A program made the translations under genes and the position numbers. Below the pieces are notes generated by a model. It was not told where the DNA came from. It was given only the letters and a program-made list of their open reading frames with translations, and made no database searches. A stretch of 64,000 nucleotides of DNA from contig NZ_JAFKFX010000029.1 in assembly GCF_017308075.1 (NCBI RefSeq), positions 124,001 through 188,000 of the forward strand, read 5' to 3'. The stretch comes from Allobosea sp. Lineage in GTDB: Bacteria; Pseudomonadota; Alphaproteobacteria; Rhizobiales; Beijerinckiaceae. Shown in pieces: positions 1 through 64,000 of the stretch; position 1 is the stretch's first letter; each line of letters starts with the position of its first letter.

Positions 1-26
1 CCGGAAAGATCGTAGCGCACGCTCAT
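1..26 (-). CDS. 5' end of an unidentified gene (partial)
   Basis: Only the first codons (MSVRYDLSG) are inside the window. The ATG shares its A with the TGA stop of the upstream gene (TGATG), so the two are probably translationally coupled. Too short to identify. Confidence 0.45.
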
Positions 27-724
27 CAGCCGGCACTCCACTGCGTCTTGGTGCGGGTGATCTGGTGGCGGTAGAGGCCGAGCGTGAAAGGCGCCTCGCC
101 GCCGAGCGCCGCCAGCCGGTCGGAGGCGAGCTCGGCCTTGGCCAGCGCGATGAAATCGGCCTCGTCGCCCCAGCCTTCCAGCAGCAGCACCCAGCGCGGC
201 ACGGCATTGGCGACGCCGCGCGCCTTCTGCTCGGCGGTGGCGACGCCGCTGGCCTGGGCATCGGCCGTCAGCAGGTGCAGACCCGCGACGCCCGGCCGGG
301 CCAACAGATCGGGAATGAGACCGCGCAGCAGCGCGGCCTTATGGCTTTCGGCAGCCTCATCCGGCACGTCATAGCGCAGCGTCGCGATCAGGCCGCCCTG
401 AGCCGGCCCGGCCGCGTGGGCGACACGGCAGATCGAGCGGGCGACCGAACGGAAATGCTTCACCGCCGACAGGGTCCAAGGCGTGGGCGCATTGACGCGG
501 GCCGTGTAGTCCTGGCCCTTCAGGACCTCGACGGTCTGGGCCTCGTAGAGGTTGAAGAATTCGAGATCGGCCTCGATCGCGACATAGCGCCGGCCGCGCA
601 GGAAGCCGGGAATCCCGACCCGCTCCGGCATGTGTTCCTGCCCGTGCCAGGCGTAGAAATCCGCCCTGCCCTCCGGCGCGATGTCGTGCCAGATCGCGAC
701 CGCCCCCTCACCCGCCAGACTCAT
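26..724 (-). CDS. conserved protein of unknown function, EthD/Dabb-like
   Basis: A 232-residue protein with an N-terminal pattern IWHDI-x-PEGRADFYAWH-x-QEHMPERVG, which resembles the small ferredoxin-like EthD/Dabb folds of catabolic operons, where a conserved His sits near HMPER. The length would fit two such modules in tandem. I chose the ATG at 724; the longer upstream frame would run through the divergent IclR promoter and operator. It is divergent from the IclR gene and coupled to the next gene at the left edge, so it probably belongs to an IclR-controlled catabolic operon. The function is not recognised; the fold assignment is inference. Confidence 0.6.
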   Translation of the reverse strand: MSLAGEGAVAIWHDIAPEGRADFYAWHGQEHMPERVGIPGFLRGRRYVAIEADLEFFNLYEAQTVEVLKGQDYTARVNAPTPWTLSAVKHFRSVARSICRVAHAAGPAQGGLIATLRYDVPDEAAESHKAALLRGLIPDLLARPGVAGLHLLTADAQASGVATAEQKARGVANAVPRWVLLLEGWGDEADFIALAKAELASDRLAALGGEAPFTLGLYRHQITRTKTQWSAG

Positions 725-797
725 CTTTCCTCCGTCAGGCTCTCTGCCGGGCGCGTTGACTCGGCCCGCTTCCGTCCGTATACGAAAATCAAATCCA

Positions 798-818
798 AAT
801 TGGAAATCATTTCCAATT
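798..818. promoter_or_regulatory. IclR-type operator palindrome
   Basis: A perfect inverted repeat with 10-bp arms (AATTGGAAAT and ATTTCCAATT) around one central C. Its core TGGAAAT-N-ATTTCCA equals the IclR-box consensus known from E. coli. It lies between the divergent genes at 724 and 843, 24 bp before the IclR-family start, as expected for autoregulation and control of both directions. Confidence 0.8.
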
Positions 819-842
819 ATAACATCGAACGGGACGGAACAG

Positions 843-1691
843 GTGACGATCGCTGCGGTCGAGCGCGCATTGAAGATGCTGGAAGCCCTGGCCGACGAGG
901 CCGAGGGCGCCGATCTCAGCATGCTCGCCGAACGGCTCGGCCTGCCGGTCAGCGCGACGCATCGCCTGCTGGCGACGCTCGCCGAGCGCGGCCTGGTGGC
1001 ACAGGATGCCAGCTCCGGCGCCTATGGGCTGACGCTGAAACTCGCCCAGCTCGCCTTTCGCAATCTCGACCGGCGCGGCCTGCCCGACGCCGGCCAACTG
1101 GTGCTCGACGAGCTCGCCCGCACCACCCGCGAATATTGTCGCCTCGCCGTCGTCGAAGGCGAGGATCTCGTCTGGATCGCCCGCGCGCAGGGCGCGACGG
1201 CCGGCCTGCGCTATGAACCGCCAATGGGCACCGACATCGTGCTGCACGCCACCGCGACCGGAAAAGCCTGGCTCACCAGCCTGCCGGAGGCGGAGGCGCT
1301 GCGCATCGTCTGCGCCCGCGGCTTCAAGGCGGAAGGACGCACCGGCCCCAACGCGCTGGGCGACGTCGATGCCTTACGCGCCCATCTCGACGAGACCCGC
1401 AGGCGCGGCTTCGCGCTCGCCGTCGAGGAAGGCGAGATCGGCACCGTCGCCATGGCCGTGACCTTCCGCGCCGGCCCCGAGCCGGATGCCGCCATCGCCG
1501 GGACATTGAGCGTCGCCGGCCCGCTGCAGCGCATGCACGAAGCCAGGCGCGAAGAAATCGCCGCCGCCCTGCAGCGCGCCGCCCAGACCATGGCCGAAAT
1601 CTGGCCGCTGCGGCGCCGACAGATCGCGCCGGCCGGAGCACAGGCACCACGCCTGGGCGCTACGGCACCGGCAACGGGAACAGCCGCATGA
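843..1691 (+). CDS. IclR-family transcriptional regulator
   Basis: A 282-residue regulator. The N-terminal winged helix (about residues 3-65) contains the typical LADEAEGADLSMLAERLGLP and SATHRLLATLAERGLV helices, followed by the IclR effector domain to about residue 250 (GKAWLTSLP, GFALAVEEGEIGTVAMAV). I prefer the GTG at 843 because the HTH begins at once after it, GGACGGAACAG precedes it, and in-frame ATGs lie far upstream beyond the operator. Its TGA overlaps the ATG of the permease gene (ATGA). It probably senses the substrate handled by the neighbouring transporter and enzymes. Confidence 0.85.
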   Translation: MTIAAVERALKMLEALADEAEGADLSMLAERLGLPVSATHRLLATLAERGLVAQDASSGAYGLTLKLAQLAFRNLDRRGLPDAGQLVLDELARTTREYCRLAVVEGEDLVWIARAQGATAGLRYEPPMGTDIVLHATATGKAWLTSLPEAEALRIVCARGFKAEGRTGPNALGDVDALRAHLDETRRRGFALAVEEGEIGTVAMAVTFRAGPEPDAAIAGTLSVAGPLQRMHEARREEIAAALQRAAQTMAEIWPLRRRQIAPAGAQAPRLGATAPATGTAA

Positions 1692-2506
1692 GCCAGGACA
1701 GCACCACCACCACTTCCGCTCCGGCACCGGCCACCACCGGCGGCGCGAAAGCCGGCGCACTGGCCTCCGCCATCGCCTGGCCGCTGGCGAGCTTCGCCGT
1801 TCTGCTGCTCGCCTGGCAATGGTTCGTGCCGGCCGCCGGCATCCCGGAATACATCCTCCCCGTCCCGAGCGCCTTCTTCGAGCGTCTCTGGACCGACCGC
1901 GCCCTGATCTTCCAGCACACGCTGGTCACGGCGAACGAGATCGTGCTCGGCTTCCTGATGGCGGCGGCGATCTCGATCCCGCTCGGCTACGTCATCGTCT
2001 CGGTGAAGCTGCTCGAGAAGGCGATCTACCCGGTGATCGTCTTCTTCCAGCTGGTGCCGAAGATCGCGATCGCGCCGCTCTTCGTGGTCTGGTTCGGCTT
2101 CGGCCTGTTCCCGAAGGTGCTGCTCACCTTCCTGCTCTGCTTCTTCCCGACGCTGGTCGCCAGCATGACGGGCTTCCGGGCGCTGGACGAGCGCGTGCTC
2201 TACCTGACCCGCTCGATGGGCGCCTCGGCCTGGCAGACCTTCCGCTATGTCCGGGTGCCGGCAGCGCTGACCTACATCTTCTCCGGCCTCAAGGTCTCCG
2301 CGGTGTTCGCGGCGACCGGCGCCATCGTCGGCGAGTTCGTCGGCGCCAATGCCGGGCTCGGCTATCTCCTGCTGCGCGGGACCAGTTTCCTCGACATGCC
2401 GCTGATCTTCGCCTGCCTGGTGGCGCTGAGCTTCGTCGGCATCCTGTTCAGCTATCTCGTCGACGGGCTCGAAGTGCTGCTGATGCCGTGGCAGCGTAAA
2501 GGCTGA
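1688..2506 (+). CDS. ABC transporter permease, SsuC/TauC-like
   Basis: A 272-residue inner-membrane protein with about six transmembrane segments and the binding-protein-dependent transport domain. The EAA-like cytoplasmic loop reads LTRSMGASAWQTFRYVRVP (about residues 175-193). It overlaps the IclR gene by 4 bp and is followed by a substrate-binding protein and an ATPase, making a complete importer of the nitrate/sulfonate/taurine type. The N-terminal Ser/Thr/Pro-rich tail is unremarkable. The substrate cannot be deduced from sequence; the enzymes nearby suggest an organic acid or aromatic degradation product. Confidence 0.85.
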   Translation: MSQDSTTTTSAPAPATTGGAKAGALASAIAWPLASFAVLLLAWQWFVPAAGIPEYILPVPSAFFERLWTDRALIFQHTLVTANEIVLGFLMAAAISIPLGYVIVSVKLLEKAIYPVIVFFQLVPKIAIAPLFVVWFGFGLFPKVLLTFLLCFFPTLVASMTGFRALDERVLYLTRSMGASAWQTFRYVRVPAALTYIFSGLKVSAVFAATGAIVGEFVGANAGLGYLLLRGTSFLDMPLIFACLVALSFVGILFSYLVDGLEVLLMPWQRKG

Positions 2507-2566
2507 AGGCTAAGGGAACACGACCATCAAACCGGGCAAACCGGAACCATAAGGGAGGACAGGATC

Positions 2567-3559
2567 ATGCTCAGAAGGACCTTACTCACCGCAGCCGCCG
2601 TGCTGGCGCTCGGCACCACGGGCGCGCTCGCCCAGGCCGGCGGCAAGCCGATGAAGATCACGCTGAACTTCCTCGCCGCCGCGCCCAATGCCGGCTTCAT
2701 GATGGCCAAGCAGATGGGCCTCTATGAGAAGGCCGGGATCAATCTGACGATCGAGGAAGGCAAGGGCTCGGGCACGACGGCGCAGATGGTCGCGACCGGG
2801 CAGAGCGATGTCGGCTTCGCCGATGCGCCGGCCGCGATGCAGCTGCGCACCAAGGGCGCGCCGGTGAAGATCATCGCCCCCGTGCTGCAGACCAATGGCT
2901 TCGCCATCATCTCGCTCGAAGACAGCGGCATCGCCTCGCCCAAGGACCTGGTCGGCAAGAAGCTCGCGGTCCAGCCCGGCACGGCGCAGACGATCCTGCT
3001 CGACGCCATCCTCGCCTCGAACCAGATCGACAAGAGCAAGGTCGACGTCATCAACATCGATCCCGGCGCCTTCGTCGGCGCGCTGCTCGAGAAGAAGGTC
3101 GACGCGATCCTGGGTGGCGCCGATTTCCACTCGATCCAGATCCGCGAGCGCGGCTTCAAGGTGCGCGACATGTTCTACCGCGATGTCGGCGTGCCGACGG
3201 TCGGCCTCTCGATCATCGCGCGCGACGACAAGATCAAGGCCGATGCGGACCTCTACAAAAAGTTCATCGAGGCGAGCCTGCAGGGCTGGGACGCCGCCCG
3301 CAAGAACCCGGATGCCGCCGCCGACGCCGTCGTCGCGCAGTTCCCCGCGGTGAAGAAGGCGCAGGTGCTGGCCCAGTTCGAGGTGGTCAACAAGCTGCTC
3401 TGCGCTCCCGGCGCGACCGCGCTCGGCAAGGTGCCGGAGAAGAACTGGAACACCAGCTTCGAGCTGCTGACCCAGTATCTCGGCCTGCCCAAGGACAAGC
3501 CGATCACCGACTACTACACCACCGAGCTGCTGCCGGCCTCGCCGCCGGCCTGCTCTTAA
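2567..3559 (+). CDS. ABC transporter substrate-binding protein, SsuA/NMT1-like
   Basis: A 330-residue periplasmic binding protein with a clear signal peptide (LLTAAAVLALGTTGALAQA). It has the NMT1/THI5-like fold: an MKITLNFLAAAPNAGFMMAKQMGLYEKAG opening, then GSGTTAQMVATGQSDVGFAD for the ligand-binding lobe. RBS GGGAGGA precedes the ATG. It is the second gene of the first transporter operon. Family members bind sulfonates, thiamin precursors or aromatic acids, so the ligand remains open. Confidence 0.85.
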   Translation: MLRRTLLTAAAVLALGTTGALAQAGGKPMKITLNFLAAAPNAGFMMAKQMGLYEKAGINLTIEEGKGSGTTAQMVATGQSDVGFADAPAAMQLRTKGAPVKIIAPVLQTNGFAIISLEDSGIASPKDLVGKKLAVQPGTAQTILLDAILASNQIDKSKVDVINIDPGAFVGALLEKKVDAILGGADFHSIQIRERGFKVRDMFYRDVGVPTVGLSIIARDDKIKADADLYKKFIEASLQGWDAARKNPDAAADAVVAQFPAVKKAQVLAQFEVVNKLLCAPGATALGKVPEKNWNTSFELLTQYLGLPKDKPITDYYTTELLPASPPACS

Positions 3560-3588
3560 GCCGCACGGAGCATCAACGGAAACGCGCC

Positions 3589-3692
3589 GTCATTCCGGCC
3601 GCAGCGAAGCGGAGCGCCGGAATCCATCGTAGAGCAGGACGCCCTTCGATGGATTCCGGGTCTACGCCGCTTCGCGGCTTGCCCGAAATGAC
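3589..3692. repeat. dispersed palindromic intergenic repeat, copy 1
   Basis: The ends GTCATTCCGG and CGAAATGAC face each other, and a central pair GGAATCCATCG / CGATGGATTCC forms a second hairpin. The whole unit can fold into a long cruciform. A near copy lies at 8237-8339, with the outer arms exchanged. It sits inside the operon between the binding-protein and ATPase genes. Confidence 0.8.
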
Positions 3693-3719
3693 GGATCGGC
3701 TCTCGACTGGGAACGAAGA

Positions 3720-4502
3720 ATGACCGCCACAGCCGCTTCCGCCGCCGCCTCGATCGAGGGGCGCGGCATCGTCAAGAGCTTCGGCGGCTTCACCGCCGTC
3801 GACGGGCTGACACTCGACATCAGGAGCGGCGAGTTCGTCAGCCTGATCGGCCCGTCCGGCTGCGGCAAGAGCACCTTCATGCTGATGGCGGCCGGGCTGA
3901 TCCCGACCAGCAGCGGCGAACTCCTGGTCAACGGCAAGCCCCTGCGCGAGCCGCTGACCGATATCGGCATCGTCTTCCAGGATCATCTCCTGCTGGAATT
4001 CAGGACGGCGCTGCAGAACGTCATGCTCCAGGCCGAGATCCGTGGCCTGCCGCTCGCACCGGCGAAGGAGCGGGCGCTCGAACTCTTCAAGAAGCTCGGC
4101 ATCTCGCATGCCGTCGATCGCTATCCGAAGCAGCTCTCGGGCGGGATGCGCCAGCGCGTCTCGATCGCCCGGGCGCTGATCCACGACCCGTCCGTGCTGA
4201 TGATGGACGAGCCCTTCGGCGCGCTCGACGCAATCACCCGCACCCAGATCCGGCACGATCTCGAAATGCTCTGGCTGGAGCAAGCCAAGACCGTGGTCTT
4301 CATCACCCATTCGATCGACGAGGCGATCGGCCTCTCTGACCGGGTGCTGGTGATGTCGCCGACGCCGGGGCGGATCGTCGACGAGATCAAGATCGAGCTG
4401 CCGCGGCCGCGCCCGGCCCATCTCGGCGATTATCCGAGCTTCAACACCTACGCCGACCGCATCCACGACGCCTTCCGGCGCTTCGGCGTGATCAAGTACT
4501 GA
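3720..4502 (+). CDS. ABC transporter ATP-binding protein, SsuB/TauB-like
   Basis: A 260-residue nucleotide-binding subunit with every motif intact: Walker A GPSGCGKST, Q-loop FQDHLLLEF, signature LSGGMRQR, Walker B VLMMDEPFGALD and switch histidine in VFITHSIDEA. It completes the importer started at 1688. The palindromic repeat between it and the binding-protein gene could change its expression relative to the upstream genes. A strong hairpin follows the stop. Confidence 0.9.
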   Translation: MTATAASAAASIEGRGIVKSFGGFTAVDGLTLDIRSGEFVSLIGPSGCGKSTFMLMAAGLIPTSSGELLVNGKPLREPLTDIGIVFQDHLLLEFRTALQNVMLQAEIRGLPLAPAKERALELFKKLGISHAVDRYPKQLSGGMRQRVSIARALIHDPSVLMMDEPFGALDAITRTQIRHDLEMLWLEQAKTVVFITHSIDEAIGLSDRVLVMSPTPGRIVDEIKIELPRPRPAHLGDYPSFNTYADRIHDAFRRFGVIKY

Positions 4503-4541
4503 GACATCCGCGCCCGGCCGCAGCGGGGCGCCAAGCAAAAA

Positions 4542-4569
4542 CGGCGCTCCGGTTTTGACCGGAGCGCCG
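4542..4569. terminator. bidirectional terminator-like hairpin
   Basis: An 11-bp perfect stem (CGGCGCTCCGG / CCGGAGCGCCG) with loop TTTTGA lies between the convergent ATPase gene and the lyase gene. There is no long U-tract, as is usual in GC-rich alphaproteobacteria. Confidence 0.65.
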
Positions 4570-4604
4570 CCATGTTGCGTTGCGGAAAGCCTTGCCGGGC
4601 GGAC

Positions 4605-5534
4605 TCAGAGCTCGGCGCGCGGATCGTGCCTGGCGAGGCGGGCGAGCAGGTAATCGACCTCGGCCTTGGCCGCTGCGGACAGGGCGGAACCCGGCTTGCG
4701 CTGCGCGTCATGGGCGAGGATGCCGCGCTTCATCATGGTGTATTTGCGCACCGCAAGGCCGACGCCCTGCTGCTGCTCGTAGCGCATCAGCGGCAGATGC
4801 GCGTCGAAGATGTCATGCGCCTCGTCGCGCTTGCCGGCCTTGCTCAGCCTGACGACGTCGATCAGCAGCTCCGGGAAGGCATAGCCGGTATTGGCACCGT
4901 CGACACCGCGCTCCATCTCGAAATCGAGGAAGATGCCGCCATTGCCGGTGACGATCGAGACATGGCGCAGGCTGCCCTCGGCCTCGAACTTGCGCAGGGC
5001 CGAAATCTTCTCCAGCCCCGGCCAATCCTCGTGCTTCAGCATCACGCAGGAGGGGTTGTCCTGGATGATCTTGCGGATGACGGCGGGCGTCATCACCACC
5101 GAGAGCGTCAGCGGATAGTCCTGGATGACGAAGGGGATGTCGGTGCCGATCGCCTCGACGGCCTGGGCGTAATAGCCGGTGATCTGGTCATCGGTGCGCA
5201 GGCTCGGCGGCGGCGCGATCATCACGCCACCGGCGCCGAGATCCATGACCTGGCGGGCGAGCGAGCGCATCGCGGCGAAGCCCGGAGCCGAAACGCCGAC
5301 GATGATCGGCTTGCCGCCCATCTTCGCGACCGCGCGCTTGACGAGGCCGACCGATTCCTCCGGCTCGAGCTTGGGCGCCTCGCCCATGATGCCGAGCACG
5401 GTGACGCCGTCCGAGCCGATATCGGCATAGAACTCGAAGAGCTTGTCGGCCGAGTTCCAGTCGACAGCGCCGTCGGGCATGAACGGGGTCGGGGCGATCG
5501 GGAAGACGCCGCCGGCTTCGGGAGTCAGACGCAT
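4605..5534 (-). CDS. dihydrodipicolinate synthase family protein (DapA/NAL superfamily)
   Basis: A 309-residue TIM-barrel aldolase/lyase. It has the opening GGVFPIAPTPF, GIMGEAPKL in place of the usual GTTGE loop, a Tyr in IQDYPLTLS and the Schiff-base Lys candidate in SCVMLKHED. The altered loops differ from true DapA, so a pyruvate-dependent lyase or hydratase acting on a catabolic intermediate is more likely than lysine biosynthesis. I use the ATG at 5534, just before MRLTPEAGG, preceded by AGGATC. The gene following it in the operon, in the same direction, encodes a FAH-family enzyme, which supports a catabolic role. Confidence 0.75.
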   Translation of the reverse strand: MRLTPEAGGVFPIAPTPFMPDGAVDWNSADKLFEFYADIGSDGVTVLGIMGEAPKLEPEESVGLVKRAVAKMGGKPIIVGVSAPGFAAMRSLARQVMDLGAGGVMIAPPPSLRTDDQITGYYAQAVEAIGTDIPFVIQDYPLTLSVVMTPAVIRKIIQDNPSCVMLKHEDWPGLEKISALRKFEAEGSLRHVSIVTGNGGIFLDFEMERGVDGANTGYAFPELLIDVVRLSKAGKRDEAHDIFDAHLPLMRYEQQQGVGLAVRKYTMMKRGILAHDAQRKPGSALSAAAKAEVDYLLARLARHDPRAEL

Positions 5535-5600
5535 GTTCGATCCTACCTGTTCACGATAATCGCGGAGCGGCCGCAAGGGCGGCCGGCCGAGGCCGAAACT

Positions 5601-6287
5601 TCAGACGATGCGGGTGCGGACGCTGCCGACGCCGGCGATCGAGCCTTCCAGCAGATCGCCCTTCACCACCGCGGCGACGCCTTCCGGCGTTCCGGTCAGG
5701 ATCAGGTCGCCGGGTGCGAGCTCGACCAGGCCGGAGAGATAGGCGATGGTCTCGGGCACGTTCCAGATCTGCTTGGCGAGATCGGAACTCTGGCGGACCT
5801 TGCCGTTGACCTTGAGCTCGATCAGTCCGGCATCGGGATGGCCGGCCCTGGCCGCCGGCACGATCTCGCCGATCGGCGCCGAGAGGTCGAAGCCCTTGGC
5901 CATGTCCCAGGGCCGGCCGGCCTTCTTGGCGGCGGCCTGCAGGTCGCGACGCGTCATATCGAGGCCGGCGGCATAGCCATAGACATGGCCGAGCGCATCG
6001 GCCTCGGCGATGTCCTTGCCACCCTTCCCGATCGCGACGACGAGCTCCATCTCGTGGTGCAGATCGGCGGTCCTGGTCGGATAGGGCATGTCGGCGCCAG
6101 CGGTCAGGAGCGCATCGGCCGGCTTGGTGAAGAAGAAGGGTTCCTCGCGATCGGGATCACCGCCCATCTCGCGGGTGTGCTCGGCGTAGTTGCGCCCGAC
6201 GCAGAAGATGCGGCGCACCGGGAAGAGCCCGCCGCCTGCGACTGGGGCAGCGGCAACCTTCGGCGGGTCGATGACATAGCTGGACAT
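5601..6287 (-). CDS. fumarylacetoacetate hydrolase family protein
   Basis: A 228-residue protein of the FAH/HHDD-isomerase family. It has IFCVGRNYAEHTREMGG (substrate loop), metal ligands in DLHHEMELVVAIGKGG, YAAGLDMTRRDLQ, and the C-terminal LTGTPEGV signature. Members hydrolyse or decarboxylate 3-oxoacid/acylpyruvate intermediates in aromatic breakdown or act as oxaloacetate decarboxylase-like enzymes. It lies 66 bp upstream of the DapA-like gene on the same strand. The precise substrate is unknown. Confidence 0.8.
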   Translation of the reverse strand: MSSYVIDPPKVAAAPVAGGGLFPVRRIFCVGRNYAEHTREMGGDPDREEPFFFTKPADALLTAGADMPYPTRTADLHHEMELVVAIGKGGKDIAEADALGHVYGYAAGLDMTRRDLQAAAKKAGRPWDMAKGFDLSAPIGEIVPAARAGHPDAGLIELKVNGKVRQSSDLAKQIWNVPETIAYLSGLVELAPGDLILTGTPEGVAAVVKGDLLEGSIAGVGSVRTRIV

Positions 6288-6407
6288 GGCGCGCCTCGTT
6301 CGAGAAATCCAGAGCGTTCATGCGGGAGCAAGCCGGCTTCGGCAAGGCCCACCGCAGGCGGGACCGGCCTGCAATGCCGGCATTCCCGGCAAGCCTCCTC
6401 TCCCCAG

Positions 6408-6524
6408 CCCTCATCCTGAGGAGCAAGCGGAGCTTGCGTCTCGAAGGATGCTCCAGCTGGTTCCGGAGCCTCTCTGGCGCATCCTTCGAGACGCGCTCCT
6501 GCGGAGCGCTCCTCAGGATGAGGG
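6408..6524. repeat. second type of palindromic intergenic repeat
   Basis: Long inverted repeat: CCCTCATCCTGAGGAGC on the left faces GCTCCTCAGGATGAGGG on the right, with an inner pair CTCGAAGGATG / CATCCTTCGAG. It differs in sequence from the repeats at 3589 and 8237. It sits between the FAH-family gene promoter side and the 3' end of the Lrp gene. Confidence 0.8.
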
Positions 6525-6547
6525 TAAGTGTCAGGCCGAAGCGTCGA

Positions 6548-7018
6548 TCACGACGCCTTCGGCAGGTCCGGCACCTTATAGGCGGTGGTCGCCTTGATCC
6601 GCTCCATGGCGAAGCGCGAGGTGACGTTCTTCAGCGGGATCGTCTCAATCAGCTTCTTGTAGAAGCCGTCATAGGCGGCCATGTCGGCGACGACGACGCG
6701 CAGCATGTAATCGACATCGCCGGCCATGCGGTAGAATTCCATCACCTCCGGCATCGCCGCGACGCTCTGGGCGAACTTCTCCAGCCAGGGGCCGGAATGG
6801 TCGGCCGTCTCGATCTGGACGAAGACGGTGAGCCCGAGCCCGATCCGCTCCGGAGCCACCAGCGCGACACGCTTGGTGATAACGCCGGACTGCTCCAGGC
6901 GCTGAATGCGCTTCCAGCACGGTGTCTGCGAAAGGCCGACACGGTCGGCGAGCTCCGCGATCGAGATGTTGGCGTCCGCCTGCAGGACGGTGAGAATCTT
7001 CCGGTCGATCGCGTCCAT
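6548..7018 (-). CDS. Lrp/AsnC-family transcriptional regulator
   Basis: A 156-residue regulator. The N-terminal AsnC-type helix-turn-helix (MDAIDRKILTVLQADANIS, LADRVGLSQTPCWKRIQRLE) is followed by the RAM ligand-binding domain (about residues 65-145, with GDVDYMLRVVV and FAMERIKATTAYKVP). The ATG at 7018 begins the canonical MDAIDRKIL, so the longer 16-residue extension is rejected. It is divergent from the second transporter operon at 7174 and is a candidate regulator of it. Confidence 0.85.
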   Translation of the reverse strand: MDAIDRKILTVLQADANISIAELADRVGLSQTPCWKRIQRLEQSGVITKRVALVAPERIGLGLTVFVQIETADHSGPWLEKFAQSVAAMPEVMEFYRMAGDVDYMLRVVVADMAAYDGFYKKLIETIPLKNVTSRFAMERIKATTAYKVPDLPKAS

Positions 7019-7173
7019 TCCATAGATCCTTGGATTTCGAGACGAATTATTTCTCTGAACCGGCATCGTTAGAAGGAATTTCTTTTTACCGGCGAGTTAT
7101 TGTCATTAGATAGAAAATCCTTTTATCAGACGTCAATAGGCTGAGATACACACGCTGATCGAGGGATTAAGCC
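7019..7173. promoter_or_regulatory. AT-rich divergent promoter region between Lrp and transporter II
   Basis: This 155-bp stretch is much richer in A/T than its surroundings and carries repeated T-tract elements (GAATTATTTCTCTG, GGAATTTCTTTTTACC, GAAAATCCTTTTATC) spaced a few helical turns apart. Such phased A/T tracts are typical of Lrp-type binding regions. Site assignment is inference. Confidence 0.4.
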
Positions 7174-8199
7174 ATGGACCGCCGCCAGTTCCTGCTCGCC
7201 GGCTCTTCGCTGCTCGCCGCCACGCCTTTCGCCGGCGTCCGCGCGCAGGCGCCGATTGCCGCCCGCATCGGCTACATCCCGATCATCGGCACTGCGCCGA
7301 TCTTCGTCGCCAATGGCGAGGGCTGGCTGAAACAGGCCGGGATCGAGCCCGCCTTCACCGTGTTCGAATCCGGTCCGAACATGATCCAGGCGCTCGCCTC
7401 GGGCACGATCGACCTTTACGTCGCCGGCGTCGCGCCGCTTGCCGTCGCCCGCTCGCGCGGCGTCGACATCCGTGTCGTCGCCTCGACCGCGACCGGTGAG
7501 AACGTCTTCGTCGCGGCCCCCGCGCTGGCGAAATTCTTCACGGCGGGCACGGCCGCAGCGGCCGCCTTCAAGGCGCACAAGGCCGCGACCGGCAAGGTCG
7601 CGCGGCTCGCCACGCAGCCGGCCGGCTCGGTGCCGAACACCGTGCTGCAATACTGGCTCTGGGAGGTCGCCAAGGCCGACAAGGCCGATGTCGAGATCGT
7701 GCCGATGGGCATCGACGCGACTCAGCAGGCGGTGCTCGCCGGCGCCGTCGAGGGCGCGATCGTGCGCGAGCCGGCCCTGACCATCGTCCAGACCCGTAAT
7801 CCCGGCATCAAGCTGATCGCCGGCGGCGAGGAACTCTTCCCGGGCCAGCCGGGCACGGTCGTCGCCGCCTCCGGCAATTTCGTCACCAAGAACCCCGACG
7901 CTGTCCAGAAGCTGGTCAACGGCCTCGTCCGCGCCGCCGACCTGCTGGCCAAGTCGCCGGACAAGGCCGCCCCCCATGTCGGCGCCGCGCTCGGCAAGGG
8001 TATCGTCGACCCCGCTTTGATCCAGAAGGCGCTGGTCTCCCCAGCCAGCAAGTTCGAGATCGATCCGCGCAAGATCATCGCACCGGCGCGGGCCATGCAG
8101 GCCTATCAGGTCAAGCTCGGCTCGCTGGAGAAGGAGCTGCCCTTCGACGGCCTGTTCGAGACGCAGTTCTACGAGCGGGCGCTCAAGGCGGCCGGCTGA
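7174..8199 (+). CDS. ABC transporter substrate-binding protein, SsuA-like (transporter II)
   Basis: A 341-residue periplasmic binding protein with a signal beginning MDRRQFLLAGSSLLAATPFAG. The double Arg followed by FLLAG could make it a Tat-type signal. The mature part has the ARIGYIPIIGTAPIFVANGEGWLKQAGI opening of aliphatic-sulfonate/taurine binding proteins and GPNMIQALASGTIDLYVAG. RBS AGGGATT lies before the ATG. First gene of a second, independent importer operon. Confidence 0.8.
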   Translation: MDRRQFLLAGSSLLAATPFAGVRAQAPIAARIGYIPIIGTAPIFVANGEGWLKQAGIEPAFTVFESGPNMIQALASGTIDLYVAGVAPLAVARSRGVDIRVVASTATGENVFVAAPALAKFFTAGTAAAAAFKAHKAATGKVARLATQPAGSVPNTVLQYWLWEVAKADKADVEIVPMGIDATQQAVLAGAVEGAIVREPALTIVQTRNPGIKLIAGGEELFPGQPGTVVAASGNFVTKNPDAVQKLVNGLVRAADLLAKSPDKAAPHVGAALGKGIVDPALIQKALVSPASKFEIDPRKIIAPARAMQAYQVKLGSLEKELPFDGLFETQFYERALKAAG

Positions 8200-8236
8200 C
8201 GGCGATCGCCCGCCCACACAAGCACGCGACGCACCC

Positions 8237-8339
8237 TCATTCCGGACGAGCCGCGAAGCGGCTCAGCTCCGGAATCCATCGTAGAGCGCAACTCCCTTCG
8301 ATGGATTCCGGCACTCCGCTTCGCTGCGGCCGGAATGAC
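8237..8339. repeat. dispersed palindromic intergenic repeat, copy 2
   Basis: Same family as 3589-3692: outer ends TCATTCCGG / CCGGAATGA and inner pair GGAATCCATCG / CGATGGATTCC. Its right outer arm is the reverse complement of the left outer arm of copy 1, while the core keeps the same orientation. It again lies inside a transporter operon, between the binding protein and the permease. Confidence 0.8.
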
Positions 8340-8374
8340 GGCGGGTTGTGCCAACGCCCCCCAGAGGAACGATC

Positions 8375-9127
8375 TTGCAGTCATTGCGGGCCCCGGCCCT
8401 AGCCCTGACGGGCCTCGTCGCCTTCCTGCTGCTGTGGGAGGCGATCCCCTTTTTCGGCATCGTCAACCCGGCCTTCCTGCCCGGGCCGAGCGCGCTGCCG
8501 GCCGCCTTCCTGCGCGAGGTCCAGTCGGGCGCCTGGCTGTCGGCGATCGCCGGCTCGCTCGGGCATTATTTCATCGGGCTCGGCACCGGCGCAGGGCTCG
8601 GCATCGCGCTCGGCGTGCTGACCGGTATGTCGAAGATCGCCGAGGAGCTGAGTGCCTGGGTGGTGCGCCTGCTGCGGCCGATCCCCGGCCTCGCCTGGGT
8701 CCCGTTCGCGATCATCTGGTTCGGCGTCAGCCCGCAGGCGGCGGTCTTCATCATCGCGATCGGCGTGTTCTGGATCGTGTTCTTCGCGGCGCAGGGCGCG
8801 ATCCGCGGCGTCGACCGCGACCTGATCGAGGTCGCCGACGCCTTCGGCTTCCATTCGGCGTGGCAGCGCCTCACCAAGATCCTGCTGCCGGCGGCGATGC
8901 CCGGCATCCTGGTCGGCGTGCGCACCGCGCTCGGCCAGGCCTGGATGGCCGTGGTCGCGGCCGAGATCTTCGGCGTCGCCGGGGTCGGCCAGCGCATGAT
9001 GCAGGCTTCGAGCCTGCTCGCGACCGATCTCGTGGTGATCTACATGCTGACGATGGCTGCTCTCTACGGGCTGCTCGACACTGCCTTCGTCGCCTTCCAG
9101 AAATGGGTGCTGCGTTGGAAAGCGTGA
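8375..9127 (+). CDS. ABC transporter permease, SsuC-like (transporter II)
   Basis: About 250 residues with six predicted membrane segments and the EAA-like loop EVADAFGFHSAWQRLTKILLP. Start choice: the TTG at 8375 is preceded by CAGAGGAAC at good spacing; a GTG at 8348 gives nine more residues but has no Shine-Dalgarno sequence and abuts the repeat. The TGA overlaps a GTG of the ATPase gene. Complete importer with 7174 and 9103. Confidence 0.8.
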   Translation: MQSLRAPALALTGLVAFLLLWEAIPFFGIVNPAFLPGPSALPAAFLREVQSGAWLSAIAGSLGHYFIGLGTGAGLGIALGVLTGMSKIAEELSAWVVRLLRPIPGLAWVPFAIIWFGVSPQAAVFIIAIGVFWIVFFAAQGAIRGVDRDLIEVADAFGFHSAWQRLTKILLPAAMPGILVGVRTALGQAWMAVVAAEIFGVAGVGQRMMQASSLLATDLVVIYMLTMAALYGLLDTAFVAFQKWVLRWKA

Positions 9128-9879
9128 TCGACATCAAGGGCCTGTCGCTGACCTTCACCCGCGACGGAGAGGCGACCGAGGTGCTGCGCAAACTCGACCT
9201 TCAGGTCGCGCGCGGCGAATTCCTCGCCATTGTCGGCCCCTCCGGCGTCGGCAAGTCGACGCTGCTGCGCGTCATCGCCGGCCTCGCCAGGCCGAGCGGC
9301 GGCGAGGTGACGATCCACGCGAAGGATAATTCGCGCCGGCCGGTCGCCCTGGTCTTCCAGGATTCGCGCCTGCTGCCCTGGCGAAAGGTGGTCTCCAACG
9401 TCGGCTTCGGTCTCGAAGGCCGGGCCTCGCGGAGCGAGCGCCACGCCAAGGCGCAGGAGACGCTGGACCTCGTCGGCCTCGGCAGCCTCGCCCAGCGCTG
9501 GCCGCACCAGCTCTCCGGCGGCCAGCGCCAGCGCGTCTCGCTGGCCCGTGCGCTCGCGGTCGAGCCCGAGATCCTCCTGATGGACGAGCCCTTCTCGGCG
9601 CTGGATGCGCTGACCCGCGAGACGCTGCAGGACGAGTTGATCCGCGTCTGGCAGCGCACCGGCAAGACCGTGCTCTTCGTCACCCACGACATCGACGAGG
9701 CCGCCTATCTCGCGGACCGGGTCGTGGTGCTCTCCGGCGCGCCCGGCCAGATCATCGCCGAGCACCGGATTTCGGCGCCGCATCCGCGCCGGCGCGGCGC
9801 GGCGGCGGAAGCCGAGATCGTGCGGGCGGTGCGCGTCGACCTCGGCGCCGATACGGTGAGCGACGGCGCGGCGATCTGA
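9103..9879 (+). CDS. ABC transporter ATP-binding protein (transporter II)
   Basis: A 258-residue ATPase with Walker A GPSGVGKST, signature LSGGQRQR, Walker B ILLMDEPFSALD and VLFVTHDIDEA. The ATG at 9103 lies inside the permease gene; a GTG at 9124 that overlaps the permease stop (GTGA) is an equally good start. The continuous frame back to 8335 is a shadow of the permease gene. The C-terminal tail is Arg/Ala-rich, as in other SsuB-like proteins. Confidence 0.85.
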   Translation: MGAALESVIDIKGLSLTFTRDGEATEVLRKLDLQVARGEFLAIVGPSGVGKSTLLRVIAGLARPSGGEVTIHAKDNSRRPVALVFQDSRLLPWRKVVSNVGFGLEGRASRSERHAKAQETLDLVGLGSLAQRWPHQLSGGQRQRVSLARALAVEPEILLMDEPFSALDALTRETLQDELIRVWQRTGKTVLFVTHDIDEAAYLADRVVVLSGAPGQIIAEHRISAPHPRRRGAAAEAEIVRAVRVDLGADTVSDGAAI

Positions 9880-9923
9880 GCCCGCCCCGCACGGAACGGC
9901 GGCGCCGGCTCCGGCGCAGTCGA

Positions 9924-10448
9924 TCAGCAGCAGCCCGCCTGCAATGATGCCGGCGCACAGCATGCCGGGCTGGTGGCTTGGCGCGCTACGCGGTGACGCG
10001 GCTTGCAGATGGCCGATCGCGCCATGAGCCGCAGGAGGACGTGACCCTGCTGCGGCGCGAGCGCAGCGAGATCGAAGATCCGCATCGGCTCGTCCGGCCT
10101 GCCAACTTCGAAAGTCAGGCGGGCATCCGCCGCCAATGCGATTCGCGCCGCGACCCGGTCGAGGATCGACCGGAATTTTCCGACCGGCATGCAGCCGTCG
10201 CCATCACTCGCCGGCAGGTCCTCGATCTGGAGGATTGTCTCCTGCCAGCGGTCGGGATTTCCGCCACAGTCGAGCGTGACGAAAGCCCCTGCCTTGACCT
10301 CGGTCAGGTGATAGCCGGGCTGGATCGTCCGCCCGGCATAGTCGAACAGCAGGGGCAGGGCCGCATAGGGTTCGAGAGCATCGAGAAGCGTCCCGAGCAG
10401 GGCATCGCCCTGAAAATCCACCGACGAGGGGCTGGCTTCGATCGGCAT
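9924..10448 (-). CDS. DUF6428-type protein of arsenic operons
   Basis: A 174-residue protein divergent from arsR. The pattern LPLLFDYAGRTIQPGYHLTEVKAGAFVTLDCGGNPDRWQETILQ matches the family commonly annotated as DUF6428 and found beside arsR genes. The last residues are cysteine-rich (ACCAPASLQAGCC), which could bind arsenite; that is inference. The 40-bp intergenic region with the arsR gene must hold the shared operator. Confidence 0.65.
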   Translation of the reverse strand: MPIEASPSSVDFQGDALLGTLLDALEPYAALPLLFDYAGRTIQPGYHLTEVKAGAFVTLDCGGNPDRWQETILQIEDLPASDGDGCMPVGKFRSILDRVAARIALAADARLTFEVGRPDEPMRIFDLAALAPQQGHVLLRLMARSAICKPRHRVARQATSPACCAPASLQAGCC

Positions 10449-10488
10449 CTTCGGCTACCTTCATTTCAATCTCTATTGAGATGTTGAG

Positions 10489-10842
10489 ATGAAAATGACG
10501 GAAGCGCAAGCCCTCGCCGCCTTTTCGGCCCTCTCGCAGGAAACCAGACTGCGCATCATCCGACTGCTGGTGACGGCGGGGCCGGACGGGCTCGCCGCCG
10601 GCGCGATCGGCGAGACGGTCGGCGCCTCCTCGTCGCGGCTTTCCTTCCACCTCAGCCATCTCGAGCAGGCAGGCCTGGTCCAGTCGCGCCGCGAGGCGCG
10701 TTCGATCATCTACAGCGTGGCTTATCCGGCGCTGTCGGGCCTCGTCGCTTTCCTGATGCGTGATTGCTGCCAGGGTCATCCCGCGATCTGCGGTCCAGCG
10801 GTCGCCGCGCTGGCCGATTGCTGCGCGGCCGGATCGCCATGA
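10489..10842 (+). CDS. arsR: ArsR-family metalloregulator of the ars operon
   Basis: A 117-residue winged-helix repressor with the ArsR core (ETRLRIIRLLV, SSSRLSFHLSHLEQAGLVQSRREARSIIYSV). The canonical ELCVCDL arsenic site is missing from the recognition helix. Instead the C-terminus carries clustered cysteines (RDCCQG, ICGP, ADCCAAG), a known alternative location for As(III) ligands in ArsR proteins. It is the first gene of an operon coupled by ATGA overlaps to the aquaporin and arsC genes. Confidence 0.85.
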   Translation: MKMTEAQALAAFSALSQETRLRIIRLLVTAGPDGLAAGAIGETVGASSSRLSFHLSHLEQAGLVQSRREARSIIYSVAYPALSGLVAFLMRDCCQGHPAICGPAVAALADCCAAGSP

Positions 10843-11537
10843 GCAGCGCTCTGCCCCAGCGCCTCGCGGCCGAATCCATCGGCACAGCCTTCCTGGTCGC
10901 GACCGTCGTCGGCTCCGGCATCATGGCGGACACGCTCGCCCGCGACCCGGCGCTGACCCTGCTCGCCAACACGCTGGCGACCGGGGCGATGCTCGTCGTG
11001 CTCATCACCGTGCTCGGGCCGGTCTCGGGCGCACATTTCAACCCGGCGATCAGCCTGATCCTTGCGCTCAGAGGCGAGTTGCCGCGCCGGGATGCCGGGC
11101 TCTACATACTCGTCCAGACGGTCGGCGGCATCGCCGGAACCCTGGTCGCGCATGCGATGTTCGCGCTGCCGTTGCTGCACGCCTCTTCCAGGATCAGAAC
11201 CGGCGGCGAGCAATGGCTCTCAGAAGGGCTCGCAACCTTTGGGCTCGCAGCGACCATCCTCGCCGGGCTGCGCTTCGAACGGAGCGCCGTCCCCTGGCTG
11301 GTCGGCCTCTACATCGCAGCGGCCTACTGGTTCACCGCCTCGACCTCCTTCGCCAACCCGGCGGTCGCGATCGCACGATCGCTGACCGACACATTCGCCG
11401 GAATCCGGGCCATCGACCTGCCGGGCTTCATCCTGGCCGAATTGGCAGGCGCGCTCTGCGCATTGGCCGCGATGACATGGTTGTTGTCAGCGCGCACAGA
11501 CAATACCGAAATCCGAGCCGCCGAGGGACGACCATGA
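10839..11537 (+). CDS. MIP-family aquaporin/aquaglyceroporin in ars operon (AqpS-like)
   Basis: A 232-residue channel with six membrane segments and both NPA boxes (HFNPAIS in the first half, FANPAVA in the second). It overlaps arsR and arsC by 4 bp each, so all three are translated together. In Sinorhizobium meliloti an aquaglyceroporin (AqpS) replaces the ArsB pump and lets arsenite formed by ArsC leave the cell. The same role is likely here by context. Confidence 0.85.
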   Translation: MSSALPQRLAAESIGTAFLVATVVGSGIMADTLARDPALTLLANTLATGAMLVVLITVLGPVSGAHFNPAISLILALRGELPRRDAGLYILVQTVGGIAGTLVAHAMFALPLLHASSRIRTGGEQWLSEGLATFGLAATILAGLRFERSAVPWLVGLYIAAAYWFTASTSFANPAVAIARSLTDTFAGIRAIDLPGFILAELAGALCALAAMTWLLSARTDNTEIRAAEGRP

Positions 11538-11953
11538 CCATCACGATCTTCCACAACCCGGCTTGCGGCACCTCCCGCAACACGCTCGCCATGATCCGAA
11601 AGAGCGGCGAAGACCCCGTCATCGTCGAGTATCTCAAGACACCGCCAGATCGCGCCCGGCTCATCGAACTGATCGAGGCCATGGGGATCGGCGCGCGGGG
11701 GCTGCTGCGTGAAAAGGGCACGCCCTATGCCGAGCTCGATCTCGGCAATGCGAAATGGACGGATGACGAACTGGTCGATTTCATGCTGGCGCACCCGATC
11801 CTGATCAACCGTCCCATCGTCGAGACGCCGAAGGGAACCAGGCTCTGCCGGCCTTCGGAAGAGGTGCTGCAGATCTTGCCGAACCCGCAGATCGGGCCGT
11901 TCATCAAGGAGGATGGCGAACTGGTCGTTCCCTCCAGCAGCCCGCGAAGCTGA
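11534..11953 (+). CDS. arsC: glutaredoxin-dependent arsenate reductase
   Basis: A 139-residue ArsC of the glutaredoxin-coupled type. The catalytic Cys11 sits in FHNPACGTSRN, and the arginine triad candidates lie in LINRPIVETPKGTRLCRP. It reduces arsenate to arsenite in the cytoplasm, which the aquaporin can then release. Last gene of the arsR-aquaporin-arsC operon; the ATG overlaps the preceding stop. Confidence 0.9.
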   Translation: MTITIFHNPACGTSRNTLAMIRKSGEDPVIVEYLKTPPDRARLIELIEAMGIGARGLLREKGTPYAELDLGNAKWTDDELVDFMLAHPILINRPIVETPKGTRLCRPSEEVLQILPNPQIGPFIKEDGELVVPSSSPRS

Positions 11954-12058
11954 GGCGTGGCACCGCCCATCCCGTAATCCTGACACAGCACGGCCGGCGG
12001 CAGTCCCTAGAAGGGAAAAACGTTCGCCTTTACGAACACAATCGACGGTGATATTCGC

Positions 12059-12080
12059 TTCGTCCGTTATAACGAACGAA
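12059..12080. promoter_or_regulatory. near-perfect palindrome before metZ
   Basis: Arms TTCGTCCGTT and AACGAACGAA around AT, with one mismatch. It ends 14 bp before the metZ ATG and is probably an operator or overlaps the promoter. A related half-site TTTACGAACA is seen around 12030. Confidence 0.5.
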
Positions 12081-12094
12081 ACGGATGGCGGGTC

Positions 12095-13288
12095 ATGAGC
12101 ATCGAAGCGGCAGACACAACAGCTCTGCACCCCGAAACCCGACTGGTCCATGCCGGCACGCTGCGCTCGCAATTCGGCGAGACCTCAGAGGCGCTGTTCC
12201 TGACGCAGGGCCATGTCTACGACAGCGCCGAACAGAGCGAGGGCCGCTTCCTCAACACCGATCCCGGCTTCCAGTACGGACGCCTGTCCAATCCCACCGT
12301 CGCCATGCTGGAGCAGCGCATGGCCGCCTTCGAGGGTGCCGAGACCTGCCGCGCCACCGCGACCGGCATGGCCGCCGTCACTGCGGCCGTGATGGCGCCG
12401 GTGCGCGCCGGCGACCATGTCGTTGCGGCGCGGGCCCTGTTCGGCTCCTGTCGCTACGTCATCGAGGATCACCTGCCGCGCTACGGCGTCGAGTCGAGCT
12501 TGGTCGATGGCACCGACCCTTCCGCCTGGCGTGCCGCGATCAAGCCCAACACCAAGCTGTTCTTCCTGGAGAGCCCGGCCAATCCGACGCTGGAGGTGAT
12601 CGACATCGCCGCCGTCGCCGCGATCGCCAAAGAGGCCGGCATCATCCTCGTGGTCGACAATGTCTTCGCCACGCCGCTTTTCCAGCGCCCGCTCGAACTC
12701 GGCGCCGATCTCGTGGTCTATTCCGCGACCAAACACATCGACGGTCAGGGCCGCTGCCTGGGCGGGCTCATCCTCGGCGCGAAGGCGCTGATCGAGGGCG
12801 ATATCCAGACCTATCTGCGCCAGACCGGCCCGGCCTTGTCGCCCTTCAATGCCTGGGTGATGCTGAAGGCGCTGGAGACGCTGCCACTGCGCATCCGCCA
12901 GCAGGCGCAGAATGCGGCAGCGGTCGCCAAATGGCTGAAGAGCCGCAAGGAACTCCCGCATGTCGCCTTCATCGGCGACCCCGAGCATCCGCAAGCCGAG
13001 ATCATCGCCCGGCAGATGAGCGGCCCCTCGACGCTGATCGCCTTCGAGGTTGCCGACGGCAAGCAAGGCGCCTTCCGCTTCCTCAACAGGCTCAGGCTGA
13101 TCCGCATCTCCAACAATCTCGGCGACGCCAAGAGCCTGATCGTCCACCCGGCGACGACGACGCACCAGCGCTTCACGCCGGAAGTGCGCGCCAGCATGGG
13201 GGTCGGCGATGGGCTGATCCGCCTCTCGATCGGCCTCGAGCACGCCGACGACCTGATCGCCGATCTCCAGCAGGCGCTGGGCGGCTGA
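12095..13288 (+). CDS. metZ: O-succinylhomoserine sulfhydrylase
   Basis: A 397-residue PLP enzyme of the Cys/Met metabolism family. The lysine is in VVYSATKHIDGQGR; substrate and PLP contacts appear in YGRLSNPTVAMLE and ESPANPTLEVIDI. The overall sequence pattern (TRLVHAGTLRSQFGETSEALFLTQGHVYD) is that of MetZ, which makes homocysteine from O-succinylhomoserine and sulfide. Monocistronic between the ars operon and a small exported protein. Confidence 0.85.
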   Translation: MSIEAADTTALHPETRLVHAGTLRSQFGETSEALFLTQGHVYDSAEQSEGRFLNTDPGFQYGRLSNPTVAMLEQRMAAFEGAETCRATATGMAAVTAAVMAPVRAGDHVVAARALFGSCRYVIEDHLPRYGVESSLVDGTDPSAWRAAIKPNTKLFFLESPANPTLEVIDIAAVAAIAKEAGIILVVDNVFATPLFQRPLELGADLVVYSATKHIDGQGRCLGGLILGAKALIEGDIQTYLRQTGPALSPFNAWVMLKALETLPLRIRQQAQNAAAVAKWLKSRKELPHVAFIGDPEHPQAEIIARQMSGPSTLIAFEVADGKQGAFRFLNRLRLIRISNNLGDAKSLIVHPATTTHQRFTPEVRASMGVGDGLIRLSIGLEHADDLIADLQQALGG

Positions 13289-13383
13289 ATTCGGGGCCGC
13301 CGCCCGTCCTTCCGGCCGCAGCGACGCTGGCCTGGAACGATGAGCGCCGCGGCAGAATTGAACCCGGCAGGCCGATCCGCGTT

Positions 13384-13407
13384 GAACCTCGACAGCAACC
13401 GAGGTTC
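13384..13407 (+). promoter_or_regulatory. hairpin covering the ribosome-binding site of the 13410 gene
   Basis: A perfect 8-bp stem GAACCTCG / CGAGGTTC with an 8-nt loop ends two bases before the ATG. The GAGG that would act as Shine-Dalgarno lies in the right arm, so folding hides it. Confidence 0.6.
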
Positions 13408-13409
13408 AC

Positions 13410-13775
13410 ATGCTCCGACACATCGCCTGCACGACCGCGCTGCTCGCTTTTCTCGCCGCCCCTGCCCTGGCGCAGAACGCCTCGCCGGCCTCGCCCGCGC
13501 CGGTCGAGAAGCCGGCATCGCCCGAACTTGCGGCCTGCAAATCGACGGCGATGGTGGCGATCACCGCGCGCGAGCCCGAGATCAAGGACATCGTGATCGA
13601 CGAGGACGGGCTGACGATCGCGACCTCGGAAACCAAGGTCGAGGATACGCGGATCACGCGCATCATCATGGGCGAGGCCTATCTGAAGACCGATCGCTCC
13701 GACAAGCCGCGCCGGTTCCTCTGCCTGCTCGGCGAGAAAGGCAAGGTGCTGCTGACCTTCTTCACCCAGAACTGA
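13410..13775 (+). CDS. small exported protein of unknown function
   Basis: A 121-residue protein with a clear signal peptide (MLRHIACTTALLAFLAAPALAQ), a Pro/Ala linker and a small domain rich in charged beta-strand patterns (ITAREPEIKDIVIDEDGLTIATSETKVEDT, TRIIMGEAYLKT). A Cys appears in each half of the mature protein (AACKS and FLCLLGEKG) and could form a disulfide. It ends in FFTQN. No family is recognised. Confidence 0.75.
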   Translation: MLRHIACTTALLAFLAAPALAQNASPASPAPVEKPASPELAACKSTAMVAITAREPEIKDIVIDEDGLTIATSETKVEDTRITRIIMGEAYLKTDRSDKPRRFLCLLGEKGKVLLTFFTQN

Positions 13776-13781
13776 GAGGGC

Positions 13782-14027
13782 TCAGGGCTCGTCGACGACG
13801 CGCGTTCCCGGCCGGTCGCGTCCGTCAGCGAGCTCCTCATGCCATCGGCCATCGGCGTCCTGGTAGACGATGCCGTCGGTGGTGCCAGGCCGCTTCTGCC
13901 GCGCCGCCGCCTTCTCGGCCGCCTTCAGCGCAGCATCATGCGTCCGGTACGTCTCGGAGAGCGCCCCGCCTGCCTTATAGGCCCAGCCGCCATCGTGCTG
14001 GACGACCTCGTATTTGACGATGACCAT
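13782..14027 (-). CDS. DUF2188-type small protein
   Basis: An 81-residue protein: MVIVKYEVVQHDGGWAYKAGG...TYRTHDAALKAAEKAAARQK...IVYQDADGRWHEE. The order 'query GGWAYK, HDAALKAAEKAA, DGRWHEE' is that of DUF2188 proteins, small beta-alpha-beta proteins of unknown role. The ATG at 14027 has GGAGA at ideal spacing; the ATG two codons upstream does not. It lies downstream of fabI on the same strand. Confidence 0.7.
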   Translation of the reverse strand: MVIVKYEVVQHDGGWAYKAGGALSETYRTHDAALKAAEKAAARQKRPGTTDGIVYQDADGRWHEELADGRDRPGTRVVDEP

Positions 14028-14140
14028 GAGCATTCTCCATCGCTCACAGGTCGAACCGCCGCGGCCGCGTCGGGTTCCACCATGAGCGAGGATAACGCCG
14101 TCAGGCCGATCGAGGGAAGGGCCGCGCTCCGCCGCCCGAC

Positions 14141-14974
14141 CTATTCGCCATTGCCGGAATCGGCGGCGCGCAACCCGTCGAGCACCGGCATCGAGGTGAT
14201 GTTGTAGCCGGCATCGACATGATGGATGTCGCCGGTGACGCCGCCCGAAAGATCGGAAAGATAATACAGCGCGGCGCCGCCGATATCCTCGAGCGACACC
14301 GATTTGCGCAGGGGCGAATTGGTCCGCTGCCAGGAGTACATCGCACGGGCGTCGGAGATGCCGGCGCCGGCGAGCGTGCGCACAGGTCCGGGCGAGAGCG
14401 CGTTGACGCGGATGCCGCGCGGGCCGTAATCGGCCGCGAGATAGCGCATGCTCGCCTCGAGCGCCGCCTTGGCGACGCCCATGACATTGTAGTTCGGCAT
14501 CACGCGGGTCGAGCCGCCATAGGTCAGCGTGATCATGCTGCCGCCCTGCGGCATACGCTCGGCGGCGCGCTTGGCTGCCTCCGTGAAGGAGAAGCAGGAG
14601 ATCACCATGGTGCGCGAGAAATTCTCGCGGCTGGTGTCGGCATAGAGGCCCTTGAGCTCGTTCTTGTCGGAGAAGCCGATGGCGTGGATCAGGAAATCGA
14701 GCGTGTTGCGCTCGGGATCGCCGCCCCAGGCCTCGTCCAGCGCCGCGAAGGTCGCGTCGACCGAAGCGATGTCCTCGACATCGCAGGGAATGATCAGCTT
14801 CGAGCCGATGCTCTCGGCGAGCGGCTTGACGCGCTTGCCCAGCGCCTCGCCCTGATAGGTGAAGGCCATCTCGGCACCATGGGCGTGCAAGGTGCGGGCG
14901 ATGCCCCAGGCGATCGAATTCTGGTTGGCGACGCCCATGACGAGGCCGCGCTTGTTGTGCATCAAGGGAAGCAT
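14141..14974 (-). CDS. fabI: enoyl-[acyl-carrier-protein] reductase (NADH)
   Basis: A 277-residue short-chain-dehydrogenase-type enoyl-ACP reductase. The catalytic Tyr-x6-Lys is YNVMGVAK, and the second conserved Tyr sits in TLTYGGST. GVANQNSIAWGIA binds the nucleotide. It performs the last step of fatty-acid elongation. Together with the fabA-fabB genes upstream it forms the unsaturated fatty-acid block typical of Hyphomicrobiales. Confidence 0.92.
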   Translation of the reverse strand: MLPLMHNKRGLVMGVANQNSIAWGIARTLHAHGAEMAFTYQGEALGKRVKPLAESIGSKLIIPCDVEDIASVDATFAALDEAWGGDPERNTLDFLIHAIGFSDKNELKGLYADTSRENFSRTMVISCFSFTEAAKRAAERMPQGGSMITLTYGGSTRVMPNYNVMGVAKAALEASMRYLAADYGPRGIRVNALSPGPVRTLAGAGISDARAMYSWQRTNSPLRKSVSLEDIGGAALYYLSDLSGGVTGDIHHVDAGYNITSMPVLDGLRAADSGNGE

Positions 14975-15067
14975 GGGGTTCCGGTCTGGCTGCGATCAAT
15001 TGCCGCTCATAGCGGCATTTTCACCGCCCCGGAAGCCCGGAGCGGATCAGGCGCCTCGCGGCGCCGG

Positions 15068-15340
15068 TCAGGTCTGCCCGCTCAGGGCTGCGGCGGTCGC
15101 CTTCGAGGTCGCGAGCGGCACGATCTCGAAACGGACGAGATCGCCCCAGGCAAGCACCCATTGCTGCAGCAAGGTGATGTCGTCGCATTCCATGACCTGG
15201 AAGCAACGTGAAAGATCGGCAGCGACCCAGCTGTCGACGTAGCGCAGCCCGTCCGGTGCCATCCGGCCCCGCTCGGCGAACCGAGCGTAGCCATCCTTCA
15301 CGCGCCCCTGATCGAAATGCTCGATCACCATGAACAGCAT
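15068..15340 (-). CDS. DUF3303-type protein
   Basis: A 90-residue protein beginning MLFMVIEHFDQGRVKDGYARF and containing GLRYVDSWVAADLSRCFQVME and LQQWVLAWGDLVRFEIVPL. These are characteristic of DUF3303, a ferredoxin-like single-domain family with no assigned role. It lies 7 bp after fabB and 93 bp before fabI on the same strand, so it is probably co-transcribed. Confidence 0.8.
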   Translation of the reverse strand: MLFMVIEHFDQGRVKDGYARFAERGRMAPDGLRYVDSWVAADLSRCFQVMECDDITLLQQWVLAWGDLVRFEIVPLATSKATAAALSGQT

Positions 15341-15347
15341 GGCGTGC

Positions 15348-16574
15348 TCAGGCCTCCAGGCGCTTCATCACGATGGTGGCGTTGGTGCCGCCGAAGCCGA
15401 AGGAGTTGGAGAGCACGCAGCCGAGGCCGGCATTGTCGATGCGCTTGCGCACGATCGGCATGTCGGCAAAGGCCGGGTCGAGCTCGTCGATATGAGCGCT
15501 CTCGCAGATGAAGTCGTTGTTCAGCATCAGCAGCGAGTAGATCGCCTCCTGCACGCCGGTGGCGCCGAGCGAATGGCCGGTCAACGACTTGGTCGCGGAG
15601 ATCGGCGGGCTCTTCTCGCCGGCGCCGAAAACCTCGCGGATCGCCTCGATCTCCTTGCCGTCGCCGACCGGGGTCGAGGTGCCATGCGGGTTGATGTAGT
15701 CGACCTTGGCGTTGACGCCCTGGAGCCCCATGCGCATGCAGCGCACCGCGCCCTCGCCGGACGGGGCGACCATGTCGTAGCCGTCGGAGGTCGCGCCATA
15801 GCCGACGATCTCGCCATAGATCTTGGCACCGCGTGCCTTGGCGTGCTCGAGTTCCTCGAGCACGAGCACACCGGCACCACCCGCGATCACGAAGCCGTCG
15901 CGGTTGACGTCATAGGCGCGCGAGGCCCGGGCGGCGGTCTCGTTGAAATTGGACGACATCGCGCCCATGGCGTCGAACAGCACCGACAGCGTCCAGTCGA
16001 GCTCCTCGCAGCCGCCGGCGAAGACGACGTCCTGCTTGCCCCACTGGATCAGCTCGTAGGCATTGCCGATGCAATGGTTCGAGGTCGCGCAAGCGGAGGA
16101 GATCGAATAGTTCACGCCCTTGATCTTGAACCAGGTCGCGAGCGTCGCGGACGCGGTCGAGGACATGCCCTTGGGCACCGCGAAGGGGCCGACCTTCTTG
16201 GACGAGCCGCTCTCGCACGCCTTGTCATAGGCATCGATCAGGGCACGGGTGGAGGGACCGCCGGAGCCCATGACGATGCCGGTGCGCTCATGGCTGATCT
16301 CCGCAGCCTCGAGCCCGGAATCGAGGATCGCCTGGTCCATGGCGACATGGTTCCAGGCCGTGCCGCCGCCATGGAAGCGCATGGCGCGGCGGTCGACGAC
16401 ATCGGCGGCGACGAGCGTCGGCACGCCGGCGACACGGCTGCGGAAGCCGTGCTTCTCGAAATCCGGGACATAGGAGATGCCGGATTTGGCCTCGCGCAGC
16501 GAAGCCAGCACTTCCTGCGTATTGTTGCCGATGGACGAGACGATGCCCATCCCGGTGACCACAACGCGTCTCAT
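15348..16574 (-). CDS. fabB: 3-oxoacyl-[ACP] synthase I
   Basis: A 408-residue ketoacyl-ACP synthase with the full Cys-His-His triad: [20 protein letters not shown] and [11 protein letters not shown]. The position directly after fabA identifies it as FabB, needed to elongate cis-3-decenoyl-ACP in unsaturated fatty-acid synthesis. The start [12 protein letters not shown] at 16574 is the standard KAS N-terminus; the 43-residue upstream extension is rejected. Confidence 0.92.
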
Positions 16575-16805
16575 GCTGTTTCTCCGGCTCTTTGGTGACG
16601 GGCCGGGAAGCCAGCCCCGGACCCCATAAAGGTCAGCTCCTGCGCAAATGGACCGCGCAGGCGGCGAACGCAAGGCGCCTCGATCACGATGATCCGGGAT
16701 CACTCTCGTCCAAGATCACAAACGTGATCGATTTCGGCGTTTCAGAGCGGTTTCGTCCGACGAGCCGGCAGCCGGCCCGTCCTGGTCCGCCCGAGCTGTT
16801 TCCGC

Positions 16806-17318
16806 TCAGGCCGCTTCCGGCTTGAACAGACCGACCCGCATGTCGGCGACCGTATAGATACGCTTGCCGTCGGCCTCGAGCCAGCCATCGGCGATCCCCA
16901 GCACCAGCTTCGACTTGAAGACGCGCTTGAACTCGACGCCGTAGACCACCTGCTTGACGCTCGGCAGAACCTGGTCGGCGAACTTGACCTCGCCGACACC
17001 GAGCGCGCGGCCACGGCCCGGCAGGCCGAGCCAGCCGAGGAAGAAGCCGGTGAGCTGCCAGAGCGCATCGAGGCCGAGGCAGCCCGGCATCACCGGGTCG
17101 CCCTTGAAGTGACAGTCGAAGAACCAAAGGTCCGGGCGGATGTCGAACTCGGCGCGGACAAAGCCCTTGCCGTGCGGGCCGCCTTCCTCGCTGATTTCGG
17201 TGATGCGATCGAACATCAGCATCGGAGGCAGCGGCAGCTGCGCATTGCCCGGCCCGAACAGCTCCCCGCGACCACAAGCGAGGATCTCCTCGTAGCTGAA
17301 AGACGATTGCCGCGCCAT
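16806..17318 (-). CDS. fabA: 3-hydroxydecanoyl-[ACP] dehydratase/isomerase
   Basis: A 170-residue hot-dog dehydratase. The active-site His is in [14 protein letters not shown] and the Asp in [10 protein letters not shown], as in E. coli FabA. It introduces the cis double bond in anaerobic-type unsaturated fatty-acid synthesis. First gene of the fabA-fabB-DUF3303-fabI unit, divergent from irr; this neighbourhood is typical of Hyphomicrobiales. Confidence 0.93.
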
Positions 17319-17605
17319 TCCCGTTCCGCTCCGTTCCGGCCGCCGACAAGGCGGTCATTTCTCGTGACGCGTGCCTAACACGGTGTCGCCGGGAAACGAA
17401 AGGGCGCAAGCGCGCCAGGGCGTGGATGACCCGGCCCCGCGCCCCGACCTGCTCCCGAACCGTCGCGCCGCAGCCGGCACGCCGCAGATGCAAAGGCGCG
17501 GCGCGGTGCCGCGACGCTTGCGGGCCGAGGATCGAAGCCTTAAATCGAGGAAGAGCCGGAGGCCTTTCGCCTGCCGGCAGCAAACTCCGGAGGCGGACCC
17601 GCAGC

Positions 17606-18070
17606 ATGAACGATCTGACGCCACAAGACCTGGGCTACGGATCGAGCGCGCGCCAGGGATGTCCGTTCCACGACGTGCGCCTGCGCCTGCGCCGCGTCGG
17701 CCTGCGGCCGACACGCCAGCGCGTTTCGCTCGGCTGGCTGCTCTTCGCCAAGGGCGACCGGCATGTCAGCGCCGAGATGCTGTATGAAGAAGCGATGAAG
17801 GCGCGGGTGCCGGTTTCGCTCGCGACGGTCTACAATACGCTGCATCAGTTTACCCAGGCGGGCCTGCTGCGCGAACTGGCGATCGACGGCGCCAAGACTT
17901 TCTTCGACACCGACAGCAGCGACCACCATCATTTCGTCGTCGACGGCGAAGACAAGGTGATCGACATCCCCGCCTCCGCGGTCGATGTCGCGGAGCTTCC
18001 GCCGCCGCCCGAAGGCTATGAGATCGCGCGCGTCGACGTCGTCGTCCGCCTGCGCAAGATCGACGGCTGA
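17606..18070 (+). CDS. irr: Fur-family iron response regulator Irr
   Basis: A 154-residue Fur-superfamily regulator. An N-terminal heme regulatory motif GCPFHD (Cys19-Pro20) and the SSDHHHF histidine cluster (second heme site) identify it as Irr rather than Fur. The DNA-binding helix is in LRRVGLRPTRQRVSLGWLL. In rhizobia Irr represses or activates iron and heme genes and is degraded when heme binds. The ATG at 17606 is preceded by CCGGAGG. It is divergent from fabA with a 287-bp gap that should hold both promoters. Confidence 0.9.
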   Translation: MNDLTPQDLGYGSSARQGCPFHDVRLRLRRVGLRPTRQRVSLGWLLFAKGDRHVSAEMLYEEAMKARVPVSLATVYNTLHQFTQAGLLRELAIDGAKTFFDTDSSDHHHFVVDGEDKVIDIPASAVDVAELPPPPEGYEIARVDVVVRLRKIDG

Positions 18071-18126
18071 GGCATTTCCGGGCCGGAACGGGCCGGAGCG
18101 CTGCGACAAGAACAGGATTTCATATC

Positions 18127-18888
18127 ATGACTGCATCGCGGCGTGCTTTCGTCGCCACCCTGGCGCTCGGGCTGCTGCTGCCGGCAGGAGGAGCCTTCGC
18201 CACCACAAGGACCCTGCGCGGGACGGTCTCCTATCGCGAGCGCATCGCGTTGCCGCCCGGCGCCATCGTCGAGGTCAAGCTGCTGGACGTCTCGCTCGCC
18301 GATGCGCCGGCGCGCATCATCGCCGAGACCAGGGTCAGCGGCGCGCGCAACCCCGCGCGCTATGTGCTGCACTTCGACCGGACGCAGATCCAGCCGCGCC
18401 GGCGCTATGCGCTGCAGGCCCGCATCCTGCACCGCGGGCAGCTGCTCTTCATCAACACCAGCCATCACGGCATTTTCGATGGCGGGCCGGAGCTGACGGA
18501 TATCCGCGTCGAGCGTGTCGCCGCCTCGCCTTCGCCTGCCCCGGAGCGCAAAGCCTCGCCCGTCGGCCGCTGGCTGCTCGAGGATATCCGGCGAGCGGGG
18601 GTGATCGACCGGCTGCAGACAGTGCTCGAAATCGCAGCCGACGGCAGGGTGAGCGGCTCCGGCGGCTGCAACCGGATGAGCGGCTCGGCCACAATCACCG
18701 GCACGCGAATCAGCTTCGGACCGGTCGCCGCCACGCAGATGGCCTGCACGCCCGCCGCGATGAACCAGGAGCAGAAATTCTTCGCCGGATTGCGCGAGGT
18801 TCGGCGCTGGCGCACCGATCCGGCGCGCGGCAAGCTCGTCCTGCTCGATGGACGCGGCCGGCCGATGATGACCTTCTCGGCGATGTGA
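18127..18888 (+). CDS. exported two-domain protein: YbaY-like domain plus META (HslJ-like) domain
   Basis: A 253-residue exported protein. Signal peptide MTASRRAFVATLALGLLLPAGGAFA is followed by a YbaY-like beta domain (RTLRGTVSYRERIALPPGAIVEVKLLDVS, LHFDRTQIQPRRRYALQARI; residues 28-135) and a META domain (GRWLLEDI, GRVSGSGGCNRMSGSATI, ATQMACTPAAMNQEQKF; residues 148-253). The GGCNRMSG and MACTP pair is the META signature. This fusion is known in proteobacteria and is thought to act in envelope stress; no substrate is known. Confidence 0.85.
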   Translation: MTASRRAFVATLALGLLLPAGGAFATTRTLRGTVSYRERIALPPGAIVEVKLLDVSLADAPARIIAETRVSGARNPARYVLHFDRTQIQPRRRYALQARILHRGQLLFINTSHHGIFDGGPELTDIRVERVAASPSPAPERKASPVGRWLLEDIRRAGVIDRLQTVLEIAADGRVSGSGGCNRMSGSATITGTRISFGPVAATQMACTPAAMNQEQKFFAGLREVRRWRTDPARGKLVLLDGRGRPMMTFSAM

Positions 18889-18890
18889 CC

Positions 18891-18912
18891 GGCCGCCCGT
18901 CAGCGGGCGGCC
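18891..18912. terminator. bidirectional terminator-like hairpin
   Basis: A 9-bp perfect stem GGCCGCCCG / CGGGCGGCC with loop TCAG between convergent genes ending at 18888 and 18918. Confidence 0.6.
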
Positions 18913-18917
18913 GCGAC

Positions 18918-19481
18918 TCAGTTCAGCTTCTCGTTGGGATAGACGCCCCAGAGACGGTCCTGGCGCAGATAGCCGTTGATCTTGTTGACCGTGACATTGC
19001 ACCAGCCGCCGCCGGGGCAGGAATGGACATTGGCGATCACGCCCGGCTCGAGGCTGGCGAGGATCGCGGCGTTGTCGCTGGCCGAGTCGCGCAGGGCGAA
19101 CGTCTCGCCCTTCACCTTGGACCAGGGCGCGACCAGCACCGTGCGGCGCCCGGACAACAGGCTGTGCAGCACCCAGCCCTCGGTGCCATCGGCATCGCGC
19201 ACGCGCCGCCAGGTCTCGAACTCGGCCGTGATCTCGACAGGCAGGCCGGCGCGCTGGAAGACCCAGCTGGTGCGATGCTCCTTCGACGGCCCCTCGCGCA
19301 GATTGACGCGGTCCGACTTCAGGCTGACATAGCGCGGCACCGGCAGGCCGCTGACCTGGCCGACGGCCAGCTCCTGTGCGACCGCACGCGGCGATGTCAG
19401 AGCAAGCCCCGCCATCAATGCCAGCGCCAGGCAGGCGAGTGCACCCCTCATGCTAGCCGCCATCCTTTCAAACTCCTTCAT
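18918..19481 (-). CDS. exported protein with two bacterial SH3 domains
   Basis: A 187-residue exported protein. A signal sequence (MRGALACLALALMAGLALT) is followed by two SH3-like modules: SDRVNLREGPSKEHRTSWVFQRAGLPVEI...GWVLHSLLSG (about residues 57-108) and GETFALRDSASDNAAILASLEPGVIANVHSCPGGGWCNVTV...GYLRQDRLWGVYP (about 124-182). Two cysteines in SCPGGGWCNV probably pair. SH3 proteins of this type bind cell-wall peptides. Start could also be at the internal MAASM or MRGAL. Confidence 0.8.
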   Translation of the reverse strand: MKEFERMAASMRGALACLALALMAGLALTSPRAVAQELAVGQVSGLPVPRYVSLKSDRVNLREGPSKEHRTSWVFQRAGLPVEITAEFETWRRVRDADGTEGWVLHSLLSGRRTVLVAPWSKVKGETFALRDSASDNAAILASLEPGVIANVHSCPGGGWCNVTVNKINGYLRQDRLWGVYPNEKLN

Positions 19482-19758
19482 GCCTGCCGGGCGCCGCCAC
19501 GGCGCGGCGTCGGGCCGTGCGCCTCAAAAGGCGACCGAGCCCGGCGGCGATCTCGCACGAAAATCCGGTTTCCACTTTGCCGCATCCTGCTCTAGACAAC
19601 AGATCGGCTGCCGGTCGTCGAAACGCCACTCGCCCCATTCCTGAAGCGCCTCGGTTAATGGCGGGTTGAGGCGGAAACGAGACGGGCGGCGCCCGTGTGT
19701 TGGGAGCAGTCGGCGATCAGGCGCAGCGCCTGCGCCGAGCGCCCCGGAGGAGCCGCTT

Positions 19759-20754
19759 ATGTCGAAGAAGAAGCCTCTGGTCGTCGTTACGCGCAAGCTG
19801 CCCGCTGTCGTCGAGACACGGATGCGCGAGTTGTTCGACGCAAGGCTCAATCTCGACGATACGCCGATGAGCCAGGCGGCGCTGGTCGAGGCGCTGAAGA
19901 CCGCCGACGTGCTGGTCCCGACCGTGACCGACAAGCTCGATGCCGGCCTGATCGCCCAGGCCGGCGAACAGCTGCGGCTGATCGCCAATTTCGGCAACGG
20001 CGTCGACAATATCGACGTCGCCAGCGCCGTGCAGCGCGGCATCACCGTCACCAACACGCCGGGCGTGCTCACCGACGACACCGCCGACATGACGATGGCG
20101 CTGATCCTCGCCGTCGCCAGGCGCATCGCCGAAGGCGCGCGCGTCATCACCGATGACGAATGGGGCGGCTGGTCGCCGACCTGGATGCTCGGACGCCGGA
20201 TCACCGGCAAGCGCCTCGGCATCGTCGGCATGGGCCGCATCGGCCAGGCCCTGGCGCGCCGCGCCGCCGCCTTCGGCCTGTCGATCCACTACCATAACCG
20301 CCGCCGCATCGACCTGCGGGCCGAGGAGGCGCTCAACGCCACCTATTGGGATTCGCTCGACCAGATGCTGGCGCGGATGGACGTCGTCTCGGTCAACTGC
20401 CCGCATACGCCGGCGACCTATCACCTGCTCTCGGCCCGCCGGCTGAAGCTGATGAAGCCGGATGCGATCCTGGTGAACACGGCGCGCGGCGAGATCGTCG
20501 ACGAGACGGCGCTCGCCCGCATGCTCGAGGCCGGCGAACTCGCCGGTGCCGGGCTCGACGTGTTCGAGCACGAGCCGGCGGTCAATCCGCGCCTGCTCAA
20601 GCTCGCCCGCCAGCACCGTGTCGTGGTGCTGCCGCATATGGGCTCGGCCACACATGAGGGCCGCGCCGATATGGGCGAGAAGGTCATCGTCAACATCAAG
20701 ACCTTCATGGACGGGCACAAGCCGCCGGATCGCGTGCTGCCGAGCATGCTCTGA
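19759..20754 (+). CDS. D-2-hydroxyacid dehydrogenase (glyoxylate/hydroxypyruvate reductase type)
   Basis: A 331-residue NAD(P)-dependent D-isomer-specific dehydrogenase. Nucleotide loop GIVGMGRIGQALARR; catalytic Arg in LVNTARGEIVDE, Glu in DVFEHEPAVN, His in LPHMGSAT. The long form with WSPTWMLGRRITGKRLG matches GhrB/D-glycerate dehydrogenases of Hyphomicrobiales. GGAGG lies 7 nt before the ATG; the longer frame upstream is rejected. Monocistronic. Confidence 0.85.
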   Translation: MSKKKPLVVVTRKLPAVVETRMRELFDARLNLDDTPMSQAALVEALKTADVLVPTVTDKLDAGLIAQAGEQLRLIANFGNGVDNIDVASAVQRGITVTNTPGVLTDDTADMTMALILAVARRIAEGARVITDDEWGGWSPTWMLGRRITGKRLGIVGMGRIGQALARRAAAFGLSIHYHNRRRIDLRAEEALNATYWDSLDQMLARMDVVSVNCPHTPATYHLLSARRLKLMKPDAILVNTARGEIVDETALARMLEAGELAGAGLDVFEHEPAVNPRLLKLARQHRVVVLPHMGSATHEGRADMGEKVIVNIKTFMDGHKPPDRVLPSML

Positions 20755-20876
20755 GCGCAGCCTGAAGGCCTGCCCGGCAGCTTAAGGACCCGTTCCGACG
20801 AAGCACGCCGTCGCGCGCGCAGTCAGATCGACAGCGCGCGCACGCGGCCGTGCCGTGTCCCTGGGGAACGCTGCGC

Positions 20877-20899
20877 GCTCCGGGGCCCTGCCCCGGAGC
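20877..20899. terminator. bidirectional terminator-like hairpin
   Basis: A 10-bp perfect stem GCTCCGGGGC / GCCCCGGAGC with loop CCT between the convergent genes ending at 20754 and 20906. Confidence 0.6.
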
Positions 20900-20905
20900 C
20901 AATCT

Positions 20906-21916
20906 TCAGCCGCCGCGCGAGGTGGCGAACTGCCCGGCCTTGCGGAAGCGCCAGAGATAGGACGGCACCTCCGCCTCGAAGGAGACCGGCGCGATGCCGA
21001 TGCCCGCGAACGTGCGGCCGTCCTTGCGCGCCGCCTCGGAGACGATGTTGTCGCTCTGCAGCAGGGTGACCTGGTCACGGGTCAGCAGGAACTCGTCCGG
21101 CAGCAGACCGAGCGAGAGCGTGTTGACGATCTCGAGGATCCGGGCCTGGAAGCGTGCCAGCGGGATCGGCAGCGAAGCGATGAAGCGCCGGCGGCCGGTG
21201 ACCTCGCAGACATATTCGACCAGTTCGCGGAAGCTCTTCACTTCCGGCCCGCCGAGCTCATAGACCTTGCCGCCCGCGACCTTGCCGTCGATCGCGAGCG
21301 CGACCGCCCTGGCGACATCGCCGACGAAGACAGGCTGGAACTTGGTCTCGCCACCACCGACCAGCGGCAGCACCGGCAGCATGCGGGCCAGCGAGGCGAA
21401 ACGATTGAAGAAGGTATCCTCCGGCCCGAACATGATCGAAGGGCGCAGCACGACCGCGCTCTCGATCTGTTCCAACACCGCCGCCTCGCCCTGCGCCTTG
21501 GTGCTGGCATAGCGCGATTTCGAATCGGCGTCGGCGCCGAGCGCCGAGATCTGGACGAGACGCTCGATGCCGAGGCTGGCACAGGCATGAGCGACGGTGC
21601 GCGCACCCTGAGCCTGAACGTTGGAGAAATTCTGCCGGCCGCTCTCGCTGAGGATACCGACCAGATTGATCACCGCATCCGAGCCCCGCACCGCGGCAGC
21701 GACCGAATCAGGGTAGCGCAGATTGGCCTGCACCGCATGGATCTGGCCAACAATGCCGAGCGGCTGCAGGAAATTCGCGAGATCGGGCCGGCGCACAGCG
21801 ACCCTGACGCGATAGCCGCGCCGGGCGAGCGCCCGCACGACATGCCGCCCGAGGAAGCCCGAGCCGCCGAAGACGGTGACGAGTTGCTGAGCGGGAGGCA
21901 GGTTCGCCATGGTCAC
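20906..21916 (-). CDS. NAD(P)-binding atypical SDR, complex I NDUFA9-like
   Basis: A 336-residue atypical short-chain dehydrogenase. It has the VTVFGGSGFLGRHVVRALARRGYRVRVAVRRP nucleotide fold and INLVGILSESGRQNFSNVQAQGARTVA. This is the NDUFA9-like group, which often lies near respiratory genes in alphaproteobacteria and has accessory or assembly roles in complex I. The active-site Tyr region reads SRYASTKAQGE. First codon may be at 21916 or two codons later. Confidence 0.8.
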   Translation of the reverse strand: MTMANLPPAQQLVTVFGGSGFLGRHVVRALARRGYRVRVAVRRPDLANFLQPLGIVGQIHAVQANLRYPDSVAAAVRGSDAVINLVGILSESGRQNFSNVQAQGARTVAHACASLGIERLVQISALGADADSKSRYASTKAQGEAAVLEQIESAVVLRPSIMFGPEDTFFNRFASLARMLPVLPLVGGGETKFQPVFVGDVARAVALAIDGKVAGGKVYELGGPEVKSFRELVEYVCEVTGRRRFIASLPIPLARFQARILEIVNTLSLGLLPDEFLLTRDQVTLLQSDNIVSEAARKDGRTFAGIGIAPVSFEAEVPSYLWRFRKAGQFATSRGG

Positions 21917-22102
21917 GCGAGCTCCGATTTTTGAAGCGCTGGAAGCGGTTTCTCTCGCGCCTGTCCTAGTTCATCGCATCCCAACTGTGAAGGCGGCGCA
22001 ACGCCTCGCCGCCCGCTGCAGAGTACTCTGCACAGCCGCCTGATAATTTCGTCGGCTAGGCCGTTGACAGGCGCGTCCGCCCCCCCTAAACGGACCCTCG
22101 TT

Positions 22103-22189
22103 GCCCAGGTGGCGGAATTGGTAGACGCACCAGCTTCAGGTGCTGGCGCTCGCAAGGGCGTGGAGGTTCGAGTCCTCTCCTGGGCACCA
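22103..22189 (+). tRNA. tRNA-Leu (anticodon CAG)
   Basis: An 87-nt class II tRNA. The acceptor stem GCCCAGG / CCTGGGC, the anticodon stem CCAGC / GCTGG with loop TTCAGGT, a long variable arm, the T loop GTTCGAGTC and an encoded CCA are all visible. The 3' part is the likely attachment site of the element that follows. Confidence 0.95.
22165..22189 (+). other. probable left attachment site (attL) in the tRNA-Leu 3' end
   Basis: The integrase gene starts about 80 bp after the tRNA, the usual design for tyrosine-integrase elements that use the T-arm and 3' end of a tRNA gene. I did not find a second copy of the tRNA 3' segment in the window, so the right end should lie beyond 64 kb. Exact core borders are not determinable here. 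Confidence 0.5.
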
Positions 22190-22269
22190 CTCTTTTTCCT
22201 CAGCAGGAGAAAGAGTTACGGTTTTGTAAGGGCTTATTGGGTATCCGCTTTCACACAGCGGTTTCACAC

Positions 22270-23970
22270 ATGGCCCTTGCGATGCCCCGTCCCTTCGCTA
22301 CCAAGTCGGGATCTTACTACCTCAACGTTCGGGTGCCGAACGAGCTCCGCGAGGTCGCTCGCGGGCGTGCCGTGACGCTGCCGATCGCCGGCGAGTCGGT
22401 GACCGTCACTATCTCCGACAAGGTCTACGTCTCCTTGCGCACCAAGAGCGCAAGAGAGGCCAAGGAGCGGTTCCAGGCCGCACTGGGTCGGCTCCTCGCC
22501 TATTGGGATTCCCTTCGCACTCCTGAGCAGACGCTGACCCCGCTGCAGGTGAAGGCCCTCGCCGGCGAAACCTATCGCAAAGCGGTTGAGCGACTCGATG
22601 CCGACTTCGATTTCAACGACCGGATCGAAGCCTTCGTCCAAGAGTATCGCGATGCGACCCAATGGCATCTCGACAACGGCGTCGACGACCCCAAAGTGGC
22701 CGAGCGGATGGCATCGATCGAGATGCAGGACCCGCTCGCGCTACACGCCTACGCGCTTCGTCATGGCGACGGCGTCCTGAACCGGGATGAGATCGTCGAC
22801 GCTGCCTTCGGTGGCGAGGCGCGCCAGCTAGTCGCCGACAACCAGATGCAAATCGACCAGAAGTCGCTGGCGCGGCTGTCCAAGGAGCTCGTCAAGATCG
22901 GCGAAGCCTTCAGTGAACTAGCGATTCGCCGGCTTTCGAGCGCCGATCACTCCGATGACATCGGTAAGCACCTGCCGGCCTGGACGCCCCCCGCTCCGAC
23001 GACCGCCGCCACATCGAAGGCCGATCGAGAGCCTGAGTCGGTATCAGACCTCTACAAGCGCTGGTGCGAATATCAAACCGACAAGAAGGCGGCGAGTACC
23101 TTGCGCCGCTATGGCCCGTCGCTCGAATCGCTCGATCGCTTCTGGAAGGGCAAGGACTGGCGCCTCGTCAGTGGCGACGACATCTGGGATTGGGCCAACC
23201 ACCGCAAGGATGTCGACAAGATCGACCCGCGCACGATCAACCGCAACGACCTCGTTGCCGTCTCATCGATCTTCTCCTGGGCAACCACGCGGCAAGGCGG
23301 CCGCAGGCGCAGCGACAACCCCGCCCGCGACATCAAGCTCGACGTCGATCGCAAAACAACGACTCGCGAGAAGCACTTCGAGGACCACGAGGTGTCAGCG
23401 ATCCTGATGGCGGCGCGGAATGCGAAGCCGAGCCGTCGCTACCCGCGTGCATCCGCATCGCGCCGCTGGGCGCCATGGATCTGCGCTTATACCGGCGCCC
23501 GCATCCAGGAGGTCTGCTGGCTGAGCCGGCATGACATTCGCCAGGAGGGTGAGATCTGGGTGATCCATTTCCCAAAAACCAAGACGAATGTCGCAAGGAA
23601 GGTTCCCATGCATCCTGCGCTTGTCGAAGAAGGCCTTCTGGCCTTCTGGGAAAAGGCGCCTGCCGGGTTCCTGTTCGTGGGGGACGTGCCTCAAAAGGAA
23701 GGCGCAACGCGCAGCCAACAGGAGCAGCGCGCCAGCGAATTGGCCGAATGGGTTCAGGAGCAGGTCAAGCTCGAAGATGGCGTCAGCCCCAACCATGGCT
23801 GGAGGCATTTGTTCGTGACCCGCGCCGAGGAGGCCAACATCTCGAAGCGCTTCAGCAATGCGATCACCGGGCACAACCACGGCAAGGACGTCTCGGACGG
23901 CTATTTCCGAGGACGCATGTCGGCGCTGAAGGTCCGGATGGATCGGTATCCGCGCTACGTAATCGAATAG
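22270..23970 (+). CDS. site-specific tyrosine integrase of the mobile element
   Basis: A 566-residue phage-type integrase. The N-terminus (RPFATKSGSYYLNVRVPNELREVARG) is the arm-binding region often annotated as DUF6538. A SAM-like core-binding domain lies around residues 255-345 (VSDLYKRWCEYQTDKKAASTLRRY). The catalytic residues are Arg in YTGARIQEVCWL, His-x-x-Arg in NHGWRHLFVT, His in ITGHNHGKDV and Tyr in DGYFRGR. I use the ATG at 22270; a TTG at 22237 is also in frame. It should insert and excise the element at the adjacent tRNA-Leu. Confidence 0.88.
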   Translation: MALAMPRPFATKSGSYYLNVRVPNELREVARGRAVTLPIAGESVTVTISDKVYVSLRTKSAREAKERFQAALGRLLAYWDSLRTPEQTLTPLQVKALAGETYRKAVERLDADFDFNDRIEAFVQEYRDATQWHLDNGVDDPKVAERMASIEMQDPLALHAYALRHGDGVLNRDEIVDAAFGGEARQLVADNQMQIDQKSLARLSKELVKIGEAFSELAIRRLSSADHSDDIGKHLPAWTPPAPTTAATSKADREPESVSDLYKRWCEYQTDKKAASTLRRYGPSLESLDRFWKGKDWRLVSGDDIWDWANHRKDVDKIDPRTINRNDLVAVSSIFSWATTRQGGRRRSDNPARDIKLDVDRKTTTREKHFEDHEVSAILMAARNAKPSRRYPRASASRRWAPWICAYTGARIQEVCWLSRHDIRQEGEIWVIHFPKTKTNVARKVPMHPALVEEGLLAFWEKAPAGFLFVGDVPQKEGATRSQQEQRASELAEWVQEQVKLEDGVSPNHGWRHLFVTRAEEANISKRFSNAITGHNHGKDVSDGYFRGRMSALKVRMDRYPRYVIE

Positions 23971-24063
23971 GGGCGCTGCCGGCCAGGCTGATCATATGCC
24001 TTGTGTGCCGGCCTCCACCGACAGTTACTGGCTCGCCTCGTCGTTGGAATGCCGGCTCCAACA

Positions 24064-24954
24064 TTACTTGATCGGGAGCGCCACGACGTAGCCCTGCCCA
24101 AGCGACTTGTAGCTGACCAGGGTCTTGCGGGACGCTGGATTGACAACCCAGTCGTGGATGATGACCTCGGCGATCCGTACGAGCCGATCGGCATCGTCGG
24201 TTTTCGGGCGGAAGAAATAAAACTCCTTGGCGACGCTCCAGCGAGCACTGTCCCCGAATCCATAGGACGTCCTGCGGCTGAACTCGGCGGGCGCGCTGCC
24301 GATCTGGGCGCAATGGCTGCGTCCCTCGGCCGTTTCCAGCCAGGCATTCAGAGAGGCATCATGCATACGCTGATGAAGCCGTTCCTCGAACTCGTCGCGC
24401 GAAAGGCCTAACGGAAGACGAACGAGCAGGCAGCGATTGCCGACGCTGACCGGAGAATCGGCCAGCGGCCCGCCAGCCGGCAAGATGTGTTGCAACATGT
24501 AATTGTCGAAGCCGCGGTCGGAACAGGGATAGCCGTCACGGCTGACGGTGACGCAGCCGTACCGATCCCGGTTCAGCTCGCGAAGCCGATCGGTCAGCTT
24601 AACCTGAGCGGTCACCGAGACCTTGTGAATCGCCGCGAACAGGCGACGCGCGACGCCGAGTAGTCCCGTGGAGACCTCCGGCATGCGATGATCCTCTCCA
24701 CAGCCGGCACAGTAGATATAAACCAGGGTCCCGGGCTGATAGGCACTCTGGAACGCCACGCTCTTGAACGCGCCGGTTGACAGCGACAGCAGGTTGAGGC
24801 CACCGATCCGCGGCCAACGCACCTCCCACCAATGCGTCACCGCGCCGGCGGAGCCGAGAGGAAGAAGCCTTTTGCCCGGCTGTAGGGGCGCCTTGGGCGA
24901 AGGGGGAAGCGCCCGAGCCGCTGAGCTCACTGGGCCGATTGTCGTGGTCTTCAT
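24064..24954 (-). CDS. unrecognised element protein with a conserved WPRIGG/YQPG/CGE core
   Basis: A 296-residue protein with no family I can name. Residues about 39-120 contain AVTHWWEVRWPRIGG, AYQPGTLVYIYCAGCGEDHRMPE and GLLGVARRLFAAIHKVSVT. A truncated paralog with the same segment exists at 33.66-33.97 kb. C-terminal half has RDRYGCVTVSRDG, NRCLLVRLPLGLSRDEFEERLHQRMHDASL and a basic/aromatic tail. Several Cys pairs (CAGCGE) could bind metal. The leader carries a GGGGGCATCCCCC hairpin near 24992-25004 and the palindrome array lies upstream. Confidence 0.65.
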   Translation of the reverse strand: MKTTTIGPVSSAARALPPSPKAPLQPGKRLLPLGSAGAVTHWWEVRWPRIGGLNLLSLSTGAFKSVAFQSAYQPGTLVYIYCAGCGEDHRMPEVSTGLLGVARRLFAAIHKVSVTAQVKLTDRLRELNRDRYGCVTVSRDGYPCSDRGFDNYMLQHILPAGGPLADSPVSVGNRCLLVRLPLGLSRDEFEERLHQRMHDASLNAWLETAEGRSHCAQIGSAPAEFSRRTSYGFGDSARWSVAKEFYFFRPKTDDADRLVRIAEVIIHDWVVNPASRKTLVSYKSLGQGYVVALPIK

Positions 24955-25091
24955 CGTATTACTTTCTCTATGGTCAGGAGTGGCTTCCCCCGGGGGCATC
25001 CCCCCTTCGAACCCTCGTGTTGTCTGCCGTTATGAGCCGGTCGCCTCGCGCCCCGACCCTCAACCTCTGTCCCCCGATCGCAGGGAAGGTA

Positions 25092-25232
25092 GAACGTTGT
25101 TCGCGGTGTGTGCCCGATGATGCGAACAGCGTTCGGAATGCTGTTCGCAGTGCACAGTCGTTAAGCGGCGACGCGACCAGAACGCTGTTCGAACGTCGTT
25201 CGGGTCGGGTCTTCGCATGTCGAACATCGTTC
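25092..25232. promoter_or_regulatory. array of six GAAC-N3-GTTC palindromes
   Basis: Copies at 25092-25102 (GAACGTTGTTC), 25124-25134 (GAACAGCGTTC), 25136-25146 (GAATGCTGTTC, one base off), 25180-25190 (GAACGCTGTTC), 25191-25201 (GAACGTCGTTC) and 25222-25232 (GAACATCGTTC). The start-to-start distances are 32, 12, 44, 11 and 31 bp: close to whole helical turns and almost mirror-symmetric. This is a cooperative protein-binding site; whether for transcription, partition or transfer is open. Confidence 0.75.
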
Positions 25233-25295
25233 AGACGATCTCGATCCAGGTCGGGATATGCGCGTCCGCATCAGGCCACGGTACTTGTCGGTCAT
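25161..25295 (-). pseudogene. remnant (scar) of an array gene related to 39398
   Basis: The start region (MTDKYRG) follows a leader almost identical in plan to that of the 39398-40390 gene. The last 21 bp of that gene (39396-39416, encoding the WIEIV stop end) recur exactly at 25229-25249, only 46 bp after the start codon. An internal deletion has joined start and end in different frames, so the 44-codon reading frame is not a functional gene. Confidence 0.55.
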
Positions 25296-25310
25296 GGTGT
25301 TTCTTTCGAT

Positions 25311-25386
25311 GGGGGTTACAGCCACGCGGCTGCAATCACACCCGATCCTGGAATCGCAGAAGGCGCCCCCATTTGAGGGCGCCTTC
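25311..25386 (-). promoter_or_regulatory. composite leader, copy 1
   Basis: Read on the minus strand: hairpin GAAGGCGCCC / GGGCGCCTTC (25359-25386), 26 nt, then small stem CAGCC / GGCTG with 4-nt loop followed by TAACCCCC (25311-25332), 15 nt before ATG at 25295. Same plan as the leaders of the 35-41 kb genes. Confidence 0.65.
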
Positions 25387-25425
25387 CTTTGTCCAATTCC
25401 TTTCCTCGCCGCTCCCACGGGCCGC

Positions 25426-25592
25426 CCACGGTCTTCCTTGCGCCGGAAGCGAGGAAGGACGCAGGGATTGCGTTGGCACGACCAAGCCAACCGATCGCCT
25501 TGGTCGTCCCACGGTCCTCCTTGCAGATTTTGGCGACAGAGAGGGCCGAGGGAGCACGTTCCTGTTCAGAACCCTGTGGAAGGACGCAGGGA
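25426..25592. repeat. direct repeats in a decayed non-coding stretch
   Basis: CCCACGGTCTTCCTTGC (from 25426) recurs with one change near 25508, and GGAAGGACGCAGGGA occurs at 25453-25467 and 25578-25592. Together with the neighbouring gene scar they suggest 25.2-26.4 kb is deletion-prone debris. I see no convincing gene between 25.93 and 26.42 kb. Confidence 0.5.
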
Positions 25593-25620
25593 CACAGCAG
25601 GGAGCAACAGCCCTCAAGGT

Positions 25621-25917
25621 TCAGTAGGGAATCGGGGCGAGCATCGTCCGGTGATGCCGACCGGCCGCGATCGCGATGAACAGGACCGCGCTCATCTGCG
25701 CGCGCGCCATCACCTCGGGGTGGGTTGCGCCGAGGATGAGGTCGGCGTCGACCTCCCGTCGCGGCAGCGCGAGTTCGGCCAGCGCGAGGGGATGCTGCAG
25801 CATGGCGCCCTCCTGGGCTGCCATCATCTGGTCGCGCTCGGCCGGGCTGAGCCCGCCCTCGTCGAGACAGGTCGCGAAGGGTTCTCCACCTCGCCATACC
25901 GCTTATCCTCGACGCCG
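25621..25917 (-). pseudogene. degenerate gene fragment
   Basis: An open minus-strand segment codes for AVWRGGEPFATCLDEGGLSPAERDQ... then MMAAQEGAMLQHPLALAELALPRREVDADLILGATHPEVMARAQ...; an upstream in-frame stop cuts it off and the adjoining segment (MEAMMAGCAVSLFQASQAAS) is in another frame. It reads as protein-like sequence but has lost its start. Family unknown. Confidence 0.35.
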
Positions 25918-26425
25918 CTTGCGAAGCCTGGAACAGGCTCACGGCGCAGCCCGCCATCATCGCTTCCATCGGCACCAGGAAATGGGCCCATATCGGTCAA
26001 GCATGAGGGCCGTTGGTATCATCCTGGGCTTGCACAGCTCGGCAACCGCCTGATTTTCGCCGTGGGAAGAGCCCCCTTGGTGCAAGACAGTCTTCAAGCG
26101 ATGCAGCCTGATCGAACGACATAGCGCCCTTAACACGCGAATCTCGCCTGCCCCTTTATCCTCGATAAGCGTCAGCCGCGCGCAGGCGAACAGGTCGGCG
26201 ATCGAACCACCTTTGCCCCGCCAACCGTAGCATGTGCCTTTCCCACGAAGGACATAGCCAGCTCTCAAGCGTATTGTGCTTCGAGCAAGGTCATGCGTTG
26301 GATAAAAGGCCGCCAATTATGTTAACTTTTCGAATTTATCTAAAGAGGGAGCCTTCCTAGGTCCACCCGGCCCCTCAGGTACGGCTGACGCAGCAGAACT
26401 CCGGGATGATCGGCAAGGTATAATC

Positions 26426-28264
26426 TTGGGAAAAATCAGCTTTCTTGGGTCGCTCAAAACCAATAGCCCCGAACTGGAAGCCATCAAGCGAACGCAGGCA
26501 GTCATCGAGTTTGGTGCTTCAGGGCTAATTTTCGACGCAAATAAGCTGTTTCTCGAAGCCGTCGGGTACGGTCTCGATGAGATCCGGGGCAAACATCACG
26601 CCATCTTTCTGGAAGCGCGGGAGCGCGAAAGTGCTGCTTACCAGTCTTTTTGGAACAAACTGGCATCCGGAGAGGCGTTCCAGGGCCAGTTCCTGAGAAT
26701 CGCCAAAGACGGACACCATCTCTGGCTCCAGGCAACCTATACGCCGATCGTCAATCGCGCAGGAAAGGTGATCAAGGTCATCAAGTTCGCGACCGACATC
26801 ACCGCGCATAAGGACTTGGTTGCGGACCTTCAGGGGCAGATTGCGGCCATCAACAAGGCCCAGGCCGTGATCGAGTTCGACCTGACCGGCAAGATTCTGC
26901 ACGCCAATCCCAACTTTCTGGAGGTGACCGGCTACGCGCTCGAAGAGATTGCGGGTCGCCACCACAGCCTGTTCGTCGATGAAGAGACGCGTGCCAGCCC
27001 GGCGTATCAGGCCTTCTGGAAGAAGCTCGGCCAGGGTGAATACGATGAGGGGCAGTATATGCGTCTTGGAAAGGGCGGACGCGTGATCTGGCTACAGGCC
27101 AGCTACAACCCCATCCTAGATGCTTCCGGCAAGCCCTGGAAAGTCGTAAAATACGCCAGCGACATTACCGCTGCAAAGGCGGAAGGCGACCTTCGGGGCG
27201 CGGTTGCGCAGACCCGGACCGTCGTCGAGGCTGCCATGCAGCGCGACTTGACGAAGCGGATTTCGACGGAAGGGCTTGGCGGCGACGTGCTCGCGCTCTG
27301 CAACGGCGTCAACGAACTCGTCAAAAGCTACGCCGAGGTCATTGGCTCCGTTTCGGCGACGGCAGCGGATGTAAACGAAACGTCGCGGGAAATCACGACA
27401 GCCGCCGACGATCTATCCAAACGCACCGAAGAGCAGGCCTCCTCGCTGGAAGAAACCGCAGCGACCACGGAAGAGCTGGCAGCCTCGGTCAAGGCCACAA
27501 GCCAAGCTTCCCAACAGGCATCGGGCATCGCAATGGAAGCGATGCGCACGGCTGAGACAGGTGGCGCCATTGTGGGCCAGGCCGTACAGGCCATGTCCCG
27601 GATCGAAGCTTCATCCACGAAGATTTCGGACATCATCCGGGTCATCGACGACATTGCCTTTCAAACTAACCTCCTGGCTCTCAATGCGGCGGTCGAGGCC
27701 GCTCGCGCTGGCGATGCGGGCAAGGGCTTCGCCGTGGTCGCCTCGGAGGTCCGGACGCTGGCCCAGCGCTCCGGCACGGCAGCCAAGGATATTTCGGGGC
27801 TCATATCGAGTTCCCATGCCGAAGTCGGCCAGGGGGTGAAGCTCGTGCACCAAGCCGGCGAGGCGCTGACCGCGATCCTCGAATCCTCCAGAAAGGTTGC
27901 GAGCACCATCGCGGACATCTCAGCGGCGGCAGGCGAGCAGGCGAACGGCATCGACGAGATGAGCCAAACGGTCGCGCACCTAGACGAGATCACGCAAGCC
28001 AATGCGGCATTGGCTGAAGAAAGCGCGGCCTCGGCCAATGTCCTCTCGGAAAAAGCCGGAAGCCTTTACGAGCTGATCGCCTCATTCCGGATTGGCACCG
28101 AGACGAATAGCGCTCCCCCTGTCGCGGCCCCACAGCCACCGGCGACCGAGCTTCATCGCCTTCGTAGCCTTGCAGCCAGCGCTTTCAGCCAAAGCAAGGT
28201 TGCCCCGCTGCGCAGCCGGAAAACGGCCAATGGCGGCATCAGCACGGGCTGGGAAGAATTCTAG
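26426..28264 (+). CDS. cytoplasmic methyl-accepting chemotaxis protein with two PAS domains (MCP 1)
   Basis: A 612-residue chemoreceptor without membrane segments. PAS domains at about residues 18-127 and 138-250 repeat the order QAVIEF...[16 protein letters not shown]...GRHHSLFV...W.QA.YNPI.D..GK. A HAMP-like linker (about 255-320, [18 protein letters not shown]) leads into the signalling coiled coil, whose tip reads [31 protein letters not shown]. There is no clear CheR pentapeptide (ends GWEEF). The start is a TTG at 26426 after AAGG; no in-frame ATG precedes it. The PAS repeats suggest redox or small-ligand sensing. Confidence 0.88.
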
Positions 28265-28424
28265 CGAGTGAATTAGGCTGACCACCAGCGGCAAACTGGT
28301 GGTCAGCCGCTTTGTCAGCTCCGGGCCAGCGCAGAGGCAACCCTCCGATCAAACCCGGCGCGGCGGCTTTCTGGAGTTGCCCCGGTTTTGTGGACACCCT
28401 TGAAGTCATTTTCTGGAGTGTCCG

Positions 28425-28739
28425 ATGCCGCGTTTTCGAGCTGCGTATCCGCCGGAGTTCCGGCGGCAGGTGGTCGAGTTGTTCCGATCCGGGCGAACGC
28501 CTGAATAACTGTCACGGGAGTTCGAGCCAACTGCGCAATCCATTGCGAACTGGGTCCGTCAGGCCGAGCGCGACGCCGGCAAGCGCAGTGACGGTACGAC
28601 GACGGCCGAGCGCGAAGAGCTGATCCGCCTCCGCCGTGAGAACCAGCGCCTGCGCCAGGAGCGCGATATCCTGTCAAAGGCGGCAGCCTGGTTCGCGCGG
28701 GAGAGCAAGGCGAACCCGAACGGGTTTTCCGGTTCATGA
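28425..28739 (+). pseudogene. IS3 transposase OrfA with an in-frame stop
   Basis: Reads MPRFRAAYPPEFRRQVVELF-RSGRTPE, then TAA, then LSREFEPTAQSIANWVRQAERD...LRRENQRLRQERDILSKAAAWFA, an HTH and leucine-zipper OrfA. The TAA sits at codon 28, inside the helix-turn-helix. The stop overlaps the OrfB ATG. Confidence 0.8.
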
Positions 28740-29573
28740 GCGCGCACCAGGCCGTCTTCTCGATCAAGACTATGGCCCGCGTCTTCAAGGTCTCCGCGTC
28801 AGGTTATTACGCCTGGCGCGGCAGGCCTGCGTCGGCGCGAGCGACTGCCGACCTCGACCTCACCCGGAAAATCCGTACGATCCATGCAGCCTCGCGCAAA
28901 ACCTATGGTGCGCCGCGGATCCATACCGAGCTCAAGGCCGAGGAGGTCGCCATCGGCAAGAAGCGTGTGGCCCGCCTGATGAGCGCGGCCGGGCTTGTCG
29001 GCGCCAGCCGGCGCAGAAGCGTCACGACGACCCGGCGCGATCCCGACCATCGGCCGCCGAACGATCTGGTCCGGAGGAACTTCTTTGTCGAGAAGCCGAA
29101 CGAACTTTGGGTGGCCGACATCACCTTCGTGCCCACGCTCGCCGGTTTCCTGTTCCTGGCCGTTGTCATGGATGCCTGGTCGCGCCGGATCGTCGGATGG
29201 GCCTTCTCGGCCGATCTGAAGACCCGCGTCGTGCTCGATCAGTTCCTCGCTCAGCAGTATGATGCCGGTGTTGCGACGACCGGTTGAATCCGCCCAATAT
29301 ACCTCGCTGGCCTTCGGCAACCGCTGCAGGGACGCCGGCGTCAGGCCCTCGACCGGCTCAATCGGTGATGCCTACGACAACGCCATGTGCGAGAGTTTCT
29401 TCGCGACGCTGGAATGCGAGTTGCTCGACCGGAACCGCTTCTGCTCGCACAGCGAGGCGAGGATGGCGGTCTTCAGCTTCATCGAAGGCTTCTACAGCCC
29501 GTCACGTCGCCACTCGGCGCTGGGCTACCTCTCGCCCATCGAATACGAAAGGCTGCACCATGAACTGACCTGA
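28736..29573 (+). pseudogene. IS3 transposase OrfB with an internal deletion/frameshift
   Basis: The first part (HTH_21 segment MARVFKVSASGYYAWRGRP, then the first catalytic Asp in WVADITFVP) ends out of frame near 29285. The remainder (AQYTSLAFGNRCRDAGVRPSTGSIGDAYDNAMCESFFATLECELL) continues in another frame from 29259. The segment that normally bears the second catalytic Asp (HSDQGSQYTS) is missing, so the DDE triad is incomplete and the protein should be inactive. Confidence 0.8.
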
Positions 29574-29617
29574 CCTGCCATAGCCGTGAACGGTCCACGG
29601 AACCGGGTCAACTCCAT

Positions 29618-31084
29618 TCACGCCACGCTTTTCGCAGTTCGCTGAATGTCCTGGATGCGTTGATCCACCAGTTGGGTGAGCCGGGCGGAATTGCTCAGAG
29701 TCGCTCCGATCAACTCGATGCCGGTGGCCATCTCCAGCATGCTGCTCGACATTGTATGCGTAACGGCCGATTGCGCCGCGACCTCGTTCGTAATGTCGGT
29801 CGCCGCCACATGAATATGCTCGATGGTCTGGCCAATCTGTCGGATCGCCTCGCACGCGCGCCCGCTCGCTCCTTGAACGGAGGCAATACGGGCTGCAATG
29901 TCGTGGGCAGCACTTTCTGTTTGCCCAGCAAGTTTCTTGACCTCGCCGGCAACAATCGTGAAGCCTTTGCCCGTGACACCGGCACGGGCCGCTTCGATCG
30001 CCGCATTGAGCGCCAGCAGGTTGGTTTGTGCGGCGATTGACGCGATTAGATCGACGATCGACCCGATCTGCCGTGCGTTATCGGCCAAGCCAACCATCAG
30101 TGTATCGACCAGAGAAGCTTCGCGAACAGCCTCACTCGAAACGGCCAACGTTCGCGTCAGCTTCATGCTGATCTCGGAAGCGGATGCGGCGATCTGCGTC
30201 GATCCCGCAGCAACCGCGCGGATGTTGTCAGAGGCGTTGGCGACCGCTTCCGCCGCGCTTCCGGCCTGACTGTTGATATCTGAAACCGAGCCGGCGATAT
30301 CCGCCACGGCTTGGCCGAGAAGCCGGTCGGACTGCGCCTGAAGGCGACGAGCGAGGTCTTTGGCCTGTGTGATATCCGTCGCAAACTTGATGATCCCGAT
30401 GACACGGCCACTGGCGTCAAGCAAGGGGTTGTAGCTGGCTTGAATCCATACAGCCTTCCCGCCCTTGGCCACTCGCTGGTATTCCGCAGCCTCGAACTCT
30501 CCGCTTCTGAGCTTTTGCCAGAAAGCTTGGTAGGCAAGGCTCTTGGCCTCGGCTGGGTCAACGAACATCTGATGATGTTTACCGTTCACCTCTTCCCGCG
30601 AGTAACCGAACGCAGTCAGGAAGTTTTGATTTGCCGCGATAACGGTGCCGTCCAAGGCAAACTCAACGATCGCCTGGGAGCGGTCAAGCGCCGCAAGACT
30701 ACTCCTGTCATGGGCGCGTTCAATCTTCTTTGCGGTGATGTCCCTTACGATCTTTACAATTTTCTGAACCCGTCCCCGGCGGATCACGGGATTATAGCTC
30801 CCGCTAATCCAGAACTCACTGCCGTCCTTCCGAAACCGACGATACTCCGATGCGAAGCCGATACCTTTCGCCAGATCGTTCCAAAAACGCTCGTATTCCG
30901 GCGACTGCTTGTATTCCTTCGACACAAGGATCGAGTGATGCTTTCCGATGAGGTCGGCCAGATCATAGCCTGCCAATTCCAGGAAAGCTGTATTTGCATA
31001 CAGGATTGAGCCGTCGATCCCGAATTCGATCACGGCATTGGCGCGCTCGACGGCGCTACGAAATTCACCTCGGAAGCCAAGCAA
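29618..31084 (-). CDS. cytoplasmic chemotaxis protein with two PAS domains (MCP 2)
   Basis: A 488-residue relative of MCP 1 on the opposite strand: two PAS modules (residues about 10-122 and 130-245) with GKHHSILV and GKHHQMFV, then a short signalling domain with tip [27 protein letters not shown]. The HAMP segment of MCP 1 is absent and the coiled coil is shorter. The stop codon lies on the border of the IS3 target duplication, so the original C-terminus may have been changed by insertion. Start is probably a TTG (GGAAACCCAAA upstream). Confidence 0.82.
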
Positions 31085-31316
31085 TTTGGGTTTCCATATT
31101 AGACGTCACCTGAAGCTTTACGCTCAGAGCGCTTAACATCCTGACAAGGAAAGCGGGCCGAGACAACGAGTCGCGGCTACTCGTTCCAGAAGAAGGCCCT
31201 CGTCTCGGATAGGCTCTTGATCTGCCTACAAAGGGCATTGAGCGCCTCCGGCAGAGCCGCAACGATCATCGCCTCCACATCCCGGACGGAAGCGTACGAT
31301 GCGATAATGCCGCTCC

Positions 31317-32777
31317 TCAGGCGGCTCGTACCCGCTTCAGGAACGCAGCAACCTCGGCATCGAGGTGGTGGGACTGCCTGCTCAATTGCTCGGCGGACTC
31401 GGCCACGAATTGTGCGGCTATGCCGGTCTCGGCTGCAATCCGGCTGACAGCCTCGACATTCTCCGAGGTTGCCACCACTTCCTGCGCCGTTCCCTCGATA
31501 TTCCGGGCGATGCCGAGGGTTGCAGTATTTTGTTCCTCGACGACGCTCGCGATGGCCATAGCCACTTCGTTGAGCAGCCCGATCGAGCAGCCCATGGCCT
31601 TGATGCAGGCGGCTGCTTCGCTGCCGGAGCTGCGGATGGCTCCGATCGACGACTGAACCTCTTCCGTCGCGGATGATATCTGGTTGGCGAGAGCTTTGAC
31701 CTCTTGCGCGACAACTGCAAAACCACTGCCGGCCCTGCCAACGCGGGCCGCTTCAATGGCTGCATTGAGAGCGAGCAGATTGGTCTGCGCCGCAACCTCG
31801 GAAATTACCGCTACGACATTGCCGATACCGTCCACCTTGCCCGACAAGGCGGCAACGCTCGTAAGCACCTTCTCGGCATTCTCCGTTGTTGAGCCAACGA
31901 TCTGGAGCGATTGGGCCATTCTCTGGTCGATTTCACGAATGGACGAGCTGAGCTCGGAGGTGGCCTGAGTAACGGCGACCACATTCGACGATGTCTGCCG
32001 CGTCGATATCGATGTCACATGCGAGCGCTCGGCAGCTTCGGATGCCCCAGTTGTCATTTGCAGGGCGGCTGAACGCAAAGCCTGCACGGAGGCATAAACG
32101 TCTTGGGCTATGCCGGCGACCTTGCTTTCGAAATCGGAGGCAACCGCGGACAGGGCCTCACGCCGTTCCGCCGCCGCAGCCTCGGTGGCGGTCATGAGGT
32201 CGCCTCTTGCCTGCTCCGCCTCGAATCTCGCACCCAGCGCGGCTTTCCTCTCGCTCTCCGAGGTCGCGAAGGCTGATCTGAGCCAAGCTACGATCCAACT
32301 GAGTGCGCAGACCTGAACCACTACGATGCCCGCGTGCAGCGCGACGCGGCCGAAGCTTCCGCCGTTTGGAAAAACTCCGGCTGGGTAGATCAGACTCAGC
32401 ACGGTATGATGCGCGACAATTGCTGCCGACGCCGAGATGAAAATACGCCAATCGAGCCAGGCGGCGAGAATCGCTAGCATGGCGAAGAAATACATATGGA
32501 TGTCCACCTGATAGGGGTGGCCCACATAGATGTAGAGCAGCAGCATGACCTGCCCCATCGTGCAGATGGAGGTGACCTGCCGTACCACCCAGCCTGTGCC
32601 CTTCAGCCACCATGTCGCCGTGCCAAAGCTGGCAAGGCCAAGGTTGCAGATCAGGATTGGCAGCGGGTTCTCAGGCTGCGCGTGGATGCTTGTGGCGACG
32701 AGAAGTGCTGCATTGGCCCAGAGAACCGCGACCATAATCCGGGCGAAGCGGATTCTCAATTGCTCGACATCGGTCAT
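31317..32777 (-). CDS. membrane chemotaxis protein with multi-pass N-terminal domain (MCP 3)
   Basis: A 486-residue chemoreceptor. About five to six hydrophobic segments fill residues 12-185 ([61 protein letters not shown]) instead of a periplasmic sensor. The coiled-coil signalling part follows, with tip [31 protein letters not shown]. The membrane part probably senses a lipophilic or membrane-state signal. The ATG overlaps the stop of the small gene upstream (TAATG), so the two form an operon. Confidence 0.85.
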
Positions 32778-33100
32778 TACTGTTCCCTGCCAGAACGGCT
32801 GAAGCAAAGTTTGGCCAAGGTAGCGCTGGTGACAAACCGGGCTCCGGCTTGGTACAGCTTTGCGACATAGTCGGACTGGTCGCTGATGCTGATCACCAGC
32901 GATGACCCAGCATCGACCTCCAGAAGAAGGCCGCCAGCACGCTGGACTGCGGCTATCATCTCGGCGGGCGAAGTATCTGATCCGAAGAGCACCGCAACGG
33001 GACGACCGGCGACCGGCCAGGTGGCAGAAATCAATGCGGCAACGGCCACCAGAAGGCCGAATGACGAACCGAAAACGATCTCGCGCATATCACCGCTCAC
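32777..33100 (-). CDS. small membrane-anchored protein coupled to MCP 3
   Basis: A 107-residue protein with one N-terminal membrane segment ([18 protein letters not shown]) and a small extracytoplasmic alpha/beta domain ([32 protein letters not shown]...[21 protein letters not shown]). Its TAA overlaps the MCP 3 ATG. By context it may supply sensory input to MCP 3; no family is recognised. The start may be the second Met (MREIVFG). Confidence 0.65.
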
Positions 33101-33174
33101 ATCGCCGGCGGAAAATAAAACCAGTCTGGCGGGCGCGATCGGCTGAATAGATTACCCGGAGATCCAGTCCATGC

Positions 33175-33204
33175 AATTTGATTTACATCCCCTTACATCA
33201 AATT
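33175..33204. promoter_or_regulatory. inverted repeat upstream of the MCP 3 operon
   Basis: Arms AATTTGAT and ATCAAATT are separated by 14 bp in an A/T-rich stretch 75 bp upstream of the small membrane protein. Probable operator or promoter region. Confidence 0.4.
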
Positions 33205-33281
33205 TTGGATTACGTCGGAATTCGTTAAATTATCTTCAAGAAACCGCTTGCTGCGCCGGCCGAGCCATCCTCCAGCGCCCC

Positions 33282-33968
33282 CTATTTGAGACCGCCGGGG
33301 TTGTTCGCTCGCCGGCGGAGGGCGGGATCAAGCCCGCCGATCCGAAGCGGGGCCTCGAAGCTGTCTTTGTGTCTCTCCTTGGAGAGTACAGTTCGAAAGT
33401 GCGGCCGGTACCGGCTGCGACTGCCTCCGCTATGGCCAGCCCGAGTCCGGCGCTTTCGCCTACGCGCGGCAGCATCCCGTGTCACCCCAAGCGCGCTCGC
33501 GATGAGCGGCGGAATCAGTCGCGTCATCCTTGCTAATCTGGAAGCCGGCGAGGTTCGTTCGGTCAGCAATGCCGAGACGTTGGCGGCGTATGCCAAGCTC
33601 AGCGGCCCCGCGATCATTGCTGCCGAAGGTCGCATATTCGCCCGGGCGAGCGCGTTCTCTGAGCCGGTAGCGGAGATCTTGAACAGCGGCATGGCGAAGC
33701 GGCGCGCCAGGCCATGCAGGCCGGTCGGCTGGTCGGGCGCCTTCAGCGTGTCGCCGCAGCCGGCGACATAGACATAGGCGACCTGGCCGGGCTGGTAGGC
33801 CTCGGCGAACTCGATATCGAGGAAGGCCCGCTCAGGCAACAGCGCGAGCTCCTCGCCGCCGATGCGGGGCCAGCGGGTATCGACATAGTGCGTGACGGCA
33901 GCCGTGCTGCCTTCTTCGCGGATGCGCCGCAGCGTCGTCGTCATGGTCTGGTCGGTGGGATTCGTCAT
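33282..33968 (-). pseudogene. truncated paralog of the 24064-24954 gene
   Basis: Residues 1-102 (to about 33663) match the 24.1-kb protein: AVTHYVDTRWPRIGG, AYQPGQVAYVYVAGCGDTLK, GLHGLARRFAMPLFKISATG. After that the frame goes into unrelated low-quality sequence, and the C-terminal two-thirds of the paralog is absent, so this is a 5' fragment. The leader upstream (GGGGGCATTCCCG on the plus strand near 34000) matches that of the full-length copy. It follows the AAA ATPase gene and marks the end of the array. Confidence 0.7.
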
Positions 33969-34021
33969 GGCCTTGATCTTTCGTTCGTGCGGGGTTTCCG
34001 GGGGCATTCCCGTCTTCACCC

Positions 34022-35218
34022 TCACTCTCGACCTTCTTTTCCTTTCGACATCGACCGGATGAACCCGATGGGCCGCCTCACGCCCTCCTTCCCCGCGAGC
34101 AGCACCTGTTCGGCCTTTCGGACATCGTCGGCGACGAGGTGCCGCCGGCCCTGCTCGCAAGCGAACCCCATGGCGATGTCCCAGAGGCGCGAGAGCGTGC
34201 GCGGATTGTGTCTGGCGGTGGCCTCGAACAACGCCATGCCCGGCTCGGCGAAACACTGTCCGACCCGCAGGTTCGCCTCGTGGAAGATGCTCTTCTGGAT
34301 CACCAGCATCTCGGCCGCCTTCTGCTCGACCTGGAATACGATCAGCCTGTCGACGATGCTTGCCGGCAAGGGATCGAGGCTATTGGCGGTCGCGAGCCAG
34401 AAGATGTGATCGGCGCGGATCGGGAGATCGACGAACTCGTCGACGAAGCGGGCGGCATTCTCGCGTTCGAGCAGCGAATGCAAGACGTTCTCCGGGGTCT
34501 CGCTGGGATTGATCGGCGAAGCCTTCTCGATCTCGTCGATGACGATGAGCGGACAGGCATGACTGCCCTCGATCAGGAGCTTGGCGACCTTGCCGGGTGA
34601 TGACGCCCGCCAGATCGGGGCGAGGCCGGAGAAGGCTGCGCCTCTGTCCGTCATCAGGTTCATCGCCATGACCTCGCTCGGCACGCCGAGCGCCCCGGCG
34701 AGCTTGCCGGCGTAGAAGGTCTTGCCGATCCCCGGCGGCCCGACGACCGCGGCGGGATCGAGCCGAAGCGGCGTGCCGGTCGCAAAACTCAGGCCCGCCG
34801 CCCTGACGATCCAGGCCGTGACCTCCCGGAACTGCGGGCAGATCACATCGAGACCGGCGAGGCGCGCGATCATGGCCTCATCGGGAATGACGAGCTTGCG
34901 CCAGGGGCCGCGCTCGTCGGACTGCATCCGGTTCCAGAGCTTGACCTGGCGCGCTTGCGCCGTGTCCTCGTCGCCGCCGTTCTCGGTCGGATCACCGACG
35001 AAACCGTCGCCATGCCCGAGACGGCGGGCGAGCCGATCGGCATCGTAGATCTCGATCGAGGGACCGGCCTGATCTGGCTCGTGGCGAGCAGGCTGCTCGA
35101 CAGACTGCGTGCCTCCGCCGTCGGGACGCTGGTCACGCAAATGAGCAAGCAGGAACTGAAGGTCGAGATGGCGCCGGTTCTCGTAGGCTTCAATGGGATC
35201 CTGAGGTGTGATGCTCAT
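34022..35218 (-). CDS. Lon-like AAA+ ATPase without a protease domain
   Basis: A 398-residue AAA+ protein. Walker A GPPGIGKT lies at residues 160-167, Walker B LIVIDE at about 224-229, sensor 1 is FWLATANSLDPLP, and an arginine-finger/lid region follows (ARHNPRTLSRLWDIAMGFACEQGRRHLVADDVRKAEQVL). The core resembles the ATPase of Lon, but the chain stops right after the lid, so no Ser-Lys protease exists. The first ~100 residues are polar and unassigned. The ATG at 35218 follows GTGAGG, which overlaps the stop of the 35227 gene, so it is translationally coupled to the last member of the helical paralog family. Confidence 0.8.
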   Translation of the reverse strand: MSITPQDPIEAYENRRHLDLQFLLAHLRDQRPDGGGTQSVEQPARHEPDQAGPSIEIYDADRLARRLGHGDGFVGDPTENGGDEDTAQARQVKLWNRMQSDERGPWRKLVIPDEAMIARLAGLDVICPQFREVTAWIVRAAGLSFATGTPLRLDPAAVVGPPGIGKTFYAGKLAGALGVPSEVMAMNLMTDRGAAFSGLAPIWRASSPGKVAKLLIEGSHACPLIVIDEIEKASPINPSETPENVLHSLLERENAARFVDEFVDLPIRADHIFWLATANSLDPLPASIVDRLIVFQVEQKAAEMLVIQKSIFHEANLRVGQCFAEPGMALFEATARHNPRTLSRLWDIAMGFACEQGRRHLVADDVRKAEQVLLAGKEGVRRPIGFIRSMSKGKEGRE

Positions 35219-35226
35219 GACCGGCC

Positions 35227-36168
35227 TCACAGCTCAACGCCGTCGAGGATGGTCAGGAAGCGTCCGCTCTGCTTGGCGATGCGGCGCCCGACCCCGAGCG
35301 CGATCTCGACCAGGGCGCGCATCGCGTCGGGGTCATGGGCGCGCTCGGTGATCAGGCGCTCCACCTCCATCTTCGCAATGAGATCGGCCGAGCTGCGCGC
35401 CGGCCAGAGTCCGATCCGGCAGAGCTTTGCATAGGCGAGGATGAGTGCGCCGCGGCGGGCGCCATACAGAAACGGCCAGGCATCGGCCGCCTGCGAGCGG
35501 ACATCGATCTGCTTGAGCAGCTTCCTGGCCCCATCAAGCAGAGCGTCGAGGTCGGGCGGGGCGTTGAACCAAGCCTCCAGCGCCGACGCATGCTCGAGGT
35601 GATGAACGCCGGGGCTCGTGCCGTCGCACGTCTCGGGCAGCGGCAGGACCGCGCCGCTGAACCGTTTCGCCGCGTTCTCCATGCCGGGCGGGATCCGCTT
35701 GCCGAGCGCAAGCTGCGGACTGCCATGGGCGAAGGACCGCCGCAGCGCCCGATCCATGAGTTCCGGATCATGAACACCACCGCCATTGCGATACTGCTTG
35801 TTCCGCTCTTTCGAGAGCATGGCCCGCGCGAAACGGTTCTCGGGCGAGCCCGACGGTACCAGCAACATCGCGATCTCGCCGGCATGGGCGAGGATAGCGA
35901 GCGCGTTGGCGGTATCGACACGCGCTCCCAGCTCCTCGGGATCCGCTTCGGCGAGCGCGAGGAAGCGCTCGTATTGCTGCGTATGAACAAGAGCCCTTCC
36001 GCGGAGGTCGAGGATCGGCGGCAGCCGCTCGAGCAGCGCGGTGAGACGCTTGAGATCGTCCGAGAGGTCGGGCACGAGGGCGTCGAACCCGGCGAGTTCG
36101 TCGATGACGGGCACGGTGTCGGTCGTGAAGACGAGATCGCGCAGGGACGGTGCGTTGTTGTCGGTCAT
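35227..36168 (-). CDS. array paralog A1: helical protein with PVIDEL/GRAL/WPARS motifs
   Basis: A 313-residue, mostly helical protein of unknown function. N-terminal half: VPVIDELAGFDALVP, ILDLRGRALVHTQQYERFLALAEADPEEL. C-terminal half: LEHASALEAWFNAPPDLDALL and LILAYAKLCRIGLWPARSSADLIAK. It aligns along its whole length with the 38305 protein, and its N-terminal half aligns with the 36318 and 40511 proteins. No catalytic motif or signal peptide is visible. Directly coupled to the AAA ATPase downstream. Confidence 0.7.
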   Translation of the reverse strand: MTDNNAPSLRDLVFTTDTVPVIDELAGFDALVPDLSDDLKRLTALLERLPPILDLRGRALVHTQQYERFLALAEADPEELGARVDTANALAILAHAGEIAMLLVPSGSPENRFARAMLSKERNKQYRNGGGVHDPELMDRALRRSFAHGSPQLALGKRIPPGMENAAKRFSGAVLPLPETCDGTSPGVHHLEHASALEAWFNAPPDLDALLDGARKLLKQIDVRSQAADAWPFLYGARRGALILAYAKLCRIGLWPARSSADLIAKMEVERLITERAHDPDAMRALVEIALGVGRRIAKQSGRFLTILDGVEL

Positions 36169-36186
36169 GATCTGAACTTGTCCTGA

Positions 36187-36258
36187 GGGGTCGGCCTATC
36201 CGCCCTTTCACCGTCTCCTCCTCGTCATGACGAAAGGCGCGCCACGTGGGCGCGCCTT
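36187..36258 (-). promoter_or_regulatory. composite leader of 35227 gene
   Basis: On the minus strand: perfect hairpin AAGGCGCGCC / GGCGCGCCTT (36234-36258), 28 nt, then a weak stem GGC / GCC and a GACCCC tract (36187-36192), 18 nt before ATG. The hairpin is also placed to end the 36318 transcript. Confidence 0.55.
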
Positions 36259-36317
36259 CCTGCCGCTCCAGGATGGATGCCGCGGTCCAGCCGTCAGCCG
36301 ATCTCGGCCAACACCGG

Positions 36318-37259
36318 TCAGGACAGCAGCCGGACCTCGTCGATGAACCGGCGCCGCGACCTGTGGAGATCGCCGAGGGCATCGCCGGCGAGGGCCGCGA
36401 AGGCGACGATGCTGCGCAGGCGCGGCTCGCCGAGACGCTCGGTGAGAGCGAGGGCCTTCTCCTTTATCGCCCGTCCATCGACAACGAGACCGGCATGGAG
36501 GCAGATCCGGGCGAGATCGCCGGCCGCGACCAGCGAGGCGCCCTGACGGGCGCGTTCGAGATGGTCGAGAGCCTCATGGCCAAGATCGCCCTCGTCGATC
36601 GCCAGGGTGAAGCGATCAGCGTCGTGGAGTTCGAGCGCGGCCCTCTGCGCCAAAGCCTCGAGCCGTGGCGGATGACGCAGGAAGGCGGTGAGGCTATGCG
36701 CCTGTTCGATCGCGAGGATGGTCGGTTCGCCCTCGCGCAGATCCTCTGTTCGGGGAATTGTCGCCGTCTCGATCACGAAGGCCTTGCGCTTGGCCTCGGC
36801 GATGTCGAAGCCTGCCGATCCGATCGTGAAGGCAAGTGCCGCCGTCTGCGCCATCGCCGCGTCGTCACCCTGCCGCAGCGAGGCATCGACGCTGTCGGCG
36901 ACCAGGGCGCGGGCGAGGACGTAATCGACGCCCTGCGGCGGGATGATCGCGATGGTGAGAGCCGAGGCGGCATTGAGCAGACACAGCGCCGTCAGCGCCT
37001 CGAGGAAACTGGAGACCAGGGCCGGCGGCGAACTCCCGGCGAGCGCGAGGAAGCGCTGGGTCTCGGCCGCGAAGCCGAGTGCCCGGCCGGCGACGTCACT
37101 CACCGGAGGAAGGCTGGTGACGAGATCGGCGTAGTTGCGCTCCCGGCTGCCCCCGCGAGGCAGGCGTCGTGTGAGGCCGTCGAGGTCGTCGATGACGGGG
37201 CGGAGATCGGGCTCGAGCGCGATGTCGGCGAGCGAGGAGTTGCTGATGGTGATCGACAT
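36318..37259 (-). CDS. array paralog B1: helical protein with PVIDDL/GRAL/RFLALA motifs
   Basis: A 313-residue protein; the N-terminal part reads LRPVIDDLDGLTRRLP, VSDVAGRALGFAAETQRFLALAGSSPP and ALTALCLLNAASALTIAIIPPQG. Full-length sister of the 40511 protein (GRALGF-x-x-ET-x-RFLALA; AFVIETATIP versus TFVLAGAVPP; LDHLERARQGASL versus RDRLERARSGAIL). The shared P-[VI]-x-[DE]-L-x-G and GRAL elements tie it to the A-type genes. Function unknown. I use the ATG at 37259 (MSITISN). Confidence 0.7.
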   Translation of the reverse strand: MSITISNSSLADIALEPDLRPVIDDLDGLTRRLPRGGSRERNYADLVTSLPPVSDVAGRALGFAAETQRFLALAGSSPPALVSSFLEALTALCLLNAASALTIAIIPPQGVDYVLARALVADSVDASLRQGDDAAMAQTAALAFTIGSAGFDIAEAKRKAFVIETATIPRTEDLREGEPTILAIEQAHSLTAFLRHPPRLEALAQRAALELHDADRFTLAIDEGDLGHEALDHLERARQGASLVAAGDLARICLHAGLVVDGRAIKEKALALTERLGEPRLRSIVAFAALAGDALGDLHRSRRRFIDEVRLLS

Positions 37260-37279
37260 GCATGGCCCACAGGGTTTTC

Positions 37280-37360
37280 GGGGGTGACCTCCCGTTGAGG
37301 TCGTTTCCTCCTCTCTCTTCCTCACGCCGACAGGTGCCGGCCGCCCGGCGTCACGGGCGG
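37280..37360 (-). promoter_or_regulatory. composite leader of 36318 gene
   Basis: On the minus strand: hairpin CCGCCCG / CGGGCGG (37341-37360), 39 nt, stem ACCTC / GAGGT with 5-nt loop, then CACCCCCGAAAACC (ending 37272), 20 nt before ATG. Confidence 0.6.
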
Positions 37361-37439
37361 TCTTCCAGTGCAGCAGCGCCACGGGACGCGCGCCGATTCC
37401 CAATCGGCTGACGCCTCCGGTCTCCGGCCCACAACGAAA

Positions 37440-37462
37440 CAGGCGCCCCGTGGAGGCGCCTG
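37440..37462 (-). terminator. terminator-like hairpin after 37539 gene
   Basis: Perfect 8-bp stem CAGGCGCC / GGCGCCTG with 7-nt loop, 77 bp downstream of the stop of the 37539 gene. Confidence 0.5.
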
Positions 37463-37538
37463 CCAAGTTCTCTCACGTGGCCGGCCCGGATAACGCAGGC
37501 CTGATCGTACGAGGTATTGTCGACGGTAGCGTCCTGCG

Positions 37539-37964
37539 TCATGCAACAGCGGAGCTGCACGCTTCCAGCTTGGATGCCAGCAGCGCCACCTTCGCCCGCT
37601 TCTCATCGAGGTCGTCCTCGATATCGCCGATGCTGGCCACGAGTTCCGTGATCTCGCCCTCCAGTTCGTACTTGGCCTCCCGCCAGTGCTCGTGGAGCTT
37701 CATTTCGAGCCCTTCGATGACGACGCACATCGGCTCGGCGAACGCCTCGCAGTCGTCGAGGTCGAGACAAGCTTCGTTGTATTCCTCCCGGGTCAGCTCA
37801 CGCACGCGATACTCAAAATCCCCAGCGGAATACATCGCGGCGATCTCAGCGTAGAGCGAGCGGCACTTTTCGGCTTCCGCCTTCGTACCCAGCGCGAAGA
37901 AGGCCCTCTCCAGCACGCTGTCGTCGATATCGAAATACAAATCCTCTTCGTTCCGATCAAACAT
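37539..37964 (-). CDS. acidic coiled-coil protein of unknown function
   Basis: A 141-residue, strongly acidic protein (MFDRNEEDLYFDIDDSVLERAFF...). The C-terminal third (EHWREAKYELEGEITELVASIGDIEDDLDEKRAKVALLASKLEAC) has a heptad pattern suited to a coiled coil. It is the one member of the array that is unrelated to the paralog family, and it has an A/T-rich upstream region instead of the repeated leader. No family recognised. Confidence 0.65.
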   Translation of the reverse strand: MFDRNEEDLYFDIDDSVLERAFFALGTKAEAEKCRSLYAEIAAMYSAGDFEYRVRELTREEYNEACLDLDDCEAFAEPMCVVIEGLEMKLHEHWREAKYELEGEITELVASIGDIEDDLDEKRAKVALLASKLEACSSAVA

Positions 37965-38304
37965 TTCTCAGCCTCCATTTGAACATACACAACCGCTTCC
38001 TGGGAGCGTCGTGAGGCAATTTCCCTTATGGTTGCCGTATCCGCCTCAAATCCTTCTATTTTTCATGATGGCGACGAGACGATTTTGTTTCAAGTTCTTT
38101 TTTTGTTCTCGTCGGAAAATTGCCTGACAGATGTTCAACTGGAATTAATTCAGAATTTTGAAGAAATGATCGCACATTGAATCCTGCCAGCCGGAGTGGA
38201 TAGCGTCCGCGGATCCAGTCTCCGGATTTTCCCTGCGGCAGGGTCAACACGAAAGGCGGCGCCGGGGGACGCCGCCTTGTGATGATCGCGATGAGACCGT
38301 GGGT
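37965..38304 (-). promoter_or_regulatory. A/T-rich intergenic region with promoter of 37539 gene and terminator of 38305 gene
   Basis: 340 bp without a gene. 38060-38180 is clearly A/T-rich (GATTTTGTTTCAAG, GGAATTAATTCAGAATTTTG) against the GC-rich surroundings, and is the best candidate in the array for a true promoter. The perfect palindrome GGAATTAATTC-type core near 38141 may be an operator. The hairpin at its right end is listed separately. Confidence 0.45.
38253..38278 (-). terminator. terminator-like hairpin after 38305 gene
   Basis: 9-bp perfect stem AAGGCGGCG / CGCCGCCTT with an 8-nt loop, followed on the minus strand by TTTCGTGTT. It starts 27 bp after the 38305 stop. Confidence 0.6.
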
Positions 38305-39255
38305 TTACAGTTCGCCAGCCGCGGCGGACATGAAGCGGTCGCTCTGGCGCGCGATGAGATCGCCGGTGTCGAGAGCAAGCAAGACCAGAGCCCGGAGATG
38401 GTCAGGATCGTTGCTGCGGAACGCAGCGAGAGATTTCACCATCGACTTCGTCTCCAGATCAGCCTCGCTCCGGGCTGGCCAGAGACCGACCCTGGCGAGG
38501 CGGGCATAGGCAAGCATGAGCGCAGCCCGACGGGCAGCGTCGACCATTTCGGCGGGATGATCTTCGTCCTGCGACCAGCGATCGCTCCGCTGCAGGAGTC
38601 CGTGCGCCTGCGTCAGGAGATCCGTCAGGTCGGGCGGCGCGACGAAATACCCTTCGAGGCTGCGCGCGTTCTCCAGCCGGTAGGCACCGGGCTCCCCCGG
38701 CCGGACACTGCGATCGTCGGTGGGCTCGGGCAGGATGGCGCCGACATAGCGCGCCATGGCGGTGACGGAATCCGAGAGGGTGGCTGCGTCATCAAGGCGG
38801 TATTCCTTGACGCGAGGCGGTGTCCCGCTGGCGAAACGCAACAGAAGATCGGCTTCACTCTTGTTCTTGCTGCGCCTTGCGGCACGTTTGTGCACGTGGG
38901 CGATCTCGGCCTGAGCCCAGCGGTCCTCCTCGGTCCGCGCCGGGGCGAGCATCTGTGCGAGATGGCCGGCACGTGCAAGGATCGTCAGCGCCCTCGCCGT
39001 ATCCAGGCGGGCCTCAAGGCCCTCCGGGTCATCGCCCATCAGGATGATGAAGCGGTCCATCTGCCTCTCATGCGTCAGGGCGCGGCCGCGGATGTCGAGG
39101 ATCGACGGCGTCTGGCCGCCGAGGATGGCGAAGCGTTCGATCTCGTCCGGCCCTTCGGGCAGGAGCCGTTCCAGCCCGGTCAGTTCATCGGTGATCGGGA
39201 AGGTGAGCGGATCGAGTTTCAGGTCGGACAGCGAGCTGGGCGTGCTGGAGGACAT
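38305..39255 (-). CDS. array paralog A2: helical protein with PITDEL/GRAL/WPARS motifs
   Basis: A 316-residue sister of the 35227 protein: FPITDELTGLERLLP, ILDIRGRALTHERQMDRF, DPEGLEARLDTARALTILARAGHLAQMLAP in the first half; LENARSLEGYFVAPPDLTDLL and LMLAYARLARVGLWPARSEADLETK in the second; identical end-plan ..ALxxGxxIAxQSxRFM. The basic insert HKRAARRSKNKSEAD (centre) is not in A1's equivalent. Its repeated leader and own terminator suggest separate regulation. Function unknown. Confidence 0.7.
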   Translation of the reverse strand: MSSSTPSSLSDLKLDPLTFPITDELTGLERLLPEGPDEIERFAILGGQTPSILDIRGRALTHERQMDRFIILMGDDPEGLEARLDTARALTILARAGHLAQMLAPARTEEDRWAQAEIAHVHKRAARRSKNKSEADLLLRFASGTPPRVKEYRLDDAATLSDSVTAMARYVGAILPEPTDDRSVRPGEPGAYRLENARSLEGYFVAPPDLTDLLTQAHGLLQRSDRWSQDEDHPAEMVDAARRAALMLAYARLARVGLWPARSEADLETKSMVKSLAAFRSNDPDHLRALVLLALDTGDLIARQSDRFMSAAAGEL

Positions 39256-39278
39256 GTTCGGTATTCTCTCGTTTCTCA

Positions 39279-39360
39279 GGGGTGAGCTGCTCCGGGCAGT
39301 CGCTTTCCTCCCTCTCCCCGCAACCAAACGAGGCGACGCCCCGGGGGGACGCCGCCTCGT
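39279..39360 (-). promoter_or_regulatory. composite leader of 38305 gene
   Basis: On the minus strand: hairpin ACGAGGCGGCG with imperfect partner CGTCGCCTCGT (39328-39360), 28 nt, stem CTGC / GCAG with 5-nt loop, then TCACCCCTGAGAAACG, about 23 nt before ATG. Confidence 0.6.
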
Positions 39361-39397
39361 GCGCGCTATGGTCCGCTATCGACAACGCGAATGTGGT

Positions 39398-40390
39398 TCA
39401 GACGATCTCGATCCAGTCGGTCGTGAAGAGCGCCTGATCATGCAGTCCGAGCCGGCGATGGACCCAGATCGCCTCGTCGACCAGGTGGCGAACGATCGCC
39501 TGCTGGTGCAGCGGGTCCGGGCGGCAGGCACGATCGTTGACGATCCGCGCGACGGCGCGCTTCTCGGCCATGTCCGCCCTGGAGCGCGCCGGCCAGATCA
39601 CCGCCTGGCAGGCGGCCAGGTAAGCCAGGATCTGAGCCCCCTCGGCGGCGAGCCGCAGGTCAAGGCTCTTGCCATCCTCATTCCTGCGCGCGAGATCGAA
39701 CAGGCGTTCCGCGGTCGCGAACATCGCGACGACGCGCTCGCGCAAGCCGCCGAAGTCGGGGCCGCTGCGGGCGAACGCGATCCACATCTCCGGGGCGAGG
39801 TCGAGAACCGGCTGGCCGCCACGGATCGGCAGAAGGTCGCGCAGATCGTACCGCCGGCGCGGCCAGACCGCGAGGTTGCGGTCGTCGGGACCGGGCGCCG
39901 GCGGCGCCGGCGGAACGGTCAGCTCGCCCACGTTGAACGCCGCCCGCATCACCCGGATGCGGCGTGCGGTCGTCGCGTCGAGCGACGCGACATAGTCGGG
40001 CTCCTGGTCGGTGCCGTACGGACCCCGCCCGTCCGCGAGGGCGCGCTTGGCATCGACCTCGTCGAGGCTGTCGGCCGGCCAGGCGCAGACCAGGCCGTCG
40101 CAGAGGAGCGCGGCGAGCTCCATGGCGGCCGCGATCGTTCCCGCCTCGCGATGCCGATCATCGGCATAGGCGACCCGATGGGCCTCGTGGTCGAGCTGCC
40201 GCGACACCCGCGCGGCCTCCTTGAGGTCGGGCCGGCTCCGGCGGAAGGCGATGAGATCTGCGAGCGTCGGATCCTCGCCGAAGCCGGAGGTCAGCACTTC
40301 GATCGGATCGCGGAAGCGCGTTCCCTCGCGAAGCGCGAGGCTGCTGGTCCTGGGCGGCGGCAGCCGGCCCTGATCGTTCTTCTTGGACAT
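39398..40390 (-). CDS. array paralog C: longer helical protein with two WPA-x-S repeats
   Basis: A 330-residue protein. Its C-terminal half aligns with the A-type proteins (PDFGGLRERVVAMFATAERLF, QILAYLAACQAVIWPARSRADMAEKRAV). Its own first half repeats the same helix plan (AMELAALLCDGLVCAWPADSLDEVDAKRAL), so the protein seems to be two copies of one module joined by a Pro-rich linker (TVPPAPPAPGPDD). It ends in DWIEIV. A deleted copy of this gene is present at 25.2-25.3 kb. No function recognised. Confidence 0.7.
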   Translation of the reverse strand: MSKKNDQGRLPPPRTSSLALREGTRFRDPIEVLTSGFGEDPTLADLIAFRRSRPDLKEAARVSRQLDHEAHRVAYADDRHREAGTIAAAMELAALLCDGLVCAWPADSLDEVDAKRALADGRGPYGTDQEPDYVASLDATTARRIRVMRAAFNVGELTVPPAPPAPGPDDRNLAVWPRRRYDLRDLLPIRGGQPVLDLAPEMWIAFARSGPDFGGLRERVVAMFATAERLFDLARRNEDGKSLDLRLAAEGAQILAYLAACQAVIWPARSRADMAEKRAVARIVNDRACRPDPLHQQAIVRHLVDEAIWVHRRLGLHDQALFTTDWIEIV

Positions 40391-40406
40391 GATGGGATCT
40401 TTCCAT

Positions 40407-40484
40407 GGGGGTGACAGCCATCTCGACTGCATCCCCGTCCCGGTCCCTGGAATCGCGAAGGGGCGCTCCGGGAGCGCCCCTTCG
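40407..40484 (-). promoter_or_regulatory. composite leader of 39398 gene
   Basis: On the minus strand: 14-bp hairpin CGAAGGGGCGCTCC / GGAGCGCCCCTTCG (40456-40484), 26 nt, stem CAGTC / GGCTG (one T-G pair) with 5-nt loop, TCACCCCC, then 16 nt to ATG. Shares GCGATTCCAGG and GGCTGT-x-ACCCCCAT with the copy at 25.3 kb. Confidence 0.65.
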
Positions 40485-40510
40485 TCTTCTCCGGCTCCGT
40501 GCTCGAACGC

Positions 40511-41452
40511 TCAGTCCCCCCGGGCCGCAATGGCGAGATCACGCGCTGTATTGCTGAGCTCGCCGATGACGCCGCCGGTCAGGGCGGCGAAGGCGACGAT
40601 GCTCTGCAGCCTCGCCTCGGGCAGGCGCGGCGCGAGTGCGAGCGCGCGCTCCTTCGCGGCCGCGCCTTCCACGACGAGGTCGGCATAGAGACAGGCGCGG
40701 GCGAGATCGACCGTCGCCAGCAGGATGGCTCCGCTGCGAGCGCGCTCGAGCCGATCGCGCGCTTCATGGCCAGGGTCACCGTCGGCGATCGCACGCGCGA
40801 TGCGGTCGGCATCGTCGAGCTGGAGCCCGGCGCGAGCGACGAGCGCCGCGACCTGTGGAAGGTCCTGCATGAAGGCGACCAGGCTCAAACCCTGCTCCAG
40901 GCCGACCATGGCGGGCACGCCCTCGCGGATGAGCGTGGCAGCGGGCGGGACGGCCCCAGCCAGCACGAAGGTCCGGCGCTGCTGCTCGCCGATCGCAATC
41001 GACAGCAGGCGGATCCCGAACGCGAGCGCCGCCGCTTCGACCATGGCGAGATCGTCGGACTGGCGGAGCCTGGAATCGACGCTCCCGGCGATGAACTCAC
41101 GTGCCAGCAGATCGTCTGCGGTTCGCGGCGGCATGATCGCCACCGCGATGACCGAGGCGGCGTTGAGCAGCGTCAGCGCGGTGAGCATGTCGAGGCAGGC
41201 GATCGCCTGCGGCTTTGCCGAGGCCTGGGCGAGCGCGAGGAAGCGCTCGGTCTCCTGCCCGAAGCCGAGCGCACGACCCGCCACAGTGCTGATCGGGAAG
41301 CGCTCGCCTACGAAGGCGGCATAGGCGCCGTCGCGATCACCGGAGTGAAGAAGCCTGCGCGCGATGCCGTCGAGCTCGTCGGTGACGGGCCGGATCACGG
41401 GCTCGAGCACAAGGTCGGCAAAGGTGGTGGCGGTCGGGTTGTCGGTCTGCAT
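40511..41452 (-). CDS. array paralog B2: helical protein, sister of 36318
   Basis: A 313-residue protein with the same length and plan as B1: IRPVTDELDGIARRLL, ISTVAGRALGFGQETERFLALAQAS, MLTALTLLNAASVIAVAIMPPRTADDLLAREFIAGSVDSRLRQSDD, HEARDRLERARSGAILLATVDLARACLYADLVVEG, RLQSIVAFAALTGGVIGELSNTARD. Predicted all-helical and soluble. Function unknown; the B-A order (B2, C, A2 and B1, A1) is repeated in the array. Confidence 0.7.
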   Translation of the reverse strand: MQTDNPTATTFADLVLEPVIRPVTDELDGIARRLLHSGDRDGAYAAFVGERFPISTVAGRALGFGQETERFLALAQASAKPQAIACLDMLTALTLLNAASVIAVAIMPPRTADDLLAREFIAGSVDSRLRQSDDLAMVEAAALAFGIRLLSIAIGEQQRRTFVLAGAVPPAATLIREGVPAMVGLEQGLSLVAFMQDLPQVAALVARAGLQLDDADRIARAIADGDPGHEARDRLERARSGAILLATVDLARACLYADLVVEGAAAKERALALAPRLPEARLQSIVAFAALTGGVIGELSNTARDLAIAARGD

Positions 41453-41471
41453 ATCGGATCCAGAGGTTTTT

Positions 41472-41541
41472 GGGGGTTACTGCCTCCGTGGCAGCGCCTC
41501 TGCGCTTTCCGTCCGAACGGCCGGCGTCCGGGACGCCGGCC
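41472..41541 (-). promoter_or_regulatory. composite leader of 40511 gene
   Basis: On the minus strand: 11-bp hairpin GGCCGGCGTCC / GGACGCCGGCC (41519-41541), 24 nt, stem CTGCC / GGCAG with loop ACGGA, then TAACCCCCAAAAACC, 19 nt before ATG. The hairpin begins 15 bp after the exonuclease stop. Confidence 0.65.
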
Positions 41542-41555
41542 TCTCTCTCTCTCCA

Positions 41556-42965
41556 TCATGCCGCCAATCGCTGGTGGTCGCTGCACTCGCGCAGCCAACG
41601 CTCGATCGCATCGAGATGGGCATGACGATCGGCATCCTGCGGATCGAGCGTGGCGCGCAGGTCCGCGACCTCGATGAGCGCCTTTGGCAGGGTCAGCCAG
41701 GGCACGTCCTCCTCGGTCGTCAGCCGCTCACGCAGCCAGTCGCGGCCCTTGCACCAGGCTTCGGGCGCGAGGCATTCCGGCGCCTCCAGAAACATCTGGC
41801 GGTTGGCGAAGGCCTGGAGGCGGACGTCCCCCATATGCTTCGTGAGCGCGCCCCTCTGATCCCAGGGCAGTTCGTGCCAGCGCTCGCAGACGCGAACGTC
41901 GGCATCCGACAGGAACCCGCCCGAGTACAGCGTGGCTTCCGGGAAGGGCGACGGCTCACGGCCAGCGAAGCGGTTCTTCAGCGCCGCGGTGAGATGGTGC
42001 CGGAAGGCTGGATGCTGGCGGATCATGCGGGCCCGGTCGTGGTAGACCGCGTCATCGAGCCGCTCGGCTGGGAGCGCATGCTGCGCGTCGTCCCAGCCGA
42101 ACAGGATCGGCTGCGAGTTCGCCTTCACCATCCGGATCGGCCGCGCGCCGGAGCGCGTCAGCAATGACGCGATCTCTTCCGCGGTACCGTCGAGATAGCT
42201 CGCAGGATCGATCGAAAGATCGGCGGTGGCCCAGGATGTCGCATTGTCGGGGTTCGGCATGATGCCGACGGCCGGCACCAGCGCCGAGTGACCACCAAGG
42301 CAGATGAGATCACCACGTGCTAGCAGCCGGATCGGTCCCGATTTATGGGCATTGGCGAGCATGAGTTCGACCGTCCGCGGTGCGCGCGCCTTCAGCAACC
42401 GAAACAGCGCGAGCGTGGCGCGGGCATCGAACAGCGCGTCATGCGCCTCGTCCTCGCCGAGCTGGATTCCATTGGCCCGGCAGACGGCGCCGAGCTTGAG
42501 CGAGCGCTTGCCGCTGCCGTCGACGGGGATCGTGATCGCGCCAGGTTCCAGTATGATCGCCGCCCGCAGCATGACCAGAAGATCGGCCCGCTTCAGGCCT
42601 GCTCCTTGCGTCGCATAGGGCGGCAGGAGATGGCTGAAGAAGGAGTGCCGCAGCACCTCCTCGTCATATTGCAAGGTGTTGTAACCGAGGATCGTCGCGG
42701 GCGACCACGCCCCGATCGCCCGGGCGATCTGGCCGAGCATGTCGAGGCTCGACATCGGCGCCTGCTCCAGCTGCTCCGGACGGACGCCGGTGGTCAGCAG
42801 CGCGCCGGGGCTCGGCACGATATGGGCCGGAAGGGCGCAGCGCAGCGAGAGCTCGCCGAGCGGGCGCAGTTCCTCATCCGTGTGGATGAGGGCGGCCTGC
42901 AAGGGCACGTTCCAGGCCGGATCGAGGCCGGTGGTCTCGAGATCGTAGATGATGAAGGCGGACAT
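41556..42965 (-). CDS. sbcB: exodeoxyribonuclease I (SbcB-like), element-borne
   Basis: A 469-residue 3'-5' ssDNA exonuclease. DEDDh residues: Asp/Glu in IIYDLETTGLD, Asp in LGYNTLQYDEEVLRHSFF, and His/Asp in AHDALFDARATLALF. The EXO1 SH3-like and helical C-terminal parts follow (IRMVKANSQPILF, FPEATLYSGGFLSDADVRVCERWHELPW). Length matches E. coli ExoI (475). Chromosomal SbcB is uncommon in alphaproteobacteria as far as I know, so a mobile-element copy is notable. I use the ATG at 42965 (MSAFIIYD). It lies 10 bp after the small 42976 gene and heads the array. Confidence 0.88.
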   Translation of the reverse strand: MSAFIIYDLETTGLDPAWNVPLQAALIHTDEELRPLGELSLRCALPAHIVPSPGALLTTGVRPEQLEQAPMSSLDMLGQIARAIGAWSPATILGYNTLQYDEEVLRHSFFSHLLPPYATQGAGLKRADLLVMLRAAIILEPGAITIPVDGSGKRSLKLGAVCRANGIQLGEDEAHDALFDARATLALFRLLKARAPRTVELMLANAHKSGPIRLLARGDLICLGGHSALVPAVGIMPNPDNATSWATADLSIDPASYLDGTAEEIASLLTRSGARPIRMVKANSQPILFGWDDAQHALPAERLDDAVYHDRARMIRQHPAFRHHLTAALKNRFAGREPSPFPEATLYSGGFLSDADVRVCERWHELPWDQRGALTKHMGDVRLQAFANRQMFLEAPECLAPEAWCKGRDWLRERLTTEEDVPWLTLPKALIEVADLRATLDPQDADRHAHLDAIERWLRECSDHQRLAA

Positions 42966-42975
42966 GGCGGCGATC

Positions 42976-43431
42976 CTACTGCACGCCGCCGGGGCCGGCA
43001 TCGTACCGCGCCTTGCGCAGTTCGATGCCGAGATCGACACCGTCGAAATGCATCGCCAACTCCACCATCGACGCCGTCCGCGAGCGCTCCATCTCGCCCG
43101 GCAGGAAGCTCATCATCTCGTAGATCTGGATCTTCTGTTCGAGCTCGGCCTCGTCACGTGCCGGAGCCTCGGCGATCAGCAGCGCGAAGGTCCGCGCCAT
43201 CGACCGCGCGCCCTCCGCCATCTGGCGGCCGCTCAGGCCACCGTGATCATCATGCGCGTGGTCGCCGTCATGATCGAGAAGCAGCGCATGGGCCAGCGCC
43301 GCCTGCCACATCGGAAACATCCGGGCGTGCTCGGTGCTGAGCCGATAGGCCCGCGCATAGCGTGCGAGGTCAGCGGCCGTCGGGCGCGCATCGTCCTCCG
43401 CGGTCGCGGCGCCGTCGTTCATCATACTCAT
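42976..43431 (-). CDS. small His/Asp-rich protein of unknown function
   Basis: A 151-residue protein upstream of sbcB with 10 bp between them, thus probably co-transcribed. It has LARYARAYRLSTEHARMFPMWQAALAHALLL, a histidine-rich loop DHDGDHAHDDHGG and a helical tail (MARTFALLIAEAPARDEAELEQKIQIYEMM). The His/Asp loop may bind metal. Its upstream region has an AACCCCCGGGAA element like the array leaders. Start at MSMMND (43431) or MMND (43425). Confidence 0.6.
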   Translation of the reverse strand: MSMMNDGAATAEDDARPTAADLARYARAYRLSTEHARMFPMWQAALAHALLLDHDGDHAHDDHGGLSGRQMAEGARSMARTFALLIAEAPARDEAELEQKIQIYEMMSFLPGEMERSRTASMVELAMHFDGVDLGIELRKARYDAGPGGVQ

Positions 43432-43871
43432 CGGTAGTCCGTTCCGGTTCCAGGACCCGGGACGGCTCACCTGCTCATTCCCGGGGGTTCCCGACACTGG
43501 GTTCCGGAATCCGCTCGCTTGCCTGACATCAGGCGAGGATCCGCCTCCGCCCGCTCCCGCTACGAAGGAGAAAGGGTGGCCCGTTGTTGACGCCTAGGTG
43601 GTCCTGTGTGGATGGCTCCCGCGTTGCAAGGGGGTCTGTGACAGTTTGGCGTGCTGGTCGGGTGCAGTCTTGTGTCCGGCCTGTTCGCGCGGTCATCGAC
43701 CGCTGGCCCTGATGGTTTCCGCGGATAAAGGTCCCATTCTGCTTTGCGGGCTTCGACGCCCTCGACATTCGGCGGGTTGTCCTCATCCCCGGTCAGACCG
43801 GTGCGCCATCATCTCACAGGGTCCTCGCAACCTCCTTCGCGCGGGTAGCGCGCTGATTGGGCTACTGATCC
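43432..43871. other. 440-bp non-coding junction between the array and IS110
   Basis: Contains the leader of the 42976 gene (GGGGGTTCCCGAC near 43483) and then sequence with no coding pattern I trust. Contains the array-side boundary of the IS110 element; the exact IS end is not visible. Confidence 0.4.
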
Positions 43872-44166
43872 TCAGGTTGCTGCCAAGCTCGGCGCTGGCA
43901 TGCGATAAATCTCGCCCCGAACCATGATGGCCCAGATCGCCCGCGCTGCCCGGTTCGCCAGGGCGACGGTGACGAGCCGGATCGGCTTGCGGCCGAGCAG
44001 CGGGTTCACGCGAGGATCCGCTGCATCGGGGTGATGCTTGTTGCGTCTGACGAGCGACGTCATGCCGGTGACCAGAAGCCGCCGCAGGTACTGATCGCCC
44101 GTTTTGGAGATGCGACCGAGGCGCTCCTTGCCGCTACTGGAGTTGTTGAGCGGCGTCAGGCCCAGC
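43872..44166 (-). pseudogene. C-terminal part of IS110 transposase
   Basis: Reads LGLTPLNNSSSGKERLGRISKTGDQYLRRLLVTG then MTSLVRRNKHHPDAADPRVNPLLGRKPIRLVTVALANRAARAIWAIMVRGEIY. These are the Transposase_20 domain and the usual IS110 C-terminus. Continues the reading frame of 45216-45953 once the IS630 is removed, apart from a TAG codon formed at the junction. Confidence 0.82.
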
Positions 44167-44168
44167 TA

Positions 44169-45213
44169 GAGCCTCGGATTTGAAATCGGAATCTGTGGGA
44201 TTCCCTTGAGGGCGGCTTTGTGATTCACGGTTTTGGAGGTGGATCATGGGTCGCAGCTATTCGTCTGATCTTCGCGAACGGGTTGCCGGCTTCGTCGCGG
44301 CGGGGCATTCGCGTCGTGCGGCGGCGCGTCATTTCGGGGTGAGCGAGAGCTTTGCGGTAAAGCTGCTTCAGCGCGCGACCCGCCTGAAGACGTTGCGGCC
44401 GGCGCGGCAGGGACGTCCGCCCGGCAGCAGGCTGGACGCGCACGGCGCCTTCCTGGTGGCCCAGGTCGAGGCCACGCCCGACATCACCATGCCGGAGCTC
44501 GCCGCCCGGTTGGTCCAGGCGACGGGGGTGAGTGCGGCGCCGGCGGTTTTGTCGCGGTTCCTGTGCCGGCTGGGCTTCACATATAAAAAAAGCGCTGATG
44601 GCGTCGGAATGCGCACGCGCTGACATCGCTGAGCAGCGCACCCTCTGGATCACGCGCCGCCAGCCGCTGATGCGGCTCGAGCCTCATAGGCTCGTCTTCA
44701 TCGACGAGACCGCGATCACCACCAAGATGGTCCGGCTGCGCGGCCGCAGCCAGCGCGGAGAGAGGCTGCCCGCCTCGGCGCCCTTCGGCCATTGGCGCAC
44801 CCAGAGCTTCATCGCGGCTCTGCGCTGCCACGGGCTGACCGCGCCGTGGATCGTCGACAAGGCCATGGATCGCGTCGCCTTCGATCTCTACATCGAGACC
44901 CAGCTCGCGCCGACGCTCTCGAAGGGCGACATCGTCATCCTCGACAATCTCGCCGTCCACAAAAGCGACCGCGCCGCCCGATGCCTTGCCGAAAGAGGCG
45001 CCTGGTTCCTCTTCCTGCCGCCCTACAGCCCGGACCTGAACCCAATCGAGATGGCCTTCGCAAAGCTCAAGGCCCATCTCAGGCGCAGCGCCGCAAGAAC
45101 ATTCGACGCCCTCTGGAAGGCCGTCGGAGACATCTGCGAGATCGTCACACCAGCCGAATGCAGAAACCTCTTTAGACACGCAGGATATGCGTCAGATTAA
45201 ACGTCCGACGCTC
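44169..45213 (+). mobile_element. IS630-family insertion sequence inside IS110
   Basis: About 1045 bp, flanked by the TA target duplication typical of IS630. Ends: GAGCCTCGGATTTGAAATCGG on the left and, reverse-complemented, GAGCGTCGGACGTTTAATCTG on the right, giving imperfect inverted repeats. It carries one transposase in two overlapping frames. Confidence 0.85.
44246..45200 (+). CDS. IS630 transposase expressed by frameshift (OrfA/OrfB)
   Basis: OrfA (44246-44623) encodes the HTH domain MGRSYSSDLRERVAGFVAAGHSRRAAARHFGVSE. OrfB (from 44532) encodes the DDE domain: Asp in RLVFIDETAI, Asp in IVILDNLAVHKS, Glu in DLNPIEMAFAKLK. The frames meet at a run of seven A (44585-44591); slipping to the +1 frame there would join FTYKK to KKALMASECARAD. 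Programmed frameshifting is known in this family. Alternatively one base was lost or gained and the gene is dead; the intact DDE triad favours an active element. Confidence 0.82.
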
Positions 45214-45215
45214 TA

Positions 45216-45953
45216 GGCCGCGAACTGACGTCCGGAGCGGAACTGGGTCGGATCGGTGACGGTGGCCGCCAACGCGCTTGCTCCGAGCAGGCCCACGCCC
45301 GGCACGGTGGCGATGCGCTGCGCGAGATCGCTCGATCGGTACCAGGCCAGCAAGTCTCGTTCGAGCTGGCGGATGCGGTCCTGAGCCTCGATTGCTTGCT
45401 CGGCCAAGGCGCTGATCACCTTGGCGGCGAGATCGGGAACCCCGAACGCGCCACCGGCCACAGCGCGTCGGGCGAAGGCCAAGGCGTGGGTGATGCCCTT
45501 CGGGATATCGATGCCAAACTCGGCCAGGAGCCCACGGATCATGTTGATGAGTTGCGTACGCTGACAAACGAGGAGGTCGCGGGTGCGATGAAGCGCGAGC
45601 GCGGCCTGCTGCTCGACCGACTTGATCGGAACAAAGCGCATGGTCGGGCGCGTGACCGACTCGCAGATCGCCTCCGCATCAGCGGCGTCGGTCTTGCCCC
45701 GCTTCACATATGGCTTGACGTAGGCCGTAGGCATCAATCGCACAGTATGACCCAGAGCGGTCAGTTCGCGCGCCCGTTGATGACTCGTGCCGCAAGCCTC
45801 CATGCCGATCAGGCAAGGCGCAAGCTTGCGGAAGAAGGGAATCACCTGAGCTCGCCTCAGCGCTCGTCGGGCGAGGACCTCTCCCGTTCCACCGATAGCG
45901 TGCACCTGGAAGACATTCTTGGCCAGATCGATGCCGACAGTCGTGATCTCCAT
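45216..45953 (-). pseudogene. N-terminal part of IS110 transposase
   Basis: The RuvC-like DEDD domain: Asp in TTVGIDLAKNVFQVHAIG, Glu in CLIGMEACGTSHQRAREL, Asp pair in KRGKTDAADAEAICE, then the linker and ATVPGVGLLGASALAATVTDPTQFRSGRQFAA, where the IS630 interrupts. The ATG at 45953 begins the family's usual MEITTVGIDLAK. Confidence 0.85.
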
Positions 45954-46212
45954 CGTGGTCGCTCCAAGCTCGTGCTGCGTGACAGCACCACTGTGGCGCC
46001 GCAACGCCGGGAGCGGGAGCCATCCACCCCATCTGCTTTCGGACGGGTCGGCTTTTCTGGCTTCCTTTACCCTCGATGGATCGATGGAGCTAGATTGCTC
46101 ACGCAGACTCAGCGGAACACGAGCAGACGCACACGGTGTCCGCCGTCGGCGATCGCATCCCTGGCTGGGGCCTGCATCCGTTGAAGGCCATAATGTCTGA
46201 TGCTCACTGCGC

Positions 46213-47010
46213 TTAAGCGAGAGCCTGATTCTTCGACGCGAGGATGCGCCCCATTTTATCGGCCACGGCCTGAAGGGGGGTGAGCAGGCGCGCCTCGGCT
46301 TGGGCCGGTGTCAACGCGCTCAGCAGATAGATCACGTTCATCGTTGCGAAGACACGCTCGTCGAACATGATCGGCACGCCGATGCTGTAGATCTTTCCCT
46401 CGTACATGAGCCGCGAGTAGCTCTCATCCATTGTAGCGTAGCCAAGTCTTCGAACGCTTTCGATCTTGGCAGCCAGCTTCTCCGGAGAACGAATGAGCTC
46501 GTTCGTTGCCTTGGGATCCGCCGCTACGCGCTTGAAGATCTCTGCCCGCTCGCCCTGGGGACAGAAAGCGACATAGGCCAGCCCCAGACTCGTTGCGAGC
46601 ATCGGCGCCCGATAACCCGGTGGACGACTGAAGGTGATCGGTGCGCCCTCGCGCGAGGACTTGATCACCAGCATTGCGTCGTTGTCCAGAATCGCGACGT
46701 CCGATGGCCAACCGATCTCGCGACGAAAAGCGGTCAGCTCGTCGGCGATCAGCGCAGCGACGACGGAGTGCCGATCGTAGCTGTTGGATAAGAGCAGGGT
46801 CTTGCCCGTGACTTGATAGACCGCGTTCGCCTCGTCGCGCATGACGTAGCCGGCGTGCTGCAGCGTCTCCAGCATCCGCACGATGGTAGCCTTGTCGATG
46901 CCGGTCAGGCGATGCGTCTCGCCTACAGTGGCCCGACCATTCGCCATGTTAACGGCCGCCAGAACGTCCAGAACACGTAGTGCGGCAGTAACGGGCTTGT
47001 ACGACGCCAT
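46213..47010 (-). CDS. IclR-family regulator of the catabolic cargo
   Basis: A 265-residue IclR-family protein. HTH at residues about 8-70 (AALRVLDVLAAVNMANGRATVGETHRLTGIDKATIVRMLETLQHAGYV); effector domain to the end (AILDNDAMLVIKSSREGAPITF, RRLGYATMDES, SIGVPIMFDERVFATMNVIYLL). It is the distal-end regulator of the 46-60 kb gene set and the best candidate for the operator at 53245-53261. ATG at 47010 (MASYKPV). Confidence 0.85.
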   Translation of the reverse strand: MASYKPVTAALRVLDVLAAVNMANGRATVGETHRLTGIDKATIVRMLETLQHAGYVMRDEANAVYQVTGKTLLLSNSYDRHSVVAALIADELTAFRREIGWPSDVAILDNDAMLVIKSSREGAPITFSRPPGYRAPMLATSLGLAYVAFCPQGERAEIFKRVAADPKATNELIRSPEKLAAKIESVRRLGYATMDESYSRLMYEGKIYSIGVPIMFDERVFATMNVIYLLSALTPAQAEARLLTPLQAVADKMGRILASKNQALA

Positions 47011-47061
47011 GGACCGATCGTCTCCGATATGTGCTCTCTGGAGCACCTTGGCCCCGTATCA

Positions 47062-48306
47062 CTATATGACGCCCTGCGCGCGAAGACAGGCGAATGCTGA
47101 GCTGTCGAGCCCAAGCTCCTCGCCAAGTACGGCTTCCGTGTGCTGCCCGAGCAAGGGCGGCGCAGCGCGGAACGTCGCCGGCGTCGCGCTCAGGCGGGCT
47201 GGGAAGGCGACTCCGTTAACGCCTGTGCCGTCCGAACGCTCCAGCACGATCTCGAGGTTTCGAGCCTTCACATGGGGGTCGGCGAAGACGTCCGGCAGGG
47301 TGTTGATCGGCCCGCACGGCACTCCGGCCCGCTCCAGCCTCATGATCGCTTCGTCGCGCATCAACCCAGCCAACAATGTCGTCAGTTCATCGTCGATTGC
47401 CGCGCGGTTGCGCACCCGCGCCTCGTTCGTCGCGTAGCGTGGATCGTCGGCGAGGCCGGGAGAGCCGAGTGCGGCGCTCAGTTTCCGGAATTGTCCGTCA
47501 TTGCCGCAGGCGACGATGACGTGGCCATCGACAACCGGGTAGACGCGATAAGGTACGACATTGGGGTGATTGTTGCCCATGCGTGTGGGAACGGCACCGC
47601 CGGCCAACCAATTCGCCCCCTGATTGGCTAGCATCGCCACCTGACAATCGAGAAGGGCGCAGTCGATATGCTGGCCTTCACCCGTTCGGTCGCGATGGAT
47701 CAAGGCGGCCAGAATGGCGGATACGGCATACATCCCGGTGAAAAGGTCGCTGACGGCGACCCCGACCTTCATCGGCGCCGCCCCGGGCAGGCCGTCTGCC
47801 TGGCCTGTGACGCTCATCAACCCACCCATGCCCTGAACCAGGAAGTCATAGCCGGCGCGATGAGCATAGGGGCCGGTCTGGCCGAAGCCCGTGATCGAGC
47901 AATAGATCAGACGGGGGTCGCCCGAGCGCAGGCTCTCATGGTCGAGACCGTATTTGACGAGGCCGCCGACCTTGAAGTTCTCGATCACGACGTCGCAGCG
48001 CGCCGCGAGGCGTCTCACCAATGCGGCGCCTTCCGGCCGCGCGAAGTCGATGGTCACCGACCGCTTATTGCGGTTGCAGGCGGTAAAATACGCCGCGTCG
48101 CGCGTGTTGTCCGGCCCATCGAGAAAGGGGGGGCCCCATTTGCGCGTATCGTCGCCCCCTTGCGGTGCCTCGACCTTGATGACATCCGCGCCCAGATCGC
48201 CGAGCGCCTGGCCGGCCCAGGGCCCGGCGAGCACGCGGCTTAGGTCCAGCACCTTGAGATGCGACAACGGGCCTGGAGTCACGGTTGCCTGTTCTACTCC
48301 GATCAT
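47062..48306 (-). CDS. CaiB/BaiF family (class III) CoA-transferase
   Basis: A 414-residue formyl-CoA-transferase-type enzyme. It has LSHLKVLDLSRVLAGPWAGQALGDLGADVIKVEAP, NRNKRSVTIDFARPEG, and the catalytic Asp candidate in PMKVGVAVSDLFTGMYA. GGDDTRKWGPPF matches succinyl-CoA-dependent transferases. It probably activates the imported acid to its CoA ester. ATG overlaps the livM stop (ATGA), so it is the last gene of the transporter operon. Confidence 0.88.
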   Translation of the reverse strand: MIGVEQATVTPGPLSHLKVLDLSRVLAGPWAGQALGDLGADVIKVEAPQGGDDTRKWGPPFLDGPDNTRDAAYFTACNRNKRSVTIDFARPEGAALVRRLAARCDVVIENFKVGGLVKYGLDHESLRSGDPRLIYCSITGFGQTGPYAHRAGYDFLVQGMGGLMSVTGQADGLPGAAPMKVGVAVSDLFTGMYAVSAILAALIHRDRTGEGQHIDCALLDCQVAMLANQGANWLAGGAVPTRMGNNHPNVVPYRVYPVVDGHVIVACGNDGQFRKLSAALGSPGLADDPRYATNEARVRNRAAIDDELTTLLAGLMRDEAIMRLERAGVPCGPINTLPDVFADPHVKARNLEIVLERSDGTGVNGVAFPARLSATPATFRAAPPLLGQHTEAVLGEELGLDSSAFACLRAQGVI

Positions 48307-49322
48307 GCCGAACGCTTCCGGGCGAAGCGATCGAGCAGCGTGCCCAGAATGCCCTTCGGCATATAGATGATGAAGAGCACCAGCAGCACGCCATAGACCA
48401 GCATGTCGAGCGCCAGCGCACGCGTTCCGAACAGGGCGGAGAGCACCTGCGAACTCTGCATCGTCACGCGCAGGCCTTCGCTGAGCAATTGGGTGAAGAC
48501 GGCGCCGACGGTGGGGCCGAGCAGGACACCCATGCCGCCCGCGATGGCCCCGAAGACGATGTTCAGCGAAATGCCGAGCCCGGCGATGGTCTCCGGCGAG
48601 ACATACATCTGGTATTGCGCGAAGAGTGCGCCGCCCAAGGCGCACAGCGCCGCCGAAATGGCCGTGATCTTGAGCTTCTCGCGCGTTACGTCGACGCCCG
48701 CTGCGGCGGCAGCCTCTTCGTCCTGGCCCAAGGCATCGAGCGCGAGGCGGTCCATGCTACGGTCGACACGGCTCCAAACATAGAGCGTTCCCGCCCAGAG
48801 CGCGAGGACTATGAAATAGGACAGCACGCGATTGGGCTCGAACTGCACGGCGTAGAGGGACACCCCGTCGCCATGGCGCGTGGGCTGCGTTCCGAGCGAG
48901 CCGCCTGTGACGCCGCGCCAGCCGACGATGCACAGCCGCACGAACTCGACCATCGCCATGGTCATCAGCGCGAAATAATGCCCCTTGATCCGCTGGAGGA
49001 AGCAGGGATAGCCAACGAGAAGAGCCGCGACGACCGCGAGGGCAACGGCAATCGGAATGCCGAGAAGCGGCGTCAGGCCGAGCTGGTTCCACAGCAGAAC
49101 GGTCGCATACGCGCCGATACCGGTGAACGCGCCATGGCCAAGCGAAGTCAGGCCGAAGCGCCCCATGAGCGACCAGGCAGTGTAGATCTGCGCCCACAGC
49201 AGCATCTGGATGGCCAGATGCAGATAATAGCGCGAGCCACCGGGGTTGACCCAGCCGATGAGTACCGGAACGCAGGCGAGGACGACGAGGCCCAGCGTCG
49301 AAAGGAGAATCTTGCGGTTCAT
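48303..49322 (-). CDS. livM: branched-chain amino-acid-type ABC transporter permease LivM
   Basis: A 339-residue permease with about nine membrane segments, ending in IIYMPKGILGTLLDRFARKRSA. Signatures: YTAWSLMGRFGLTSLGHGAFTGIGAYA and the cytoplasmic loop GQDEEAAAAAGVDVTREKLKITAISAALCALGGALFAQYQMYVSP. It overlaps both neighbours by a few bases, showing tight operon structure. In such catabolic clusters Liv-type importers often carry carboxylic acids rather than amino acids. Confidence 0.88.
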   Translation of the reverse strand: MNRKILLSTLGLVVLACVPVLIGWVNPGGSRYYLHLAIQMLLWAQIYTAWSLMGRFGLTSLGHGAFTGIGAYATVLLWNQLGLTPLLGIPIAVALAVVAALLVGYPCFLQRIKGHYFALMTMAMVEFVRLCIVGWRGVTGGSLGTQPTRHGDGVSLYAVQFEPNRVLSYFIVLALWAGTLYVWSRVDRSMDRLALDALGQDEEAAAAAGVDVTREKLKITAISAALCALGGALFAQYQMYVSPETIAGLGISLNIVFGAIAGGMGVLLGPTVGAVFTQLLSEGLRVTMQSSQVLSALFGTRALALDMLVYGVLLVLFIIYMPKGILGTLLDRFARKRSA

Positions 49323-50191
49323 CAGCGCGCTCTCATGACGCCCTGCGGGCGAATGAACATCATGACCATGAAAAACAGGAAGGCGATCGCGTAGCCCCAC
49401 TCACTGGCGAGGCAGGAGCCGCCAATGGTGATGAACTGCGCGATGATGACGGCTGCAACGAGCCCGCCGACGATGTTGCCGAGCCCGCCGAGCACGCAGA
49501 CCATGAAGATCAGCGGGCCGAACTGCAGTCCAATCTGCGGATAGGTGTCGAACTGCATCGCCATCAGCGCGCCGGCCAGACCGGCAAGGCCGCCACCGAT
49601 CGCGGATGTGATGGCATAGAGCCGCTTCGCGTCCGCTCCCATCAATGGCATCACGCGGCGGTCCTGGCTCAGCGCCAGGATGGCAAGGCCGAGCCAGCTG
49701 CGGCGCAGGAAAAAGCGCAGCGCGACGACGGCGACGATGGCGACCGCCAAGGTGACTACACGCGACCAGGAGAAGAACATATCGCCGGCGGAGAAGGAGC
49801 CGAGCTGGACGCCGAGGCTGCGGAACTCGACGCCGAACGCCATGGTCGCCAGCGCCTGCAGAACGAAGATCACGCCTCCCGTCGCGAGCAGCTGATTGAT
49901 CGGAGGGGCGTCGAGAAGCGGGCTGATGACCAGCATATGCAACAGCACGCCGGCGCCTGCCGTGAACGCGACGCCGAGCGCGATCGCGAGTGGCAGGGGC
50001 AGGCCAAGCACGGCGAAAGCCCAGTAGACGCCGTACATACCCACCATCACCAGTTCGGCGTAGCAGATCCACACCACGTCCACGACGCCGAAGATGAGGT
50101 TGAGGCCGAGCGAGAGCAGCGCCAGCAAGCCGGCCAGCAGAAGCCCGTTCAGGATGGCCTCGAGGAAGAAGATATCGAGCGAGCAGCTCAT
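49322..50191 (-). CDS. livH: branched-chain amino-acid-type ABC transporter permease LivH
   Basis: A 289-residue permease with about eight membrane segments: LNGLLLAGLLALLSLGLNLIFGVVDVVWICYAELVMVGMY and ALSQDRRVMPLMGADAKRLYAITSAIGGGLAGLAGALMA are the LivH signatures. Stop and the livM ATG overlap (TGATG); its ATG overlaps the livF stop. Confidence 0.88.
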   Translation of the reverse strand: MSCSLDIFFLEAILNGLLLAGLLALLSLGLNLIFGVVDVVWICYAELVMVGMYGVYWAFAVLGLPLPLAIALGVAFTAGAGVLLHMLVISPLLDAPPINQLLATGGVIFVLQALATMAFGVEFRSLGVQLGSFSAGDMFFSWSRVVTLAVAIVAVVALRFFLRRSWLGLAILALSQDRRVMPLMGADAKRLYAITSAIGGGLAGLAGALMAMQFDTYPQIGLQFGPLIFMVCVLGGLGNIVGGLVAAVIIAQFITIGGSCLASEWGYAIAFLFFMVMMFIRPQGVMRAR

Positions 50192-50904
50192 GCCGTAAGC
50201 CCCATGTAGGATTTGCGGACGACTTCGGAATGCAACATCTCACTCCCCGCCCCGCTCAGGCGTACCCGGCCGACCTCGAGCAGATATGCGCGATCGACGA
50301 CCTGCAGGACCTGCCGGACGTTCTGCTCGACGATCAGCACCGTGTAGCCGTCCGCGCTGATGCGGCGCACCAGTTCGAACACCTGCTCGACGACGACGGG
50401 AGCGAGGCCCGTCGAAGGTTCGTCGAGCAGGATGAGCTTGGGATCGCTCATCAGGGCACGACCGATGGCGCACATCTGCTGTTCGCCGCCAGACATGGTG
50501 CCGGCGAGCTGCGCACGGCGCTCTTTCAGGCGCGGGAACAGCGCGTAGACATAGTCGAGTCGTTCCTCGAACTTCGGCCGTGCCGAGCGGATAAATGCGC
50601 CCATGCGCAGGTTCTGCTCGACGGAAAGTCCCGGGAACAGGCGTCGGTTTTCCGGCACATGCGCGATTCCGGTCTCGAGGATCCGGTGCGGCGGCAGGGC
50701 ACGCAGGTCGCGCCCTGCCATCAGGATCGAGCCGCGCTGGGCCGGGAGCATACCGGAGATGACGCGAAGAAGCGTCGTCTTGCCCGCGCCGTTGGCGCCG
50801 ATCACGGCGACGGATTCCCCGGGCTCGATGCGCATCCGCACATCCTTGATGGCGGGAAAGCCGCCATATCCTGCGTCGACGTCCTTCAGTTCGAGCAGGC
50901 TCAT
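50188..50904 (-). CDS. livF: ABC transporter ATP-binding protein LivF
   Basis: A 238-residue ATPase: Walker A GANGAGKTT, signature TMSGGEQQMCAIGRALM, Walker B LILLDEPSTGLAP, switch in VLIVEQNVRQVLQV. The ALPPHRILETGIAHVPENRRLFPGLSVEQNLRMGA block is typical of LivF. Overlaps livH and livG by 4 bp each. Confidence 0.9.
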   Translation of the reverse strand: MSLLELKDVDAGYGGFPAIKDVRMRIEPGESVAVIGANGAGKTTLLRVISGMLPAQRGSILMAGRDLRALPPHRILETGIAHVPENRRLFPGLSVEQNLRMGAFIRSARPKFEERLDYVYALFPRLKERRAQLAGTMSGGEQQMCAIGRALMSDPKLILLDEPSTGLAPVVVEQVFELVRRISADGYTVLIVEQNVRQVLQVVDRAYLLEVGRVRLSGAGSEMLHSEVVRKSYMGLTA

Positions 50905-51641
50905 TGCGCGGCCTCCTTCGCGGCCTCGCGGCCGAGATAGACCGCGATCACGTTCGGATCGGCCTGGGAGCCGGCTGGGTCTCCGTCATAGATGACCTCG
51001 CCATGGTCGAGCACCACGACCCGATCGACGACACGCATGAGCACACCCATGATGTGCTCGACCCAGATGATGGTGATGCCGCGCTCCTTGCGGATGGTGT
51101 CGAGCATAGCGGCGGCCTGGTTCATCTCGCTCGGGTCGAGCCCGTTCAGGCTTTCGTCGGCGAGCAGCAGGCGAGGCTGACTTGCGATCGCGCGGGCGAG
51201 TTCGAGCTTCTTCAGCGCGGCAGCGCCCATGCCTTCGGTGGTCGAATGCGGATCGGTGGGCAGGCCGACCAGTTCCAGGGCTTCGGCCGCCTGCCGCCAG
51301 CATTTGTCGCGGGACGTCTTGCGGTCCTGGCCGAACCAGGCGGCGAGAGCGACATTCTCCAGCACCGTTAGCTTGGCGAATGGGCGGGGGATCTGGAAGG
51401 TCCGCCCGATGCCTGCGTGGCAGATGCTCTGCGCACCGAGGCCGGTGATGTCGCGTCCGTCGAAGGTCACGCTTCCGGCGGTCGGCGTGTAGAAGCCCGC
51501 GATGCAGCTGAAGGTGGTGCTCTTGCCTGAGCCGTTGGGCCCGATCAGGCCCATGATTTCGCCTTCGCGTACGTCGAAGGAAACATTCGAGACAGCAGCA
51601 AAGCCACCGAAACTCTTGGTTAGTCCACGCACTGCAAGCAT
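50901..51641 (-). CDS. livG: ABC transporter ATP-binding protein LivG with altered signature motif
   Basis: A 246-residue ATPase with Walker A GPNGSGKST and a LivG-type Q-loop region (GIGRTFQIPRPF). The signature that is normally LSYGQQRRLEIARAL reads EGMGAAALKKLELARAI, and Walker B ends LLLADESLNGLDPSE with Ser in place of Pro. His is kept in IIWVEHIMG. The partner LivF has canonical motifs, so one of the two composite ATP sites would be degenerate. First of the five Liv/CoA-transferase genes; the binding protein gene lies 95 bp upstream. Confidence 0.88.
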   Translation of the reverse strand: MLAVRGLTKSFGGFAAVSNVSFDVREGEIMGLIGPNGSGKSTTFSCIAGFYTPTAGSVTFDGRDITGLGAQSICHAGIGRTFQIPRPFAKLTVLENVALAAWFGQDRKTSRDKCWRQAAEALELVGLPTDPHSTTEGMGAAALKKLELARAIASQPRLLLADESLNGLDPSEMNQAAAMLDTIRKERGITIIWVEHIMGVLMRVVDRVVVLDHGEVIYDGDPAGSQADPNVIAVYLGREAAKEAAQ

Positions 51642-51735
51642 GAGGCCTCTCCGCGGCGCCTGCCACGTCAGCGGTTGTCCGAGGTTGAAAAGAGGTTAAC
51701 CGCTCGACTGCTGGCGCAGCCGAGCGGCAGCGGCG

Positions 51736-53019
51736 TCACTGCGCGTAGGCGTGCCCCTTGGGGAGAGGCATCACCGGATCGGCCGTCTTGATCGCGGTTG
51801 GCCAGACGACCTTCGTGCCTTGCGGCGTATGCTGCATGATGACCGGCGAGGAACGCTCGTTCTGGCCGGACATAGCAGCACCCGGCCCGAAGAACTTCAC
51901 GCCATAACCCTGCACTGTTCCGCCGACCGGAATGTCGGACGCCAGAGCGGCCTTGCGCAGCGCTTCGGGATCCACGCCGCCGAACTGCTTGATGGCTCGG
52001 GGCAGCACGTCGGTGAAGAGGATCCAGCTCTGATTGAAGCCCATCCAGAAATTGGATTCAGGCTCGCTGCCCGTCTTCGCCTTGTAGCGCTTGACGGCTT
52101 CCTCGATCACGCCGCCAAGGCCTGGCGCTAAGGTCTTCGCATCCAGGAGCTGCGCGGACACCGGATCGACGTCCATGATGTATTGCACGTCGTCGCCCGC
52201 CGATTCACGGATCCGGTCAATGTTGGAATAGCCGGCACCGTGACCGATCAGCGCCTTCCACTTGAGGCCCTGCTCCTTGGCCTGGCGCAGGAAAAGCGCA
52301 ATGTCGGGATTGTAGCCTGTATGGAGGATGACATCCGGCCGCGCGCGGCGAAGTTTGGAGATCATCGCCGAGAGGTCCGTCGCTGTGACGGCATAGCCCT
52401 CCTCGAGGACGATGTTCAGACCGAGCTTGCTGCAGGTGTCCTTGTTGCCCTTCGCGACGCCGGTCCCATAAGGGCCATCCTCGTGAATGACGGCGATCTT
52501 CAGGTCTTTCGGCTCGACCCCGAAGCGCGCCTTCGCGTTCTCCTTCAGGAAGAGGCAGGACGCTTCGCCATACTGGTCGGAATGGACCTGGGAGCGGAAA
52601 ACGTATTGCAGATTGCGATTGGCGAAGACTGCCGACGAGATGCAGACGTTCGCCCACATGAACCGCTTGGCGTTGTCGACCTTGGCAGCCATGGGAACGC
52701 ATTGCGCGCTTGAATAGACGCCCATTACGAGGTCCACTCGGTCCTCGTTCAGCAGTCGCTCGGCGGCGTTGATGGCGACGTCGACCTTCGATTGCGCGTC
52801 GACGATGATCGGGGCGAGCTTGCGCCCCTCCACGCCGCCCTTCTCGTTGATCATGTCGATGGCGGTCTGAGTCCCGATCGAGGCGTTGACCGAGCCCCCG
52901 CCGGCAAATGGGCCAGTCTGATCGTAGATGACGCCCAGCTTGATGTCTTGGGCCGAGGCAGCCGCGCCGATCGTAAGCCCGGCCGCGATCGCGGCGGCGC
53001 GCAGGTAAGTCATGGTCAT
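51736..53019 (-). CDS. Liv-type periplasmic substrate-binding protein
   Basis: A 427-residue type I periplasmic binding protein. Signal MTMTYLRAAAIAAGLTIGAAASAQ; mature part starts DIKLGVIYDQTGPFAGGGSVNASIGTQTAIDMINEKGGVEGRKL, with IVDAQSKVDVAINAAERLLNEDRVDLVMGVYSSAQ in lobe 1. Longer than LivJ, as in ABC importers for aromatic or organic acids. ATG at 53019 follows GGGAGAG. The upstream 100 codons of the open frame lie in the intergenic promoter and are rejected. Confidence 0.85.
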   Translation of the reverse strand: MTMTYLRAAAIAAGLTIGAAASAQDIKLGVIYDQTGPFAGGGSVNASIGTQTAIDMINEKGGVEGRKLAPIIVDAQSKVDVAINAAERLLNEDRVDLVMGVYSSAQCVPMAAKVDNAKRFMWANVCISSAVFANRNLQYVFRSQVHSDQYGEASCLFLKENAKARFGVEPKDLKIAVIHEDGPYGTGVAKGNKDTCSKLGLNIVLEEGYAVTATDLSAMISKLRRARPDVILHTGYNPDIALFLRQAKEQGLKWKALIGHGAGYSNIDRIRESAGDDVQYIMDVDPVSAQLLDAKTLAPGLGGVIEEAVKRYKAKTGSEPESNFWMGFNQSWILFTDVLPRAIKQFGGVDPEALRKAALASDIPVGGTVQGYGVKFFGPGAAMSGQNERSSPVIMQHTPQGTKVVWPTAIKTADPVMPLPKGHAYAQ

Positions 53020-53324
53020 AGTCTCTCCCTGTGTTCCGTCCCGTGCGCCCGGTCCCTGAGCTTCTTCCGCCGCTAGGGGCGGGAGTCGTCGGCGGGCGCG
53101 TTTCTCTTGTCGCGGACCGAGCCGCTCTTTCGTCGCTGACCAGGGCCTCGCTCCGCCTGTCGCGCTTTTTCCGTCACGAAAGCAGGCTTGCGATTTCGCC
53201 TTGCCAACTGCCCGGCACGATGGCAAAGAATGGCTACGTTGTAAATGAAATTCTATTTCATCTAATGAAATACCGCAAGGAGCCATATGCGCTCCTCGTG
53301 GGGGAACGGTTCAGGGAGCTACGT
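53020..53324. promoter_or_regulatory. 305-bp divergent promoter region of the catabolic cluster
   Basis: Separates the leftward transport operon from the rightward enzyme operon. The left two-thirds are GC-rich without coding pattern; the A/T-rich right part contains the operator listed separately. No other element is visible. Confidence 0.5.
53245..53270. promoter_or_regulatory. IclR-type operator: ATGAAAT-N3-ATTTCAT plus third half-site
   Basis: Inverted repeat ATGAAAT / ATTTCAT with 3-bp centre at 53245-53261, followed two bases later by a direct third ATGAAAT (53264-53270). Three half-sites in a divergent promoter fit an IclR-family regulator, here probably the 46213 gene. It lies about 55 bp before the rightward start. 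Confidence 0.6.
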
Positions 53325-54224
53325 ATGACCCGCAAGATCGCCTTCATCGGCCTCGGCGCCATGGGTGGGCCGATGGCGTCGAACGCCATTCGCTCGCTCG
53401 GCCCGATCCATGTGTTCGATGTCGTCGAAGCCAATCTGGCGCGCGTCGTCGCGGCGGGAGGCGTGCGTTGCGCCAGCGTCGCGCAGGCGGCGCAGAATGC
53501 CGACATCGTCGTGACCATGCTGCCGGCGACGCCGCAGGTTCATGAAGTCGTGGCTGCGGCGCTGGCGGTGATGAAGCCGGGCGGAATCGTGCTGGACATG
53601 AGCACGATCTCTCCTGCCGGCACCGACGCGGCGGCGGCGATGTGCGAGGCGCGCGGCGTGCGCTTCCTCGATGCACCTGTGGGGCGCCTAGCTTCTCACG
53701 CAGCGGCCGGAAAATCGCTCTTCATGGTGGGGTGTGACGACGAGGCGGCCTTCGATGAGGTCAAGCCGCTTTTCGAAGCGATGGGCGACACGATCATCCG
53801 CTGCGGCGGGCGCGGGACGGGAATCCGCGTCAAGATCGTCAACAACTTCCAGGTGCTGACGATCGCGCAGATCACCGCCGAGGCGCTGGTTCTGGCAGCC
53901 AAGCTCGGACTCGACGTCGAGACGGTGAAGGCGATCAATGCCGGTACCACCGCAACCAACGGCCAGATGCAGGTGAATTTCGCGACCAAGTCGCTCCTCG
54001 GCGATACGGAGCCGGGCTTCACGATCGATCTCGCTCACAAGGACCTCACGCTCGCCATGGAGGCGGCCAACGCCTGTCGGCTCGGCCTGCCCGGCGGCGC
54101 CGCGATCCATGCGGTCTATGGCGCCGCACGCTCCGGCCCCTACGCGCGCAAGGATTTCTCCTCCCTGCTCGACTATGCGGCCGAGCTCGCGGCGATCTCG
54201 CCGCCGCGCCTGCAGGCAAAGTGA
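53325..54224 (+). CDS. NAD-dependent beta-hydroxyacid dehydrogenase (HIBADH/GarR family), first copy
   Basis: A 299-residue enzyme: N-terminal IAFIGLGAMGGPMASNAI, substrate loop LDAPVGRLASHAAAGKSLFMVGC and the catalytic Lys in VKIVNNFQVLTIAQ. The motif normally reads DAPVSGG; here GR replaces SG, which may change substrate choice. RBS CAGGGAGCT before ATG 53325. First gene of the rightward operon. A second family member is at 57272. Confidence 0.85.
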   Translation: MTRKIAFIGLGAMGGPMASNAIRSLGPIHVFDVVEANLARVVAAGGVRCASVAQAAQNADIVVTMLPATPQVHEVVAAALAVMKPGGIVLDMSTISPAGTDAAAAMCEARGVRFLDAPVGRLASHAAAGKSLFMVGCDDEAAFDEVKPLFEAMGDTIIRCGGRGTGIRVKIVNNFQVLTIAQITAEALVLAAKLGLDVETVKAINAGTTATNGQMQVNFATKSLLGDTEPGFTIDLAHKDLTLAMEAANACRLGLPGGAAIHAVYGAARSGPYARKDFSSLLDYAAELAAISPPRLQAK

Positions 54225-54246
54225 CACCCGGTCGAAGGGGGCAGTG

Positions 54247-55293
54247 ATGGCCGAAGTCGACCTCATCGCAGAGACGGCCGAGCGATTGCTCGCCGATTTC
54301 GCGACGCCGCAAGCCGCCGACGCCGCAGAGAACGGCGTCTTCCCCGACGCGTTGTGGCGTGCGGTCGAGGAAGCCGGCTTCTTGCTGGCACTGATTCCCG
54401 AGGAGGCCGGCGGCCTCGGCGTCGATCCGGAATCGGCCGCGGGCCTCCTGCGCCGGTCGGCGTATCACGCTGCGCCGATCCCCCTGGCCGAAACCATGCT
54501 TGCCGCACGCCTGCTGGCCCAGGCCGGCATCAATCTGCCTGCCGGGCCGCTGTCACTGGCCTGCGGGGACGTCGAACTGACGCCGGTCCCCTCTGGCTGG
54601 CGGGTCCAGGGCAAGGCAACGCGCGTCGCCTGGGGCGCGCAATCCGCCGCACTGGTCGTCGTCACGGCGCAGGATGGCCGCGCCCATATCGCACTCGTCC
54701 CGCGCGACGGCTACGCAGCGACGGCGGGGCGCAACCTGGCCGACGAGCCTCGTGACGATCTGTCGATCGCGGCCGACATTCCGCCTGCAAGCGTTGCCGC
54801 TTCGCCCGTCGACGCTGAGGGGTTGCTCTGGCGCCTTGCTGCGCTTCGCGCAATCCAGATGGCTGGGGCAATGGAGCGGGCCCTCGATCTGTCGGTTGCC
54901 TATGCCGGCGAGCGTAGCCAGTTCGGCAAGCCGATCGGCCGCTTCCAGGCAATCCAGCAGGCTTTGGCTTCCGCCGCCGGCCAGGTCGCGGCAGCCGTGA
55001 GCGCCGCATCGCTCGCGGCCGAAGCCGTGGTGAATGACGGCGAGAATGCAAGCCTGCGAGCCGCCGTGGCTAAAGCCCGCTGCGGTGAGGCAGCGGGGAG
55101 CGTCGCCGGCATAGCCCACCAGATCCACGGCGCGATCGGCTTCTCGCACGAGCATCCATTGCGGCTGGTCACCCGCCGCCTCTGGGCTTGGCGCGACGAA
55201 CACGGCCCGGAAGCCTTCTGGAACCGCCGCCTCGGCGAGGCCGCGCTCGCGGCGCCGGGCGGCTCGCTCTGGCATCTCATCACCGCGGCCTGA
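54247..55293 (+). CDS. acyl-CoA dehydrogenase-like protein, short subunit
   Basis: A 348-residue ACAD-fold protein. It has FLLALIPEEAGGLGVDPESAAGLLRR and a C-terminal helical domain with SQFGKPIGRFQAIQQALA and GIAHQIHGAIGFSHEHPLRLVTRRLWAWRDEHG. Being shorter and more divergent than its partner at 55308, with 14 bp between the genes, suggests an alpha2-beta2 heterotetramer of the kind known for steroid and some aromatic acyl-CoAs. Confidence 0.8.
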   Translation: MAEVDLIAETAERLLADFATPQAADAAENGVFPDALWRAVEEAGFLLALIPEEAGGLGVDPESAAGLLRRSAYHAAPIPLAETMLAARLLAQAGINLPAGPLSLACGDVELTPVPSGWRVQGKATRVAWGAQSAALVVVTAQDGRAHIALVPRDGYAATAGRNLADEPRDDLSIAADIPPASVAASPVDAEGLLWRLAALRAIQMAGAMERALDLSVAYAGERSQFGKPIGRFQAIQQALASAAGQVAAAVSAASLAAEAVVNDGENASLRAAVAKARCGEAAGSVAGIAHQIHGAIGFSHEHPLRLVTRRLWAWRDEHGPEAFWNRRLGEAALAAPGGSLWHLITAA

Positions 55294-55307
55294 AGGAGCG
55301 CTCGATC

Positions 55308-56453
55308 ATGACGCGTTTCGACTTTCCCGCGCCCTCGCGCAGCGAGGCCGAAGAGGCTTTGCGCGCCGAGGTGCGCTCCTTCCTCGCGACCGAGCTCACG
55401 AATGCCCGCGCGATCGACCGGGCGCCGTCGTGGAGCGGCTTCGACGCCTCGTTCTCCCGCAAGCTCGGCGCGCGAGGCTGGATCGGGATGACCTGGCCCC
55501 GGCGCTATGGCGGCCGCGAGGCGAGCTTTCTTGAGCGATATGTGGTGCTCGAGGAACTGCTCGCCGCCGGCGCGCCGGTCGCGGCGCACTGGATAGCGGA
55601 TCGCCAGAGCGGTCCGCTCCTGCTGCGCTACGGAACCGAGGCGCAGCGCGAGGCGATCCTACCGAGGATCGCAGCTGGAGAGTGCTTCTTCTGCATCGGC
55701 ATGAGCGAACCGGATTCCGGCTCCGACCTCGCCGCGACGCGCACGCGCGCCCGGCCGGTCGAAGGAGGCTGGCGCGTCTCGGGTGCCAAGCTGTGGACGA
55801 CCTACGCGCATAAATCGCACTACATGATCCTGTTCTGCCGCACCTCCGACGAGGGCGAGCGGAACAAGGGCCTCAGCCAGTTCCTCGTCGAGATGACGAC
55901 TCCGGGCGTGACGGTGCGGCCCGTGTGCGACATCTCGGGAGCGCACCACTTCAACGAGGTGCATTTCGACGACGTGTTCCTCCCCGCCGACACGCTGCTC
56001 GGCACGCCCGGTCAGGGCTGGGCACAGGTGATGAACGAGTTGGCCTTCGAGCGCAGCGGACCAGAGCGCTTCCTGTCCTCCTTCACCTTGATGGACGAAT
56101 TTTCCAAGGTCGTGCGCGCCGAGCCCACGTCCGGTGGAACCGAGGCGGTCGGCCGCTTCGTCGCGCATCTCGTGACCCTGCGTCGGCTTTCGCGATCTGT
56201 CGCGACCCGGTTGCAGGCGGGTGCCGATCCCACGCTCGAGGCCGCCCTGGTGAAGGATCTGGGCGCACTGCTGGAGCAGGACACCCCTGAAATCGTCCGC
56301 CGACATGTCGCCGCCGAGCCCTCCGCCGAAGCGCCTGACGACTTCGCGCAGGCTCTCGCCTGGACGATCCAGAACGCCCCCGCCTTCTCCCTGCGCGGGG
56401 GGACCCGCGAAATCCTGCGCGGGATCATCGCGCGCGGCCTCGGCCTGCGCTGA
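55308..56453 (+). CDS. acyl-CoA dehydrogenase, long subunit
   Basis: A 381-residue ACAD: CFFCIGMSEPDSGSDLAATRTRARPVEGGWRVSGAKLWTTYAHKSHYMILFCRT (FAD and substrate pocket), FNEVHFDDVFLPADTLLG, and SLRGGTREILRGIIARGLGL at the C-terminus. Should introduce the alpha,beta double bond into the CoA ester produced by the CoA-transferase. AAGGAGCG precedes ATG 55308. Confidence 0.86.
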   Translation: MTRFDFPAPSRSEAEEALRAEVRSFLATELTNARAIDRAPSWSGFDASFSRKLGARGWIGMTWPRRYGGREASFLERYVVLEELLAAGAPVAAHWIADRQSGPLLLRYGTEAQREAILPRIAAGECFFCIGMSEPDSGSDLAATRTRARPVEGGWRVSGAKLWTTYAHKSHYMILFCRTSDEGERNKGLSQFLVEMTTPGVTVRPVCDISGAHHFNEVHFDDVFLPADTLLGTPGQGWAQVMNELAFERSGPERFLSSFTLMDEFSKVVRAEPTSGGTEAVGRFVAHLVTLRRLSRSVATRLQAGADPTLEAALVKDLGALLEQDTPEIVRRHVAAEPSAEAPDDFAQALAWTIQNAPAFSLRGGTREILRGIIARGLGLR

Positions 56454-56471
56454 CCATCCGGAGACGAGACC

Positions 56472-57275
56472 ATGTCCGATCCAGTTCTCTACGAAAAGGA
56501 CGATGCCGGGATCGTCACCTTGACGCTCAACCGGCCGGAGACGCGCAATCCGATCTCGGACGATGACATGCTCGAGGCGATGCACGCGGCGCTCGACCGC
56601 CTCGAACGCGACCGCGATGTGCGCGTCGCCATCCTCACCGGCGCCGGCTCGGCGTTCTCCTCCGGCGGCAATCTGAAGAAGATGGGCGCCGAGGGCGGGC
56701 TGAACGACCCGCTGCCCGCGCGCACCCGGCTCAACTACCGGCGTGGCATCCAGAAGCTGCCGCTCGCCTTCGAGGCCTTGGAGGTTCCGGTCATTGCCGC
56801 GGTCAACGGCCCTGCCGTTGGAGCTGGCTGCGATCTGACGCTGATGTGCGATCTGCGCGTCGCCTCCGAGGAGGCCCGCTTCGCTGAGAGCTTCGTCAAG
56901 GTCGGCATCGTGCCGGGCGATGGGGGAGCCTGGCTGCTGCCACGCGTTGTTGGCTTCTCGAAGGCCTGCGAAATGGCACTGACCGGCGAGGCCGTCGACG
57001 CGCATGAGGCGAAGGCGATCGGCCTCGTCAGCGCCGTCGTATCCCGGGCGGATTTGCTTCCGACCGCACGAAAGCTCGCGCTGCGCATCGCGGCGAACCC
57101 ACCGCATGCGGTGCGCATGACCAAGCGCCTGCTGCGCGAGGCATGGACCTCGCGGCTGGAGCCGCTGCTCGAGTTATCGGCCGCGATGCAGGCGCTCGCG
57201 CATGAGACGAAGGATCATCGCGAGGCGGTCGCCGCGATGCTCGAAAAGCGCACGCCGAGGTTCGTCGGCGAATGA
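56472..57275 (+). CDS. enoyl-CoA hydratase/isomerase family protein
   Basis: A 267-residue crotonase: oxyanion-hole residues in GAGSAFSSGGNLKKMG and NGPAVGAGCDLTLMCDLRVASEEARFAESFVKVGIVPGDGGAWLLPRVVG. The first catalytic Glu position reads VGAG-CDLTL and the second site has Glu in FAESF and Asp in PGDGG, so hydratase and isomerase are both possible. Stop overlaps the next ATG (ATGA). Confidence 0.87.
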   Translation: MSDPVLYEKDDAGIVTLTLNRPETRNPISDDDMLEAMHAALDRLERDRDVRVAILTGAGSAFSSGGNLKKMGAEGGLNDPLPARTRLNYRRGIQKLPLAFEALEVPVIAAVNGPAVGAGCDLTLMCDLRVASEEARFAESFVKVGIVPGDGGAWLLPRVVGFSKACEMALTGEAVDAHEAKAIGLVSAVVSRADLLPTARKLALRIAANPPHAVRMTKRLLREAWTSRLEPLLELSAAMQALAHETKDHREAVAAMLEKRTPRFVGE

Positions 57276-58201
57276 AGGATCGGGAAAACGCCATGCGCGT
57301 CGGTTTCATCGGGTTGGGCGTCATGGGATTGCCCATGTTGGAGAATCTTGCCGGAAGGCCGGATCTCGACCTGGTCGCCTTTGACCGCGCCGCCGAGCCC
57401 CTGAAGCAGCTCGAAGGGCATCCGTCTTTCAGCACTTCGCTGCGCATCGCCTCGGCGCCCGCTGAGTTCGCCGATCGCGAGATCGTCGTCACCATACTGC
57501 CCGACAGTACGATCACCAACGCCGTCATTCTCGGAAGCAACGGAGAAGCCGGTCTGCTCAACTGCCTGCAACCCGGCGCAATGATCATCGACATGGGCTC
57601 GTCCAACCCGGTGGAAACCGGCAAGCTGGCGCAGGCGGCGACGGCAAAAGGCATCGCACTGATCGACGCGCCGGTCTCCGGCGCGGTCGTCAAGGCGAGA
57701 TCCGGCACGTTGGCCATCCTCGTCGGCGGAGACGACGCTGAATTCCAACGCGCCCGCCCGGTTCTCGAGGCGATGGGGACCGCCATCATCCGTTCGGGAC
57801 GGGTGGGTTCCGCGCATGCGATGAAGGCGCTGAACAACTACGTCTATGCCGCCGGCCTGCTCGCCGTATCCGAGACACTGGCGATGGCTCGCGCGCTCGA
57901 TCTCGACGTCGAGGTCTTCGCCGATGTGCTCAACGCTTCGAGCGGCCGCAACGTCGCCAGCGAGACCAAGCTCAAGCAGTTCATGATCCCCGAGACCTTC
58001 GCCGGCGGGTTCGCATTGCGGCTGATGGAGAAGGATCTGCGCGTCGCGCGCTCCCTTCAGGAGACGACGGGACTTCATGCGCCGGAGCTCGAGCTCTGCG
58101 CCTCCATCTGGCGCGACGCGCTCGCCGAGCTTGGCCCTCGCGCCGACAACACCGAAGTCTACCGCCATGTCGCGGCGCTTCGCGGAACCAGGGAAGGATG
58201 A
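57272..58201 (+). CDS. NAD-dependent beta-hydroxyacid dehydrogenase (HIBADH family), second copy
   Basis: A 309-residue enzyme: MRVGFIGLGVMGLPMLENLAG, LIDAPVSGAVVKARSGTLAILVGG, Lys in AMKALNNYVYAAGL. The canonical DAPVSG is present, unlike in the 53325 protein. Start may be the internal MRVGFIG (57293). With ACAD and hydratase it allows the valine-like sequence enoyl-CoA, 3-hydroxyacid, semialdehyde. Confidence 0.86.
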   Translation: MKDRENAMRVGFIGLGVMGLPMLENLAGRPDLDLVAFDRAAEPLKQLEGHPSFSTSLRIASAPAEFADREIVVTILPDSTITNAVILGSNGEAGLLNCLQPGAMIIDMGSSNPVETGKLAQAATAKGIALIDAPVSGAVVKARSGTLAILVGGDDAEFQRARPVLEAMGTAIIRSGRVGSAHAMKALNNYVYAAGLLAVSETLAMARALDLDVEVFADVLNASSGRNVASETKLKQFMIPETFAGGFALRLMEKDLRVARSLQETTGLHAPELELCASIWRDALAELGPRADNTEVYRHVAALRGTREG

Positions 58202-58782
58202 CAGCGATGAAGATCGATATCCGCAAGCGCGTGCTGACCATCGAAACCAGCTTTCACGATTTCGGTCCCCCGCCCGAGACGCCGCTGAAGCTCGCAGCCG
58301 CGTCAGCCGTGATCCGCAACCCCTTCGCCGGGCGCTACGAGCCCGATTTGATGCCTTTCATGGCTGCGCTGCGACCGCTCGGTCGGGAGCTCGCCGAAGA
58401 GCTCGTCGCCACGCTCGGCAAGGATAATGTCGAGGTCTATTCGAAGGCCGCGATCGTCGGCCTCAATGGCGAGATGGAGCACGGCGCCGTCTGGCACGAG
58501 GCCGGCGGCTGGGCGATGCGCTCGGTGCTCGGCGAGCCCAAGGCGATGGTGCCTGCGGTCAAGGCAGTCGCAAGCGCCGGCTACCGGGTGATGGTGCCCG
58601 TGCACTACATCCACGCTTCTTATGTGCGCAGCCACTTCAACAGCATCGAGGTCGGCGTACAGGACGCGCCCCGGCCGGATGAGATCTTGTTCACGCTCGT
58701 CATGGGCACGGGTGGGCGCCTGCATTCCCGGCTCGGCGGACTGCTGAAGGAGAATGTCAGCGTCCATGACGGGCAGCGTTGA
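58198..58782 (+). CDS. DUF1185-type (amino acid synthesis family) protein
   Basis: A 194-residue protein of the family annotated as DUF1185 or 'amino acid synthesis': IETSFHDFGPPPETPLKLAAASAVIRNPFAGRYEPDLMPFM, KAAIVGLNGEMEHGAVWHEAGGWAMRSVLG, VMVPVHYIHASYVRSHFNSIEVGVQDAPRPDEI. Its biochemical role is not established; it often occurs in catabolic operons with acyl-CoA enzymes. Four-base overlap with the upstream gene. Confidence 0.82.
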   Translation: MTAMKIDIRKRVLTIETSFHDFGPPPETPLKLAAASAVIRNPFAGRYEPDLMPFMAALRPLGRELAEELVATLGKDNVEVYSKAAIVGLNGEMEHGAVWHEAGGWAMRSVLGEPKAMVPAVKAVASAGYRVMVPVHYIHASYVRSHFNSIEVGVQDAPRPDEILFTLVMGTGGRLHSRLGGLLKENVSVHDGQR

Positions 58783-58942
58783 GACAGCCTGTTCGCCGGT
58801 CGACGCATAAGCGATGCGCCGACCGGCGCGCGCCCCCGCCCGCGACCTCGGCCGACATGACCAAATACACCTGGTTCGACGACGCCCCCCGCCTGCCTTC
58901 ATGGCAGGCAAAGGCCCGCGCATGATGACGGAAGAAGCGAAC

Positions 58943-60382
58943 ATGACCGCAGAGCAAACCTGCTTCCTGATCGATGGAAAGCGGATCGATACCGGGTCCC
59001 TCGGCGTTTACGACCTGATCGACCCGGCAACCGAGGAGAAGATCGCGAGCGTGCCCCGCGGTGGCCGCGTGGAGGCCGAGGATGCGGCGCGCCTCGCTGC
59101 GATCGGCTTTCGCGAATGGTCGGCGGTCGCGCCGATCGAGCGCGGCCGGATCCTGCGAGCCGCTGCGACGCGGATGCGCGACGAGATCGAGGACGCGGCA
59201 TGGGAGATAACGCGCGAGCAAGGCAAGCCGCTCGCACAGGCACGCGCCGAGTGGCTCGGCGCTGCCGATGCGTTCGACTGGTTCGCGGAAGAGGCGCGCC
59301 GCGCCTATGGCCGCATCATCCCCTCGCGGGCGGCGGACATGGATTGGTGCGTGCGCAAGCGCCCCGTCGGCCCCGTGGCGGCCTTCACGCCCTGGAATTT
59401 TCCGGCCTTCACGGTCGCGCAGAAGCTGGCGCCCGCTCTCGCGGCGGGATGCTCGGTGGTGCTGAAGCCCGCGGAAGAAACCCCCTCCGCTGCGTGGCGC
59501 ATCTGCCGCTCCTTGCTTGAGGTCGGTTTGCCGCCCAAGGCGCTCGCGCTAATTTGGGGAGCTCCGGCAGAGATCTCCGCTGCGCTGGTTGCAGCGCCAC
59601 AGATCGCCAAGATCACGCTCACGGGCTCGACGCGCGTTGGTCGCCTCCTGGCAAGCGCGGCCGGAGAGCGGCTCAAGAAGACGACCATGGAACTCGGCGG
59701 CCACAACCCGGTTATCGTCGCGCGCGACGCCGACCTCGGTCACGCGATACAGGCGACGGCGCAATGGAAGTTCCGCAACGCCGGGCAGGTCTGCATCTCG
59801 CCGACGCGCTTCCTGGTCGATCGCTCCCTCTATCCCGATTTCGTGCATGGTGTTGCGCAGGCGGCACGGGAGATCGTCGTGGGCAAAGGCACGGAGCCTG
59901 CGACCCAGATGGGGCCGATGGCGACGGCCGGCCAACGCGACAAGGTCGAACGCTTAGTTGAGGACGCCGTGCAGAGGGGCGCGAGGATTGAGGCTGGCGG
60001 AACGCGCATCGGAAACTGCGGTTACTTCTTCGCGCCGACCGTGCTCGCCGACGTCACACCCCAGATGCAGGTGATGAACGAGGAGCCATTCGGACCACTC
60101 GCGCTCGTCGCGCCGGTTGATGATCTGGACGAGGCGCTGGAGGAGGCGAACCGCCTGCCATACGGGCTCGCCGCCTATGCCTTCACAACCTGCAGGGAGA
60201 CTGAACGGAGGATTGCTGGGTCGATCGAGGCCGGTATGCTTGGGATCAACCATTTCGGACTGGCCGTGCCCGAGACGCCCTTCGGTGGTGTTCACGACAG
60301 CGGGATGGGCTCGGAAGGAGGAATCGAAGGAATGGACGCCTATTTGACGCCGTTCCTTATTTCTTCCAGATCGCCGGCATGA
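58943..60382 (+). CDS. NAD(P)-dependent aldehyde dehydrogenase, succinate-semialdehyde type
   Basis: A 479-residue ALDH: catalytic Cys in NAGQVCISPTRF, general-base Glu in TMELGGHNP, PWNFPAFTVAQKLAPALAAGCSVVLKPAEETP and TGSTRVGRLLASAA for NAD binding. Overall closest in pattern to succinate-semialdehyde dehydrogenases. It can oxidise the semialdehyde formed by the HIBADH-type enzymes. ATG 58943 has GGAAGA upstream; an ATG at 58922 is in frame. Last gene of the rightward set, 160 bp after DUF1185. Confidence 0.87.
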   Translation: MTAEQTCFLIDGKRIDTGSLGVYDLIDPATEEKIASVPRGGRVEAEDAARLAAIGFREWSAVAPIERGRILRAAATRMRDEIEDAAWEITREQGKPLAQARAEWLGAADAFDWFAEEARRAYGRIIPSRAADMDWCVRKRPVGPVAAFTPWNFPAFTVAQKLAPALAAGCSVVLKPAEETPSAAWRICRSLLEVGLPPKALALIWGAPAEISAALVAAPQIAKITLTGSTRVGRLLASAAGERLKKTTMELGGHNPVIVARDADLGHAIQATAQWKFRNAGQVCISPTRFLVDRSLYPDFVHGVAQAAREIVVGKGTEPATQMGPMATAGQRDKVERLVEDAVQRGARIEAGGTRIGNCGYFFAPTVLADVTPQMQVMNEEPFGPLALVAPVDDLDEALEEANRLPYGLAAYAFTTCRETERRIAGSIEAGMLGINHFGLAVPETPFGGVHDSGMGSEGGIEGMDAYLTPFLISSRSPA

Positions 60383-60418
60383 GCCTGATTTTCCGCGGAT
60401 AATTCTGCATCTCAGCGC

Positions 60419-60540
60419 GCAATTAACCGCTCGGATATTGGCCATAGCGACGCGGTAGGTATAGCGGGCGAGATAGGCCAGCATGGCCTCAGGGCCGCCG
60501 ACGGGCCGCTTGGCGTAGACGACCCAGTTGTCAGACGGGT
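60419..60540 (-). pseudogene. IS91-family transposase remnant
   Basis: The minus strand reads SDNWVVYAKRPVGGPEAMLAYLARYTYRVAMANIRAVNC, the conserved core of IS91/IS801 rolling-circle transposases (WVVYAK-PFGGPE, YL-RYTHRVAISN). Only about 40 codons remain. It lies right after the catabolic operon. Confidence 0.75.
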
Positions 60541-60553
60541 GCGTCCCTCTTTG

Positions 60554-60907
60554 CTACTTCACACAGTTCGCGCCGGCGCGCGCGCCCGATGCACGAATCC
60601 ATACATCGAAACCGGGAACCGCCTCGTGATCGATCACATGGCCTTTGACGAGGTTGGCGAGGCCGCCGGGCTGCGCTGAAGCGCCCCGGATGCGCAGAAA
60701 CTTGTCGGCTTCCGAATCGTCACTATCCCAGAGAATAGCGCCATAATTCCGGCCAAAGTCGCGCAACTCGTTGAAGCTGCTGGCACCGAGGCCACGCGCC
60801 ATCGCTTCGAGAGCCTGGGCATGACATACCCCGGGGAAGACGACGCGCGCATCGCGCTTCATCCGCTTGAGCGTCGCCCTGTCGAGCCTGACGAGCATAT
60901 CGTGCAT
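60554..60907 (-). CDS. small protein of a type common on plasmids and ICEs
   Basis: A 117-residue protein. ARVVFPGVCHAQALEAMARGLGASSFNELRDFG resembles the helical motif found in many short alphaproteobacterial plasmid proteins ('FP..s...ale.iAr.lGf.swn.l'). The C-terminal part is polar with no known domain. Near the relaxase-like gene, it supports the mobile nature of this end. Function unknown. Confidence 0.6.
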   Translation of the reverse strand: MHDMLVRLDRATLKRMKRDARVVFPGVCHAQALEAMARGLGASSFNELRDFGRNYGAILWDSDDSEADKFLRIRGASAQPGGLANLVKGHVIDHEAVPGFDVWIRASGARAGANCVK

Positions 60908-61182
60908 GACGCCTCCGATTGCCGGCTATCCTTCAGGCGTCAATCGTAGGACCGAAAGGCCAGATCGCAACCGGAGCGGCCTCCGGAATCGTGGGTATTC
61001 GCGCGAGTGTTCCACATTTTCACACTTTGACCGTCCGAAAGGGCTTGCTGTGTCAATAATCGCGGTTATTCGTCGATGTTGGGCGACGCATTCGGCCCGC
61101 CGATTTCCCTCGCGAGCGGCAAACTCGAGCGAGCAAGGCCGTACCGACCCGATCGGATGGCAAACGCGATGGAAATCGCTTG

Positions 61183-61428
61183 ATGACCTACATTGAAAAG
61201 GTGTTGCAGCGCCTGGAGCGCGCGCCGGAATTCCTGACCTCCGGAATGGTCGCCCAGATCCTCGAGATCCCGCCAACTGCTTTCAACAAGCGCCGCGGAC
61301 GCGGCGGCGGACCTCCCTTCGAACAGTTGCCCGGCTGCCGCCCGACCTACAGCCGGGGCGCGCTCATCGCCTGGGTGAAACGCGGCAAGGTCTATAATGC
61401 TCCCGGCGCAGGCGGCATGGAACTATAG
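61183..61428 (+). CDS. small HTH-like protein
   Basis: An 81-residue protein with LTSGMVAQILEIPPTAFNKRRGRGGGPPFEQLPGCRPTYSRGALIAWVKRGK. The order helix, PPTAFNKRR, PPFEQL-GCRP-YSRGALIAWV is that of AlpA/excisionase-type DNA-binding proteins of mobile elements. It is convergent with the relaxase-like gene (9 bp between stops). ATG at 61183; the TTG one codon earlier is less likely. Confidence 0.65.
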   Translation: MTYIEKVLQRLERAPEFLTSGMVAQILEIPPTAFNKRRGRGGGPPFEQLPGCRPTYSRGALIAWVKRGKVYNAPGAGGMEL

Positions 61429-61437
61429 CTGGGTCGT

Positions 61438-64000
61438 TCATCCTCCTACCCTGTCCCAACCGGGATCGCCCGCTCTCGCATTGCTGCGACGGCCGATCTG
61501 CTCGAGCGAGGCGGCTGCGGCCGGCTCGCCCGCCCGACGCAGCGCCGATGCCGCCGCGAAGATGTGTCGCTGGGTGTTCGAGGCCCAACCGGTTACGGCT
61601 GCCTTCTGCTTCTCCGACCCGGTCTCATGGAGCGTACGCAAGCCGTCCATGATATCCGGCCCCAGGGCTCGCGCGACCGCCGCCGTGAGATCCGTGCTCC
61701 ACCCTTGCGACATGTGTCGCAGGGCGATGCCGGCGAGGACGCGGCTCTCCTTCGGAACGGTGTTGAAGTCGAACGTCGCCAGCCTTTCGGAGGGCCGAGC
61801 GCCTCGCGCTTTCCGCGTCCTCTCGCTCTTCCCCTTGCGTTCATCGATGAGCGCGTGCGCATCGGCCCGGTGCGCCTTCGCCTGATCCCTCAGGATTGCC
61901 ACGACCATGAAGCCCGCACCGATCGCGATCGGAAAGCTCGCCCCGGCGAGAAGCCCACCCGATATCGCCAGGGCGAAGGCGGCCTTTTGCAGGGCTGTGG
62001 TCTGCAAGATGCGCGCAGCGCGGAAGGCACGGTCGATCCGTCTTTGCAGGAGACGTTGAGCCTCCTGCTCCGCAGCGCGGATCGCTGCGCGCCGTGCCTT
62101 CCGCGACATGTCGCCGTCGCGACGCGGCTCCTGCGCGCGTTTGCGGCGCACCTCGGAGAAGACGTGATCATGCTCGCCGTCGATCGCCGCCTCGAACAGG
62201 CCGCAACGGACTTCGCGATCGACCTGCGCCTCGGCGCGGCGATGGGCCGCGATCAAGCCATCTCGGATGACGTCCTCCAGGGGACGTGCCTGTGCCCTCA
62301 GGAGGGCGAGGTCGTCAGGAGTGATGGCCATCGCCCCAGGGGCGGTCGGCGTGAGTTGCGACTGAAGATCATGGGCCATGCCGGTCGCCAGGTGAACTGC
62401 CATCAGAATGCCTGGCTTGTCCCCAAGCGCGATCTCGAAGCCGGCTTCGGCGAAGGCGCGAGGGAGCGGTAGGGATGAACTCATCGAGGCCATGGCAGAA
62501 GCGAGAAGCTGTTGGGACGCCGCAGGCCGCATGGTTGTCCGGTCCGCATGCCGGCGGTTCGGCGGTGGAAGGCCGGCCATCCTCGACGCGACATCGCCAT
62601 CGAACATCACCTGGCCGACCGCCGACCGAAAATTCCTTCCCGCGCCCTGGCCGGTTCTATGTTTCTGCTCGCGACTATCCAGCAAGGTGCGTGTAAGGGA
62701 TTGCCGTTGGCTGGCCTCGATGGCGGCCGGCAGGAGAACTCCTCCCCCCATCCGCATGGCGAAGTCAGGGCCTGCCAGGAGAGTACCGGAGGCCGCCAGA
62801 CCAGCGACCTCCTTGCGCCGAGCTGGCGTCGGCAAGATTCGAGCAGCGCGTAGTGCGCGATTGGCCCTTCGTTCCTGAAGGATACTGGCTGTCTGTTCTG
62901 CGGCACGGATCGCGATGCGCCGGGCCTGTTGCGACATCTCTTCGTCGCCGCGCGGGCTTTTCGCGCGCCTGCGGCGCTGCTCGGCGAAAAACGGGTCGAG
63001 GTCGCCGTCGACGGCGGCCTCGAACAGGCCCCTGCAGATCTCGCGATCGACATTGGCCTCAGCACGGCGGTGAGAGGCAACCAGGCCGCTGCGGACGACC
63101 TCAGCCAGTCGACGGGCCTGCGATCGGAGGATGCCAAGATCCTCGTCGCTGATGACCATTGGTTCTGGGACGATCTTCTTGAGCGACCGCGCCAGCGAAT
63201 AGGCAGCCCCGGAAGACATGTGGACAGCCATCAGCACCTCCCGCCTGTCGCCGAGTGCGATCGCAAAACCCGCACGGGAGAGGGCACGAGGAACTGGCAA
63301 GGCAGGGCCGGACGAGGCTAGCGCAGCCGCGAGCAGACGTCGGAACTCGACCGGCCGCATTTTCGTCCGCGCGCCCTGCTGCCTGTCTGCCTCGGTATCG
63401 CGATCTCGATTCCGGACCGGTTCGTATTGAGCGAGCACCTCGGCCATGGCGATCTCGCCGCGCGCATGGAGGGCTTCCGCGTTCTTCTGGATCCGCGGTC
63501 CGGGCACGATCTGCTCGCCGAACTCGAGCTCGAGGATGCGGCCGGCCAGTTCGTCGGCCCTGTAGTTCAGCTTCGACGACAGGACCCGCCCGGTCGCCGG
63601 ATTCACGGCCGCATAGAGCAGGTGAACATGGGAGGGGCGCCTGCCCTTCTTGTGGACGATCACCTTTCGCGGCTGATCGGCCGGGATCCCGTGCTCGCGC
63701 TCGACGACCTCGATCATCCTGAGCAATCCCACCTCGTCGAGCGCCAGGAACGGCGAGCATTTGATGTGCGCGACCGTGATCCTCGCCCGCACGTTCGACG
63801 CGCTCAGCGCGGAGAACATCTGCAACGCCCGATCGAGATCGGCTGGGCAGTCCCGGTCCAGATCGGTCCGGTCCACGACGCGCTCGTTATTCTCGGCGTC
63901 GAGAAGGTGCCGGACCCGGTCCGGGTCGTCGCCGACGAAGCTGGAGCGGATGATCACGACCGGCGCCGCTTCAGCGTCGCGATCACGCACGCGAGCGCCG
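61438..64000 (-). CDS. relaxase-like protein with tandem internal duplication (5' end may lie outside)
   Basis: At least 850 residues. The first 165 residues (RARITVAHIKCSPFLALDEVGLLRMIEVVEREHGI, VIVHKKGRRPSHVHLLYAAVNPATGRVLS, LNYRADELAGRILELEFGEQIVPGPRIQKN) have the His-x-His strand and lay-out of Mob/VirD2-type relaxases. Residues 211-424 and 487-700 are copies of one module (MRP..., LPVPRALSRAGFAIALGDRREVLMAVH against LPLPRAFAEAGFEIALGDKPGILMAVH; SHRRAEANVDRE against AHRRAEAQVDRE), each ending with a hydrophobic stretch. A GTG at 63990 is the last visible start; the frame remains open to the edge. Confidence 0.7.
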   Translation of the reverse strand, partial: GARVRDRDAEAAPVVIIRSSFVGDDPDRVRHLLDAENNERVVDRTDLDRDCPADLDRALQMFSALSASNVRARITVAHIKCSPFLALDEVGLLRMIEVVEREHGIPADQPRKVIVHKKGRRPSHVHLLYAAVNPATGRVLSSKLNYRADELAGRILELEFGEQIVPGPRIQKNAEALHARGEIAMAEVLAQYEPVRNRDRDTEADRQQGARTKMRPVEFRRLLAAALASSGPALPVPRALSRAGFAIALGDRREVLMAVHMSSGAAYSLARSLKKIVPEPMVISDEDLGILRSQARRLAEVVRSGLVASHRRAEANVDREICRGLFEAAVDGDLDPFFAEQRRRRAKSPRGDEEMSQQARRIAIRAAEQTASILQERRANRALRAARILPTPARRKEVAGLAASGTLLAGPDFAMRMGGGVLLPAAIEASQRQSLTRTLLDSREQKHRTGQGAGRNFRSAVGQVMFDGDVASRMAGLPPPNRRHADRTTMRPAASQQLLASAMASMSSSLPLPRAFAEAGFEIALGDKPGILMAVHLATGMAHDLQSQLTPTAPGAMAITPDDLALLRAQARPLEDVIRDGLIAAHRRAEAQVDREVRCGLFEAAIDGEHDHVFSEVRRKRAQEPRRDGDMSRKARRAAIRAAEQEAQRLLQRRIDRAFRAARILQTTALQKAAFALAISGGLLAGASFPIAIGAGFMVVAILRDQAKAHRADAHALIDERKGKSERTRKARGARPSERLATFDFNTVPKESRVLAGIALRHMSQGWSTDLTAAVARALGPDIMDGLRTLHETGSEKQKAAVTGWASNTQRHIFAAASALRRAGEPAAAASLEQIGRRSNARAGDPGWDRVGG
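61891..62532 (-). repeat. internal gene duplication, copy 2
   Basis: Codes for residues about 487-700 of the relaxase-like protein; homologous to 62719-63360. Confidence 0.75.
62719..63360 (-). repeat. internal gene duplication, copy 1
   Basis: Codes for residues about 211-424 of the relaxase-like protein; homologous to 61891-62532. The ~60 residues between the copies (SQRQSLTRTLLDSREQKH...) are not duplicated. Confidence 0.75.

Follow-up and report, generated by a model that had tools for sequence, protein, structure and literature searches.

Genes of the locus

The window, by which we mean the whole stretch of DNA analysed here, comprises 64,000 nt of Allobosea sp. (NZ_JAFKFX010000029.1, positions 124,001-188,000, forward strand; assembly GCF_017308075.1). 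A previous sequence-only reading had described in it an array of five related helical proteins bracketed by exonuclease I (ExoI) and a Lon-like ATPase. All the open reading frames (ORFs) listed for this array are present at the coordinates given, on the minus strand. Judging from comparison with related loci, the array is the middle of a larger predicted operon made up of a first gene here called u, ExoI, the helical paralogs (types A, B and C), the ATPase and a gene called d; the order of its last genes varies between copies. The features are the following.

22103..22189, plus strand: tRNA-Leu(CAG), probable attachment site (ARAGORN)
22237..23970, plus strand: tyrosine integrase (DUF6538 and Phage_integrase; Pfam), type F0
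24064..24999, minus strand: full-length d, remnant of a second operon copy (74% identity to d of L055 and L067, 71% to that of L056)
25624..25902, minus strand: degraded A-type paralog fragment of the second copy (41 bits, covering just the C-terminal part of the profile)
33282..33944, minus strand: d of the main copy, truncated (family similarity ends about half way)
34022..35230, minus strand: protease-less AAA+ ATPase of Lon-like type (motifs Walker A and Walker B, tryptophan at the pore-loop aromatic position of Lon)
35227..36168, minus strand: helical paralog C2, adjoining the ATPase (BLASTP, profile, tree, AlphaFold2)
36318..37259, minus strand: helical paralog A2, ORF open to 37466 (BLASTP, profile, tree)
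37539..37964, minus strand: orphan ORF of 141 aa within the array (no relative among 73 sequences searched, no Pfam match)
38305..39255, minus strand: helical paralog C1, ORF open to 39327 (BLASTP, profile, tree)
39398..40390, minus strand: helical paralog B, ORF open to 40432 (BLASTP, profile, tree)
40511..41452, minus strand: helical paralog A1 (BLASTP, profile, tree)
41556..43040, minus strand: exonuclease I, SbcB-like, DEDDh (NCBIfam, Pfam, catalytic residues intact)
42976..43497, minus strand: u, first gene of the operon, overlapping the ExoI start (22 aligned copies, no family match)

A second operon copy survives in the window as a remnant (24064-25902). This remnant, u, d, the orphan ORF and the tRNA-Leu with its integrase are additions to the earlier description.

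Proteins of the operon

The SbcB-type ExoI that had been placed at the upstream end of the array is borne out by its NCBIfam and Pfam matches. It matches the NCBIfam exodeoxyribonuclease I model at 1.8e-53 (181.8 bits, under the equivalog cut-off of 260) and Pfam Exonuc_X-T_C (PF08411) at 7.6e-17, and the catalytic residues D, E, D, H and D are identical in all 39 aligned copies. The PADLOC model RTasSbcB, the SbcB protein of DRT systems, is matched at 1.1e-75. The enzyme thus shares the DEDDh residues and the Exonuc_X-T_C domain with both exonuclease I and the DRT protein. However, it scores below the equivalog cut-off for the former, and unlike the latter it has companion proteins that match no reverse transcriptase.

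A Lon-like AAA+ ATPase is likewise confirmed (Pfam AAA, 4.8e-11). Lon models cover residues 162-302 of 402 only and give no protease domain. As in Lon protease, with which the AAA region aligns at profile positions 148-304 (E 9e-36 to PDB 7ksl), a pore-loop aromatic position can be recognized; here it is occupied by W207, invariant in 27 of 27 ATPases. We take the Walker A, Walker B and pore-loop tryptophan positions to have the roles these names imply. In contrast to Lon, the protein has only about 400 aa, and its N-terminal part is without a match. Putative translational coupling with the last paralog, also proposed earlier, agrees with the 4-base overlap (GTGA) between the stop of that paralog and the first possible ATPase start; an in-frame ATG is also present after this start.

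That the five helical proteins are related could be established by BLASTP among the window proteins and by iterated profiles, which from each of the five converge on one common set (138-140 matches each). A2 and A1 share 52% identity (1e-92), C2 and C1 41-42% (1e-60 to 1e-69), and lineages A and C about 28% (1e-12 to 1e-19), while B is joined to the others through its last ~80 residues only (38.8%, 1e-10). The motifs proposed for the family hold in part. The N-terminal motif is present, but it had been given one residue too short and was corrected by eye to P-[VI]-[IT]-D-[DE]-L-x-G. GRAL and [LI]WPARSxAD do occur in four and three window proteins, respectively, as stated, but they are not family-wide, being found in only 14 and 5 of 127 paralogs; the shorter WPAR is found in 45 of the 127. 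In the tree, the paralogs form three old lineages (A, B and C) whose sub-clades largely track array position. Median dN/dS is 0.24-0.26 for the paralogs versus 0.20-0.24 for the other operon genes, with a maximum of 0.51. The earlier view that diversifying selection acts on the paralogs as recognition subunits is supported neither by these ratios nor by the tree; with medians of 0.20-0.26 overall, selection on the operon genes is purifying.

The profile check that had been suggested on known families gave no unrelated assignment, as the paralogs match none in Pfam, NCBIfam, PHROG or PADLOC. The C2 model is of good quality (AlphaFold2; pLDDT 89.3, pTM 0.90), and Foldseek gave no significant fold match for it (best E 0.17 in PDB and 0.16 in BFVD). 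Neither u, which has 19 invariant columns across 22 aligned copies, nor d matches a known family in the same four libraries. For d, a likeness to GIY-YIG/T5orf172 nucleases had been noticed by eye only; profiles and fold do not support it. Pfam gave nothing meaningful for 25 members of the d family (best E 0.14), d was not among the matches when six genomes were searched for T5orf172, and the full-length model (24064..24999; AlphaFold2, pLDDT 83) has a best PDB fold match of E 2.5 by Foldseek. In the libraries searched, u, the helical proteins and d are families with no described relative.

Islands around the operon copies

The recurrence of ExoI, paralogs and ATPase together had been set as a test by the sequence-only reading and is seen in the neighbourhood survey. 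Of 43 mapped stretches, 34 contain u, ExoI and ATPase; all of these also have paralogs (1-6 per stretch), and d is present in 33 of the 34. The ATPase occurs in 26 of 67 genomes, and copies of the operon are patchy among species, with several in one genome. All 34 stretches belong to the genus of the window (Bosea). The order-wide searches scored 5 or 9 candidates per genome, so that distant relatives could be missed. No other operon gene was found in the stretches fetched around distant ATPase relatives outside Bosea (L010-L018 and L019-L023; the IMG/VR loci L080-L085 were left out of this check). On an Acidovorax plasmid, a MobA/MobL relaxase is encoded close to an ATPase relative of 34% identity, and one lone relative of d is on a Bosea plasmid. 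Neither u nor paralog B has a match in 72,556 plasmid records and u has none in IMG/VR; a phage or plasmid origin was rejected on these grounds.

A site-specific recombinase is located past the end of the operon in 32 of 41 copies, 27 of them with a tyrosine and five with a serine enzyme, two unrelated classes (representatives were verified with Pfam). A tRNA gene accompanies it in 25 of these cases, and the tRNA genes beside operon copies are of seven kinds. Operon copies were located through ATPase and ExoI, and the presence of the operon in islands therefore partly reflects the way in which they were collected, an effect from which the recombinase searches alone are free. For the integrase type of the window (49% identity or more, long matches, 11 shorter pieces under 400 aa at the same identity being left out), 11 of 12 adjoin an operon copy, two of these copies being without u and ExoI, and one long match (L171) has no operon copy within 16 kb. 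Two close relatives of the serine recombinase are full-length, and the operon accompanies each of them; there is also a broken relative in G056, where no ATPase was found, and a piece of 113 residues in G024.

The outer ends of the islands were placed by means of repeats. In six of 14 regions searched, the tRNA end is repeated over 17-50 bp, either on the u side or on the far side. These six islands all contain ATPase and paralogs, and u, ExoI and the d cluster are present in five; outside the operon, no family is present in more than four, a number reached by families that look LysR- and ABC-type by eye. The islands are 31-92 kb in size, their cargo seems largely metabolic on inspection by eye, and some additionally carry Gabija, DISARM or CBASS genes. 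In the window, a search for repeats of the tRNA-Leu/integrase region gave only one 13-base match at chance level, and hence no position for the far end of the island. Between G020 and G015, far-side homology returns only 21-23 kb past the repeat, and tandem islands are therefore likely.

On the u side, 17 of 45 copies have a relaxase gene at a distance of up to 60 kb (two on matches below the Pfam cut-off), against two of 45 on the d side, with about 1.1 expected per side; some of the 28 copies with none on the u side may owe this to contig ends or to profile sensitivity. In the genome of the window, no relaxase was found near either operon copy, and no VirB4 or coupling-protein match was obtained. 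Among 11 genomes, several of them drafts, the corresponding profiles PF03135 and PF02534 were matched in two and six, respectively, but never on the contig of an operon copy at less than 60 kb from it. A conjugative element was rejected, as no VirB4 or coupling-protein match was found that close to any copy in these 11 genomes.

Possible functions

On sequence evidence, then, a conserved operon with intact ExoI and ATPase motifs and under purifying selection sits between recombinase/tRNA on one side and relaxase/cargo on the other. The placement at recombinase and tRNA, the u-side relaxases, the secretion genes not found and the variable cargo argue for a core module of integrative islands. 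Our best explanation, to which we would give an even chance, is that the operon is the core module of tRNA-inserting, partly mobilizable Bosea islands and processes their own DNA. The mobile-element setting fits the earlier proposals of DNA processing during transfer or of inter-element conflict. The A, B and C proteins would be different subunits of one complex; the ATPase ring, of Lon type with a pore tryptophan and no protease, may remodel this complex or other DNA-bound proteins, and ExoI could trim 3' single-stranded ends. Jointly, these proteins might act at excision, at transfer via the secretion system of a helper, or at establishment in the recipient. A multi-subunit machine of paralogs and ATPase, as had been suggested, remains a prediction, and the function, be it handling of island DNA or defence, is inferred.

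A role in island-borne defence or exclusion is a less probable alternative. The helical proteins would sense or bind invader DNA, the ATPase would drive a conformational step, and ExoI, perhaps with d, would destroy single-stranded DNA; phages, plasmids and rival islands could be the targets. Genes directly upstream of u, picked by eye, match Gabija GajA and GajB in L055 (3e-69 and 7e-58), DISARM DrmD in L069 (3e-293), CBASS TRIP13 and SAVED in L068 (1e-132 and 2e-33) and a GajB-like helicase region in L067 (5e-72); in L053 and L004 the matches, SMC-like and PHP-type, are weaker. The patchy occurrence with several copies in one genome and the ExoI match to the DRT model point the same way. However, ExoI is the sole strong match in the PADLOC scan; the orphan ORF gave a single weak one (E 0.012), and the other eight proteins, namely paralogs, u, d and ATPase, gave none at E 0.1. 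Moreover, the operon stays beside the recombinase while its neighbours change, its occurrence in one genus only, as far as found, would be unusual for a mobile defence system, and diversifying selection is not seen. If the operon does serve defence, it would be a system not described so far that has its fixed place where the islands carry the recombinase.

It is rather unlikely that the operon only stabilises the island, by addiction or by maintenance of the excised circle, with no role in transfer or defence. Its constant position at the recombinase end and its presence in the 28 copies with no relaxase found nearby are consistent with such a role, but in profile searches none of its proteins matched a toxin, an antitoxin or a replication initiator, and usual addiction modules are far smaller. 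That the islands are phage satellites, with the operon aiding packaging by a helper phage, we consider very improbable. An integrase, the conjugation apparatus not found nearby and the occurrence in one genus would suit satellites; the size and metabolic cargo of the islands, the relaxases near 17 of 45 copies, the lack of a u relative in IMG/VR, the weakness of the ATPase relatives among the matches listed and the absence of structural PHROG matches among the operon proteins all speak against them.

Mobilizable islands are usually described as consisting of recombinase, relaxase and cargo. Here, the best conserved part appears to be an operon of mostly undescribed proteins that is neither recombinase nor relaxase and that is retained across swaps of recombinase class and relaxase family. 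A further and quite tentative idea is that A, B and C, with an all-helical fold that would be new, form a new heteromeric DNA or nucleoprotein machine on which the whole family of islands depends whatever their recombinase or relaxase; a Lon-type ring without protease would drive it, and ExoI would be coupled to it. If true, mobilizable elements would have a step in transfer or establishment that is so far not known for them; an operon serving transfer or establishment would in any case add a missing function to such elements.

These islands resemble integrative and mobilizable elements (IMEs) in having a recombinase at one end, a tRNA attachment site, variable cargo, a relaxase near some copies and no type IV secretion genes found nearby. 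They differ by the operon of ExoI, Lon-like ATPase and helical proteins, which is kept across recombinase and relaxase changes. To our knowledge, no such conserved core operon is present in described IMEs, and none was found in the titles and abstract openings of the literature searched, nor was a published description of this operon. PMC10413263 appears unrelated. A close parallel is formed by the ssrA-specific islands of Dehalococcoides (PMC3146451), which have a syntenic integration module adjoining the integration site and holding two serine recombinases (dsiA and dsiB), parB and mom, with ssrA as the single target gene. As there described, they are typical of one group, carry varied cargo, are proposed to be mobilizable and grow by tandem accretion. 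The Bosea islands share with them a one-group module at the integration site, varied cargo, proposed mobilizability and probable tandem accretion, but the genes are other ones, the recombinases are of both tyrosine and serine classes, and seven kinds of tRNA gene are concerned.

Composition of the operon and its predicted proteins

We give about even odds to the reading in which the operon serves a family of integrative, partly mobilizable islands as their core module for handling DNA. What the sequence establishes is that the operon exists, where it lies, that its motifs are intact and that it is under constraint. The helical paralogs would form one complex driven by the Lon-like ATPase, and this complex would act on DNA, an action whose nature we infer. 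The main copy in the window reads as follows, in transcription order.

Genes of the main copy
42976-43497, minus strand: u, conserved small protein, first gene
41556-43040, minus strand: ExoI
40511, minus strand: helical protein A1
39398, minus strand: helical protein B
38305, minus strand: helical protein C1
37539-37964, minus strand: orphan ORF inside the array
36318, minus strand: helical protein A2
35227, minus strand: helical protein C2
34022-35230, minus strand: AAA+ ATPase
33285-33944, minus strand: d, truncated, last gene

The relatedness of the five helical proteins, proposed in the sequence-only reading, is firm by BLASTP among the window proteins and by iterated profiles. The similarity of the ATPase to Lon is confined to the AAA region, where its invariant W207 aligns with the pore-loop aromatic residue of human Lon. 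In ExoI, the residues D, E, D, H and D are kept in 39 of 39 aligned copies. Pfam has no match above noise for the u, paralog and d families, and searches of NCBIfam, PHROGs and PADLOC, within the limits set, were also negative. Relatives of the orphan ORF were absent among the sequences searched with the paralog profiles; it has a single weak PADLOC match (E 0.012). The AlphaFold2 model of C2 (73 aligned rows) is confident and all-helical, with 12 helices (pLDDT 89.3, pTM 0.90). Its best matches reach only E 0.17 in the PDB and 0.16 in BFVD, and the predicted fold would be new relative to these two libraries. For the d model (pLDDT 83), the best PDB match has an E value of only 2.5.

Recurrence in the genus

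The ATPase is present in 26 of the 67 genomes of the genus (E <= 1e-20), at up to five places per genome. ExoI is likewise found in 26, 24 of which also have the ATPase; three of the ExoI matches, at 30-35% identity, have none of the other operon genes beside them. When 397 sampled genomes of the order (341 good) were searched with the paralog and u profiles, the window's own genome alone matched, with five or nine candidates scored per genome; at this depth three members of its genus in the sample had no match. The genes u, ExoI and ATPase occur together in 34 of 43 mapped stretches, 33 of them with d. These 34 hold one paralog (1 stretch), two (9), three (9), four (8), five (6) or six (1), and the commonest gene orders are uXBBCCTd (5), uXATdAB (4), uXBABCCTd (3) and uXTABd (3), where X is ExoI and T the ATPase. 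Among the 34, ExoI of L068 is split over two frames, and L157 (G052:C21:521000-540900) carries two copies in tandem at one tRNA-Met, the tRNA-proximal one without u and ExoI. The remaining nine stretches are partial, having u and ExoI alone, lacking both of these, or being truncated at a contig end.

Scattered parts were also observed. Within the stretches read, genome G001 has two u-ExoI pairs without ATPase, L147 (G001:C1:5312000-5331000) and L148 (G001:C1:5466000-5485000), and two ATPase-bearing parts, L071 and L072, that lack u and ExoI; it looks as though operon copies were split. On Acidovorax sp. T1 plasmid p1-T1 (L020, 9452-12461), a 34% ATPase relative lies one small gene from a MobA/MobL relaxase gene, with paralogs and ExoI absent from the stretch. 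On plasmid pNBC550 of Bosea sp. NBC_00550 (L086, 11794-12657), a d relative (34%) stands alone in the vicinity of repABC and a site-specific integrase. A B-type paralog that also stands alone (L173, 11661-12653 in G064:C18:52000-71900), with a relative of the window integrase (34%) some 3 kb away, is perhaps a remnant island.

Island limits, mobility genes and the defence alternative

A recombinase (own profiles, E 1e-4) lies beyond the last operon gene in 32 of 41 ATPase-bearing copies, 27 tyrosine and 5 serine. In the other nine, the sequence left past the operon measures 23 bp to 6 kb; for one (L160) the integrase is just beyond the stretch limit. A tRNA gene (Leu, Arg, Met, Glu, Gly, Gln or Ser) is there in 25 of the 32. 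Six representative recombinases were confirmed by Pfam, one of them, the tyrosine type of L068, below its cut-off. At 49% identity or more over at least 400 aa, which leaves out eleven shorter pieces at this identity, the window-type integrase occurs 12 times in the 67 genomes, 11 times beside an operon copy (two of these, L165 and L071, without u and ExoI); the twelfth (L171, G009:C50) has no operon copy within 16 kb. The serine recombinase of L060 has two full close relatives, both with an operon copy; a broken relative in G056 and a 113-residue piece in G024 do not count for this association.

Repeats of the tRNA end were sought in 14 regions, and six bound an operon-containing island of 31 to 92 kb (G020 50 bp, G015 47, G049 30, G050 19, G018 18, G037 17). 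All six hold the ATPase and paralogs; u, ExoI and the d cluster each occur in five. The G015 island is without u and ExoI, and d of G018 was lost to the ORF filter yet is visible in the repeat-search region. No non-operon family occurs in more than four of the six, and those in four resemble, by eye, LysR and ABC-type genes. Between G020 and G015, both at tRNA-Arg, homology extends to the tRNA side and restarts only 21-23 kb past the far repeat, with a similar pattern in G018 and G050. Tandem accretion of islands is therefore likely, and the outer island ends are approximate.

With two relaxase profiles in 20 genomes (46 matches, three below cut-off), 17 of 45 copies have a relaxase no more than 60 kb away on their u side (two by matches below cut-off) and 2 have one on the d side; density predicts about 1.1 per side. 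In 11 genomes, none of the VirB4 and coupling-protein matches shares a contig with a copy at a distance of 60 kb or less. Relaxase domains are directly upstream of u in L065, L155, L156 and L160. Long MobA/MobL-domain proteins just upstream of u (L160 13274-15835, L166 4711-7251, L155 6342-8309) perhaps form a separate relaxase sub-family. A serious rival to the DNA-handling module, which we think possible at a rather low probability, is that the operon is an island-borne defence. A PADLOC scan of ten genes upstream of u at nine loci, chosen by eye and indicating occurrence, not frequency, returned Gabija in L055 (two genes), DISARM DrmD in L069, CBASS TRIP13 in L068 and a helicase region like GajB in L067; the matches in L053 (SMC-like) and L004 (PHP-type) were weaker, and three of the ten genes had none.

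Origin and constraint of the window's copies

A second copy is represented in the window by a remnant adjoining the integrase, which is 9 kb from the main copy.

Features around the main copy
22103-23970: tRNA-Leu and integrase, followed by the full d
24064-24999: full d of the second copy, 74% identical to the d genes of L055 and L067
25624-25902: paralog fragment of the second copy
26426-28264, 29618-31084, 31317-32807: chemotaxis receptor-like genes (by eye), between remnant and main copy
28736-29573: IS3-like element (by eye), between remnant and main copy
44246-46004: transposase genes, IS630-like and IS110-like by eye, next to u on its upstream side

Since L067 (G055) also has tRNA-Leu and an integrase 87% identical to that of the window, the remnant at 24064-25902 is probably the decayed rest of an L067-like copy. 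The main copy, its d cut short, comes after the receptor-like genes and the IS3-like element; one site thus seems to have gained two copies by accretion. The transposase genes upstream of u may mask the island's far end.

The window copy also looks mosaic. Its A1 and B group with L064, L070 and L162, and C1 with L070 and L162. Its ExoI is closest to L064, L070 and L162 (81-85%); its ATPase is closest to other copies (77-78%), with 73, 37 and 33% to these three. The orphan ORF is located near the junction of the mosaic halves. A tree of 125 paralogs, made by a quick method with SH-aLRT support and carrying long-branch warnings, has deep clades B (52 rows), A (33) and C (39) and one long branch. 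The sub-clades mostly track array position, so the duplications look old. Median dN/dS, from 38-127 non-independent pairs per family at 70-97% identity, is 0.20 for the ATPase, 0.21 for ExoI, 0.24 for u, 0.23 for d and 0.26, 0.24 and 0.26 for paralogs C, B and A, with a maximum over all families of 0.51.
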